A stretch of DNA of 64,000 nt, taken from assembly GCF_964204645.1 (NCBI RefSeq), contig NC_134027.1, forward strand, positions 22,618,485 to 22,682,484. The letters are read 5' to 3'. The notes under the pieces are model-generated. The model saw only the letters and a list, made by a program, of their open reading frames with translations, was not told where the DNA came from and ran no database searches. Numbering within the stretch: the first letter of the stretch is position 1; each line of letters opens with the position of its first letter. Of the stretch, positions 1 through 64,000 are shown piece by piece. This DNA comes from Tubulanus polymorphus (Eukaryota > Nemertea > Palaeonemertea > Tubulaniformes > Tubulanidae). A program made the translations under genes and the position numbers.

Positions 1-394
1 TAAGATTCTTGGATCTAGCGTCAGAAATATCTGGTGCTGTATATCATGGGTCCGAAATGAATTTGAAAAACGGAAGAAATATGATATACGTATATACCGG
101 TAAACCAAGGGGAACTGAAGCGAATACATTCGTAAATGGGAAGAAATATGATATGTGTACGTATCTACACCAAGAGGAGCTCGAGCAAATACGAATAAAA
201 ATGGAAGGAACATAATATACCTGATACCAAGAGGAATTGAAGCACGCCAGCTGCAAACGTAATACGTTGAAATCGATTTTATTATTATAGTGTAAGAACT
301 GTTGAAATCAATTTGCCCTATAAGCATGTGACCTATCTGAATATCGCCTGAATGGTAAGTCGCAGATTCCGAAGTATTTCTTACGCAAAACTCT

Positions 395-605
395 CTTATC
401 AAATTTATGAATTTCGACCCACCACTGTGGAATCGGGTTCAGCCCAGATCATTCTTATGATAACTCCGAGGTTGTATGAATCATAACTGTGGAAATAAAC
501 TCGTGCCAAAACTCACAACTGTGGATCTGAACCCAAAGTCAAATTTAAATTCTGGATCCAGAGAAGAATTAAAAGGACGTGACCGTGGAACCGGGTTCAG
601 AGTCA
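395..605 (-). repeat. Dispersed minisatellite, copy 1
   Basis: Several degenerate units of about 40-45 bases built around 'aactgtggatctgaaccc'. The same unit occurs in the opposite orientation at 8278-8545 and 54600-54900, and as single units near 16690-16770. Noncoding. Confidence 0.5.
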
Positions 606-1600
606 AATCACACCGACGAAACTTAGGAACTCACTAGATCCTGAGTCAAGTACATAGTTCGTCTTAATTTCTAAACCTCGTGTAAACCAGGATGAAAGAC
701 ACTCTAAATATTTGGATGGATATATGAAAGCTGTGGGTACTGGAGTTTGTAATGGGTAGTGTAGTGTGATCTGTGTGCATTTGTGGCCAGCACACAGATC
801 CCATTGTTCAATGGGGTTTGGTCCAGGACTCGCGAGATTTTCAACAACACGGAAGTAACGTGTAATAAATGATGACGTGAATTGCATGACTACCTACCAC
901 CCCTCATTATTGTTGGAAAACTAAACGTTCGGCACTGACTAAAAATTAGTAATAACATTTTAGAAATGGCCAGAATTTTAACTTAGGTTCTATCTCATTT
1001 TTATTTTACAAATGCGATTGGTATAATTTTTTTTTAAACGGCCGTTAAGGCTTCATGTTTCGTCTGCAATTCACTGCAAATAGTTACGCAACTACGCACA
1101 TTTCAGTGTTTTTGGCAGCTGTACACTCAATCGGCACCGTTCGTGACTAGCTTCACTGCGGAATTATCATTTATAAACATCGCCATATCACATCATCAAC
1201 TTATATTGTGCCTTTAAACCCTAACAGCCGAAATAATTGAAATGCACACACGATTTCTATCATTGAAAATTGAGAGAGTGGCCATGTTTGTGTTTGCTGC
1301 TTCGCGTAAATCCCGCACGGTGGCGGAACCGCGCGGAGTGGGGCCGATACGTCCAGTATATATAGGAGCATTGCGAATGTAGTGAGTTTTGCGATCGGGT
1401 ATAAAAGTAAGGATACAAATGCAATCAAGATATATATCCCGTTCATGGACTCTAAAACAATGAGTTCGTTTTAGAGTCAATGATGTTGCTGTTCGTGGAT
1501 GTTTTTCATTCGTACATCGCATCGTATATCATCTACCTTTATCCGTATATTTATAACAATGTAAAACCCAACTTAATCTTCGTTTATCCTCTAATTCATT

Positions 1601-2032
1601 CATGTATGAATTATTCTAAATAAGGTAATACATGGGAGATAATCTTGTTATGACATTCGCTGAGGGGATTTGAATAGTCATATAGGATATTTGCATTAAT
1701 GTACAAAGTGGATGACGTTCAACCTTCAGTCGGTAAGTGACTGGAATGATAAGGCGATTATTAAGGATAAGGGATTACCTTACTACCTGCGTTGTTGCTT
1801 TGTCAAACAAACAATACATAGAAGTTATGTAGATAAACGTGTATTAATGTGACGTGCGTATCCACGTAGGGAAACCTAAATATGGTTCGGCCAGTACAAA
1901 AGTGTTTTTACAATAATGTGAAGTGTGTATGTATGTTAACACTCCATACATGGGTCGGTGGAACGTTTGAACGTATGAACCATGTGTGGTGACGGGCCTG
2001 CAAACGTTACAAAACAGTAAACGATATCAGAA
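1601..2032. repeat. Dispersed repeat, copy 1 (pair with 7471-8058)
   Basis: This block, from 'gaattattctaaataaggtaa' to 'aaacagtaaacgatatca', is nearly identical to 7471-8058 in the same orientation. The second copy carries about 160 extra bases after 'gataagggatta', so one copy has an internal insertion or deletion. No coding capacity is visible in the shared part. Confidence 0.75.
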
Positions 2033-3322
2033 CTGTTTGCGACGCCGATATCTTATTGCGAACTCTCGATATTGGACCGATCATCTATTCGCCGCCGATT
2101 ATCAATGTTTTCGTGAAAGAACAATTACGCGTGATTCACCGTATTTGAACTATACCGGACTTTGGCGCGGGAGGATGTTGTAACCGTTACAACAGTTTAT
2201 CAAAGCCAGATGGCGTGGACCTGGTTGCCACCGAGACTGCGTGTTTACTAGGCAAACTATGCCGTACGTGAGGTGAACGCGCGTATTATAATCGTTTATA
2301 CGTGTATAATTTTTGTTTTTAACGAGTTTAAAACTGTGTCTGTTCTCGCGCTTGTTTATTTTGTGCTTTATTTAGTAACATTTTGACAGTTCTGTAAAGT
2401 TTTGTAACATTTTCAACAGATTGTAATCTTAATTAGTTTCTAGCCGATTTTGTATAAAAGCTGTAGAAAATTCTCTGTAAGATCAGTTCATTTTTGTAAG
2501 CCTGATGGTACACGTCTCCTGCCAAATAAATCTCTCTCGTCTATACTCTGAAGAAAGTCTTGCAGTTAGTCATTTCATGACCAAGGGACAGGACGACGAA
2601 TTTGCCTCGCTTTGCTGCTTCAAGGGACAGGACGATGACTCTGCCTCGCTTTTGCTGCATCAACCAGGGAACGCGGTTGAATCTGCCCGACTCGCTAATT
2701 TGCCTCTGCCTGGTGGACCCGCCTGGCTTCTGCTTCAGCCCTGCCTTTGCTTTGCTTCTGTCCGAGAACGTATACAGTCCTCCTCGCTCAATCGATTCCT
2801 CACACCCCATCGATTGTCAGTAGAGTGAGCCCGAAACCCCGTGGTGTTTTGGTAAATAAGCGTATATGATATTGCCTCCGTTGTTTTCAAATTCATTTCA
2901 GGTCGATGACACAGCCCCAGAAACAACCAAGTATTTAAATTACATGCATGATTAGAAATTGGCTCGTCCCGAATCTTGTTCCTATCTGATCGGAAGAATC
3001 TAAGTTACCCGACTGGTAATCTAGACCCGCCAATCACAATCTTATCTTAATTAAAGCCACACAGAAATAAAGAAAGTATTCAATGCACTGAAGACTGGGC
3101 GTATTGTACGACGGTGGATCCTTATTTGTTACGCCGCTACGACTTGTATTGTGTAAAACCTGCTTCATCCGAGAAAAGATCGGACTTGCGGGATGATTTT
3201 AATGAATCAGCTCATGATCTGCATCCAGAATGAAAACGAACCCGTATTTCACTAGTGATCCAGTTGTACAGTTGTGTCGGTTGAATTTGAATCCGAACCC
3301 AAAATTTAGGTCATTCGATTGG

Positions 3323-4270
3323 TTATTTGATTTTACAGCCAACTTTTGAACAGAAATATTCACGAATTTCTCGTCCCAGTAAAAGATATATGTAAAAATT
3401 GATGACGTAGTTACACATTTGGAACTGTATGAATACATCGTACAAAAACGCTTTTTGGTCCGCGGGCAACGGTATGAATATGCTTATAGAAGGTGGTAGT
3501 GTAAATACAGTAAATGCGAGTGAAACTGTCACGAGCATTATTGTTGTACGTTTTGATTTTGTAGTTTTCTTGTCGGCCGTAATCAATTCTGAACCCCTGA
3601 ATAACTGAATGATTATTACAGAATTTGATACGATTATGAAAGCTAAAGGAAGAACGTAAACATAGGTGGCAAATGTGATAAAAAGTGACGACTCGTCGGA
3701 TAATTTGAAGTAACATCCCATGAAAAGCTGGTCAGAGAATTCCAATAGTAGAGCTGGGCGAATGCCGATTACTAATGCGTCCACTACGAAAATAATGACA
3801 ATGGCGCATCGGGCGAATCTAGGTGTACATATCAAACGAGATGTGAACGGGAAGAGCACGACCGCCGCACGTTCTAGAGATATAGCTACTATCAACCACG
3901 AACTGTTTGCGGATATCAATCCCATTATGAATTCGTACATTTGACAACTGATCAATGAATTAACGAGGAATATAGGTCCAGATTCTAGGTGTAAGAGAAC
4001 AAACTGTAAAACGGGCATCAACGTAAAATTGACGCAAAACAAAAAATCGCTCAGGGACAAAACGATCAGATAGTTAGCGTAAGATAAACTCCGGAATCTA
4101 CGACTTATCATTATCAGGAATGTAGCTGAATTACCAAAGGCTCCCGACAGAAACAAGACAGGCAGTACGACCAATGATACCGTACGGTGGCTCCCAAATT
4201 GGTTCTCCAAAGACAAGAGGACGAAGTAACTGCTAAAGGGGCGACCAAACCGCATCTGTGTGAAATTCAT
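3323..4270 (-). CDS. Orphan class A (rhodopsin-like) GPCR, probably peptide receptor
   Basis: An intronless frame encoding a seven-transmembrane receptor. The frame is open to 4453, but the first in-frame ATG is at 4270, giving 315 residues with a short N-tail carrying an N-glycosylation site (NFT at residues 2-4). Numbering from this Met: TM1 about 31-56 with GN at 46-47; TM2 63-90 with Asp75 in LSLSD; Cys109 before TM3 pairs with Cys186 in the second extracellular loop (MGCYF). TM3 ends ERA (133-135), not DRY. TM4 lacks the usual Trp, TM6 reads FTLPP instead of CWxP, and TM7 reads INFYIY instead of NPxxY. The INFxIY form is familiar in invertebrate FMRFamide/myoinhibitory-peptide-type receptors (family knowledge). 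The ligand is unknown. An upstream coding exon cannot be excluded. The nearest neighbour is a secreted-peptide gene on the same strand. Confidence 0.85.
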   Translation of the reverse strand: MNFTQMRFGRPFSSYFVLLSLENQFGSHRTVSLVVLPVLFLSGAFGNSATFLIMISRRFRSLSYANYLIVLSLSDFLFCVNFTLMPVLQFVLLHLESGPIFLVNSLISCQMYEFIMGLISANSSWLIVAISLERAAVVLFPFTSRLICTPRFARCAIVIIFVVDALVIGIRPALLLEFSDQLFMGCYFKLSDESSLFITFATYVYVLPLAFIIVSNSVIIIQLFRGSELITADKKTTKSKRTTIMLVTVSLAFTVFTLPPSISIFIPLPADQKAFLYDVFIQFQMCNYVINFYIYLLLGREIREYFCSKVGCKIK

Positions 4271-4453
4271 GAATGAAACACAACCGTAATGCACTGGCTC
4301 TAACTTATTAATTTGTAAATCAAACCCGGACAATGCGGCGGACTGATGAGTTGTGTCGCCGTGTATATATATTGCCAGTATTGCCGGAAAACGCTTATGT
4401 AAAAGGAATTGATATATCCACTTAGTGAGGTTATACGAATTGTATACAATCAC

Positions 4454-5749
4454 TATTCATTTGTTAGAAATGAAAGCATCTGGACTATTTTCGTTTTTGG
4501 CAGCGAATCGAAATCAATTCTTTAGATTCTTTTCATGAAATGCATTTGTCACTAAATTCATTATAATCCCTTATGAGACGAATTGACTGGCTGCAAGTCG
4601 AAAATCGATTCTAACACAATCTAACACAATACTCAAATATGTGATAGGCGTAGCAAATTAACAAATATAGTCAACTCCATCCTGCCACGGCAGGGATTCG
4701 AACCTGATGGCATCGTTACACTCAGCCACGGCACGAACCCCTGCCACAGTAGACCGGGTTCGCAGGTACATGCGCAGCTTTGCCATGCGAAAACTTGTGG
4801 CACCAATCAGATTGCTCGTTGTATAGTCGCTGAGGTAAATTTCAGGGAAGAACTTTAAATAGGAAAACCCGCGCTAAAATAAAACGGGATATCTGATTGG
4901 CTGTTAATGACATCATCTAAGCAGCGCGTGTAGCTGCGCACTCGGTCTAGTGTGGCAGGATTTCGTACCGTGGCAATCTCGATGCCATCAGGTTCGAATC
5001 CCTGCCGGGGAGGATGAGTCAACCCCGATATACCGATAGCAATATATGGGAAGCAGTATATGGGGGGGGCGTAATTGGGGTTGATTGTATCTGGTATCTG
5101 GTAAATGATGCTTTGAACATTGTTTTAGAGATCAAAAGATAAATACTTTCACAGCGAGGACGCAATTTATTTCGTTACGATGGCGATATCTATGATGCGA
5201 GAGGTGAACCAGTTCATTCAGATTCGTGGAGGAGACGTGTCACCGGGTGTCGAATATATACAACGAGATGCACGAGCTTTCGCTACCTAATGCACTATAA
5301 TAGATTCATCATCACTTATTCACCTGAAGAAGCTGCTATATCAAGTACTACATGTAATGTATGCATTGAATTGTTTCTGTTTACGTGAATATCTCATTTA
5401 ATCTACACGTGTTTGTTATATGTTATTTTGGAATAGATATATGTAAATGCAAGTACGTTAAATCATATATATTAGACTGATCTGCCTGACTCTGTGTCTG
5501 TAGTTTAACCGCGGATTCCAAGTTGAACAAAATTGAAATATAAAAGCTTTTCCAAATGAAATATGTAGAAATGTTCTAAAAGAATCATTCGCCAATTGGC
5601 TTAAAGATGACTCGAAAGACAAATATAATACATTATGTTGGATTCTTTCCGCCTTCAGCCAAAGAGGAACAGCTGATATTTTCACCAAGTACAGCAAGGA
5701 AATTTGAGAAAACGAGATTGATATCAGTGTATGGTCTATTCTAACGGCC
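4454..5749. other. Intergenic region between GPCR and peptide gene 1
   Basis: This stretch contains the foldback element at 4679-5017. I see no gene in the remainder: the open frame at 5458-5697 (minus) has no recognisable motif. Confidence 0.5.
4679..5017. mobile_element. Foldback/MITE with tRNA-like ends
   Basis: The two ends are inverted copies of each other over about 90-100 bases: left 'cagggattcgaacctgatgg', right 'ccatcaggttcgaatccctg', then an inner 'tagaccgggttcgcag' type block. The ends resemble a tRNA T-arm (GGTTCGAATCCC). Related sequence recurs at 16610-16690, 25780-25930, 58425-58465 and as a tandem array at 59290-59622. No transposase frame. Confidence 0.7.
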
Positions 5750-6163
5750 TTATCCCCATGTTTGGGTGCTACTCCAATTCCAACCTCTGCGCAATCTGCT
5801 CCTTACTCTGTCCTGTTCTTCAGCGACCGCGGCATGTGTCAAGACCGACACAAAGATGACGCAAAACAGAAGCGCGAATGTAATCAGTTGACCTGAAAGA
5901 AATTGAAAGAACGTTAAAAACATTTTTTTTTCCAAATTATATTATATGAAATCAAAAAAAACTTAGAAAAAATAGTGAAGGATAAAAGCTAATAAAATAT
6001 GGTATTCATATCCGATTTATGAAGCTGACATAGTACGAAGCCTTATACCCTAGGAGACACGTACGTACGTCTGATGACGGTTATGCTACGTACTATAACA
6101 ATACATTCGTATACTGACGACATAACTTATACGCACATATATGATTATATACTTACTCAACAT
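5750..6163 (-). CDS. Small secreted Trp-rich amidated peptide precursor, gene 1
   Basis: A two-exon coding region, join(6157-6163, 5750-5892) on the minus strand, giving 49 residues. The ATG sits in a 14-base microexon (6157-6170, preceded by ttttttcag and followed by gtaagt). Exon 2 starts at 5892 after tttctttcag, and the stop is at 5750. Signal peptide: residues 1 to about 26, with a good cleavage motif AVA/EE. Then come acidic EEQD, the basic stretch RVRSRLRR (31-38) and the tail GWNWSSTQTWG. The final Gly before the stop would amidate the last Trp, and RR at 37-38 is a possible dibasic cleavage site. Two paralogues (11643-11967, 19560-19883) share signal, spacer and RxRLRR, but the tail differs: this copy has no Lys and reads GWNW where the others read WGNW. 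I recognise no known family; an antimicrobial peptide or a W...W-amide neuropeptide are the two readings. Confidence 0.8.
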
Positions 6164-6547
6164 TCTAGGTCTGAAAAAATACATTTGAAAAGCTCATATT
6201 TTTTGTAATCATCTGAATGTAGTTCTCCCGATAAGAGCGAAAATTCCATTGGGCTGACAACAATTTACAAACCGATTCTGTATTTCAAAGCATGGTCAAA
6301 ATTCTAGCATTGCCATAAGACTGATACCATCATTGATAGATAAAACACTGTCAGGAAAGTAGCGCTTTGAAATTAAGAGTAATATTCCTGTATTTCGCAT
6401 CCTCTCGAATACTCTAATCTGTAGATTTACCGATGCGAGATTGAATGAGTCAGTGTGGGTAAAGATCATTTATTTTGGATGGGTACATTGTCAACGCGAG
6501 AAAAAACCGTAAACGCTGTTTAGCGGCTATACTTATTTTTACTTACT

Positions 6548-6960
6548 TTTTTCTGATGCAGACTATATAATATCCCGATGTTAAGTGTTTCACTCGTCTC
6601 AGCATTTAGGGTAAAGGATGAGACTGGACTCAATTTGTCCATGCCAGTATAAAAAATGTTCGCACCAGGAATGAATGGGCCTATAGTGGCCTATCGGTTT
6701 GTGACAAGCTACGTATTCGATTCGAATGGAGGAGAGCAAAATATCTTGTAAAGGTTCCTATAGTTCAGACCAACTACTTTGCGGCTTCATGTTTTTCTAA
6801 ATTTTCCATACCTTTCCTGATGTTGACTAGTTCCACGACGGCTCGTCTCCTCGAGTGTGTTTTCGTGTAAGGGAATACGCTTAATTTATATACTGCCACA
6901 GGTGAACACGCGTATGTACCAAGCACTTACCACTGCCGTTTATTATTTATTCATGCGACG
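6548..6960 (-). promoter_or_regulatory. Untranslated exon 1 and upstream region of peptide gene 1
   Basis: Read on the minus strand, 'agtctgcatcagaaaaaa' ends at a splice donor gtaagt (exon end 6547). It lies just after a TATATAG motif and a 'gagacgagt' block. Genes A (10085-10218) and B (18050-18195) have the same order of blocks: 'aagtgcttggtacatac', 'gagacgagt', 'atagtccgcatcagaagaag', gtaagt. The conservation marks a shared promoter and 5' untranslated exon. Intron 1 is 376 bases here (6171-6546) but about 1.4 kb in A and B. The exact transcription start cannot be read. Confidence 0.55.
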
Positions 6961-7090
6961 ATGATGAGCGAGTGAAAGTCCATTTGAAACCAACTTCACC
7001 GAACCGAAAATCAATCGATGGTGAGCTGAAAAGCGATGGAGGCTAAAAACAAGTGAAGAACTTAATTTGTATAGCTTTATGTATAGCAGA

Positions 7091-7203
7091 AACTGTAATA
7101 AATTTGCAATTGCAACTACCTTTTAATGATATCAAAAATATACATATAGTTATATTTTCAATATCATAAAAAGGGAGTTTGCAATTGCAAATTTATTACA
7201 GTT
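7091..7203. mobile_element. Short perfect-arm hairpin element
   Basis: The left arm 'aactgtaataaatttgcaat' and the right arm 'attgcaaatttattacagtt' are reverse complements, extending over about 40 bases per arm around an AT-rich loop. Typical of a MITE; no coding content. Confidence 0.7.
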
Positions 7204-7470
7204 AGGCCTATATAATGTTATTGCCAAAACCGGGATTTTAGGCCATTGGTTGATCTATTGCGTAGGTCTATATCTGAGTCAGATGTCTGGCTCATATAGT
7301 ATATAGTAGTATATTCATTTTTCATTACTCATACATACAATGTGATATTTCGACAGGTTTTAAGTGCAATGTATGCGTAAGTGTGCTCGAATACTAATCA
7401 CATCTTCTTATCAATGAAATTAATATTGGGGATAATCATCCCTGTTTCAAGATATGAAATTTTATAATTC

Positions 7471-8058
7471 ATTCATATATGAATTATTCTAAATAAGGTA
7501 ATACATGGGAGATAATCTTGTTATGACATTTGCTGAGGGGATTTGAATAGTCATATGGGATATTTGCATTAATGTAAAAAGCGGATGACGTTCAACCTTC
7601 AGTCGGCAAGTGACTGGAATGATAAGGCGATTATAAAGGATAAGGGATTAATCTCAGTGGGAGATCCATTTGTTTCAGACCGGTTTTGTACGAGCGCCTA
7701 TTCGCGCAAAAAAATCAACCGTTTCATCTAGCCTGTTCTTGATGTTAGCGTCTAAGCGTAACGTCATAGTGTGGTTGTATATATACATTAAAGTGTTGCT
7801 ATTATCAGACTACCTGCGTTGTTGCTTTGTGTTACACAAACAATACATAGAAGTTATGTAGATAAACGTGTATTGATGTGACGTGCGTATCCACGTAGGG
7901 AAACCTAAATATGGTTCGGCCAGTACAAACGTGTTTTTACAATAATGTGAAGTGTGTAGGTACGTAAACACTCCATACATGGGTCGGTGGAACGTTTGAA
8001 CGTACGAACCATGTGTGGTGACGGGCCTGCAAACGTTACTAAACAGTAAACGATATCA
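7471..8058. repeat. Dispersed repeat, copy 2 (pair with 1601-2032)
   Basis: Same orientation as the first copy and nearly identical to it, except for an extra segment of about 160 bases near 7650-7810. That segment contains 'cgtctaagcgtaacgtcata', which resembles the inner part of the terminal repeat of the foldback element at 13597-15719. The extra segment may therefore be a fragment of that element family. Confidence 0.7.
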
Positions 8059-8277
8059 AATGGAAGAGCAAGTCTTTGAGAGGGAAAGGAAAAGAGAAGG
8101 TCTTTAGAAATAGGTTATACCCGGCTGAGAAAAATAAAGATGATTATATAGACTCAAGAAGTCGTTCTAGTTGTTTTCACAAAAGAGAATTAAAAGCGGG
8201 TGAGAATGTACGTACCTACAACGCTTATGAGAAAGTATATACACCAATAAACCGACACCGCTGACATCTTTTGACAA

Positions 8278-8545
8278 TTTGACTCTAAATCCAGTTCTGC
8301 ACTTGTGTGGGTTTGGTTTTGACTCCGAATCCAGTTCTTCGTTGTGTGGGTTTGGTTTGACTGCACTTGTGTGGGTTTAACTCTGAACCCAGTTCTACCT
8401 TTGTGTTGGTTTTATTTGACTGTGGATCTCAATTCAACAGTTGTGAGGGTTCGATTTGACTCTGGGCCGGTCAATATAGTAAGGGCCCCGCAGTGTAGCT
8501 TTTGATTTGGAATTATGTCCAATGTTGTTCTGTGGGTTCATCTTG
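8278..8545 (+). repeat. Dispersed minisatellite, copy 2
   Basis: Five or six degenerate units with consensus near 'ccagttctgcacttgtgtgggtttgg'. Related arrays lie at 395-605 (inverted) and 54600-54900. Noncoding. Confidence 0.6.
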
Positions 8546-10084
8546 ACTCTGGATGCAAATTATGACCTCAGGCGTAAATATCATATGAAATCATTCGCAT
8601 GTCCGAAGCTTTCTGCGGGAGTAACATGACGCAAGTCGTAGCCATGTGGCCAGTAAGGATCCACCAGAGTCTGTTTATACGTCCAGTCTTCAGCACTTTG
8701 GTTACTTTTTTTGCGTGCACTAATTTATCATCTAAACAATACACTCTTACATACAATGAATAAATTATCGCATTCAGTAGCAAGATTCGGGTTAGTCGAT
8801 GACCTGAGACCGCTACCAGAGATTCTAGTGACAAGCCAATTTTTGATTGAGCAGGCAAAACTTTTCGACAGTCTGGTGGCACCAATTCCATTGTACAGTT
8901 GTGAAAATTGGATAGTTGGGAAATTGTGAAGATTGGAAAATTGCGTCCCATTAAACGCCTTCTGAATTTCAAAAAGATGCCTTCAATATTGATTTAGCAT
9001 TTGAAAAAGATGACCACTGCAGAAACCGTGTATCTCTGTGCTCTATGTGTTTCACGTCGAGGAACAATGGCTGTACTAGGTGAGCTTGGCAATATCCACT
9101 CAGAAGACTCTTGAAATTCTGGCATACTGGCATACCACAAATAGGGAAAACTAGTATACCATTCTATGCAAGCAACCTGTTGGCATCCTAGATCATTCGC
9201 AATATCTTTTACCCGAACGAAACATACATTACAAGAGAGATTTAAACATTTTGGCACAAATAGATATCCAAATCGCCTCAAAAGTAGACTGCTACACAAT
9301 TCTAAATCCTGAATTTACCATTGCGCCATTCTTGGTGGGTTTTACGCTACCAAAACAATATAGAACCAAAATCTGCAAATTTCGTATAGGTAATCATTGT
9401 CTATACCGAGGAAGATACTGAAGAAGATAAACTAACAACACACCATGAGAGAATAGATTGTGCCAATCCTGTAATTCCATTTGAAAATGAGTTTCATTTT
9501 GTAAAGAGTGCTTAGGACAAAATTAGATATGATTTGAACAGAGCTGTAAGTTACATACCCAGATGCTCCAAATTGTGACTACCAAGCAAAATTCCAAATC
9601 CTAGACTTACTGATACAAACCTATACCTAAAGGTTTTGAAATTCTTAACTCTAACTCGACCAGACAGGGTGTATTTATAAAAATAAAGAGATGTTTGAAT
9701 TGAATTGTGAAGCGCATACTTGAATTGTTTAAACCTCTACTCTAGCTACGTGTATATTGTGAATCTAGTGAGAAAATGGAGGTAGGTCTTCCTGCGTATA
9801 TTCAAACTTGTCTACACTCCTGCTGTAAACACGAAATAATGTTTTTCAAAAACCGGCAATTAGCGTGTAGCCTATACGTATTGTTTCTGGCATCCTCCCT
9901 ATAGGCAGGGAAACGAGCACGATGGCGTTTGCATTGTGCATATTGTACCAGCTGTATTCCCATCAACAGAATTGCAGCTCGCTGAATATTGTTCGAGGTG
10001 TCAAATTGGATGTTTCTCACTCTTCATCGTCAAATGAACAAATAAAAAAACCAACCTGTAAGTGCTTGGTACATACACTCGTTC

Positions 10085-10218
10085 AATACTAGCATCAATG
10101 CTGGCAACTACATATATCAAGTATATCCAGTCCCATCCTGCATCCTAAACCGGGAACACGCTGGAGACGAGTAAACCCACACAACATCGTGAAACTATAT
10201 AGTCCGCATCAGAAGAAG
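10085..10218 (+). promoter_or_regulatory. Promoter region and untranslated exon 1 of peptide gene A
   Basis: A block conserved with gene 1 (minus strand, about 6548-6700) and gene B (18060-18195). It contains 'gagacgagtaaac' and 'actatatagtccgcatcag', then the donor aag/gtaagt, so exon 1 ends at 10218. The intron runs to the microexon at 11636. The transcription start is not resolved: the TATATAG motif lies too close to the donor to be a simple TATA box for this exon. Confidence 0.5.
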
Positions 10219-10498
10219 GTAAGTACAGGAAATAAGTACAGTTCATGTAGCGCTAACGGCATATTTAGTAGAATTAAAACTATTGATATATTAGGTTCAA
10301 CAGAATGGGAATACGTGAATATTTCATTTCAGTCCGCAACATAACTTTTTCGACAGTATTTTTTTTTGATCGGATATCTATTATATCTGATAGGAAGTGT
10401 ATATTTTGTCAGAGCGGCATTATTTTAGTAAACGCTATTTTGCCAATGGCTATACATCATAAGAATAACTGATAAAATATGACTATAAAATCATTATA

Positions 10499-10618
10499 TT
10501 GGGTTTAGGGTTAGGGTTTCAATAGGGTTAGGGTCTAGAGGGTCCAGAGTGTTAGGGTAAGTGTCAGAATGAGGTTTAGGGTCTGCTTTTTACCCCTAGG
10601 GATAGGGTTAGGGTAAGG
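10499..10618 (+). repeat. Telomere-like TTAGGG tract, copy A
   Basis: Degenerate interstitial repeats of ttaggg ('gggtttagggttagggtttc', several more units) inside intron 1 of peptide gene A. A shorter homologous tract is at 18468-18535 in unit B, so it predates the duplication. Confidence 0.7.
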
Positions 10619-10653
10619 TGAGACTACATGTAGTGAAAATTTACTGTTTCCAG

Positions 10654-10697
10654 TGAGCTCGATGGTTTAGTGGAAAGACGTTAGACTATCTGTTCAC
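10654..10697 (+). repeat. tRNA-derived SINE head, partial (unit A)
   Basis: 'gatggtttagtggaaagacg' resembles a Pol III A box within a tRNA-like head. The unit B copy (18550-18606) retains 'agactagcaatctgcctctg', which is partly deleted here. No good B box (GGTTCGA) remains, so it is a remnant. Confidence 0.4.
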
Positions 10698-10963
10698 ACT
10701 TTCCTTGAATTTTTTACGTCGCGCACCTCAGTACGCATGCGCGGCGTCGATTAGCCAATCAGAACGCGCCATTGACAAAATAGCCTTGACATGAATAATG
10801 CGCGCATTGGCAAAATATCACCTTCCTATTTGGTAACGCAGCTCTATAGATGACGAGGTATGACTTAAACATAAGAAGCTTTTTCTGGAAATTATAGCCC
10901 CCATCAAGCATACTGATGTCATTTTTAATTGGACTGCATCTCACGTATATAGTATAGACATTA

Positions 10964-11207
10964 TTGGGACGTGTTTCTGATTCCTTTTTATCAACTATTT
11001 GGAGCTTTTTATTGGATTTTTTGGATTGGAAGAAACCTAAAGGCCGACCACAGTCCACCTGGTTGACGATAATCCGTGAAGACCTAGCCTTTGTGGATAT
11101 AGAACTTGATTTTAAATTAACGCCAAGCGAAATATTAACTTTTTGAAGGAACTGACTGTAGGCCGCGATAATTGGGGTCCCTTGTACATCACATCGTGAC
11201 GCAGCGG
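10964..11207 (+). pseudogene. Non-LTR retrotransposon 3' end remnant (unit A)
   Basis: The plus-strand translation contains GRPQSTWLTIIREDLAF and, after a frameshift near 11146, DNWG-type residues. This is the usual C-terminal tail of LINE reverse transcriptase proteins (GRP-x-x-TW ... D-x-W-x-x-LV). The homologous remnant at 18910-19116 in unit B is intact over this stretch. It lies in intron 1 of peptide gene A and is too short to encode an enzyme. Confidence 0.65.
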
Positions 11208-11642
11208 CGTTGGTGATGTCATAGAAGAAAGATTGGATTGTTTCAAGAAAATAGGAGGGCGAAGAGGAAAAATAAACCATTTTTTATAAAAGGCGTTTTT
11301 AAGATAAAATGCGTTTATGGAAGGGAGCATGGAGAAATGAATTAAGAAACGGGTATCTTCCACGTAAACCTCGAAAGGACTGCAGAGACAGATAAAAAAG
11401 AGTTGAGATTGTGACGAATTTGATTCAAAAGATTGGAGAATTCAATGAAGAAAGAAAACTATCTTCTAGCAAATCACTAGATTGAAAATTAGAGTGGTTG
11501 TAACTAAAAAACAATTGTTTCTTTATTTGATTATTAATGCAGAATTTCAGGAGGCGGATCCGTGCTCCAAGCAATTAGCCTAGCGTATAACTAAGACGAT
11601 AATCATATGTATATTTCTAAATTCATTTTTTTCAGACCCAAA

Positions 11643-11967
11643 ATGTTGAGTAAGTATCTAATCTAAGTACAGGTATCTAATAGGGTAAGAATCGCAAATT
11701 GCGTTAATTCTACTCTTCACAGTTCTTTCGTTTGTTCCAAATTCAATTTAGCTGTTATCTGGTATATGTTTTTTTTTTACTTTTGTTTATTTTCTTATCC
11801 TTTAATTTGTTTAAGGTCAACTGATTATATTGGCGCTTCTGTTTTGCGCTATCTTTGCGTCGGTTATGACTGTGACTGAAGCCGCTGAAGAACAGGAAAA
11901 AGTTAGAAGCAGATTGCGTAGATGGGGCAATTGGAGCCCGCCGAAAATATTTAAAAAATGGGGATAA
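11643..11967 (+). CDS. Small secreted Trp-rich cationic amidated peptide precursor, gene A
   Basis: Join(11643-11649, 11816-11967), 52 residues. The ATG lies in a 14-base microexon, ACCCAAAATGTTGA (11636-11649), bounded by tttttttcag and gtaagt; exon 2 follows ttgtttaag. Signal peptide: residues 1 to about 25 (hydrophobic core QLIILALLFCAIFASV, cut likely TEA/AEEQ). Then come the acidic spacer, KVRSRLRR (31-38) and the tail WGNWSPPKIFKKWG. The final Gly predicts amidation of Trp51. The mature part is strongly basic (Arg33, 35, 37, 38; Lys46, 49, 50) with three Trp, as expected of a membrane-active host-defence peptide. If cut at RR it would be a 13-residue amide. The microexon, signal and RxRLRR are shared with the copies at 5750-6163 and 19560-19883. 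Function is inferred from composition only. Confidence 0.8.
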
Positions 11968-13463
11968 GGCCGACATAATCATATCGACTATACGCCGATA
12001 TCTATTAGAGATCATTCTGAATTGTTTTGGTTGAAATATCAGCTGTCATTTTGTCTCTACGAAACTACAATTATTTTGTTTGTGTTATGTTAACAGGATG
12101 TTGGCCGTTCAAAAATATTGTTTGCAGTAACGCCGAGGAAACGAAGTAAAACGCCCTAATTCTTTCGGTGCTTTCTTTTCCAAGATAAATCGAAATCGTT
12201 TCGCTAGAAAGAATGTTAGACACAATTTATTGAGGTTACGTAAAATGTTTCTAATTCCAAGTCGAAGATTAAGACCAAAAACTCGATTTCTCCGAAGAAA
12301 AGCGGACGTGGTTCAATTTTGTCGTCTTGTATCGTGAAGGAAAATCAAGGGATGGCCGGATGACGTTGTAGCCTATTGTAACACCGTACCTTTTCGACGT
12401 ATACCACCACCAACATTCAAACGCTGAATTGACAAGATCGGCTCTTCGTTCATTTGACATGTCATTCTAGCCAGTCTGTGTTTTTTTTTTAGCAAAGAAT
12501 CCATCATACAAATGTACATTCAAGCACCAATGCCATCTTCAGGAATCAAGTGGTTAATCAGCAACCAACAAAGTACATGTACCATACTCCAAGTCAGGAC
12601 AAGTCAGCGTTTAGAATATATTATCTATCAGTATCGTTTAATGCTTCCAGCATCATTCTCACCACTGCAATTCCAGCGGCGGATCCAGGGGATACACAGG
12701 GTGGTCGTGCACCTTCCCCTCGAGAGATTGACCTTTTCGTGTGAAAGAAGAAAAAACAACCATTGATGTCCAATATTCATTGCCCTTTATTCCATTTATT
12801 CATATATTTCATGATTGACCAATCACAGAGCAAATTTTTTACACAGATACTGATCAAGGTCACCACTCTAGGGACGGTTGCTCAAAAGTAGACTAAATTC
12901 TTATCAATTCATACGAGCTTTTAACTGAAATTAAATCTACTTTTCAGCAATCGGCACCTGAACTCGTACCCAACATCAAATCGAATATTCATCAAGCGAT
13001 ATAAAACTTTCGGTCTAGATTCCCGGGAAAGTTAAAAAGACAACCGATTCAACTTCGCCTCTCATCGGTTTAAAAGAATTCTACTACGACAAAGTAAAGA
13101 TACATACATCGCAACTAAAGTCTAAATAAAAGTCGATTTGAAAAAAACCCAGTTTTCTTATCGTATGAAACCGGGCTCGGTATGATATAAAAAGTCCCTC
13201 CATAGTTTGTATATAGTATCGTCTAGGTGATTATACATACGTGGTATATACGTCTCTAATATTGAGTCAACAGTTTCTCTAAAAAGTAATATACAAAAAA
13301 AATGAACATCAGATTGTTTCTAACTACGAAACGACTAAATACAACATAAAATGGGTTCATATATTCGCTGAACGTGCGTAAAATGCAACGTATTATTTTT
13401 TGATTTTTCTCGACATATTACACGACTAATACGTACATAGATACAAAATAGAATACAAAATCC
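11968..13463. other. Noncoding duplicated block downstream of peptide gene A
   Basis: This aligns with unit B in two parts: 11968-12650 with 19884-20478, and 12764-13560 with 22934-23740. Short frames here are broken by indels between the copies, so they are not conserved genes. A fragment of a 'ccagcggcggatccagggga' repeat lies at 12665-12725. Confidence 0.55.
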
Positions 13464-13469
13464 CAGCAG

Positions 13470-13515
<46 letters not shown>
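13464..13515 (+). repeat. CAG/AGC microsatellite
   Basis: About 17 triplets of agc. The homologous position in unit B (23652-23670) has only about five or six, partly ctg-interrupted. The tract has therefore changed length since the duplication. Confidence 0.9.
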
Positions 13516-13596
13516 TCTCAACTTCCGTGTTCAGAGCATTTTATCAATCCGCTGGCTGGAAGCACCTCCGATAGCCCGGGCTGTTAGGTTGCCGCA

Positions 13597-15719
13597 TATG
13601 GGCGGCCATTCCCGCCAAAAATCAGCGTTTCGTCTATTTGTCTGTACTTTGTCAAAATGTCATAGTTCACCGCCAAAATGTGTAAGCGTAACGTCAAATT
13701 GTGTAATGCGGCTAAATAACACAGGGGGCAACACTGTACGGACAGTATTTCGCGGTATTTTTCTCGCTTTGCGATCATCTCAAGGTCGTCTCATTGAAAT
13801 AATTTTGCGAGTATCAAATCGACAAATCGTATCATATTCCCTAACCCATGGAATACCTCAAGGGCCATACGACTTACGAGTTACGTTTTACGACTTACGA
13901 GTTACTAATACATTTCCTACAATACGTTACGACTTACGTTTTACGACTTGCGTTTTACGAAATACACGTTTTTCACTAATTGGCTTCGGATATCCGAAGC
14001 GCGCTAAATTCAAAGAACGGGTTTCAAAATGAAGTCGAATTGTCATTTCAAACAGCATAATAAGAGTAATTTATTGTACATAGTGAATCAATCTCGACTG
14101 CAGTGGGCTATTACAGGGCAGAAAATCTGCGCGTTGGCCATCTGCTGTGCGAACCTTCTCAAAATCTATTAAATGCTTTCACACTGACTGATGACTGTCC
14201 CGTTACGTGCACGATGATTTTAATAGACGATATTTCAATATGTAGATCTTAGCTGGAAATGATTTTAATAATTAGAACAAGATTCATCAATATAGAAAAA
14301 ATGTATTTATTTTTTGAAAACACTAGGCCGCATACAGCCATCCATCATCGTTACAGTTATTCGTCTAATAATTACACCCACACAGTGAAATGCCTACCAC
14401 GTGGCCACTGTCCTTGAACTCTTGCGAACCGAAACTCCAACACTTAACTCGTAAATCGTAACTCGTAATTCGTTGAACGTATTTAAGTTGTAATTCGTAA
14501 CTCATAAAACGGAAGTCGTAACGAATATTCAAGGAAATGTATAAGTAACTCGTAAAACGTAACTCGTAAGTCGTAAAACGTAACTCGTAAGTCGTATGGC
14601 CCTTGAGGTATTCCATACTATTAACCCCAATAAAATGAATTTATTATTACTTTTATTAGTTAACTCGGAACTCATGAACTCAAGACGTCGTCTCAGGTAT
14701 GGAGGCCCTGTATGGAAGCCCTGAGACGACACCTTGGGTTCATGAGTTCCCCAGTTCATAACTTCCAGAGTTTATGATATTTCGAGTTTATTTGGGCATG
14801 TACAACACTATGAAATTATGCGACATAAAGAATCCTATTATAAGGATGTTAAATCCGATTACGTCATGAATTAACTAAAAAATGATGTCCCGCATCAACC
14901 AAGACTGGTTGACTGTGCCCAATTCTGCACTGGCAGTCATATGAAGTCGACCGGCAACCAGTCTATCATCAGACATCAGCTTTCTTGATGGTTTATAGAA
15001 AATAAATAGATATTTAAAAATTTCTCATAACGAGCGTTTGTTATCTTTTTCATCATTAAAACCCGAGCAGATTCATCGAGAGTCACCGGTTATTCGGAGT
15101 CACCCTTCTCTCTAGCCCGAGCACAGAAAATCCGAGCTACCTACCAGAGGAGGAACGGAAGCGCCCTTCAACATACCATTGATCGCTGGTTATTCAGTAT
15201 CGTCTAAGCCTGAGACGCGGGTCTTTGATAGAGCATCGTGTTTACATTCGACGTTTCGGTATCGCAGGCTTTTTTCATTAGACGAACTCATGAACTTGAG
15301 AACTCAGGAAGTTATGAACTTGGAACTCATGAACTCAAGATGTCATCTCAGGGCTTCCATAGGTTTACGGCAAAGTATTTACTTCCGCTATTTTACCGTA
15401 CATTATTACTATATATTATAGTATTAACTAACTAAAGTAACAATAAAATCATTTTTTTGGGTTTAGGTAATATGATACGATTTGTCGATTTGATACGAGC
15501 AAAATTATTTCAATAAAACGATCTTGATATGATCGCAATGCGAGAAAAATACCGCAAAATACTGTCCGTACAGTTTCGCCCCCCCCCCCCCTGTGTTATT
15601 TAGCCGCATTACACAATTTGACGTTACGCTAACACATTTTGACGGTGTACTATGACATTTTGTCAAAGTACAGACAAATAGACGAAACGCTGATTTTTGG
15701 CGGGAATGGCCGCCCATAG
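13597..15719. mobile_element. 2.1 kb foldback element with about 250-base terminal inverted repeats
   Basis: The left end 'tatgggcggccattcccgcc' and the reverse complement of the right end, 'ctatgggcggccattcccgc', begin inverted repeats of about 252 bases (13597-13848 and 15466-15719). A 5-base direct repeat, ccgca, flanks it at 13592-13596 and 15720-15724. Unit B shows a single ccgca at the same place (after cccggg near 23741): an empty site. Inside are a second foldback (13848-14616) and arrays of about 10-base units. No transposase is visible, so it is non-autonomous. Confidence 0.85.
13848..14616. mobile_element. Nested foldback with short-unit tandem arrays
   Basis: The ends 'atggaatacctcaagggcca' and 'tggcccttgaggtattccat' are exact inverted repeats. 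Each leads into an array of about 10-12 base units related to 'acgacttacgagttacg' (13870-13970 and, inverted, 14440-14600). It lies within the larger foldback. The frames called here are artefacts of the array. Confidence 0.75.
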
Positions 15720-18059
15720 CCGCACACATGCTACGGGTTCCTCTTTTGATACAATATGGACATATAAACTAGATACGTCCATGGATACATCGCAAATCTT
15801 AAGCCGTCAATTTTGTCGAACATCAAAATCATTCAACCATTCCATTCTATCTTTTTTCTTCAAATGAATTAAGTATCGTTGCCATGAATTTTGGATTGTG
15901 TATTTTGGCAGCTGTGTCAAGCTGGAACTGATATCCCAGTTGCTAAAAAGTTGGTTAAAGTAACCGTTTGGTAAGTAAAGTACGCACAGTAAAATTACAG
16001 TTTTGTCAGCTCCTCAGAAATTGAGCAACTGACCCTCACTCGTCATATAACGTCGGCCCAAGTCTACACCATCGATGCAAAAAAGGAAAAAAACTATATC
16101 ATATACAAGTGAGGCCTCTATATAACAAGACTCTAGTCAATTCGTCAATTATTCTTTTGACACTTTTCACTGAGGTTAGACATGACATATCATTTGTATC
16201 AGATTTAAATATTATGCTATAATGGTACATACCGGAACTACAAAATTCATCTAGACGTAATGCATTTTAGGTCAGAACTTTCGTACTATTTTTCCACTGA
16301 CTAATCTCAATTGCAAAACTATCAGCTACAAGCCTCGCTAGTTAGCAGATACTCTGACAAGCAGTTTCGTGTTAAATTTGAACTGATGCAGGCGTCAATC
16401 TGCTTCTGGACTGCCTGGATTTCACCAGGGACGTTTTCAATTGAAAATGATCTACAAACACCAGACATTCATTGTATTTCGTACTGGCCTCAAACTTCGG
16501 AACAATGTAAACATTTCAATACAAGTCGCCATTTTTGTTTATGTAGTATATTTGGCACTTTCGTGTTATTGATCGACTTTTTTCGAATCAAGGCATAGAC
16601 CCTTCCAGAAGAGCTGGCTGCCGTCATAAATCCCTGATGGCATCGTGAGCCTCGGCCATGTTCTTCCCTCGCTGGGATTTTGTGTCTGGGAAATTAAACA
16701 CACAACTGTGGAAATGGGTGCAATTTAACCTAATCAACTGTAGAGCCGGGTCCAGAGTCAACAAAACTGAAAAAACTATGCGAAAACCGACCATAACTGC
16801 ACCCCATAAGTATGCGCAAAACTTTTCGACAGTATGGTGGCACCAATTCCATTGTACAGTTGTGAAAATTGGATAGTTGGGAAATTGTGAAGATTGGAAA
16901 ATTACGTCCCATTAAACGCCTTCTGAATTTCAAAAAGATGTCTTCAATATTGAATTAGCATTTGAAAAAGATGACCACAGCAGAAACCGTGTATCTCTGT
17001 GCTCTGTGTGTTTCACGTCGAGGAACAATGGCTGTACTAGGTGAACTTGGCAATATCCACTCAGAAGACTCTTGAAATCCTGGCATACTGGCATACCAAA
17101 AACAGGAAAAACTAGTATACCATTCTATGCAAGAGTTAATCCACTCCAACTATAGTTGGTATAGCTTCCTCACAAAACCTGTTGGTATCCTAAATCATTC
17201 GCAATATCTTTTACCCGAACGAAACATACATTACAAGAGAGATTTAAACATTTTGGCACAAATAGATATCTAATTCGCCTCAAAAGTAGACTGCTATACA
17301 ATTCTAAATCCTGAATTTACCATTGCGCCATTCTTGATGGGGTTTACGCTACCAAAACAATATAGAATCAAAATCTGCAAATTTCGTATAGGTAATCATT
17401 TTTTATACTGAGGAAGATAAACTTACAGCACACCATGAGAGAATAGATTGTGCCAATCCTGTAATTCCATTTGAAAATGAGTTTCATTTGTAATAGAGTG
17501 CTTAGGACAAAATTATATATGATTTGAACAGAGCTGTTAGTTACATGCCCAGATGCTCCAAATTGGGACGACCAAGCAAAATTCAAAATCCTAGACTTAC
17601 TGATAAAAACCTATACCTAAAGGTTTTGAAATTCTTAACTCTAACTCGACCTGGTAGGGTGTATTTATTACAATAAAGAGATTATTGAATTGAATTGTGA
17701 AGCGCATACTTGATTTGTTTAAACATCTACTCTAGCTACGTGTATATTGTGAATCTAGTGAGAAAATGGAGGTAGGTCTTCCTGCGTATATTCAAACTTG
17801 TCTACACTCCTGCTGTAAACACGAAATAATGTTTTTCAAAAACCAGCAATTAGCGTGTAGCCTATACGCATTGTTTCTGGCATCCTCCCAATAGGCAGGC
17901 ATTCGAACACGTTGGCGTTTGCATAACGCTTATTGTACCAGCTGTATTCCCATCAACAGAATTGCAGCTCGCTGAATATTGTTCGAGGTGTCAAATTGGC
18001 TGTTTCGCACTCTTCATCGTCACATGAACAAATAGAAAACCAACCTATAAGTGCGCTTG

Positions 18060-18195
18060 GCACACACATGCATTGATGCTGGCAACTACATATATCAAGT
18101 ATATCAGTCCCATCCTGCACCCTTAACCGGGAACACGCTGGAGACGAGTAAACCCACACAACATCGTGAAACTTTAAAGTCCGCATCAGAAGAAG
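18060..18195 (+). promoter_or_regulatory. Promoter region and untranslated exon 1 of peptide gene B
   Basis: Homologous to 10085-10218; exon 1 ends at 18195 before gtaagt. The 'agtccgcatcagaagaag' block and the upstream 'gagacgagtaaac' are identical to A. Confidence 0.5.
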
Positions 18196-18467
18196 GTAAG
18201 TGGAAATAAGTACAGTTTATGTAGCGCTAACGGCATTTTTAGTAGAATCAAAGCTTCTGATATATTAGGTTCAACAGAATAGGAATATGTGAATATTTCT
18301 TTCAGTCCGCAACATAACTTTTCCGACAGTTTTTTCTTTTTTTGATCGGATGCCTATTATATAGTGTATATTTTGCCAATGCGGCATTATTTTAGTAAAC
18401 GCTATTTTGCCAATGGCTATATTTAATAAGATATACTAATAAAATATAACAATAAAATCATTATATC

Positions 18468-18535
18468 GGGTTTAGGGTAAGGGTTTCGAAAGGGTTAGGG
18501 TCTAGAGGGTCCTGAGGGTTAGGATTAGAGAACCT
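18468..18535 (+). repeat. Telomere-like TTAGGG tract, copy B
   Basis: A shorter, degenerate counterpart of 10499-10618 inside intron 1 of peptide gene B. Confidence 0.65.
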
Positions 18536-18549
18536 ACTGATGGTTTCCA

Positions 18550-18606
18550 GTGAGCTCGATGGTTTAGTGGAAAGACGTTAGACTAGCAATCTGCCTCTGT
18601 TCACAC
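18550..18606 (+). repeat. tRNA-derived SINE head (unit B)
   Basis: 'gatggtttagtggaaagacg' followed by 'ttagactagcaatctgcctc' gives a tRNA-like head with A box and anticodon-loop-like region. The B box is degenerate. It is more complete than the unit A copy. Confidence 0.45.
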
Positions 18607-18909
18607 TTACCTTTTAAATTTTTAAGTCGCACATCTCAGTACGCATGCGCGGCGTCAATTAGCCAATCAGAACGCGCCATTGGCAAAATAGCGTTAACAT
18701 GAATAATGCCGCATTGGCAAAATATCACCTGCCTATTTGGTAACGCAGCTCTATAGATGACGTAGTATGACTTAAACATAATACAGAAGCTTTTTCTGGA
18801 AATGATAGCCCCCATCAAGCATACTGATGTCATTTTTAATTGGACTGCATCTCACGTATATAGTATAGACATTATTGGGACGTGTTTCTGATTCCTTTTT
18901 ATCAACTAT

Positions 18910-19116
18910 TTGGAGCTTTTATTTGATTTTTTGAATTGGAAGAAACCCCAAGGCCGACCACAGTCCACCTGGTTGACGATAATCTGTGAAGACCTAGCCT
19001 TTGTGGATATAGAACTTGATTTTAAATTAACGCCAAGCGAAACATTAACTTTCCTGAAGGAACTAACTGTAGACCGCGATAATTGGGGGTCACTTGTACA
19101 TCACATCGTGACGTAG
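18910..19116 (+). pseudogene. Non-LTR retrotransposon 3' end remnant (unit B)
   Basis: An open frame translating to GRPQSTWLTIICEDLAF ... LTVDRDNWGSLVHHIVT then stop. This is the C-terminal tail typical of LINE reverse transcriptases. The catalytic domains are absent. It is homologous to the frameshifted copy at 10964-11207. Confidence 0.7.
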
Positions 19117-19559
19117 CGGCGTTGGTGATGTCATAGAAGAAAGATTGGATTGTTTCAAGAAAATAGGAGAGCGAAGAACAAAAATGAAAAATAAAACATT
19201 TTTATAAAAGGCGTTTTTAAGATAAAATGCGTTTATGGAAGGGAGCATGGAGAAATGAAAACAAGAAACGGGTATCTTCCACATAAATGTCGAAAGGACT
19301 GCAGAAACAGATAAAAAAGAGTTGAGATTGTGACGTATTTGATTCAAAAGATTGGAGAATTAATGAAGAAAGAAAACTAACTTCGAGCAAATCACTAGAT
19401 TGAAAATTAGAGTGGTCGTAACTAAAAACAATTGTTTCTTTATTTGATTATTTATGCAGAATTTCAGGAGGCGGATCCGTGCTCCAAGCAATTAGCCTAG
19501 CGTATAACTAAGGCGATAATCATATGTATATTTCTAAATCCATTTTTTTCAGACCCAAA

Positions 19560-19883
19560 ATGTTGAGTAAGTATCTAATCTAAGTACAGGTATCTAATTG
19601 GGTAAGAATCGTAAATTGCTCGTAATTCTGCTCTTCACACTTCTTTCGTTTGTTCCAAATTCAATTTAGCTGTTATCTGGAATATGTTTTTTTTACTTTT
19701 GTTTATTTTATTTTCTTTTAATTTGTTTAAGGTCAACTGATTATATTGGCGCTTCTGTTTTGCGCTATCTTTGCGTCGGTCTTGACTGTGGCTGAAGCCG
19801 CTGAAGAACAGGACAAAGTTAGAAGCAGATTGCGTAGATGGGGCAATTGGAGCCCGCCGAAAGTATTTAACTCATGGGGATAA
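19560..19883 (+). CDS. Small secreted Trp-rich amidated peptide precursor, gene B
   Basis: Join(19560-19566, 19732-19883), 52 residues. The microexon at 19553-19566 is identical to gene A (ACCCAAAATGTTGA) with the same acceptor and gtaagt donor; exon 2 follows tttaag. The protein matches gene A in signal peptide, spacer and KVRSRLRR, and the tail is WGNWSPPKVFNSWG. Compared with gene A, the tail replaces the KK before the last Trp with NS, lowering its charge. The terminal Gly again predicts an amidated C-terminus. The promoter, untranslated exon and intron contents match gene A because both lie in the segmental duplication. No frameshift or stop is present, so both copies look functional. 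Confidence 0.8.
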
Positions 19884-20488
19884 GGCCGACATAATCATAT
19901 CGACTATACGCCGATATCTATTAGAGATCATTCTGAATTGTTTTGGTTAAAATATCAGCTGTCATTTTGTCTCTACAAAACTACAATTATTTTGTTTGTG
20001 TTATGTTAACAGGATGTTGGCCGTTCAAAAATATTGTTTGCTGTAATGCCGAGGAAACGAAGTAAAACGCCCTAATTCTTTCGGTGCTTTCTTTTCCAAG
20101 ATAAATCGAAATCGTTTCTCTAGAAAGAATGTTAGACACAATTTATTGAGGTTACGTAAAATGTTCCTAATTCCAAGTCGAAGATTAAGACCAAAAACTC
20201 GATTTTTCCGAAGAAAATCAAGGAATGGCCGGTTCGACGTATACCACCACCAAGATTCAAACGCTGAATTGACAAGATCGGCTCTTCGTTCATTTGACAT
20301 GTCATTCTAGCCAGTCTTAATTTTTTAGCAAAGAATCCATCATACAAATGTACATTCAAGCCCCAATGCCATCTTCAGGAATCAAGTGATTAATCAGCAA
20401 CCAACCAAGTACCATACTCCAATGACAAGTCAGCGTTTAGAATATATTATCTATCAGTATTGTTTAACGCTTCCAGCATCTTTCCACT

Positions 20489-21882
20489 TTTTTTTAGTAC
20501 AAACTAATTTCATTAAACAAGTCAATGATATACAAAATAAATACATGCTAAGGTCCAGAGGACATTACAAGCAATTACAATTATAATTGAAGTGACATTT
20601 GACGGTGACCAAAAATTAATAAATGCACGTAAACTGATAATACACTAAAGGATGATAATATTAATAGTAATGATAGTAGCAATGAGTTGTCACAATAAAA
20701 GTAATAATAATGATAAATAATAACGCAAAATGATAATAGATAATAGTAAATGATAATAATAATGATAGTAATAATAATAATAATGATAATGATGATTATC
20801 GTCATCAGTTAGAGATTCTTTGGTTTCTAGAAATGAATTTAGCCACAAGACAGATTACTGTCGAGTTTAAATCATAGTTATAAATGGAATTTCCAAAAAG
20901 TAGGAATTCGAATTTATTCAACACGTTTAATCTATTGAAATACGGAAGTATACTTCCGTATAGAAGTAGGAAATGTGTTGTCAGTAGGTGCAGTCAGGAT
21001 CACTTACACCAACGAAATTATGTGAATAGAAATGAGATCTCAGGAAGAGGTCTACACGCAGACGATTTAAGCAGATTTCTTCATTTCGATTGAGGTTGTT
21101 TATTATGGTTGAACTAAGAACATTGGAGTGGTATTTATTAAAGCAGGTTCTAGATTTGAAAAGGGAAAATGAATCGCAGTTTTGAAGCTCAGGTGTAACA
21201 TTATTCCATTATTCCATAAGTTGAACAATGGGTGATCGCCTCATAAATGAAGAATAAGATGCTGGGATTCTAAAAGGTCGCTGCGTTCTAAGAGCACGAG
21301 GTTGGTTGCTGGCCACGTTATGGAAATTTATGAAGATTGAATTTACATATGGTGGGACAAATCGGTTTTTTACTTTAAACATATACAGCAATTGACGCTC
21401 TTTACGCCTGGCGGCTAGAGTTTGCCAGTTCAAAATTTGCAGGACCTTATTAGTGTTTGAGCCGTGGATACAACCGGAGACAAGGATCGCAGCTCTGTAG
21501 TGAATCCTCTCCAGTTTGTTTAGATTAGAAGTAGAGGCCCCCTGGTAGATGATATCACAGTATTCAAAGTGAGGAGTTATAAAAGATTTATAGATTAATT
21601 CTAGATGACAAGATCTAAGTTTTCGGCTTAGCAATTTCAGTGGATTTAGGAGTTTTTGGGTTTTAGTAACCAGACGTACGATGTGTTCATGAAAATTAAG
21701 GTTTTGATCAAGAATAAGGCCTAGGTGTTTGTGAGATTGTTTTGTAGGGATTATTTCCCCGTCGAAGGTGAGATTAGTGTAGTTTGCAGTACCACGTTTC
21801 GTAAAGTTGATATTGCAACATTTGGAAGGTTTGAATTGGAGCCGCCAGATTTTGGCCCAAGATTCAATCTCATCTTCTTTCT
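20489..21882 (-). mobile_element. 5'-truncated non-LTR retrotransposon (LINE) insertion
   Basis: Inserted in unit B only. The 10-base target duplication tctttccact flanks it at 20479-20488 and 21883-21892. Read on the minus strand, it has a reverse-transcriptase fragment, then a 3' tail with (taa)n/(gat) simple repeats, and ends in poly(A) (t-run at about 20489-20496 on the plus strand). Unit A at about 12655 lacks it. Confidence 0.85.
21209..21882 (-). pseudogene. Reverse transcriptase fragment (jockey/CR1-like)
   Basis: The minus-strand frame is open from the element's 5' edge. It contains W-x-x-x-W-x-LQF-x-PSKC, HLGLILDQNLNFHEHI, the region with YKSFITPHFEYCDIIYQG, then RRKERQLLYMFKVKNRF. 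These are post-YADD segments of a LINE reverse transcriptase (thumb and following region). The catalytic YADD and the endonuclease domain are missing through 5' truncation, so it is not functional. Confidence 0.85.
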
Positions 21883-21892
21883 TCTTTCCACT

Positions 21893-22930
21893 GCAATTCC
21901 AGCGGCGGATCCAGGGGATACACAGGGTGCACGTGCACCTTCCCCTCGAGGGCTGACCTTTTCGTGTGAAAGAAGAAAAAGCAAAATTTCGCCTAAGTTT
22001 TGTCGTTGTCGTTTACCGACGCTTTACTCGGCATAACCGATGTTCATTGCTGCGTTTGGTTAAATGACTGGATTGGTTCCGGGCCAGACGTACTCATATC
22101 GTGCCTAGAACGCGTCTAGTGCTGGAACAAACAATTTTGGGGAGGACCTTCAGACCCCTATCCCAATTTGTGCACCCCTCCCTGAAATCCTGGATCCGCG
22201 GCTGAATTCTCCACCAGTTGAGCTCGTTCTGACTTCAATTGTATAAAAACCTATAATCATTAACAATCTCATTAACTTCATATTCTCAGAAAGCGAAAGA
22301 GGTGTACGCATTGCGAGCTAGAAACTGTTCGTACCACTTCCAGTCGTATGATCTCCATTTTGACCGGTCTTTGAAGTTGGTGACGTACTACCTCGTCCAG
22401 CGTTATGTTCCCTGCGAGTTCTACTTTCCGTTTCCCATCTCAAAACCGTACAGAGAGTGGCGGGGTAGGTCTCTTAAATCAAGCGTACGGTACCTACGTA
22501 CTTTATTCACGACCCCGCATGTGGTTTCGTTTGAGAGACTTAAACTAGTTTTATATAAACTATGCACGTCTTTTATAAACAACGATGGCCGCAAGTGTCG
22601 CCATCTATATTCTGACCGGAACAGTGTGGGCTGCAGATGTGTCCGGGGTAGTTTGTATAAACGATATATAACAGAAAATCCACCGAAGCGTATTCGAAAG
22701 AACTGGATTCCGTCTGAACTGACGAAAGGACGGACGGGGACTTAAGACGTGTCGGCAAAATGCATTCTATCTGCTGATGCTCCATTGTAAATGTTCTCGT
22801 CCTCGCTTGCAAGGGTTTGGTTGTCTGCTCGTAAATTGCTTCTATATCCTGCATAGTCCTCGATCGGGTTCAGGGTCAGCAGTCCGCTTGAAAAAAAACA
22901 CGAATATCGATTTCATTTCTTCGCGAACAA
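21893..22930. other. Short inverted-repeat element and unit-B-specific segment
   Basis: 21893-22208 begins 'gcaattccagcggcggatcc' and ends 'ggatccgcggctgaattc', which are imperfect inverted termini of a MITE-like element. Unit A keeps only its left part (12665-12725). The rest up to 22930 is absent from A. The 147-residue frame at 22302-22745 has no motif I recognise and I do not call it a gene. Confidence 0.45.
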
Positions 22931-23651
22931 AAAACAACCATTGATATCCGATATTTATTGCCCTTTATTTCATTTATTCGTATATTTCATGATTGACCAA
23001 ACACAGAGCAAATTTTTTACACAGATACTGATCAAGGTCACCACTCGTAGGGACGGTTGCTCAAAAGTAAACTAAATTCTTATCAATTCAGACGAGCTTT
23101 TAACTGAAATTAAATCTACTTTTCAGCAATCGGCACCTGAACTCGTAACCAACATCAAATCGAATATTCATCAAACGATATAAAACTTTCGGTCTAGATT
23201 CCCGGGAAAGTTAAAAAGACAACCGATTCAACTTCGCCTCTCATCGGTTTAAAAGAATTCTACTACGACAAAGTAAAGATACATACATAGCAACTAAAGT
23301 CTAAATAAAAGTCGATTTGAAAAAAAAAAACAGTTTTCTTATCGTGTGAAACCGGGCTCGGTATGATATAAAAAGTCCCTCCATAGTTTGTATATAGTAT
23401 CGTCTAGGTGATTATACATACGTGGTATATACGTCTCTAATATTGTGTCTACAGTTTCTCTAAAAAGTAATATACAAAAAAAAAAATGAACAACATCAGA
23501 TTGTTTCTAACTACGAAACGACTACATACAACATAAAATAGGTTCATATATTCGCTGAACGCGCGTAAAATGCAACATATTATTTTTTTTACTTTTCTCG
23601 ACATATTACACGACTAATACGTACATAGATACAAAATAGAATACAAAATCC

Positions 23652-23670
23652 CAGCAGCAGCAGCTGCAGC
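23652..23670 (+). repeat. Short CAG tract, unit B counterpart
   Basis: The counterpart of 13464-13515 with only about five or six triplets, one of them ctg. Confidence 0.8.
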
Positions 23671-24514
23671 TCTCAACTTCCGTGTTGAGAGCATTTTATC
23701 AATCCGCTGGCTGGAAGCACCTCCCTTCCGATAGCCCGGGCCGCACACATACTACGGGTTTCGGTTTTGATACAATATAGACATATAAACTAGATACGTC
23801 CATGGATACATCGCAAATCTTAAGCCGTCAATTTTGTCGAACGTGAAAATCATTCATCAATTTCATTCCAACATTTCATTTTATCTTTTTTTTTCAATTG
23901 AATTAATTATCGTTGCCATGAATTTTGGATTATGTATTTTGGCAGCTGTGTCAAGCTGGAACTGATATCCCAGTTCCTAAAAAGTTGGTTAAAGTAACCG
24001 TTTGGTAAGTAAAGTACGCACAGTAAAATTACAATTTTGTCAGCTCCTCAGAAATTGAGCGACTGACCCTCACTCATCATATAACGTCGGCCGAAGTCTA
24101 CACCATCGATGCAAAAAAGGGGTAAAAACAATACCATATACTAGTGAGGCCTCTATGTAACAAGACTATTCAATTCGGCAATTATTCTTTTGACACTTTT
24201 CACTGAGGTTAGACATGACATATCATTTGTATCAGATTTAAATATTATGCTATAATGGTACATACAAACTACAAAATTCATCTAGACGCAATTCATTTTA
24301 GGTCAATTCATTTTAGCCATTTTTCGTACTATTTTTCCACTGAATAATCTCAATTGCCAAACTATCAGCTACAAGCCTCGCTAGTTAGCAGATACTCTGA
24401 CAAGCGGTTTCGTGTTAAATGTGAACTGATGCAGGCGTCAATCAGCTGCCTGAACTACCTGGATTTCACCAGAGACGTTTTCAATTGAAAATGATCTACA
24501 AACACCAGGCATTA

Positions 24515-25655
24515 GACATAATCAGTTAATTTTCAAGAAGTGATCATCCTAACTGTGATCAATAAATGTCTGCAATCGGAGGTTCTTAGCCACAGATTGA
24601 TACCTGCCAGAACGTCCATAGGAATTCTTATCCCCATGGGCAGGGTTTGTGTGCCATGTGTGTTGATAATATTGAGGTATACATGTTTCAACTGGCCTTA
24701 CTACTTAATGGTGATATACTTCATAAATCCCCGATAATAATTATTGCGGTAATGACCGACAAATATGCAATAGACTCTGCCTTACTTAGTAGCTAGCATC
24801 GGAACCGTTGATATTAAACGCAAAGTTACCCAGGATTGGAGGTGACGCTGCACCCCTGCTGACAACTAAAACCTTATCACTGCTACTTGAATGCCTACAC
24901 TTCACATGTGTTCGGGACTTCACCCGAGACATTTCTAAATGAACTATATGAAAAGCAGCAAAGACATTTAATCAGCACATTTTCAAAAAGCAATTGTCCA
25001 GACTTACAATTACAATGGAGAATGTTTGGAGGAGGTGGTTCCAGGCTGCAGATCGTTACTTGCAGGAGTAAAGATGTTTCTACAATTTCTAAACGATCAT
25101 TTTTACAATATTGGCAAAATTTAATTACAAAAGCACAGAGAACCAAATGCATCAATTTGATATTTCATAAACAACGTAGTACATTGTACGCGAATCTAAA
25201 AACCTGACCAGAAACCAGATTTTTTTCATTGCGCTAAGAAAATAGTTCACTTGACAATTTACATAATAATATATCATAAAAATTTCTCTATGACCTGAAT
25301 TAAACTATCGTCGATTCAGATGGGAAAGACTTGTTCAAGTATATTGATTACTAGAAACAAGTCGCGCGTTTGTGACAAAAAGTCCAACAAATCAAGTTAA
25401 AACGTTTCACCGTAAACCCGGCTTAATCCGGATCGTTCGAGACCGATGAAATTCGTCGGGCAATCGAGAAATTTGGATTAAAACAAAACATTCTACCATC
25501 ATTTACGCAGCATTTATGCAGCACACATGTACTGTAATCAAAATTCCGACTAGATCCAGAGATTAAGAGGAATTCGATTTAAAAATCTAAATCCATTTAA
25601 AGTATTTTTTTCATCTTTGAGATTACAACATGCATTTTACCGCAATCTCATAATA
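24515..25655. other. Unit-B-specific insertion, content unrecognised
   Basis: Unit A reads straight through between 'acaaacaccagacatt' and 'cattgtatttcgtactggcc', while unit B has about 1.1 kb here. A frame at 24887-25207 (plus) starts from TTG, not ATG, and translates to 106 residues with no known motif. It may be transposon-derived. I see no terminal repeats. Confidence 0.45.
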
Positions 25656-26095
25656 TGTATTTCTTACTGGCCTCAAACTTCGGAACAATGTAAACATTTC
25701 AATACAAGTTGCCATTTTTGTTTATGTAATATATTTGGCACTTTCGTGTTATCGATCGACTTTTTTCGAGTCAAGTCATAGACCCTCCCAGAAGAGCTGG
25801 CTGCCGTCATAAATCCCCGACGGCATCGTGAGCCTCGGCCATGTTCTTCCCTCGCAAGGATTTGAACCTGATGGCATCGCGAGACTCTACCATGTTCTTC
25901 CCTCACGGAGACCCGAACCTGGCCGCATGCTTCCCATACAGAGGATTTTGAACCTGATTGTGGCAGTCTCAGGATACCATTGGATTCAAATACGACATCA
26001 TTAAATTGAAAAAAAAAATGGTAACAGAATCGATGTCATCGCGGTAACAAGGTCACGCGACGGCTGTTCTGAAAGGGTCTATACAGTACTGACAT

Positions 26096-29000
26096 CTATT
26101 GGCATTCGTTGTAATGTTTCGCTTTGGTTTGAATATAACCTAAGTATTCAGTCATACGTTTGCTAAGAGCAGCGATTTCGCCGGATAGATCTTTCAACGC
26201 TTTTTCGTTGTGTATAAACTGGTACTCCATGTCTGTAAAAATAAACAAAAACAAGCCGTTAGAAATGGGAACTCCGCACTCTACACTCTATTGGCAAGCG
26301 AGGATCAGAGACAGGTGTGCTAATGTCCAGTGCAGGTCATCAACTAATGCGGCAATCGAGGTTTTATTCCAATGATCCCCTTGGTGTGCAGTAGGACATC
26401 GACTAATTTGGCAGTCAAGGATTCCACCTATGTAAGTGAGGATCGACCAGGTGTGCTGGTGTGCAGAACGACATCAATGAAATATTTCTTCTCAAATTCG
26501 ATTAAGATTTACTGGCATGCCTAATTTCTCTAATTCAATGAATGGCTAACAATAAAAATTGCGCCATCTTTGAACCCACAAGATTCATGTTAGTTGGTCC
26601 ACGCGTAGAATTTTGGTTTGGCTCGACTTTAAGCGGGAGGCTGAATTTCTACACAAAAAGTTAATTGGCATTGAATGAAACCTATCGCGGTATGTAAAGT
26701 AATGAATCAGCAAAAATAAAAATTACTTTTGAGATCTCTGTATTTCTTCGAAGTATCGAGCGCGAGTTTCGTAGCTTTCTCGCGAAGTCTGTTCGCCCGA
26801 TCCCTCGCGTTGATCGTCATGTTGTATTTTTGGTCGATTTTGTCCGCCGCGTCTTTGTAACGTTTTTCGAGGTCGTCGGCGTCCTGGAAAAAATCGCACA
26901 TTCGCGCTTATTACGAAACCGCGGTCATAAATTGAGACATACAAGGGCGGACCTAGGGTCTGATTCAGGGAGGCGTACAAATAGGTCGCATTATGTAATT
27001 AAAAGGGCACCCGCTCATCGGAAGAAATTACCCCCATTTCAGTATAGAGAACATGCTTATGAATCAAAATTTTTAAGTATCAGTTGATATTTCATCATTA
27101 ATTTTATTGATTTTCCCTTAAAATTCCAGGGCAACTTGACATTCCAGACGGATGCGCACCCCCTGCACCTCCCCTTGGATCTGCCCTTGATCTAACTAAT
27201 TCATTATCTTCATAAATCCCCAATGAAATCATTGATAACCGGGAGATGTGCAGATTCTTAAAGCATCGGTCATTGAAGTCCAGAGTTTCAAACCAGCTAG
27301 CTAGCTGCTGTATCTTGGTTAAACCAAGTCAAAACTGCTAACAATGCCCGAGTTGAGGTATGAAATAATTTGCTACGGGTTTAAGTCGTGTACCAATCAG
27401 AAGTACAGTAGAGTATGCATCTTTTAGTTACTTAGTCAATAACCAGATAGGCTAACCTGACGACTACTATTTGAGAGCTAAAGTTCTCTAAATAAAAAAA
27501 TCAACATCAGAATAATGTCTAGCTCATTTTCAATTAAACTATCATTCTGCATGTCAAATTGGTCTCATTTTTGGTGAAATTTACAATTCGAGATATCAGG
27601 TAGGCTGGTGTGTATTGATAAATCATACTGGTTCTAAGAAAACAAAGCCATCTGGTAATCCCACATTGGTATGTTAGGACGTAGTCCAATATCAAACCAA
27701 ATCTTACAAGAGATGATCCCAACTGCTGCATCGAGTATAGTTTGTGCCGTCGTCTAAAATGCGTCGGTCGGCAGCAAATATGCAAACACTCGCAATGGTA
27801 AACCAAAAACGACAAGACAAGTTAATTTCTTTCTTCATGCCTACGCACGACTTACCTCTTTAGCCTTGTTTGCCAGTACAAGGGAACTGTTCGCTTGACT
27901 TTGGGCTTTGTCGACTGAATTCTTATTGACGGCGAACACTTTTTTCACTTCATCGGTTCGGTCTCGGAGATTCATGACGTTGTGCAGAGATTTATTCGCA
28001 ACTTTCAACGCGCTGTTCGTTTCAGACTCGACCTGTTCGCGAAAAACAATCGAGCGTAAGCCAGTTATTCTATTACGACTGTGAGATCGGGGCATAGCGG
28101 GATTTTCACATTTTTCCACATTATCAGAATTTACTTTTTTTCACTTTTTTTTACATTAGAGTATTAAAAAAAAATTTCGAAACAGAATTTTCATGAGTAA
28201 AATAAATTGATTATAGAATGGAAAACAGTGCTCAGTTGCCCCCACGTCAAGAAGTGAATTCAAGTTCAAAACAATAGGCCTAAAAATAAACGAAGAGGAG
28301 CATTGAAAGATACACGCACTTATGCTTCAAAAGGTCAAACAATTCTGCAGAACAGCACATCGAAATTTTCTGCAAAACCAAAGTTCGTAAAATTTCACTC
28401 TCATCTTTGAAAATTTTAACCTCGATCACTATTTTCTACAGAAAGTTTTTCAGATTATTTTCTTTCTTCAAATTTTTCACATCAATCTCACCCATGCTTT
28501 CATTCTCACAGTAAATCTCGATCTAACACATTTACTGCTAACTAGGGATCATTCATTTATTACGTACGCATAAAATTTGATTTTTTTCAACCCCCCTCCC
28601 CCTCTGTACGCAAAATCGGCCATTTTTTCTTATACATTAAGCATTACAGTACGCGATTGCACTGAATCCTCCCCCTCCCCTAATGCGTACGTAATAAATG
28701 AATGACCCCCTACGAGATATTTCTAAGTAGTAACACATACCATGGCCAGATCTTGTTCGGTTTTATCGATGGCATTCGTAGCGTTATTAATCGCGGCGAC
28801 GGCGGCGTCCTGAGCTCGTTCGGCCTCCTTCAACGCATCGGTAACGTACTGAGCCGTGTTCAATATCGTATCAGCCGCTTTCCTGTAAATGGTCGAACCC
28901 AAATCACATGTCTTATCAGACTACGCAGCGTTTTCAATAAGAAATTAACAAGCCAGGTCCCTTTGAAAAACAGGAGGGTCCCATAATATGTCACAGTCCC

Positions 29001-32000
29001 GGAAATGAAAGCGGTTTTGAAAAAACAGGCGGGTCCTTTAGAAATGACAGACGGGTCTGGGACCTGGCTCTTATTGAAAACACTGCTACGCTACAGATTT
29101 ATCAATATCGATCAAAACTCCCAAGACGGATTTTCTTAAACGACGCCGAAGCCAATTCATCCCGTAGCCACCCATTGGTGTTGCCATGATTGAACTGCGT
29201 GTGATGCTTGACACTTAAAAGCACATCTTCATATAAGAATATGGTCCGTAATCAGGGGCCAGTTTCACAGTCGTGACTCAAGTCCTAAAGTGGTCTTAAA
29301 TCTTAAGACTGGTCTTAAGTTGTTAGATTGGATATAGAACTAACATGGTCTTAGACTGGTCTTAAGTCTAAGCCATGACTATGCAACCGGCCCCTGGTGT
29401 TTATTATGGTCAAGTCAGCCTGGAGCTAACCACGGTGTTGCTATGATTTTAAACCATATTTTATAAAATGGGAGACATGCATGACCCCCAAAGCATAGCT
29501 TCATACTGAGTCTTGACCATGAAACTGGCCTAAGAGTTATTGAAATGATGAAATAGTTGACGTACTTGGCATCATCGGCCCTGGTTTTCAGATCTTGCGC
29601 TTTACCGAGGTCGTCTCTCGTGGCGGCGAGGATTGCGTCGATGTTCGTCAGTCCTTCGATCGTTTTGTTTATCTGATTCGCGAGTTCTTTGATTTGTTCG
29701 GGCGTCAACGAAATGCTCATTCCGAGTACCTCTTCGGCGACCTATAACGAAATTAGTCAGCATTTTACGAATCCGAAAAAATCTATCATCGGAATTACTG
29801 GACCAATGTAACCGATGGTATTCATCACCGATTGCGCCTGAGTTAAGCCAGCCGTAGGTCAACCTTGCGACGCGACGCGATTTCGTGTTATGTCACAAGT
29901 CGGTTGCGACGCGATTTCCAGCGACTGTGTGCGACTAGTTGTTCCCAGTCGCAAGAGCACGTAGGTCGGTTGCGACGGTGGCTCGCGTCGCAGAAAGTAG
30001 AACACGTGGGACTCATTGCGACCGGCGTCGCTGGCAGGCGCAAGGTAGCGTAAGTCGGTCAGTTGTTGCGATGCGATCGTCGCTGGCGGTCGCAGTGAAT
30101 CGCGTCGCAGTGAGTCGCAAGCCCGACCTACGCCCGGCTTTACAGATTCAGTTTCAGATTACAGGGTTCAGTTCGATAGTTTGGTTACGATACTTACCGA
30201 GCGAATGCTCGCCGGTTTAGCTCCCTTTTCAGTCAGGAATATACTTATATCGTCGATCAGATACATCAGATCATCCAGATTATTTTTCGACTGGTTGCGC
30301 GCCAATGACGCGCGTCTGAACGCCTCTTCAGCCTCGAACTGCGCCCGATTCGACGCGACTTTCGCTTTCTGGATCTGATTTGAAAATGAAATAAAACGAT
30401 ACATAGATTTTTACATAAAAACAATGAAATTCACACGATAATTTCTTATAGAAAATTGTGGCTGGCTCCTGAATGATCGACAAGTTGTGCTAATGTGGAG
30501 TAGGACATCAATGCCAGTTCAAATCAATATAGCCTACATTGTTCTCAAATTCAACAAAATCTAAATGAAAAACTACTAAAATTTACTAAATTTTGATCAA
30601 TTATTGATATGTCTTACTGTTAGGAAGGCCAACTGGAGGGATAGCCATGGCCCATGACATGGGGTCGCCATGCAAACTGCATGAGTCTTCACGAATGTAT
30701 ATCCAGAAAGAGTAATTTTCAAATGAATAGAAAAGGAAAAAACAATACCAAAATTCAACGTACCTCTTCGAGAATTTTGGAGCCTTCTTTTTCTTTCTCG
30801 TCGAGCGTCTTTTCAGCTTTTTCCGACCAATCTACCGCGCCGTCGGCTTTCGTGACGGCGCCCTTATCGCAGACGAGACCTCCGCCGCACGTGCCGCAGC
30901 CGGCACCACCGCATAACTCATCGCACGGACTCCCCGGAGCTCCGCAAACCTTCAACGAAAGCGATTACATTGATGATCTCAGGAATTGTGACATTATTTC
31001 ATATCTATACAATTAGGATTTTTGTCGCATTCGTTCACGTCAAGATGCAATAACATAAGCAGTTGCTGATCACAATCTGAGCAGATTGAAATCACATTTT
31101 TAAAACATCAACACAGCTTGTGCATAGATTCTGAGCTCCGCAACATAAGGCATAAAGAGGGTATAAAAATATTCATTATTCTTAAATTTCTTACACATTT
31201 TCATGATTTTTCTAATTTGTTTTCATAATCTTACAAGCGGATAACCATTTTTCAGCATGGCAGTTTCTATTTAGCGTCGTTGAAAACTCACCATTTCATT
31301 CAAGTCACCGATTCGGCCGTTCATATTGCCCAAGTGATCCTCGATTCGGTCGAGCGTTTTTTTGTTTGTTTCGACCTGTTCGTCGAACGCGTCCTGGTCG
31401 CGGTCTAAAATATCTTGCGTTATCTGTCGTAGCTGAGCCGATCGACCGGTTGCGCTCGCCGTATTATCAACTTTATACTGCGCCGCCTGTGATCTTCTTT
31501 GACTTTCCAGTATACTCTGATACGCACCTATGAAAAGAAACTACGAGCTCTAAGGATACCACGCCTGAAATCGTGAAATCCTTGCAGATCTGACGATTAC
31601 GATTACGATTTCATTTACACTCCAAACATTTTCATGGTATATGGAGCTGACAATTTCAATATCTAACGCCCCCTGGTGAACAAATACAGAGCTATAAAAT
31701 GGGCATCGTTTTGATGCTTTGCTCAAAGGGTTACTCGCGCGAGCATTCGGTTTTGCGCAAGTTTTTCAATTGTGCGTTCACGCGCTTGAACAGTAACTGC
31801 GGGCGTGAAAGCCTCAAGCGCGAGTGCGCGAACGCCTTCTCTCGAAGCTCAAATGCGTGAAGTGGACAGCCTACGCGTAAGATTCATAAAACCAATGAAA
31901 AACTCAAATATTGTAGAGAGAATCCCACAATAATAACGGAAAAAACAGTCCGAAAATGTAACTGGAGCTAGTAGTTTATTCGACATTTTGACTATATCCT

Positions 32001-35000
32001 AATGGCATCTTCAGGTATAAGGATATAGTCGAAACGTTGAATAAACTACTAGCTTCAGTTATATATTCGGACGGTTTTTTCTTTATTATTGTGGGATTCT
32101 CTCTACATCGCTTCGACACGGATAAAGTGTCTTATCGATCATGATCAAATATTTTAACGTACAACAAGAAACATCAGACATGATCGTCACCTTTAGCACC
32201 TTTAACTTTGCTCATCTTCCACAAATATTTTCATTATCAAGATTCCCTGGCGTGAAATGAAAACACCAAAAAACACTTACCAACAATAGAACTAGACAAA
32301 ACTAGAAATTTGGTCATGTACACAAAGCATACGTTTAAGCCAGTACAATAGTAAAGATGAAATAAAAATACAGCAATTGAAAGTTCCAACTAAATTTAAG
32401 AAACGCATATTTTTTGTTTCTGTCGACAAATTAATAACTTTTTATTCACCACAATTTGCACTTGATTCCACTATCAACAAATAAACGTTCATGTGTGGTG
32501 TGCTATCATAAAAACAGTTTCAACAGTTGTTTTACGGCGGTTTTATCTTTATATTTTAAATGAGAACCATTTTTCTATGCATTATTCAAGGAGGGAGGCG
32601 ATATCGTATATTTTATTCATATATATTGATAAGACCTTCTCAAGCACTCCTAAAACCTTAAAAACCTGGCGGCCTACGCTTACATGTAGTGCAATGCATG
32701 AGGATTCATCATGAATATATGTGGTTGCGGGTTTCCCAAAATCTGCTTAACGGATGATCATCAAATATCTGAATATCGCATTTACGTATTAGAGCTATAA
32801 AAATGTTCTCAAAAAATCATGCGTACACGAACGGGCGGAGTGGTGACTCAAAGACTTCATTAAGAGATGGAGTATGCCTGAAGATCAAATAAAATCATTC
32901 GCGTTGGTGAATATTTTTGTAAACATCAGAATATCTACAGACATAACTCCTCAGTCATCCACAGCCTGGATATGGCACTGGCTTAAACATTTAATTCAAT
33001 ATGTAAATGTGAAGTATGGATGATAGAGTTTTGAAAGTTATTACTGTTATTATTATTACTGTTATTATTATCGTTATTATTATTATTTTTATTATTATTA
33101 TTATTATTATTATTACTTCTATAATCATTATAATTCTTTCAGGTGCAGTGACTTGTACAGCCTCTAGGCTTTCACTGCTTCCTTCATTTAACTGTTATTT
33201 CTCTTCACTATTGTCGTTATTATATCTTGTACTTTAAGTTAAATGAAAAATAAATTATTAAAGTGTGCTGATAAGACAAGCCACTAATGTCTGGTAGTTG
33301 TACTTATGTAGTGCATTTTCGATTAAAATGTCTTGCGTTCTGAACAAACTGAGAAGTGTGGACGATCATAAAATATAGGAACGGTGACATACTATCAAAT
33401 TGAGTCACGCGAAACTGATTGGTAGAACCTGCCATAGTTCAATATTGCCGGATAAGATTTCACCGTGGAAAATCGCTTCATGCCAGACTTTCGCAAGTCT
33501 CAAGTTCGCATTCAGTACTTTTTCATTAAGAACATCTATGAATCCAATATGGCTTCCGAAACTAAAAATAGCCCTTCCATCCGCGCGCAGGTGTAAATGA
33601 GCTCCGGTTACGAAACGGCCAATAGCCTCGTACCCTGGATCAGCCAAAGCTCGGTCCAGGATGCTCAACTGTCCGGCTTCGTCAATCGGTAGGTAAAAAC
33701 AAGGAGTATGCCAGAATATCAAATCGAACTTTTCGTCTTCGCGAAGATTTTCGAAAACATCCGAATATCGCACCTCTCCCGGGACGGCGTGACGCTCGAA
33801 ATTAACTTTAGTATTCTCCAAAGCTTGTCGGTTGATGTCGGTCGCCAGCACGTAGTTCAGCTTCGATTTATTACGCAAATAATGTACGACACTGACGCAA
33901 CCAGTTCCGCACCCGATTTCTAGTAATCGAGCGCCGTCTACTGTCTGTACCGGTAAATTCAGCGCCATCGATTCGAAACCGCCGCGAAAGTACACGTCGC
34001 GAAAATGAACGAATTTTTCACCGCAAAACTCGAACTCGCGTCGACCTCCATCTTCAGTAATAAACTTCGAATTCATTTCCTGCAGTCGTCTCGATTCAGT
34101 CAAAATCTCCTTAGTTTTCTCAAATTTTTCCAGGTCCAAAAAAGTCGCCATTTAAAAAAAATCTTTCCTCCAACTGTGAACCGTATAGATATAATACCTA
34201 ATGAGTAAATGTGTCTTTATCGTTATCTGAAGTATATTTCGATTTGTAAGTGTTTGATGTTCTAGTTTTTGTTGTTCCTTATCATTCTAGAACCAATACA
34301 AGTATCAAACTGTTATCAAAATTTTTTCGATTTTTCAATATTTCGATTTGTAAGTGTTTAATGTTCAAGTTTTTGTTGTTCCTTATCATTCTAGAACCAA
34401 TACAAGTGTCAAACTGTTATCCAAAATGGATCGAAATCTGTAAGAATGGAGATAATGTGATGCAATATCTGATTGCGGATTCTATAAGTTACATGAAAGT
34501 AGATGATAGCTAGTGTGCTGTTGATTCTATTGTAATAAAATTACTCATAAAAACAGAAAATTACTGTATTTAGCCTTAAAATACTGGAATACTAAACACC
34601 AGTCAACTCAGATCAGCCTTTTGATAATATATAACCAGTAATAAACTGTTTCAGGTCAAAGGTTAGTGACGTGTGAAAATCAGCGGCATGTAACTCTAGC
34701 TAGCCAATCAAAACCCTAACGCTAGGTCACCAGACCATCTGTGCCATGTAACCCTAGCAGCAAATCACAGCCCAATCCTAACCACCAAGCAGAAGATTTG
34801 TCACTTCAATAGCCATCAGTTCTCATTGAACTTCATTCATGCTTTAATCGCTTCAAGGGCATTTAGTAATATCAAGTTATGAACCATCAAATTTGCAATC
34901 AAAAACAATCCAAATCCGAGATAGCTGCAGGGTGCTGGCTTAAGTGCGACAGGGTCTGAGCTCCACAGTTTCAATTTCCAGATTAGAGGAAGAATTAATC

Positions 35001-38000
35001 CATCCCATCGATGTAACGAAAGTACGCAGACAGAAACAATAAAGAAACCGATTCATCACCGTTATCATCAATTTATAATCACGAGTATATTAATCAGATA
35101 TCAAATTTTGAAACAGATTATATAACGAAATGAACAAGAAGAAAATCACTTTTAAATATCGGCACAATAATTCACCTTTGCGACGAGGTGGCCACTTTCC
35201 CCTCATTACAAATTCCCTGAGTTATCCATGTTGCAACATGAAATTCCTCGAGTGAATTGGTAATTAATTATGAATGATGGAATTTCTGCGTTTTACATTC
35301 ATTCATCTTTCATAAATCACACATTGATAAAGGAAATAGCATATTCAGACCTGCCAACTCCAGAAATATGTTGTCAGTACAAATTTTCAAATTTGTCAGT
35401 ATTTTCTTGAGTTTGTCAGTCACTAGTGACGCGACCCGAAACAGCTTCGAGTTCTGGTCAAAAAAAGAATTTCTAACCAAAACATTGTAAGAATTAATCC
35501 TATCACTTATATAAGAACTAAATAATTATCAGTGTTAATATATCTTACAAAAAAGAAAATTTTCTAAGAAATTTGATTTCTATATTTTACAGTATCTAAT
35601 CTTATTTAATCTGAAAAGTATCTAATTCAAGCGATTTGTACACAATGCGACTGTTGATAAGATGAATAGCTAATAGCATTCCACCGCTAATTGTAGCCCC
35701 ACTATCGACAATTGAGTCGACTATTTTAAAGCGGCGGCTCAAAAATCTATTCAAGACCGTACTAAATAGATAGTGAAAATACGGAGAAACTGTAAGGGTT
35801 GGCAGGTCTGCATATTTATAGTGTATCCAAATTCATTCCGCGAGTTTTCCAGTTTTTTTTCCACAAATGTTTTCCTTGGTTTTTCTGATTCCACGAGTTT
35901 TCCAGGTTTTCCAGGTCAAAGGCTACCCAGTTTAAGCAACCATCAAAATCTACTCAAACCTGACGGATAGAAAAATCTATCACGGCGACACGGTAATGTT
36001 ACTCAGCACTGTTCGGTATAACCTGCCACAATTCAATATCTCCGTTTAAAATTTCGCTATAATTCATCGCTTCGTGCCAGATTTTCTTCACCGTCAAATT
36101 TGCTTTCTTCGCTTTTTCGTTCAGGACTTCTAGAAATCCGAAGTTGCTTCCGAAACTGAAAACAGCGCGTCCGCCCGGGCGCAGGTAGTCGCGAGCTTCA
36201 GTAATAAAACGACCGATAGCCTCGTACCCGCGATCGACCAATGACCGATCAAGGATGCTTAAATCGCCGACTTCACCAATCCGCTGGTAAAGATACGGCG
36301 GATGCCAGAAAATCAAATCGAACTTCTCGTCTTCACGAAGATTTTCGAAAACGTCGGAATATCGCACCTCTCCCGGGACGGCGTGACGCTCGAAATTAAC
36401 CTTAGTATTCTCTAAAGCTTGTCGGTTGATGTCGGTCGCCAGCACGTAGTTAAGCTTCGATTTATTGCGCAAATAGTGAATGACACTGATGCAACCAGTC
36501 CCACATCCGATTTCTAGGAATCGAGCGCCGTCTACCGTTTGTTCCGGTAAGTTCAGCGCCATCGCGTCGTAGCCCGGGTGATAATAGACGTCGGGAAAAT
36601 TTACGAATTTTTCACCGCAGAACTCGAACTCGTGTCGGCCTCCATCTTCGGTAACCAACTTCTGATTCACGTCTTGCAGACGTCGAGATTCTGCCAAAAT
36701 CTCATCAGATCTCTCCAATTTTTTCTGATCCAAAGAAGTCGTCATTTTGATAGTTTAAGCTTTATCGAGTTGAAACGAGTGATCGTAGCTCAGACAGTTC
36801 ACATTATATACAATGTCTGATCTGATAAATATGTCTACTGTTCTAGTTTTTTTAATATCAAGTTCACTCTATGGTGACTAGTGATTGAGTTCATCCGATA
36901 AGTCCAAGGTTCACCTCAGTAATTGGCAAACCATAAAGAAGCTACACGCCTCATAATTCACACCAAAATGACCTTTTTGGGAACACAAATCTCGTGTCCG
37001 ATCAACCCAATCTTCACGGGCCCTTGGAGGATAACCCTTAAGCCTAGCGCACATCGACACTGCGATTGGAGACAACTAGTTGCTACCGAACGATTACCCC
37101 GCGCACATCGAAATCTAGTTACAACCGGTCAGTTGCAGCAACTGCATGGCGCGTGTCGATCGTCGAGATCCAGAGCGCGCACATTGACGGATATGACTGC
37201 GATTGAGTACAACCAGTTGCTCAAAAGTAGAACATGGGCAACTGGCTGGAACTGGAGATAGATCGACGCTTACCAATCGTAAGCTCGCTCACATCGACAC
37301 ATTCAAGCAACTGATCGTATCCAGCCAGTTCCTCTCATGCGCCGTAAACTGCCTTGCAACCAGTTGTCTCCAATCGCAGTGTCGATGTGCGCTAGGCTTA
37401 AGACATATGAATTCAAGATAATTGATCAAAGCCTTTTTAAAATTTTCCTTTGAAAATTAATGAATTTTAAGACGTGCGGATTTCGTCGAACAAGAATGAC
37501 CCCACAATAATGGCCCCTAGGTGGCCATCTCGATTCCGATCGAGCAAGTTTACGGCATAAACATTGTTAAAAAAAAAATATCACGACAATCCACTGAAAG
37601 GTTTTCGAAACTTCCCAAATCACTGGATTCTGTCCATAGAAAAATGGACCGATCATGAATCAATTGCAGATCACAATATACGTGATAAAACGATAAGAGT
37701 AAAATCCCACAATAAATGTATTAAATGATAAAATGTTTATTTAAAACATATGAGAAATATTTCGGGTGGTTACTACCACCCTTCTTCAGTCTAAAATGAA
37801 GTCTTCTTTTAGACTGAAGAAGGGTGGTAGTAACCACCCGAAATATTTCTCATATGTTTTAAATGAACATTTTATCATTTAATTCATTTATTGTGGCATT
37901 TTACTCGTATGGACAGACAAACAAACTAACAATGCATACAGTAAATGCGATAGCCCTGAGTGAACTAAATCACACCTCTTCAGAGTTATCTGGACAATCA

Positions 38001-41000
38001 AAAAGGAAGATCATCTTAAAATGTCTCATACCTTCGACGTTGCTATCGCGAATGTCAGTCGCGTTGGCTTTCAATTCTTCGGCCGTTTTTTTTAAAGCAA
38101 TCAACCGCTCTTTTATATTCTCCACTCTGTTGTTAGTCGCCGCTATATCCAGCGTGTTATTCGTTAGTTTGTCGTCGATCGTGTTCAAAATTTCGTCGCT
38201 GTCCGTCAAGTTTTTCCTGCAATTATCGGTAGAGAGAAAATTTCACCGATGCCCTCGGATACGCAGTTGACGTCCTAAACTAACTACGATGCTAAGTGAA
38301 GAGAAAATAAATTTCTCGAACATTTCCCAGCTAAGAGGAAAACCTAAATGCTATTTATTCACCAATTAACCCTTTCAGTGCTGACTAATTAATACCCTAT
38401 AGTGCTAGAGATAATTTGAAAATGTTTAAAAATTCCACCCTAGTGTGTTGAATAACGGAAATACCACTATAGTGCGTCTACACCGCGGCGCGGTGTATCA
38501 TTAGTTAATAGTATTTCACCATGTCTGACAAGTGCTGCCATTTTTCAAGAGAGATAATTACTAATTACCTCAATACATCGCAGTACGTTGTACTAGCAAA
38601 ATCCATCACTGATTTATACACCGCAGTGCGGTGTAGACGCACTGAAAGGGTTACCGGTAATCTAAACCAACTTTTGAGCAGCGTGAAGGGATTAACCTTT
38701 TAACTCACCTGAGTTTTTCGAGTTTCATCTGTAGTTCATTAATATCGTTGAAGCTGACATTCGTATTGTGCAGAATCATTTTAACCTCTTCCAGATTGTC
38801 CTCCATGGCTTTAAACTCCTTTTCGAATGCTCCCGGTGCGCCGGTTGTCTTTATATTCTTCGCGTCGTCCATCAAACGATTGGTTTCGGCTTAAAAAGAA
38901 AAAAAAAACAAGTGAGAACTAAGTGAAAATCCATCCGGCGCAACTTTATCCGATGATTCTTCAAAATATCATTCTTAACCGAATAAACTTTTAAGTAAAT
39001 CGCCAATCAAGTACATGGAGAGAGAGTAGAAAAGTCTATCCTATGTATCTTTTCATAGGTTTGTACGATAATATTTGGATTCAGGAGCTAAAGGTCCTAC
39101 GTTAAAAGTTGATTGAAAATGAATCATTTTCATCAACGTAACAGACCCACTTTTAGTCACACCATCTGGTGATAGGATAGCCTGATTGTGCGAGAGCCCA
39201 TAGAATTGAAAACAAAATTCTATATCGAAATCATGATTTTATAGTAAGTATGTAATTCAGCATGCAGTTCCACTGTTGTGAGTTGAAATTCGATCTCGTG
39301 GTTTAGTAATCGAAAATGTACTAATCATAACTCAAACCTACTTCAGAACTCTGTCCTGAATTCATTTCTACACTTGTGAAAAGAGTTTAAATCAGTCCAA
39401 TTCTGAATGAGTTATCTCTGAGGTAATTCGAATTACATGTAAAAATGGGGAACTAGCTCCTGTTCTTCAGTAACGAAAAACTAAGGGGATAAAAGGCTTT
39501 TAAGCACGAATAATATATTAATAATAATTTATTGAGCCTAAAATCCATATAAAATATGCTCATTGGCTTTACAATATAAAGATACAATTTAAACATAAAG
39601 ATAGAAAAAATAATTTATATCATTAGTTAAAAGCTTTAGTGAACAAATGGGTTGCGATTTAAAAACATCAGTAGAAGGACTAGATTTAATTGCATCTGGT
39701 AAGGAGTTGCAAAGTAGTGAGGCGGAGTAAGAAAAGGCCCTGTGACCCGCAGAGACTAGATTGACACGAGGGATGACTAGAAGTGATTGACTGTTTGATC
39801 TTAACACTCTAGACGAATGCAAATTTTAGCTGATTTTAAACACCCCCTTTATTACGTACCCAATAATAGTGCAGCAGTATGTACACAGTGGCCAATTTTG
39901 AGCCCTCACTGCATCGATGCGTACGTACTAAATGAAATTCCCCGAAACGTCGTTTTGCCGTTTTGCTAAAAGATACAATACCTCGTAAATCCTGAATGAT
40001 TTTATCCCAGTTGTCGAAGCATTCTCCGCACGGGATACAGTTCGGCAGCGAGCCGGTCGTGCCGCGGTCGCACCTGTCGCACTTCAACCCGGTGACGCCC
40101 GAGTGACACAGACACTGCCCCGTGTGACGGTCGCATTGTAAAGTTTGCGAACCCTCGCGATTACATTCGCACGCTGAAAAATATAACGATTACGAAATTT
40201 CAGTTGAAATCGAGCTGAATTATCAACAAACATTGAACACTATTCTTGATATCATTGCGATAGAATATCAATTGAATTTCCATCCCCTAACCTAGGTAGG
40301 CTAGTACGATAGGACGCCGCAAAGGATGATATTCGCTCGAGCGAGGACCCGCTTAGTGCATTAGTGTAGTAGGACATGAAATATTGTGACAATAGAGGAT
40401 TCCACTTTTGGCAAGTGAGGATCCACCATGTGCGCTAGTGTACAATAGGATATCAACTACGGTGGCAAGTGAGATTCCACCTGGTGCGTGCGCGCGCTAG
40501 TGTGCAGTTGGACATCAACTACTGTAGCAATGGATCATTTCCACTTGTGGCAAGTGAAGATCCACCAGGTGCACTAGTGTGCAATAGGACATCGATGTCG
40601 GATTTCTCCTCAGATTCAATCAAAATATATCATAAATGTACTCAAATTGGATGAAGACACCATTCAACAATGAATCCAGGAGATCAATTTGAGTTTATCA
40701 AGGAACTAGATTTTTTCTATTTTTGACGTAGGGCGATTAAAAACATCCACGAAAATTGTTGAAAAAATAATGAAATTTTGATTGAGTTTGTCGCAATCTC
40801 TGATGGGAAAGCTTCATAGGGTCGGTACGGCTATGTCATGGTTACTTACGCCTGCAGCCGACATCCGGGTTCATAGGTTCACCCCAGTAATCGGTCTCAC
40901 AATCGCTACAAGTCCTACCACCTCGCCCTGGTTTACACGGACACTGACCATCAAACTACAAAAAAAGTTCACATTTAAGAAACTAAGTTTACCATAACGC

Positions 41001-44000
41001 ACATTGTTAGCCGTCAACAAAACTCAGTCCACTCGAAACAATCCACTAGAGAAATTGTTGGTTCTCAATGCCCAGATTTGGATATTCTCGTTGCTGCCCT
41101 TATTGGAACATGCGAAAACCATCTTAGGTTTCAAGCTATGATTCATTTTTTGAAGACAACATTAAACCAATGATTTTAATCATTTACGTTCTTAGTCTGA
41201 AGAATATTCCTATCAATGCAAACTGTGACGAGTCACAACATCCAGTTTCAAATACTCTTAAGTTTTACTCAAAACCTGGCAGATCTAGTATCCTCAAATA
41301 TCCAGCACTGCTTTGCTGGTCATTCCCCGGAAAATTTTGAAAAATAAATCTAATTTTCATGCATTCTAAGTATTTCTATACACTGTTTTATCATCTGATA
41401 TGTTTGAAGTGTACAATGTTCTTAGACATGTATTGGTGCAAATATTCCAAGGGCCGGCTACATTGTCAAGACGTAAGGCCAAAAGTGATCTTAAACCTTA
41501 ACACTGGTCTTAAGTTGTTAGATTGGCTATAGAACTTAGTTTGTCTTAGACCGGTCTTAAGTCTAAGCCCTGTCTAACAGGCCCCTGGGGGGAAGCACCT
41601 TAGATGTGCACCTGCTATAACGATACCAAAGGATCACATAAATGGGCTCCATCTATAATAATTCAGAGAAAACATGTGAATACCTGGTTACATTGAGAAT
41701 CTAACGAACCGTCAGGATCGCACTGACACGCCTCGCAACCCTGTCCGCTGGCGATGCGCCAATGATCGGCCTCGCATCGGTCGCACCTCGGTCCGATCAC
41801 GTGCGGTAAACACGGGCATTGTCCCGTGATACGGTCGCAAACGCCACCCGCCGGATCCGTTCCCAATACGTCGCAAATACAAGCTGAAATAATCATAGAT
41901 CAATCAGTAGTTATATTCTTCTTGTTTAATCAATTGTTATCCAGACCACATTTCTAATATTCCATAGCTTCAGACACAAAACTTAACATTTCATTTAACT
42001 TTTCCAAGCCTTCAACTTTTCCAGGACTAGCGCAAATATAATTAATATTCTTCTTACCTTGACAGCTATGTTGCGTAGCGTCGCCGTAAAAACCAGATCG
42101 GCATTTCTCGCAGCTGAAGCCTTGCGTGTTGTAGAGACATTTCTTGCACTCGCCGGTCGTCGCGTCGCAGCTTCCCGGGTCCTCGAAGTCGATGTTATTG
42201 TTACAGATACAGCGTTGACACGTGCCGCCCGGAATCAACGGATTGCCGAAATAGTTATCGGCACACCGATCGCACGCATTGCCTAGAAACGATAACACAG
42301 CAATTCCGTTTATTCAATCAGAATACTGTAGATGAATTTAGATTGGCTGGTCAGAAGAACGGAGGATCGATCAGATCATCCAATCGGAATAGAGGAATTT
42401 AGATTGATCAGTGAAAAAACACGAATCAATATCATGCTTAAATAGGAGTGGACTCCAGATTGCGCAAAAAGAAAAGTTCAGACAGTCCGATCAGAACAGA
42501 GGAATTTTGACTATCCAATCAGGGACGAGGATTTGAAATTGTCTAATCAGAACCGTTCAGATTGTCCAATCAGATGTTTTCAATCTGAAGAGAGGAACTC
42601 AGATTGTCCAATCAGTTTTGCTTGTTAATGTAGATATGAATTTCTAAGAAACTTAAATTCTGCCAAACGAAGCTCCATTCTGGATCAACAAGTACAATTC
42701 CTTTAAAAAAAATCCTACAACAGTGCCATCAGCATAAACGTAGCTATGTAAAATCCACACAATACATTCTCAATTCTTGCACATATCAAACATATTTACC
42801 TATGAATCCTTGTTTGCAGTCGCACAGCATAGCCTCGGTAACGAGATCCAGAGTACAGGTGTCGGCGTGCTGGAAACCGCTATCAGCGCCACCTGGACAC
42901 ATACACGGGCGACAAGGCGGGCCAACTCCGAGTCGGGGATCACCGAAATATCCAGTCAAACATCTAAACAATGGAAAGACGTACTATTAGTCATCAAATT
43001 CCCCATGTAACGAATGACATAATTTAGCTACTTAAAATCGAATTAAACCACAACTTTGGAGCTAGCACCAGATACCAGTTTAATAGTTAAAATGGGACTC
43101 TTAGAGTTGATCTTAATTGAAAATGAACTTATTCAACACGAGTCATTATCCATAACTAAAGAAACAGTTGAATTATTGCTAGTTGAACAAGTTCAATTCA
43201 AATTATGTTTGACAGCCATATGTATTATTAATTATGCCATAATCAATTACTAGTTATGGAGATTACTAATAATAGTAGCGGCAATTATGATTACTAATTA
43301 TGGAAGCATCCATATCAATTAATTGAGTGAGTAGATAATTAATTAATTAAGGAACAACAAACTAAAACAAATCAGAGAAATAAATCAAAATGACAGTCTA
43401 CCTATAAATACTGTTGTTTTTCTATTGACTATACTCATTCATCTGATGAAGCTTCTATTCATTAGAAGCGAAAGCTCATGCTTCAAATGAATAGTTAACC
43501 TATACAGTACTACTCGTCTCGTTACTTATTTTAAACATGGTTAACACGGCTACTCTACGAAAAATATTGAATTATGGACGTAGCCATATTGAAAGCATAC
43601 ATACTTGTCACAGTAATGTCCCGAAGTCGAATCGCGGCAGTCGATACACTTTCCGCCGCGGTTCTCGCACGTATCCGCGTGGCCGTTGCACTCGCAACGT
43701 TGACAATCGGGGAAATTCCAGAATCCCGGCTGACACTCGTTGCAGTGCTGCCCGTACGCGTTCGCGATGCAGAAACACTGTCCGTTGTTGACGTCGCAGA
43801 AGTTGTCGACGGAGCCCGACGTGTCGCAATCGCAGGCTGTAAATAAACAAATCGAGCTACGTAAGACGAGTGTTTTCAGTAAGAAATTAACAAGCCAGGT
43901 CCCTTCGAAAAACGAGGGGAGGGTCCCATAATATGTCAGACACTGAAACGAAAGCTGGTTTGAATAAACAGGTGGGTCCTTGAAAAACGACAGACGGGTC

Positions 44001-47000
44001 TGGGACCCGGGACCTGGCTCTCATTGAAAACACTGAAGACACAACGATGTTAACATCCTTACCAAACCCCTAAACAACCGGAACTGCCTTTGGTTTACAT
44101 CTATGACAAAATCAGGATTTGAATAATACCAAACTGTGAGTGAGTAATGACTTTCAAACACTCTTAAGTTTCACTTAAACATGGCTGAATCACAACTGAT
44201 GCATCCGAGAATAATCCAAACCCACTCAAACATCCATAGAGCCTTATCCCAAGGGTTCTACAGTGAAACTTGCATACACTTATCATCCTCAGTCCTCACA
44301 TTATATAAACTGTCTTTATTTAGGGACTCAATTTGTTTTCCTGATGCAAATTACTCAAGATTACTTCAGATATGAAAGTTAGGTGCCAATTTTAAACGAC
44401 ACAAACGAAGTCAACTGCCCTAGAATAGCGTGTTAGAATTAATAAGAGAGCTTTTCTCTGTTTACCTGTGCATCCGTTTGGTCCGAATCCGTAGGTACCG
44501 GGAGCGCATTGGTCGCATCGTCTGCCTATCACATTCGGTTTACACTGACACTGTCCTCCTAAAGTGTTACATTCGTTGCTCGTGGAACCCATCGGATCGC
44601 AATCGCATTCTACAAAATATCAAAAAGAAACTATTGTTAAAATGGAATAGAAAGTACTTCATTTCTTCTGACTATCAAAGAAGACCTAGGTTAACTTGAA
44701 TATCCAAAAAATATTAGCCTGGGGTCAGTTGCACAGTCGTGACTTAAGTCCAATAGTGGTCTTAAATCTTAAGACTGGTCTTAAGTTATTAGATTGGTTA
44801 TAGAACTAAGTTGGTCTTAGGCAGGTCTTAAGTCTAAGCCATGACTACGCAACCGGCCCCAGGTTTCATGTGCACGTTCAAAGCTTGTATAAAGAACAGT
44901 ATAAGTCCATCTTGATTCTATAGCCAATCTAACAACTTAAAACTCTTTTATGTCCATCTTGGTTCTATAACCTATCTAACAACTAAAGACCATTCACAGT
45001 TCATTTCGGATCTACAGCTAAATGGACAACTTGACCAGTGTAAGTCTATTTCGGTTCCAATCTTCCAACTTAAGTCTTATAATGTTAAGAACACTTTTGA
45101 ACTGTTCTACTGGGTCCGAGTGCTCGTTTAAGAACCTACCGCTAGCTTGTTGATGTATCGACGCAGAAATGCTGAAGAAAAACTTTTTACAAATTTCCGG
45201 TAAATCGTGTCGCAGGACCGACATGAGTAATTCTCGACACCGATAACGCTCGAATTCGATCTTATTCCGTTCGGCGATTTCCGACCCTTTGAACACCGGT
45301 ATTCGATCAGACCTCGGAATCAACGCAATCTGAAAATACATCAACGAAATGAACGGATAGAATCAGGCTCAAACCCTGCAACCGGAAAATTGTGACGTTC
45401 TGAAGAAATCATCAAAACTCCATGAGGGAGGAATGTGTCAAGGTCTACAGATGCCATCAGATTCAACTCCCTGCACAGGCAGAATATGGGAGTAGCACAA
45501 TGTCTTCAAATTCAGGGACGCTTTCCTAGGGAGGGAATATCCCACTTTCCATCAGGTTTCCACTTTCCATCGGAAGAGAGGGAGGTCTAGAGAGAGGGAT
45601 GAGGAAGGAGGTTAGAGGGAGAAGAGAGGGGGAGAATAAACTTACAGAATCAACCAGTATTCTAGCATCGGGCGTATTCCTATCTGCTCTGTAGCGGCTA
45701 AAATCAATTTTGATTGTGTACGTGACTCCACGTTCTAAACAGGAACTCGGTGAAACCACGTAATATCTACTCCCTACAACAGAAATAATACCAGTAAAAT
45801 TGTGATCATTTTATAGACCCCCCTTTTTAACCCTGAGTTTAACCCCTAAACTGTTCAATAAATGGTGTCGAAGTGGCTCCTCCAGTGTTCAATTTAAATC
45901 TGGTGAGATTTTGCACTTTTCGAAATCTTTCAAAAAAAGGATATATGCCCTTAGAATATTATTCATTATGAACAGCAGACTGTATGAACAGAAAAATACC
46001 ATTTTGATATTTTGAATCATTTCGGGGCCAATGGTGACCTGGGGGTAGGTTAGGAATCTTGAATATGCATAATCAGAGGGGAAATCGAATCATTGTCAGG
46101 ACTTTTGATCAAACTGAAAATGGCAAAAATGTCTTTCAACTTTGGGATCCAGCCCGGGTCTCAGTCTGTTATAATAGACGGATACCTGGTAGTTCCTTAA
46201 ACCCCAAAACATTCTCTATTCATTTGACAGCAAGAAAATTAACATACATGGATATTTATCTTAACTGGGGCTTTTTCAGTACTACTTCTGAAAATAAGGT
46301 CTGAAAAATTTCAGTCCATTGAAAAACGATGTTTCGAATCACGAACCTGAAGGAAGACTCGCGTGTTTGTCGTCATCTTGAGGGATACTGTTCGAACACG
46401 GTCCGACTTGGTTCACTTCGCCGGGTCGAGTCACGGTGACCCTGACGTCCTCCCATCTATCGGGCATCTATCACGATGAAACCAGAGATAATATCAATGT
46501 TAATCCATTCAATGCTAATGCCTATCTTTCTAAAGCGCCATCTTGCCCTAACTGAACTAAGCTGTTCAAACATAATGAACGATACCACACTTAATGATAT
46601 CTTAGATTAATCATTCTAGCGGTTTTGAGATTTATCTAAATGAGATAAAATTTAGTCTGCTGGATTAATGAATGTGAAATCAATTGGTCATCATCTTCTA
46701 CACTAGTCTTTCTGTCACGTTCCAAACATATCCGACTGATGGGGTTGGGGTTACAGATAAAGAAGACAGCAGCATCCCATAAGATAACAGCAAATGGGGC
46801 TGCTGTCACGATGATCTGAATCCCAGGTTGTTTAGTAGACTCGGTTAGTGTTGTCTGGCTTGAAGCTTGTCTAGCCAACTGGGCTTTCATCAGATTAAGT
46901 TGGAAGATAAGACTGGTCAGATAGCGAAAGTTGTATCCCATCGGGAAAAAGGTGCTAGGCGCATGGAGGAGGATAGTATCCCACACGACCGATGTGGCTG

Positions 47001-50000
47001 GACATATATAGATAAATATATAGATACGCTGCCATCCCATCCAGTGACTGGTAGAGTACAACTGATCCATGCAGACGCAGATAAGGAAAGGTCAAGTCCC
47101 ATCTGGCAAACAGGACTTCTAGAAAGTTTAAAAACTTCATCGAAAGCAAACGAGAATTGAAACAGTAAATACTCTTAATCCAACTTGTTATCTGAACACA
47201 GCGAAAATTCTAGCATGGACACGAAACGAAAGCAAATTTTATCGCGCTAACTAAAGCTGAGGCTTAGAGATTGAAAAGCACAACGCAAAACATATCAACA
47301 ATTATCATAGCGAAAACTCCACCTAGGGTTAAACTTAAACACTACAACAACACTACTCAAAACTCACCGCGAATGGGCACATGCTAGCGTAAGAAATTCA
47401 AATACGGCATTTCAAAACAACGTCATGCATTCAGATTTTCCAAATCATCGATTTGTGAAAAGATTTCGGCAATTTTTGAAAAGCATAACACCATACCTGA
47501 GGTTCGTAGCGTATGACAATGTCGTAGTCCATACCCATGACGATGTCGCTGATCGTGAACTCGAGGCTAGCGCCTTCGGGAACCATCATGAATCCGGGAC
47601 CAGTCCACGATACCGGCCGGTCGGGTACGCGTTCCCTGATCACTACACGGGTATCCTAGCCATGGCAAAATACAAGATACGATTTAAAAATATGAATATT
47701 TTCATGGTTAAACCCTAGTTTTTGATGGTACCAGTCATCTCGGTAAACCACTCAACAAATAAATTTTACTAGAATTCATTTGGAAAACCTTCATTTCCCT
47801 GATTCTAAAGAGAAAAAACCTCTAAACTGTGTTAAGCGGACTCTAAATTCAATTCACACTTCACTTGGATATAATCTCATTTAATGAATTCAAACAGATT
47901 CGTATTGATCAGTTTTACAAATTTCTTCATACTGCTGATGAAAATGGTCGATGTAACATTGGTTTTGTTAAGGGCAAGGAGAGGCCCAACATTGCCACTC
48001 ACCCTGACAAATACACAGTTCCAAATTGGAGAAATATTCAAAGTCTTTTCTGAATTTACAGTTATCCCTGATTTTCACCTCAATATCATCAAGTCAAAGT
48101 AGTAACTAAAGTTCCCAATGTCACCAAGTTCCCTGCTGTTCAACTGGGTGAAATATTTAGTTACCAATTCTACCGAGTTTCCTGATTCTTAATCGGTGAA
48201 AATTTCCAGTTCACAACGCTACCTAGCAAGGCTCAGTCCACTGGAGTTTATCTTCTCAAACAAATAATTATTAATTACGATCGCCCATTTCGCATTGAAC
48301 TGAAAGAGGTTAAATCAGTCGTGTCAAGTAGGCGGGAAACTTACCCCGATCCCGCGAGCGAATTCGGCTTCGTACGCGTTATAATCGAGCATCGGCAGGA
48401 AGTATTCCGGCCGCACTTGGTTACACTGTCGACCGATTAAATTCGGTCGGCAATTACAGACGCCGTCCACATGGTTACACATGTTGTCATACGAACCGCC
48501 TACGTCGCACTCGCACGGTTTACACCCGTCCAACGCCTCGCTCATACCCCAATATTCCGGCTGAAATGATAAAATCGACGATAAGAATAAGTTTTGACAA
48601 AAAACGTCTTCCGAATTGGCCAAATCGCTTTCGTATCTGAATTCATATACATGTACGCATCTTGGGCTCGAGAAATATCTTTTAACCCTTTGAAGATGAT
48701 TTGCTTAAATGTACCTATTTAAAGTAGATCCACATATAGCATGTCCCTGTCCATATATATTTATAATCGCCAATAAACTAAAATCCCTATTGTCAAACAT
48801 CGTTAAAATACTTCGCACTGCGAGGTACATACAACGTAGCAGTGCACCAGTTATACACCGCACTGCAGTGGAATTTCAAAGTTTTCAAATTTTCTCTGTT
48901 AACAACGATGTATATAGGGAGTGTAGCTGTCAGTAGTGATGGTTACTCCAGATTTTTATTTAATCCGGATTCACCCTTTCACTGTGGTCGATTTAATGTT
49001 TATTCCAGATCTCTGATAAACCGGATTCTAACTAACTGTATTGTCAAAATAAACCGTGTTAAAACGAAAGCGCAGTACGTACCATACAACTGTCGCAGTC
49101 GCGTCCGGTAACGTAGCGTTTACACTGACAGGTACCGTCAACTTTATCGCATCCGTAGTTACCAACCGTACCCAACAGATTACACGAACAAGCTGCAAAA
49201 CAAAAAAATTACACGTTCAAAAATCGTTCTGAAAAAATCATTGATTCAGTAATCACCATCTTCAAAATAAACGAAATGAAGATGAATGATGTTAGCTGAT
49301 GTCAAAATAAAATCCACGCAAATGCTGTAATTTGGATATTTCAAATCATCACATCATGAAATTGTTATGTTTTGGGGTAAACCAGTTAAGTCAATGCAAA
49401 GCCTTCGGGCCCAGGTTTCATGAAAAAGTTTAAGCCTGAAACGCTTATGTTTGAATTGTTGTCCTCATTGAAAACACAGAGTTGCCACTTATGTGAAGCT
49501 AAAAATCCGGAAAATAAGTCGGGGGTCTGGGGGCCCTCCCCCATAAAATTTTTGAAATTAGAACGCCAGCAGATGCGTTCTGGCGCAATACGCGTTATAG
49601 GCCCCACTCATTACCGCCTATAGATCTTTTTTTCAAATAGCGATTGGTTCCGTCAAATACACCTCATATATAAACCAGAGCCAAAAAACAAACGAAGCGT
49701 CAGTCGATTTCGATCGTCGCGTCATCTTGCTTTAATCGTGTACTGCAGGGTTGTTGCCACTACGTGGCAGCACAATACGGCTTTTTCGAACCCTCTACGG
49801 AGCCGTCACGTTTTGATGTTTAGGGTCGAATCCCGGATTTTATTTTTTTGCGATGTTTTGTTTTGTGGTTATTTGACTTCTCCCGAAAATCCAGAAATGA
49901 AATTGGATTTTTTTTAAATCCGGAATTCCGGAGAAACCTGGAGAAGTGGCAACACTGAAAACATGAAGTAACCAATGGGAATTACACCAAAAATTTTAGT

Positions 50001-53000
50001 GTAACTTTTTTCTGAAACTGGGCCCAGATCCGGGTTACTCTTCAATACAAACCTCTACAGCCGTCTGGATTGTCGGTTTGTAAATCCCAGTAGCCGTTTT
50101 TACACGTGTCGCACCGGCGTCCGTCGATGTGGCGTTTACAAACGCATCGTCCGGCGATCATTCCTAGATCGGGATCGGTTCGACTGTCGCATTCGCCGCC
50201 GTTCTCCGAACCGTGCGGATCGCAATCGCAAGCTGCAACAAACCACAGAAAGATAGACGATAATTATCATTAAGCGATTAATCTGTAATTAGGCCTTGGA
50301 GCATGGATCCACCTTCCGGAATTATGCGAAAAACATCAAATCAAACAAAATCTTTTTTCGCAATCCTTCATGTTTTCATCAGAATTTTTCCAAAAAAAAG
50401 AATAATAATTTTTTTTTGTTATACCCTTTTTTGCAAAAAGTTTGTTTTTCCCCCATCACTTCAATCGAATTCATCATAACTTTCATTTTTTTCTTTCAAA
50501 AGAAAAATACAATTCAGCGAATGAGGGTATAAGTATTTTCATTCAGCGCACTGGACTGGACCCCCTACTTGTAGGTACATACTGATCTACCCTTACATAC
50601 TGGTATGTATCTGGTTGTAAGTAGTCGAGACTTTTTGAAATCAACTCTGAAGATGGGTGGAAGGATTCCGCCCGAAATGAACGGAAAAAAAAATAATAAC
50701 AGTTGTTCGAATTGACATTGTGGGTTTCTCTAAATGATACGTACGTATGTTTCTCTTATTGAATCAGAATTCTTCGCAATTTGTACCGACAGGCACGTGC
50801 GGCACATAGCTCCCGACAATATTCATATTTATAGACATAGTTGTTCTAATTCCGATCTATATAGTTGTTCTAATTCCGATCTATATACAAATACGTGAAA
50901 TAGATAAGTTTCAAGTTCTTTCATCTTGAGCGAGCCTGCGCTACGTGAACGCTGATGATTTTATCTCCAGACGCCGCGGGCAAACATCTCAAGCAGCAGC
51001 GTTTCAACGTTGATGAACTGTTAACGAACCCTTTCATCCGGACTTCTTTTATCACGAAATCGATCAACGAATCAATTGATTTAATCCTTTCCCTGAAGTG
51101 TGCTATATTATATGTCGGGTGGTTGACTACTAAGGAAATTTGATGATGCCAGAGTACAGCAATGAATATGTACCAAAAAAGCCATCTAATGGGGGTCTAA
51201 CCTTTCCTAGAAATAATTCAAAATCTTCTTCTAAGAATACTTCACTTCTAGACAGTTGCTCGAACCATTCCATTTTCTCGGACTTTGAACACCCCAATAT
51301 TCGATGTTGTGGTATAAAATAATTGATAATTACTCATGAAAAATTTTCCAAAAACCCCTTTTCTAGGATATTACAAAAGTATTGAATACCCCAATATTAC
51401 AGGTTGTGGTAAAAAATAACCTTTAAATTACTTGCAAGAATAGTTTTTTAAACCCATAAGTTGACAGGTATTGATTTCCCTCTGTTAACTAATCCCGATT
51501 TCAAATTGTACTCAGTATACGTAGGTAAATAAGACATACAATTTCTGTGTAAGATGAAAACATGAATACGCAAAAAGTCGAACGAAAGTTCTACCGGTAT
51601 TCATCTTCCGCTGAAATTATTGTTGGATTTCTTACGTTTCAACAAACTTTCACGATTTTGTGGAACTAAATCGACGACATTGATTAATGTCGAAATTTGT
51701 ACGAACGTACGTGCATCGCGCCGGTGGTGCTAATACTCACACGCGCAAATATAGGGGTCTCTGATATCGCGGTCCGGGTCTTGATAGAAGAACGGACGAC
51801 ACTCCTGACAGTTTCGTCCCATCGTGTTGTGTTGACAGTCGTCGCAGACGCCGCCGCTTTTTCGCTCGGTCAACTCGTAAACGGCCGGATCGAAGTGACA
51901 CCTGGTGGCGTGGTTGTTACATTCGCAACCTGACAAAAACAAAATGGTGGAATATTCAAAATTCTGAGCTACTGTTATGTATTTCAAGTATTTTGATGTA
52001 TTTAGAGTATTTCGACCGTCAATAATTCTAGCCAAAAACCATAATTTCATATCTTTTGCTTGAGTTCATAAGCGTGGAGTCTTCCCATCTTAACAATAAC
52101 CAACTCCTACGCGGTATTACCAGGGACGGATCCAGGGGCATGTTGTGACCATGTCGACCAATAAAAAGGGCATATATTCTTAATTAAGGACGGAAAGGCG
52201 TATCAGCAAAATTTTTGAAATTTCAATATCATTTTAGAGCTTTCTGAGCATATCTGAGAAGCATTTAGCCAAGAAACATAGGTTATATATTTAAGAAAAA
52301 TATCTATTGTGTATCTCAGGTGGTTACATGGCAAATTTTGATACAGAGAAAAATAAAAAGGCACTTTAAAATTCCGACCGTGTCCGGCGACACGGTCTAA
52401 ATCCGCCCTTGATTACGGGGTCTCTACAGATCAGTCACTACTAGATACAGGGAGTTTTCAAGCGGAAAATTTCGAGGTAGCGATATCCCAATTACTGTAG
52501 ACTTCTCCTATGTCGGTACTGTTTATCTCAGTTAAGCATGAATTCAGTGATTTTCTAAGCAAATTTTTATCCTTAACACTACCTAAACTTGGTTGCTAAT
52601 TTGGTACTAGCTTAAAATTGAGTAAAAACAAATCTGATCCCAAGTGTACTGATTCAGGCGTAGCAAACTCTACAACTACAAAGTAGACAGAAATTTCTTA
52701 TCGCCTATCTCTCAAAATTGAAGGAGATTAAAAGGAGTTTCCAACACTTTGCTCAAATCAAAGTAGTTCAAGCACCTTTAAAAGCATTTTATGTTTTTAA
52801 GGAATCAAGGGGATGTGGGAACCCTGTCAGTTATATGAAATCTACTCTTATCGAGTCAGATACAGACTCGACAATATTTCACAATCTCTGCATTAACGTA
52901 ACACCAAGGTGGTATAATTTTATCAGTCTAAACTCGACAGAGTTTATTCAACACAAACTCTTCTTACTCAATAGCTAGCCAACTCGGGACAGTATATTAC

Positions 53001-56000
53001 CAGTCCTAACTATCAGGCAGTAAGATTAAGAGTCTTCTACAGTATTTCTCAAACCAATCTCAAATCTAACTACATAGTAGGGACGAGTCATATTTCCAGA
53101 CTTCATAATGATTCTACCAGCCCCTACTTTACCATGAGTATTTCTTGAACAAAATCAGTATCCCACCACAATACGGGTAGGAATTGTGGTGGGTAGATCA
53201 AACTACCCAACTGTGGTGGGTAGATCCAACTTCCAACAAAATAGGCATAGTCGATGGTATCATAAATATGCAATGGAGTTTACCATTGTTTCCCTAAATA
53301 GAGACTTTTTTGCCGCTCTCTCTTGGCTGTATCATATGTTTTGATTGACGTTCTACAGACACGGTGTAATCAGTAATAGTTACACGCACGCTAATCAGTA
53401 AGCTATTCGCTATCCCCGTCCTCCGTGTTGATGTGGTTTAACGATCGAAAATACTACGTAAACACAGGAAAACAGACCGCCGAGCCAGCAGGAAATTAAC
53501 ATTCCTGACCTACGTCAAAAATAAACCCGCACCGCGCGAGCGAGCGGTTTGTCAGTGGTTTGTCTTTCGCGAAAAAATGTGCCACTCGACAAAAACCGCC
53601 GCCGATACAGGAAAGCTTAACCGCAACAACCCGGAAATTTTCGAACTCCGGGTCGAGCGTTTATCCTCTGCTAACCCCGCTAGCTTAAAGTGCAATCGGT
53701 AACAACTTTTATGTAAGGAAAGTTGTCTTGAAACGTTTCCGGGAAAAATTTCGTTTCGAAATGTATTAGAACTATTTGATATTGGTGACAAAGTTTTAAC
53801 GATTGACCCGACAGCAATAAGCAAGTCCAACTGGAGCCACCCGAATCGCTCCAAGCACTCTGATTTGAATATGATCGTCAGTCATATTGGTAACGTGGTT
53901 GAAAACAAAAATATGTCTTCAGTGACTTAGTGACTTTTCAACACCTGGGGCCGGTTACATAGTTATGGCTTAGACTTAAGACCAGTCTTAGACCAACTTA
54001 GTTCTAAAGCTAATCTAACAACTTAAGACCAGTCTTAAGATTTAAGGTGGACTTAAGTCACGAATGTGCAACTGGGCCCTGAGCTCATGATGTAGTGACT
54101 TTTCAACCCCAGGCTAGTGATTTAGTGACTTTTCAACCTCCCAGGCCAAGTCTCACAAAAAGGATCAACACTTTAAATTGATTTAATTCCATCGATCATT
54201 ATTTCATTTCATGATTTACGACGATCATTTTTTTTTAAACTGCGTCAAGGGCAGATTGCGGCGCCCTCTATCTATCGAGCACAGAACTTACGTTTGCATT
54301 CATTCGACTCGGACCCGTGCGCCGGTCGCCACGGTAATTCATTGTAGAAGTCTTCACATTGTTCACAATTGAAGCCTTTCGTGTGATGAACGCACTCACA
54401 TTTACCATGAACCTACAAAATATGTTTATAAAAATTCTTAAAATTCATAGCCTATAAACTGGTTAAAGATTCCGGAACTTTCAGTGAAGGTCACCGAGTG
54501 TACCTTTGAAATAAGGGTCACAGATTTTTAATTGTGTGTTTTCATGAACGCATTTAATATGAAACACTTTTTACGGATTTTATTTGAACCTCAACCCAGC
54601 TCCAGTTTTAGTTACATTTTAAACTCTGGGCCCAGGCAGTTGAGGGGGTTTTATTTGCCTGCTGGATCCAGTTCCACAGTTGTTTGGTTTTAATGTGACT
54701 CTGGATCCAGTTCCACAGTTATGTGGGTTTAATTCGATTGTGGATCCAGTTCAACAGTTGTGTGAATTTAATTCTGGACCCAGTTCCACAGTTGTGGGGT
54801 GTAACTTGACTTTGAGACCAGTTCCACAGTCGTGTGGGTTTAATTTGACCGTGGATCCGACTCCGCAGTTGTGTAGGTTTGATTAAGACTCATTTCAAGC
54901 AAACCGAATGGTTTATGGATTTAAGAGGGTCTAATCTAAAAGTACTCAGTTGATCTCAGAAGATATGAATGAACTATGCATAAACGCAATCTATAGTATA
55001 GTAGTATCTGACAATGGTCTATGTTACAATTAAATATGGAGAAGGGGTCAATTATTAGTAAACAAATCCTTGGCCCAATGACCTACTCTTTATTATCCGT
55101 AAGTCACACATAACAGATATCAAATATCCCCTAAACAATTCAATGATCCGACCATAATAATAATAATAATAATAATAATAGTGCATAGAGGCTATCCATT
55201 CTTTGTCCAGTATCTGTCCTCAACTAAGATTTTCAAAACATTCCTCAACAATTTGAATGTGTCATCGGCTTTCCCTGCCCAGGCTTTATCATCTGCTACC
55301 CCATTCTACGAATGTGGGTAAAAATCCCCCCAAGTTCAGTTTTCTATCAAACTTAAGTATAAAACCTAAATGAAAACAGATGATACTTTTTACAATAATA
55401 TCTAGGGTACTTAGATATTTTGATATCACTTTTACACTAGATCTCTTCATAGAAATTTCCAAAAATACGACGATATCATTTTTATGCATGTAGCTCGGTC
55501 AAAGTCACAGATCATCAAAGCTGAATATTGTGAAAAACACCACGGAAAATTTGAAATTTTTGAAAACTATTGAAGTCTTTCAACATAAGAATATTGAAGT
55601 ATTCTATTGAATTTTGTTGTGAAATCAAATTCGGGAGGATTTTTTACCATGGGGGATATTTACTGGGGACATTTTTACCTGATACCCATTCTACAGAATT
55701 CTAACCAATTCAACTTTTTATGACTTATCGAAAAATTTAGTTTTATCCACCAGTTTCGACTAGAACCAAGCTATAAGTGTCCTGTCGACAGGCATATTCA
55801 GATAGGCCAAATTATCTATTTATGTAGCGATTGAATTGAACATACTAATTAACCCTTTCAGTTCAGTGCAGAGTACGAATCAGTGGTGGATTTTGCTAGT
55901 ACACCGCACTGCAGTGTATTGATTTAATTAGAAATTACTAATTATCTCTCTTGAACGATGGCAGCACCTGTCAAACATAGTGAAATATAAGTTACTAATA

Positions 56001-59000
56001 TTTCACTATGTTACTAAGTAACTAACTAAGTAACTAACAATATACCGCGCCAGGGTGTAGACGCACTATAGTGCTATTCCCATTATTCAACACACTAGGG
56101 TGGAATTTTTCAGAATTTTCAAATTATCTTCAGCACTATAGGGTATTAATTAGCCAGCACTGAAAGGGTTAATAAGATTCAAACTAAGGGGACAGGAACG
56201 CCACACGCTCACTTAAAGTCTGAGGGTTAATTTTGATAAAGTCTCTCAGCATCCATGCCACTTAAGATTTTTTCATCATTGAGTTGCATGTAGTAGATAA
56301 CACACGTTGTCGAGAGCGTACAGGAGACCTATATAATATACTAATGTGAAGCCGTGTTGTTTCAAGTACTTCTCTTCTGATAAAAATATGTACATTCATG
56401 TGTGTGTGTGTGTGTATGTGTATGCATTCTCTCTCTTCTCTCCCACACTTTAAAAAAACGCGCTTCTGTATGAGAATATCGGCCGCTCGTATTTTCTTTT
56501 TTCAATACTCAGCGGGATTCGTTTACAAGAGAAAATATTTACGAATCGGTGGTGGGGCAGAATGATCGAAGGCGTATTATAGTATAATGTGGTCGACAGA
56601 TTTTCCGCCGATGTTTTTTTTTTTCGTATAGTGCTCCTCGCGAGGGCGCAGTTGTAAATATCGCTCGTTCGTATTGTTTCCCATTTTTTTTCTGAATTCT
56701 AGGAGTTTCTCTACGCGACGTGTAAAAAGAATCAATGAAAAGTTCTTTTTCAAATTACAAAGGGCGTTGTACAAGTGAAAATAAATGCTATTTGAAACGT
56801 AAAGGAAATTGAAGCGCGATAAACAGCGTCGCTTCTGGCAACACGTGGAACATCAGGTTCAGGATAGTAGCAGTCGGATTGGACATGAGTCGACACCTTT
56901 TTGCACTTTCGAAAGTCAGAAGTCAACATAAATCCAGAGACAGTTCACGGCACTTTCCTAAATCAATGATTAAATGGCAACGTCTCAATAAAAAGGCATT
57001 TGCCTTCGCACATGGACAATAAATGAAATTGCCACCAGACTTCCAAAGACTACCAAACTTCCCCGAGCCAATTGCCCCCTCCCCAATTATTCTGGGTTCA
57101 GTTTCATAAAATGGTTTAAATTTGAATTGACGGACCTATTGTAAACATGAAGTTATAACCAAAACCAAAATCTCCAGTGGACCCAGATTAATCACAATGT
57201 CTTAAAAGCTTGAATTAGTTTAGTGCACCAGTATGCTTTGCTTCACTGTATATTGGAAATAATTGTGTAGGTGTTGTTTCAATCTTAAGATAGGGTCGGG
57301 GAACAGAGAAGGGGGGTGGGACATTGTCCAGATGCTATTTTGTGCTTACCATATCGGGACGATTTTCCATTCCTTCAATCGGTACGCATTTACTGGCGTG
57401 GCCGTAACACGAACAACGACCCCTAACGATCATATCGTAAACCGCGTAGTAATACTTCTCTTTGATTTTATCGCGACTGTCCAACAGGTTGTCGCCTAAA
57501 AAGAAAGCAACGAAACAAATCAAAAATAAATTTGGCCATCGAAAAAATCGTAACGAGGTTATCGGCACAAAAGATCCGATGAAAAATGAAGTTTTGGTCG
57601 ATATCGTAAGACCATGAATGGATTTGAAATGTATCGTATTAGTACAAACCCCTGCCCCAGTAAACAGGGGGGTCGGTTGCTCAAAGATTGATAGGCCTAT
57701 ATTTGTACTTAACCATCGGGCCCCATTTCCACAGCTGTGAGTTAAGGTTATCCCGCAGAGGAAAAATCCGTTCATTTTCTATCAATTAACTTTTAAGTCA
57801 AATGTAACTCAGATTTCTGAACTGAATATTTAGCTAGCTCGGCCAGATTACGTATCGTGCACAACTTACCGAGTGTATGCAGTTTGGTAAAGTTGATTCT
57901 CAAATTTGTCATTTTCAATAAATCCTGCACCTCTTCGCTGTACGGGTCTTTAATGTCGATCGACGGAGGTAGAACACGGAAAATAACCTGGAACATTTCA
58001 TCAAAATCCACACTTAGATTTCTGCTTTAAACTCATATGCTAATAAACCCAACTCGTGTCGCATAAGATCCGGCCCGATCTTCTGATCGTAAGGAATCGT
58101 TAGCCAGTCACCAATTTTTCAGCCGGGAATCGTTGCGACATGACCAGTTTTAAAGACCAGTCGTAAGCCGTTCTATTTCTTACAACTATCGGATCGGATG
58201 GGAGCAGATTGGGCCTACGCAACCGGAGTAAGTTAAAACCGATTGTAAGGTCGTAGCCAATGAACGGCGATGTACACATCACATGATTTGGGCGCCCGGT
58301 CCAAAAAATGATGGTGGGTCTCAGGTGACCCGAGTGTAGCCGAGATCTGACACAAGCGAGCCTTCGCAGAATCAATGAATTGACCTCGCGATGCTGCACA
58401 GCCAGATCAGCCACCAAACCCTGCTACATTAGACCGGGTGCGCAGATACATGCACTAGCTGCATGAATAGTGTATATATCATAGAAACAAGCCTTAGAAC
58501 TCACCTCTCCGGACGTAGACGGCGCCACGTCCGAGTAGCGGGACTGGCAGATGACGTCCGTCAGTCGGCGCACGTACCCGGTCGGCACGCCGGGGAACTC
58601 CTTCGCGCAGTCGTACGCGAAATACCGATAGACCTTCCACGTTTTGCCGAAGTCGTACGACCGTTCGATCAACAGCGCCGCCGGCCGGAACGTTTTGAAC
58701 GTCATGATCAAATGCGTGAAATGGAACTCGGCCTCGAGGTCGAGTTGAACGGAGACCTTCTGCACGCCGTTCTCCGCCTGCCACCAGCTGCCCTTGCGAC
58801 TGCGGAACGTCGACACCACGTTCTCGACGCGGTGACTGCGCCAGTTGATGCGACCGTTCTCCTTGTACGGCCGCCGCGAGTCGCAGTAGAAGCACTTCTC
58901 CTTGTCCTCGAGGTGACTGACGATGCAGTAGCGTTCGACGCGTCGCAAGCCGCACACCGACGTCGCCGCCAAGCGGTTCTCGCGACCGATCAACAGATCG

Positions 59001-59061
59001 CCGGTCGCCGGGTAACAGCTGCCCTGTTCGCATTGCGGCTGACGCTCCTGCGATCGAATAC
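26096..59061 (-). CDS. LAMB1: Laminin subunit beta (LAMB1/2-like), 29 coding exons; signal-peptide exon not found
   Basis: A basement-membrane glycoprotein chain; with an alpha and a gamma chain it forms the secreted cross-shaped laminin trimer. Coding exons, 5' to 3' on the minus strand: 59061-58505, 57987-57870, 57495-57350, 54412-54292, 51929-51741, 50232-50053, 49192-49083, 48560-48345, 47655-47497, 46467-46347, 45773-45646, 45329-45140, 44609-44466, 43836-43605, 42963-42800, 42282-42058, 41883-41684, 40955-40850, 40173-39982, 38889-38709, 38216-38032, 31527-31292, 30949-30764, 30374-30198, 29741-29566, 28882-28741, 28032-27856, 26883-26727, 26232-26096. All introns are GT-AG and phases join without a break, giving about 1750 residues against roughly 1786 in human LAMB1. 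Order: LN, LEa, beta-type domain IV, LEb, coil II, Cys-rich knob, coil I, ending YNECQ-stop with the Cys that disulphide-links beta to gamma. The first exon joins in phase 1 and must encode the initiator Met and signal peptide beyond 59061. Confidence 0.95.
28545..28710. mobile_element. MITE in laminin intron (attcatttattacgtacg ends)
   Basis: Terminal inverted repeats 'gatcattcatttattacgta' and 'tacgtaataaatgaatgacc', about 27 bases each, 166 bases overall. A degraded relative lies at about 39838-39945. Confidence 0.75.
28926..29087. mobile_element. MITE family C, copy 1 (gggacctggctc)
   Basis: Inverted ends 'gttttcaataagaaattaac' with 'aagccaggtccc' on the left and 'gggacctggctcttattgaa' on the right. 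The second copy is at 43869-44035. Both are in laminin introns. Confidence 0.75.
29255..29394. mobile_element. MITE family A, copy 1 (cttaagactggtcttaag)
   Basis: A 140-base element, ends ggggccagtt/aaccggcccc, with the inner palindromic 'ttaagactggtcttaag'. Other copies: 41451-41585, 44721-44860, 53947-54079. Confidence 0.8.
29844..30142. mobile_element. GC-rich foldback in laminin intron 24
   Basis: Left 'taagccagccgtaggtcaac' and right 'gacctacgcccggcttta' are inverted; inside are repeated gcgacgcg/cgcaactgg-type units. It sits about 55 bases from the exon at 30374-30198, closer to an exon than most. The 93-residue frames here are artefacts. Confidence 0.65.
31913..32106. mobile_element. 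Foldback MITE (gtagagagaatcccacaata ends)
   Basis: Inverted termini 'gtagagagaatcccacaata' and 'tattgtgggattctctctac', with inner arms that also pair ('gtagtttattc.../...gaataaactac'). 194 bases, in the methyltransferase-bearing intron. It shares the 'tcccacaata' core with 37697-37906 and 60883-61100. Confidence 0.8.
33405..34151 (-). CDS. Class I SAM-dependent methyltransferase, copy 1 (nested, intronless)
   Basis: A single exon of 248 residues, ATG at 34151, stop at 33405. Rossmann-fold methyltransferase signature: motif [10 protein letters not shown] (77-85, SAM binding), acidic ATDIN with Asp105, then FDLIFWH (142-148). At motif IV, where N/HPPY normally binds the substrate, this copy has HTPC, while its paralogue at 35999-36745 keeps HPPY. 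The substrate is unknown; (N/D/H)PPY enzymes usually methylate N atoms of protein Gln, Lys or nucleic acid bases (family knowledge). It lies inside laminin intron 21, same strand as the host, about 1.85 kb from its paralogue. It has no introns, so a retrogene origin followed by duplication is plausible. It could have lost activity or changed specificity; no stop or frameshift is present. Confidence 0.85.
   Translation of the reverse strand: MATFLDLEKFEKTKEILTESRRLQEMNSKFITEDGGRREFEFCGEKFVHFRDVYFRGGFESMALNLPVQTVDGARLLEIGCGTGCVSVVHYLRNKSKLNYVLATDINRQALENTKVNFERHAVPGEVRYSDVFENLREDEKFDLIFWHTPCFYLPIDEAGQLSILDRALADPGYEAIGRFVTGAHLHLRADGRAIFSFGSHIGFIDVLNEKVLNANLRLAKVWHEAIFHGEILSGNIELWQVLPISFA
34231..34424 (+). 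repeat. Two-copy tandem repeat upstream of methyltransferase copy 1
   Basis: 'tatttcgatttgtaagtgtt' followed by 'gttgttccttatcattctag' occurs at 34231-34322 and again at 34340-34424. It lies in the 5' flank of copy 1 and is not present near copy 2. Confidence 0.8.
35999..36745 (-). CDS. Class I SAM-dependent methyltransferase, copy 2 (nested, intronless)
   Basis: A single exon of 248 residues, ATG at 36745, stop at 35999. Motif [10 protein letters not shown] (77-85), acidic ATDIN with Asp105, motif IV FWHPPY (146-151), and the C-terminal [14 protein letters not shown] strand typical of class I methyltransferases. The HPPY motif is intact, so this is probably the active copy. Against copy 1, residues 73-148 differ at only about three positions, while the N-terminal 72 and C-terminal 100 residues are only about 60-67% identical by hand count. 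It lies in laminin intron 21 on the host strand. Its own promoter is not recognisable; the 5' flank is AT-rich. Substrate unknown. Confidence 0.88.
   Translation of the reverse strand: MTTSLDQKKLERSDEILAESRRLQDVNQKLVTEDGGRHEFEFCGEKFVNFPDVYYHPGYDAMALNLPEQTVDGARFLEIGCGTGCISVIHYLRNKSKLNYVLATDINRQALENTKVNFERHAVPGEVRYSDVFENLREDEKFDLIFWHPPYLYQRIGEVGDLSILDRSLVDRGYEAIGRFITEARDYLRPGGRAVFSFGSNFGFLEVLNEKAKKANLTVKKIWHEAMNYSEILNGDIELWQVIPNSAE
37037..37402. mobile_element. Foldback element (cttaagcctagcgcacatcg ends)
   Basis: Exact inverted termini of about 40 bases, 'agcctagcgcacatcgacac' and 'gtgtcgatgtgcgctaggct', with internal degenerate copies of 'caactggttgc'-type units. 366 bases, in laminin intron 21. 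Similar in style to 29844-30142. Confidence 0.8.
37697..37906. mobile_element. Near-perfect 210-base palindrome (foldback MITE)
   Basis: Two arms of about 100 bases are almost exact reverse complements around position 37803: 'gaaatatttcgggtggttac' and 'gtaaccacccgaaatatttc', with outer 'gagtaaaatcccacaata'. It lies 126 bases downstream of the laminin exon 21 donor. A diverged relative is at 60883-61100. Confidence 0.9.
38368..38652. mobile_element. MITE family B, copy 1 (aaccctttcagtgctgac)
   Basis: Inverted ends aaccctttcagtgc/gcactgaaagggtt with internal 'ctacaccgcggcgcggtgta' type palindromes. Other copies: 55851-56170 (inverted) and 60421-60712; a fragment is near 48800-48870. Confidence 0.8.
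40380..40620 (+). repeat. Minisatellite in laminin intron 18
   Basis: Three or four units of about 75 bases: 'ggcaagtgaggatccacc', 'tgcgctagtgtgcaatagga', 'catcaactac'. A related array is at about 26270-26480 (next to the last laminin exon), with a single unit near 30470-30520. Confidence 0.65.
41451..41585. mobile_element. MITE family A, copy 2
   Basis: Ends gggccggcta/aacaggcccc with inner 'acactggtcttaagttg'. Laminin intron 17. Confidence 0.7.
42310..42640 (+). repeat. Degenerate tandem array with repeated 'attgtccaatcag'
   Basis: At least eight imperfect units around 'gattgtccaatcagaac' in laminin intron 15. Each carries a CCAAT-box-like pentamer. Probably a decayed minisatellite. Confidence 0.55.
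43869..44035. mobile_element. MITE family C, copy 2
   Basis: Same ends and internal 'gggtcccataatatgtca' as 28926-29087; 167 bases, laminin intron 13, about 35 bases from exon 43836-43605. Confidence 0.75.
44721..44860. mobile_element. MITE family A, copy 3
   Basis: Ends ggggtcagttgcacagtcgt/actacgcaaccggcccc; 140 bases like copy 1. Laminin intron 12. Confidence 0.8.
45140..47655 (-). other. Laminin beta: domain IV (LF type) exons 9-12
   Basis: Exons 47655-47497 ([28 protein letters not shown]), 46467-46347 ([16 protein letters not shown]), 45773-45646 ([24 protein letters not shown]) and 45329-45140 ([26 protein letters not shown]). This module lies between the two LE arrays and is specific to beta chains, which fixes the subunit class. 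Confidence 0.92.
52430..52980 (+). repeat. Dispersed repeat, copy 1 (pair with 63440-63960)
   Basis: Shares ordered blocks with 63440-63960: 'aaaatttcgagg', 'tcccaattac', 'ggtttatctc'-like, 'aacactacctaaa', 'ctcaaaattga', 'ggaaccct'. Diverged by indels. No coding content I can support. Laminin intron 4. Confidence 0.55.
53947..54079. mobile_element. MITE family A, copy 4 (inverted)
   Basis: Ends ggggccggtt/aactgggccc, inner 'cttaagaccagtcttaag'. Laminin intron 4, about 210 bases 5'-ward of exon 54412-54292 in plus coordinates. Confidence 0.8.
54600..54900 (+). repeat. Dispersed minisatellite, copy 3
   Basis: Five to six units of about 43 bases, consensus 'ggatccagttccacagttgt' then 'gtgggtttaatttgac'. 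It generates the spurious repetitive frame at 54680-54886. Same family as 395-605 and 8278-8545. Laminin intron 3. Confidence 0.75.
55851..56170. mobile_element. MITE family B, copy 2 (inverted)
   Basis: Ends aaccctttcag/ctgaaagggtt; internal blocks match 38368-38652 in reverse order, with a tandem 'actaagtaactaa' expansion. Laminin intron 3. Confidence 0.75.
57350..59061 (-). other. Laminin beta: LN (domain VI) exons 1-3
   Basis: Exons 59061-58505, 57987-57870 and 57495-57350. The first carries [40 protein letters not shown] and [19 protein letters not shown], ending STSGE at a phase-0 donor. The second carries [17 protein letters not shown] and [13 protein letters not shown]. The third carries DNLLDSR and [13 protein letters not shown], then opens the first LE repeat ([10 protein letters not shown]). 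The LN domain mediates polymerisation of laminin trimers (family knowledge). The motifs are of the beta, not alpha or gamma, type. Confidence 0.93.
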
Positions 59062-59289
59062 CTACGAATAGAAGAACATTCGTAAAATAATATAAAGACG
59101 CGTCAATTTTTCATTTTCGATACGAAATTCTAATTCGAACATTTTAGATTGCTATATTTTTTTTCAAATGTGGAAAAGTGAATTTGTTGGAATTATTAGC
59201 AAAAAACAGCACCGAAGGAATGTGTCAGATTCGCGTGATGTCATAGGGCTCAATTCCGGGAGATGGGATTTTTTGGCAGTCTCACGATG

Positions 59290-59622
59290 CGACCAAATTC
59301 AAAATCTTGCAAGCGAGGAATAGTGGCAGAGTCTCATGGAGCCATCAGGTGCAAATCCCTGTGAGGGAGGAACGTGACAGAGTCTCATGATGGCATCAGG
59401 TTCAAATCCCTGTGAGGGAGGAACGTGGCAGAGTCTCGTGATGCCATCAGGTTCAAATCCCTGCAAACGAGGAACATGGCAGAGTCTCATGATGCCATCA
59501 GGTTCAAATCGCTGTGAGAGAGGAACATGGCAGAGTCTCATGATGGCATCAGGTTCAAATCCCTGCGAGGGAAGAATGTGGCAGTCTCACGAAACCATCA
59601 GGTTTTAATGCCGGTGAGGGTG
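59290..59622 (+). repeat. 51-base tandem repeat with tRNA T-arm-like unit
   Basis: Six to seven units of 'ggcagagtctcatgatggca' + 'tcaggttcaaatccctg' + 'tgagggaggaacgt'. Because 51 is 17 codons, both strands stay open and give 17-residue repeat frames that are not real proteins. The 'ggttcaaatccctg' piece matches the ends of the foldback at 4679-5017. Confidence 0.85.
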
Positions 59623-60420
59623 ACGATAGCCTCCTATAAGTCTCCTGCAAACACAGAATGTTGGTACCTACGAATAATATTTCACAAAGGAAATGTCGCA
59701 TTTCCTGGCCTCTTCCACTCCCCCGCTTATCAACAAAAACATCAACAAATTCTTTCGCTACATTTCGAATACCAGACCATCGACTACTAACAATAGTAAC
59801 ACGACAGCTGCGGCTATTAATCCGTGGTATTCCGCGGTAGTAAATTACATTAAGTACAATCGTTGTAATTATCCTATTAATCAGGACGCTACGTTACTAA
59901 TTACTAACGAGATGACATATTTTTATTAATTTACTGTCACGGTTTCCCATTTACGGAACAATGTTATAAACCTATATGCGGTACACACTGGTTACTACTA
60001 TATCGGCCTTCCTCTGAATGAATGACACATATATGCCGCAATCACACGAAGCGTTTTCGGCCCGGGGCAAAATTAGGCCGTACCAGATTAGACCCGGGCC
60101 TACTGTTCTCATGATAGGAGCCAAGTTTAAGCACGGGTCAAATATAACTACATGTAAATGTTAACTGGGTCTGGAAGTGACATGCCTTGTTTTGTTGCAG
60201 CATTGTGAACGCGCTCTCGAATAAGACAGGTCCATTTCCGCAGAAAGTGCAGGTATAGTAAGGCCCAATTGGGCTAAGTCTGGTCTCAAATATTGCGGAA
60301 TCAGTACAATAGCAAAATATCGATACCAAATTAGACCAAGGTTGGATTTAAGACAGAACGCCTTACATAAACTCAGTCCACTTCTGCGTTAAGTTTTTCC
60401 TCAATCCAGGGATAAAGTTT

Positions 60421-60712
60421 AACCCTTTCAGTGCTGACTTATTAATACCCTATAGTGCTGAAGATAATTTGAAAATTTTGAAAAATTCCACCCTAGTATT
60501 TTGAATAACGGGAATACCACTATAGTGTGTCTACACCGCGGTGCTGAGTATCGTTAGTTACTAATATTTCACTATGTTTGACAGGTGCTGCGATCTTTCA
60601 ATAGAGATAAAAACTAATAACTAATTACACCAATACGCCGCAGTGTGGTGTACTAGCAAAATCCATCAACGATTTATACACCGCACCGTGGTGTAGACAC
60701 ACTGAAAGGGTT
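60421..60712. mobile_element. MITE family B, copy 3
   Basis: Ends aaccctttcagtgctgac/actgaaagggtt; 292 bases, same orientation as 38368-38652 and very similar throughout. Confidence 0.8.
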
Positions 60713-60882
60713 AAACTCCCAGGCCCAGTTCAACACTTCCGAGGGGAAATTTCGATCTGAAGCTAAGCAACCTCATTTTCTAACATGTCTTTTTCAGAGA
60801 CGAATAAACATTTAAGTTTCACTCCCATCATCTCAACGAGACTAATGTAACTTTCATCCGCGAAATCCAAAACCAACCCCGA

Positions 60883-61100
60883 GGTGAGTAAAAATCCCAC
60901 AATAAACGAATCGATCTAAAAAGTTTACTTAAAATATAAGAAATATTTTCAGTCTAAAATGATGTTCTAGTTAGTTATGGAGTCAAGAAGGGGTTCATTT
61001 TAGAAAGAAAAAGGGTGGTAATAACCACCTGAAATATTCCTAATATCCTAAATAATAAACTTTTTCGATCAGTTCATATATTGTGGGATTTCTACTCACC
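60883..61100. mobile_element. Foldback MITE (ggtgagtaaaaatcccacaa ends)
   Basis: Inverted ends 'ggtgagtaaaaatcccacaa' and 'ttgtgggatttctactcacc' with inner 'gggtggtaataaccacctga'. A diverged relative of 37697-37906. Its ends resemble splice donors (gtgagt), which makes false exon calls likely here. Confidence 0.8.
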
Positions 61101-63439
61101 ATTATATCCACGCATATTGCGATGATCCTCAACCGACCCTGATGCAAAAAGCACTTGTTCAGATTTATGTCTAACAGTCGTATCAGGTTTACTATTGCCT
61201 TTTTATTCCATAAACAACGTCATAAACACCACCACCTCGACTGAAGAAAGGCCTCAATTCATCTGTTATTCTTTACCCCAAACAATCATTTCATAACGTG
61301 TTTTAAGAGGCGGGATTTCTGACATCCTCCGCCGAGCTCACACTCACAATACAGACAGTCGCGTCCCTACTTGACCCCGTAACTATAGAACATCAAACGT
61401 CACTTGAATAGGTTTGTTTAATCTAAAAAAGGCAGAGGATAAAACGAATTCAACAGACACAATGTGTCCGTTGAAATGTCATGTACCTTTAATGTTGGTA
61501 ACACGCCGACCCGGCTTTGACAGACGGCGACGATCCTGAAAATCGCCCAAAACAAAAGCTATGTATGAGATTTGTCGCGGTTCAAAACAAGCCAGGCCTG
61601 GATTTAAAGTTGGTTTCGGCACCAAATTAGACAGCGCGCTCATATATAATTCTCTCACTCTGTACTAAAATGCTATCAAAATGATGTGATCGAGATGAGT
61701 CACTACCAGAACCAGTTCAAGTGAAATCAATTGACCCAAGCTTAAGTTTGGCCCGGGCCAAATTCGACATGGTCAAAAATAATTAGTGTGATCACGACTT
61801 AAGTCACTATTTCACCAGAGGTAGTGACTAGTAGTGTGTCTTATTAAAGGTCAGTGAAAATTTTCAATCAATTTTGAGCTGAAAATTGAACGGCATGGAC
61901 TAGATTGTGGGGCTGCAGAATCCAATCTCAGACAAGCCTCCGAAAAGATCGAATGATTAACTTTCCTACTGTGGTATAGTTTTCATCGATAAACGAAATT
62001 TACTCCACGGAATTCGATTTTGTAGAAGAAATTGAAAACAGAACAAATTTACTTGCAAAACTGGCCGACCCTCACGGAGACCGCGCTTGCCGCGTGAGCA
62101 GAAATCCTCATTCCGTGAAGTCAACGGCCAAGCTTAAAAATACATTCATCTACCCTTTTAGCTCTGATGTCACTTACTGACGCTCGTAAATTCTCGTTCT
62201 AAATATCTGTAAAAATCTCGGTCAGCACTCAGCGGAGCAGTAAAGAGTTTTCTCTTAATTAGGTCGTTTTTTTTTCTTTATTTAAAAAATCTAAGCGAAA
62301 CAGACAAAACAAACAAAAGCTCCGGCTCCCGCCTGTTTAAAAATCATTTACATACGTGAGGTGGTGAGGATCTCATTGAATGTTGAAAGATGGCTTTCGA
62401 CTATATCATTCAGTAGTGATTTTTCAATAAGTCCTCGAACTCTAGGCGGCCCTCAAAATTTCGTCAAAAATCATTTTCAGGGCTGCATTACCACTGAAGG
62501 CGTCACTTTTCTGTATCAAGGACGAGGACTCCCTGTAGCTCGCATCATCACCCAGCCCCTTTCAGCTCAAGGGTATCCCGCAGGGGGGAAAGTAACCCCA
62601 CTGGTTCACAATAATCTCAGCTGAGCCCCTTTCTCTCTCCTTAAGCCCGCCAGGGGGTGAGGACCTATACTTCTCTACTTATCTAGCTTTCTATTGGATC
62701 TAAATTCGTTGTTGAAGATTTGAACAGGCACTTAAGCGTGAAACATTACTGGCCACATTACGGTAACACCACCAGAAAAATTTATGACAAAAGAGGCTTT
62801 TTTATCAAGGCCATTTTTGTCTTTTTAGAATTTTCTTTGCAACATATATTTTCTGCGACTTTTGGAGGGCATATTAGAATTTTGAAAGTCCAGTTGACCC
62901 CAAATCCCTTTTTCATTTAGTCTAGTTATATCATCACCTTTTAACCCTTCCAGCTGCACTATCTGGGTATGACTCCGTATCCACCCTCACTCGTATAAAC
63001 ATTTTAGAAGCCGAATAGAGAGTGTCGACCTAAACTGCATAGTCTTTCCGCGTTTTTTTTTACAGACTGGGATAAACAGTAAAATGCCTTGAAGTATATA
63101 GCACCGTCTATGATACCCGACAGTACCGTAACCTCACGACATTCGATACACCGGAACCTTGAGGTTATTCTCAGAAGCAAAAACCAACCACGCGCGAGTA
63201 GAGTAGTTGAAACACTTGACTTCATTACTCTATCCATCAACCTCGTCGACGAAGATTTCATTGAGTTTCCGCTCGATTGATATTGCACAGATTCCCGATT
63301 AGAACAAGAGCTAGCGGAATCCTATACGAGTTGATTACGAGGATTAATAGGCTGTCGGTATCAGGGTCCTCGCCGATCGGTTATTCCCGACATTCCTATC
63401 GGTTATAAACGGATATTCTAGGAGTTTTTCAAGGAGGTT

Positions 63440-63960
63440 TTCAGATTAGGAAGAAAATCTCAAATTTCGAGGAAGCGTCTACCTCACTCTCATTACATCC
63501 CAATTACGGTAGAATCCTCGTAAATCGGTATGGTTTATCTCGCTACGCAATGAATGCAATGGTTTCGTAAGCAATTTTTTATCGTCGATGCACTACCTAA
63601 ATTCCGTTTCTAATTTTGTAACCGCCTGATTGGGAAATAAGATTTCCGAAGCGTAGTTTATTGTATCGCTGCAATCTAGCTTTTCTAATAAAAAAAATAA
63701 AAAAAAAAAAAAATTAAAATTTCTAATAGCCTACTTCTCAAAATTGAGAATGAGTTTTTTTAGGAGTTTCGGGGCCTTTTTCTTCAAATTAAAGGAGCGT
63801 CAAAGGAATCGAGGAGTGGTAGGAACCCTACAAGGTGTACACTACACACCGAGAAGAATCAATTGTACGTTCAATCAAAAAATATCAAACGTGCAAACTA
63901 TGCATCATCTGTTGGATCCAGACGTGAGAAAAAATGCCGAGATTATTACCAATTTCAAAA
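63440..63960 (+). repeat. Dispersed repeat, copy 2 (pair with 52430-52980)
   Basis: Same order of short conserved blocks as 52430-52980. It contains an A-rich tract at 63690-63715. The 75-residue frame at 63744-63971 falls in the repeat and is not supported as a gene. Confidence 0.5.
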
Positions 63961-64000
63961 GGGCAAATTAATCAGGAAAAGGTAGCTGGAACTTTTTGGC

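What the first reader, a model, noticed from the sequence alone, without database searches (positions are those of the whole stretch)
5750..19883. Three-copy family of tiny Trp-rich, probably amidated secreted peptides
Three short precursors (49, 52 and 52 residues) at 5750-6163, 11643-11967 and 19560-19883 share a signal peptide, an acidic EEQ spacer and R-x-R-L-R-R. They end in tails GWNWSSTQTWG, WGNWSPPKIFKKWG and WGNWSPPKVFNSWG. The sequence directly shows intact frames, splice sites and a Trp-Gly-stop end in all three. That C-terminal Gly is an amidation signal is established knowledge. That these are antimicrobial or signalling peptides is inference from charge and Trp content. I know of no family with this pattern.
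Basis: partly seen in the sequence, partly recalled or inferred. Interest (0 to 1): 0.88.

Follow-up and report, generated by a model that had tools for sequence, protein, structure and literature searches.

The report
Seven-gene family of tiny amidated peptides
An animal genome carries a small family of genes that each seem to make one very short, tryptophan-rich, secreted peptide; the design is familiar from defence and signalling peptides, but no known family matched in the searches available, and whether the peptides are made or what they do is untested.

Summary
Three intact genes lie at the stated places: A on the minus strand, B and C on plus. The same genome has four more: three lie 2-33 kb left of the window on the same chromosome and one on another, plus two decayed fragments. 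Each encodes a 49-55 residue precursor: a signal peptide, a short EEQD-type spacer, a dibasic site (R-x-R-R in 6 of 7, KR in 1) and a 10-16 residue tail with 2-4 Trp; six of seven tails end Gly-stop. Coding begins in a 7-base segment (least certain in G) followed by a phase-1 intron. In 7 of 11 compared pairs exon 2 aligns and the intron does not. Residue conservation drops most sharply at the dibasic site. Best reading: secreted prepropeptides cut by a furin-like protease and amidated, most likely defence or surface effectors; signalling is the main rival. I found no relative in the protein, Pfam, NCBIfam, PDB or paper searches, which are weak for short animal peptides. No expression data exist here. 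New family of a known kind.

The parts
6157..6163 (-). gene A, first coding segment ATGTTGA (reads 6163 to 6157), preceded by a TTTTTTCAG acceptor and followed by GTAAGT
5750..5892 (-). gene A, main coding exon; precursor MLSQLITFALLFCVIFVSVLTHAAVAEEQDRVRSRLRRGWNWSSTQTWG
5753..5785 (-). gene A, segment for the predicted mature tail GWNWSSTQTW plus the C-terminal Gly
   Evidence: position counted; cleavage inferred
6532..6555 (-). possible donor of a 5' untranslated exon of gene A (CAGAAAAAAGTAAGT, similar in D and F by eye)
   Evidence: suggestive only
11643..11649 (+). gene B, first coding segment ATGTTGA with GTAAGT donor
11816..11967 (+). gene B, main coding exon; precursor MLSQLIILALLFCAIFASVMTVTEAAEEQEKVRSRLRRWGNWSPPKIFKKWG
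11911..11922 (+). gene B, RLRR furin-type (R-x-R-R) site
   Evidence: counted
11923..11964 (+). gene B, segment for the predicted mature tail WGNWSPPKIFKKW plus the C-terminal Gly
   Evidence: counted; core compared
19560..19566 (+). gene C, first coding segment ATGTTGA with GTAAGT donor
19732..19883 (+). gene C, main coding exon; precursor MLSQLIILALLFCAIFASVLTVAEAAEEQDKVRSRLRRWGNWSPPKVFNSWG
19839..19880 (+). gene C, segment for the predicted mature tail WGNWSPPKVFNSW plus the C-terminal Gly
   Evidence: counted
8855..13302 (.). tandem unit holding gene B (left copies of repeat families D2-D5, D9, D13, D16-D19)
   Evidence: 20 of 43 repeat families were shown
16816..23483 (.). tandem unit holding gene C (right copies of the same repeat families; spacing 7.9-8.0 kb, 10.2 kb at its right end)

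Best explanation
A small tandem gene family in a bilaterian animal encodes one short secreted peptide per precursor. Shown by sequence: a hydrophobic N-terminus with a small-residue cleavage motif, a short EEQD-type spacer rich in charged residues, a dibasic site (R-x-R-R in 6 of 7, KR in 1), and a 10-16 residue Trp-containing tail, with Gly-stop in 6 of 7. Inferred: signal peptidase removes the leader, a furin/PC-type convertase cuts after the dibasic site, and peptidylglycine alpha-amidating monooxygenase (PAM) converts the terminal Gly to an amide. Released peptides would be GWNWSSTQTW-amide (A), WGNWSPPKIFKKW-amide (B), WGNWSPPKVFNSW-amide (C) and their kin. Most likely function, by inference: extracellular effectors of the host-defence or surface-secretion type. 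The leader is kept and the tail diversifies by tandem duplication, as in myticalins or frog-skin peptides. The confidence given is for this whole reading; for secreted, convertase-cut and amidated alone I would say 0.85.
For: Seven intact genes in the genome. In 7 of 11 compared pairs the intron, beyond the bases beside the splice sites, does not align at E<=1e-3 while exon 2 does; in 4 of those 7 the first coding segment aligns too. The best change point in column conservation is after column 38, the second residue of the dibasic site (one residue of G was removed to keep register, and only the first 46 columns were counted). Leader plus spacer: dN/dS is below 1 in 13 of 15 pairs among the six C3 genes; the two pairs above 1 (A/E, D/E) have low dS. 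Tail lengths differ only by whole codons, and 6 of 7 end GGA-TAA. A tail core, PP(K/R)I(F/W)K(K/E)WG, is shared by B on C3, relic 1 on C3 and G on C10; B and relic 1 differ at 3 codons, all synonymous. Duplication plus decay resembles effector families: two relics sit among the intact genes. Myticalin papers describe a conserved leader, a hypervariable mature part and prevalent pseudogenes (passages). The own genome has exon matches to PF03712 over the cut-off (21), the copper monooxygenase family that holds the amidating enzyme; related enzymes share it (recalled), so this shows only that the machinery is plausible.
Against: No transcript or mass data. Recent pairs show no purifying selection: whole-CDS dN 0.058 / dS 0.030 for B/C and 0.053 / 0.064 for A/D, from few changes. 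Tails of D and A have net charge 0 and +1, unlike cationic antimicrobial peptides. No GGGRNWYYCC site upstream of any of the 7 genes, though few would be expected. Gene G lacks a terminal Gly, its site is KR, not R-x-R-R, and its first coding segment, about 1 kb away, was picked from a loose pattern scan that also listed other candidates in A and C.
Confidence: 0.5

Rival explanations
1. Signalling peptides (neuropeptide, hormone or pheromone): the tails are Trp-amide ligands for rhodopsin-class receptors, with one peptide per precursor.
For: Dibasic cut plus amidation is the prohormone route. A and D tails (GW[N/D]WSSTQTW-amide) fit the x-W-x6-7-W pattern given for myoinhibitory peptides in PMC3890597 (passages). 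A GPCR whose closest solved relatives by sequence are galanin receptor 2 and cholecystokinin A receptor lies 1.3 kb downstream of A; similar ones lie downstream of D and F on the same strand.
Against: The W-x7-W-amide end fits only 2 of 7. Wamide precursors are described as repetitive (PMC7270403, passages); here there is one peptide per precursor. The adjacency means little, because the GPCR family is genome-wide (109 scored of 1,797 first-look candidates), and no GPCR copy matched within the 69.9 kb around G (best E 0.30).
Confidence: 0.28
2. The active product is the longer uncut peptide (spacer plus tail), an Arg/Trp-rich cationic amphipathic effector; RSRLRR belongs to the active molecule.
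For: RSRLRR is identical in 5 of 7 and adds four positive charges; Arg/Trp mixing is typical of Trp-rich antimicrobial peptides (recalled).
Against: The conservation break sits exactly after the dibasic pair. F and G change the motif (RSRSRR, RTHEKR) but keep a dibasic end.
Confidence: 0.1
3. Duplicated relics with no present function: the frames are intact by chance or by recency.
For: Recent pairs A/D and B/C evolve at near-neutral dN/dS; two decayed fragments show the family does decay; G has lost the terminal Gly.
Against: Five divergent lineages keep start, splice sites and frame, and coding blocks are conserved where introns are not.
Confidence: 0.1
4. Part of a noncoding dispersed repeat.
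For: Repeats are common in the surrounding DNA.
Against: Own-genome searches return only 7 copies of the gene, 2 of the relic and 3 of the B 3' part. The tool warns that DNA search skips very common words, but protein queries with B, F and G also added only two weak hits without a Trp tail.
Confidence: 0.02

Closest known systems
Myticalins of mussels (PMC5577615, PMC12294457; passages seen)
   Same: Clustered multigene family; conserved signal peptide, hypervariable short linear mature peptide, dibasic convertase site, frequent amidation signal, intron just before the ATG, phase-1 intron in the coding sequence, pseudogenes.
   Different: There the order is signal, mature peptide, dibasic site, anionic C-terminal extension; here it is signal, spacer, dibasic site, mature tail. 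Mature length there is 23-47 residues against 10-16. The coding intron lies after the mature part there and inside the leader here. The published signal consensus looks unlike this one (by eye; not aligned).
Frog skin peptide superfamily (PMC7070584; passages seen)
   Same: The same order: conserved signal peptide, acidic spacer, KR/RR site, variable short C-terminal peptide, some amidated; precursors as short as 44 residues.
   Different: Vertebrate lineage; none of the 7 precursors matches a Pfam family above cut-off, and a Pfam leader family for frog peptides exists (recalled). Presumably convergent.
Wamide neuropeptides: MIP, allatostatin-B, GLWamide (PMC7270403, PMC3890597; passages seen)
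   Same: C-terminal Trp-amide predicted in A, B, C and D; W-x7-W in A and D.
   Different: Repetitive precursors there; one peptide per precursor here; E and F end in Lys-amide and Pro-amide, and G in Val.
Short Trp-rich antimicrobial peptides such as indolicidin and tritrpticin (features recalled; only a search listing with abstract starts seen)
   Same: 10-16 residues, several Trp, often amidated, Pro in B, C, E, F and G.
   Different: Low or zero net charge in A and D; no sequence relation shown.
Hydra NDA-1 (PMC5614986; abstract and outline seen)
   Same: Shows that one secreted peptide can be both neuropeptide and antibacterial, so the two leading readings need not exclude each other.
   Different: Different animal; sequences not compared.

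Membership tests
Secreted, convertase-processed, amidated prepropeptide (generic) | N-terminal signal peptide | tested here: met
   best 15-residue mean hydropathy 2.79-3.04 and at least one (-3,-1)-rule site in 7 of 7; a rule, not SignalP.
Secreted, convertase-processed, amidated prepropeptide (generic) | Dibasic convertase site before the mature part | tested here: met
   RR in 6 of 7 (all R-x-R-R), KR in 1 of 7; conservation change point falls there.
Secreted, convertase-processed, amidated prepropeptide (generic) | C-terminal Gly as amide donor | tested here: met
   Gly-stop in 6 of 7; G ends GWV.
Secreted, convertase-processed, amidated prepropeptide (generic) | Amidating enzyme in the genome | tested here: inconclusive
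   21 exon matches to PF03712 at E<=0.001, all over the cut-off; the family also holds related copper monooxygenases (recalled), and no single gene was assigned as PAM.
Secreted, convertase-processed, amidated prepropeptide (generic) | Transcript and amidated peptide detected | not testable with these tools
   No RNA or mass data.
Wamide / MIP neuropeptides | Repetitive precursor with several Trp-amide peptides | tested here: not met
   one tail per precursor in 7 of 7.
Wamide / MIP neuropeptides | W-x6-7-W-amide end | tested here: not met
   fits A and D (2 of 7); B and C have W-x8-W; E, F and G do not end in Trp-Gly-stop.
Wamide / MIP neuropeptides | Activates the MIP receptor | not testable with these tools
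   Needs an assay.
Myticalins | Order signal, mature, dibasic, anionic C-terminal extension | tested here: not met
   against passages.
Myticalins | 5' untranslated exon ending just before the ATG exon, then a phase-1 coding intron | tested here: inconclusive
   Acceptor beside the ATG in 5 of 7 (A-E); coding intron after 7 bases, phase 1, but at another place in the protein.
Frog skin peptide superfamily | Homologous signal and acidic propiece | tested here: not met
   No Pfam family above cut-off for 7 of 7 precursors; that Pfam holds the frog leader family is recalled.
Cationic antimicrobial peptides | Clearly positive net charge of the mature peptide | tested here: inconclusive
   net 0 to +5; 5 of 7 are +2 or more.
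Cationic antimicrobial peptides | Antimicrobial activity | not testable with these tools
   Needs an assay.

The most novel reading that the evidence does not exclude
The family is a fast-evolving ligand set (pheromone-like or neuropeptide-like Trp-amides) that co-evolves with the very large expansion of single-exon, peptide-receptor-like GPCRs in the same genome, some of which lie beside the peptide genes in the same duplicated units.
Probability: 0.06. Interest if true: 0.75.

Novelty: new member of a known kind. Interest (0 to 1): 0.45.

Why it matters
If the peptides are made, they add an unknown family of very short, Trp-containing, amidated animal peptides whose genes are easily missed by annotation: a 7-base coding start and a 49-55 residue product. 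A tail core shared between two chromosomes, beside strongly diverged paralogues, gives a ready set of natural variants for testing what each part of the peptide does. The 10-16 residue products can be made synthetically and assayed at once.

Tried and rejected
Insect or hymenopteran origin (my first guess): the start of C10 is CCCTAA repeats, that is TTAGGG telomeres, not the TTAGG usual in insects (recalled). Only 1 of the 8 contig ends that I looked at shows it; the other 7 show other sequence. A let-7 match at 51.1 bits, just under the 53.5 cut-off, fits a bilaterian (recalled). Annelid haemoglobin linker PF16915 gave no match, but nothing rang in the controls either, so this is uninformative. 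COX1 (PF00115) gave no match, so there was no barcode. Two paper searches on assembly size and chromosome lengths found nothing relevant. The organism remains unidentified.

Ligand-receptor linkage: peptide genes A, D and F each lie upstream of a same-strand GPCR or GPCR fragment. I dropped it as evidence when the GPCR family proved genome-wide.

Weak hits. C6:3004980 (E 0.88) has a hydrophobic stretch and a KKR but no Trp tail; C10:3731481 (E 0.0995) holds two in-frame stops; a script hit of F on C10 near 4138600 (E 0.004) has no leader. None was counted; a very distant relative at C6 is not excluded. Kappa-B-like sites: none at GGGRNWYYCC (0.08 expected per gene), one shorter GGATTTTCC upstream of F (0.41 expected per gene). 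Pfam: nothing above cut-off for 7 of 7 (best sub-threshold E 0.0047, Trp_oprn_chp, G). NCBIfam: A and B only, nothing above cut-off. PDB: B only, one chain at E 1.1. Protein database: none (B alone, seven-row alignment, 98 candidates, none at E<=1). Peptide strings in papers: none of 6 strings in the held library. Rfam on the window: none. A SignalP-type predictor was not on hand. Structure prediction was not tried for peptides this short.


Full report
OBSERVATION. The three genes are real open reading arrangements at the stated places. Gene A is on the minus strand. Coding starts in a 7-base segment (ATGTTGA) followed by GTAAGT. A phase-1 intron of 165-264 bases leads to exon 2, which begins GTCAACTG after an AG. 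The precursors are 49 (A), 52 (B) and 52 (C) residues. A TTTTTCAG acceptor directly before the ATG in all three points to an upstream untranslated exon; a donor-like site in A (6532-6555) is suggestive only.

FAMILY SIZE. The window lies at C3:22618485-22682484 of a 267.8-Mb assembly in 77 contigs. DNA and protein queries with B, and protein queries with F and G, return the same seven intact exon-2 frames; A, C, D and E were not used as queries. The seven are A, B and C; D at C3:22585565 plus; E at C3:22591819 plus; F at C3:22616649 minus; and G at C10:4158304 minus. A pattern scan lists the ATGTTGA segment and donor in A-F, 174-273 bases upstream of the exon-2 frame; the same loose pattern also lists one other candidate each in A and C. 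For G it lists ATGATAC-GTAAGT 1,046 bases upstream, which I accept, but it is the least sure start. Two further places, C3:22593239-22593439 and C3:22602863-22603062, hold a piece related to the tail and what follows it. They have no leader and no Gly-stop end, and I read them as decayed copies. No other relic was found with that query, and the 3' part of B matched only B, C and E.

ANATOMY. The full precursors are A MLSQLITFALLFCVIFVSVLTHAAVAEEQDRVRSRLRR/GWNWSSTQTWG; D MLSQLITFALLFCVIFASVLTQAAVAERKDRVRSRLRR/GWDWSSTQTWG; B MLSQLIILALLFCAIFASVMTVTEAAEEQEKVRSRLRR/WGNWSPPKIFKKWG; C MLSQLIILALLFCAIFASVLTVAEAAEEQDKVRSRLRR/WGNWSPPKVFNSWG; E MLSQLIILALLFCTIFASVLAMAAAADEQDKVRSRLRR/GWLSRIWGPMKFTRKG; F MLSQLITLALLFGVIFASVLAVAETAEEQDKFRSRSRR/YWSWTRAWLPKPPG; G MIRQLVALLLLFCAIFASVLAVAAAYDEQDQVRRTHEKR/GWRIKPPRIWKEWGWV. 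The slash marks the predicted cut. Each has a strongly hydrophobic stretch and at least one site fitting the (-3,-1) rule. Six of seven carry R-x-R-R, the minimal furin pattern (established knowledge); G has KR. Six of seven end Gly-stop. The genome has 21 exon matches to PF03712, the copper monooxygenase family that includes the amidating enzyme and its relatives (membership recalled).

SELECTION. Among the 15 pairs of the six C3 genes, leader plus spacer gives dN/dS below 1 in 13. The two above 1 (A/E 1.14, D/E 2.08) have unusually low dS, perhaps from gene conversion. The two recent pairs are near neutral: whole-CDS dN 0.058 / dS 0.030 for B/C and 0.053 / 0.064 for A/D; the B/C tail has 4 nonsynonymous and 0 synonymous changes. 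So constraint is visible over long distances and not among recent copies. In blastn of the surroundings (3.8-6.5 kb each), 7 of 11 pairs (A/B, A/F, B/F, E/F, E/G, B/G, F/G) show no intron match at E<=1e-3, beyond the bases beside the splice sites, while exon 2 matches; in the first four of these the first coding segment matches too. B/E aligns through most of the intron, A/E has a 35-base intron match, and A/D and B/C align throughout. Further matches in the flanks, some long and over 90% identical, lie at other positions and I take them for shared repeats, overlapping window stretches or 3' sequence. Ten other pairs were not compared. The largest drop in column conservation falls after column 38, the second residue of the dibasic site. 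For that count I removed one residue of G to keep register and used the first 46 columns. Neutral decay without indels would leave five lineages intact with probability 1.4e-2 at 5%, 9.5e-4 at 8% and 4.2e-5 at 12% divergence per branch.

THE TAIL IS NOT RANDOM. B, relic 1 and G share PP(K/R)I(F/W)K(K/E)WG across two chromosomes. B and relic 1 differ in three codons of ten, all synonymous, where 18% of single changes would be; relic 2 differs from B in four, three of them nonsynonymous. C, A/D, E and F have departed from this core. The core looks ancestral and constrained for a time, with later diversification.

MECHANISM. The best-supported route is secretion, a furin-type cut after the dibasic site and amidation at the terminal Gly. 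Sequence supports all three steps; none was measured. What the peptides do is inference. A conserved leader, a diverging tail, tandem birth with decay and absence from the searched databases resemble effector families. The PMC5577615 and PMC12294457 passages describe the same picture for myticalins, and PMC7070584 passages describe the same part order for frog skin peptides. Against a classical antimicrobial peptide stands the low charge of A and D; there is also no positive sign of kappa-B control. A signalling role is the main rival: A and D fit x-W-x6-7-W, but the Wamide family is described by repetitive precursors, which is not met. PMC5614986 (abstract) shows that a Hydra neuropeptide can be antibacterial, so the two readings are not exclusive.

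NEIGHBOURS. A rhodopsin-class GPCR (3323-4456 minus; Pfam 7tm_1) lies just downstream of A, and its 94% twin lies downstream of D. A copy matching in two pieces lies downstream of F, and two more copies or partial copies and a short fragment lie in the cluster. By sequence its best solved relatives are galanin receptor 2 and the cholecystokinin A receptor. The family is genome-wide: 109 matches scored out of 1,797 first-look candidates, all but the two in this cluster 59-71% identical. Adjacency is therefore weak evidence, and no GPCR copy of this family matched around G.

NOVELTY. No protein relative was found, no Pfam match above cut-off for 7 of 7, no NCBIfam match above cut-off for the 2 tried and no PDB match better than E 1.1 for the 1 tried, and none of six peptide strings occurs in the held papers. 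The protein search needs shared 5-residue words, suits short animal peptides poorly, and holds an unknown share of animal proteins, so absence is not shown. I file it as a new family of a known kind.

Noticed in passing
window 3323-4456 (minus) and genome-wide: A single-exon rhodopsin-class GPCR belongs to a very large family in this genome: 109 matches scored of 1,797 first-look candidates, mostly 60-71% identical, a good part of them with in-frame stops. It looks like a lineage-specific chemoreceptor-type expansion.
   Followed up: partly
window 33405-34151 and 35999-36754 (minus); C10:4172059-4172778: Copies of a small-domain (MTS) methyltransferase family lie about 13.5 kb from gene C and about 13.6 kb from gene G on the other chromosome. 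The family has 26 matches in the genome (19 of at least about 180 residues), so finding one beside both peptide loci seems unlikely by chance, but it was noticed after the fact.
   Followed up: partly
C3:22593239-22593439 and C3:22602863-22603062 (plus): Two decayed pieces of the peptide gene end, one with an identical SPPKIFKKWG reading, in a unit 90% identical over 982 positions next to GPCR copies.
   Followed up: yes
window about 39800-59100 (minus): Exons of a laminin chain: Laminin_N at 58424-59110 and laminin EGF at 51730-52065 by Pfam; the frames between look laminin-like by eye, and resemblance to laminin beta is recalled.
   Followed up: no
C10 about 4176500-4185900: A run of open frames resembling a Polinton/Maverick-like element (integrase-like and packaging-ATPase-like frames, recognised by eye only) about 18-27 kb from gene G.
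   Followed up: no
genes A, D and E: Leader segments of A/D and E have unusually low dS (0.08-0.13) against normal dN, hinting at gene conversion between them.
   Followed up: no
C6:3004980-3005084 (plus): A weak hit (E 0.88) with a hydrophobic leader-like stretch followed by DTKIKDKEQHKKR but no Trp tail; possibly another small secreted peptide gene.
   Followed up: partly
window 59216-59592: Tandem 51-base units (five copies in register), also found inverted at 25816-25928.
   Followed up: no
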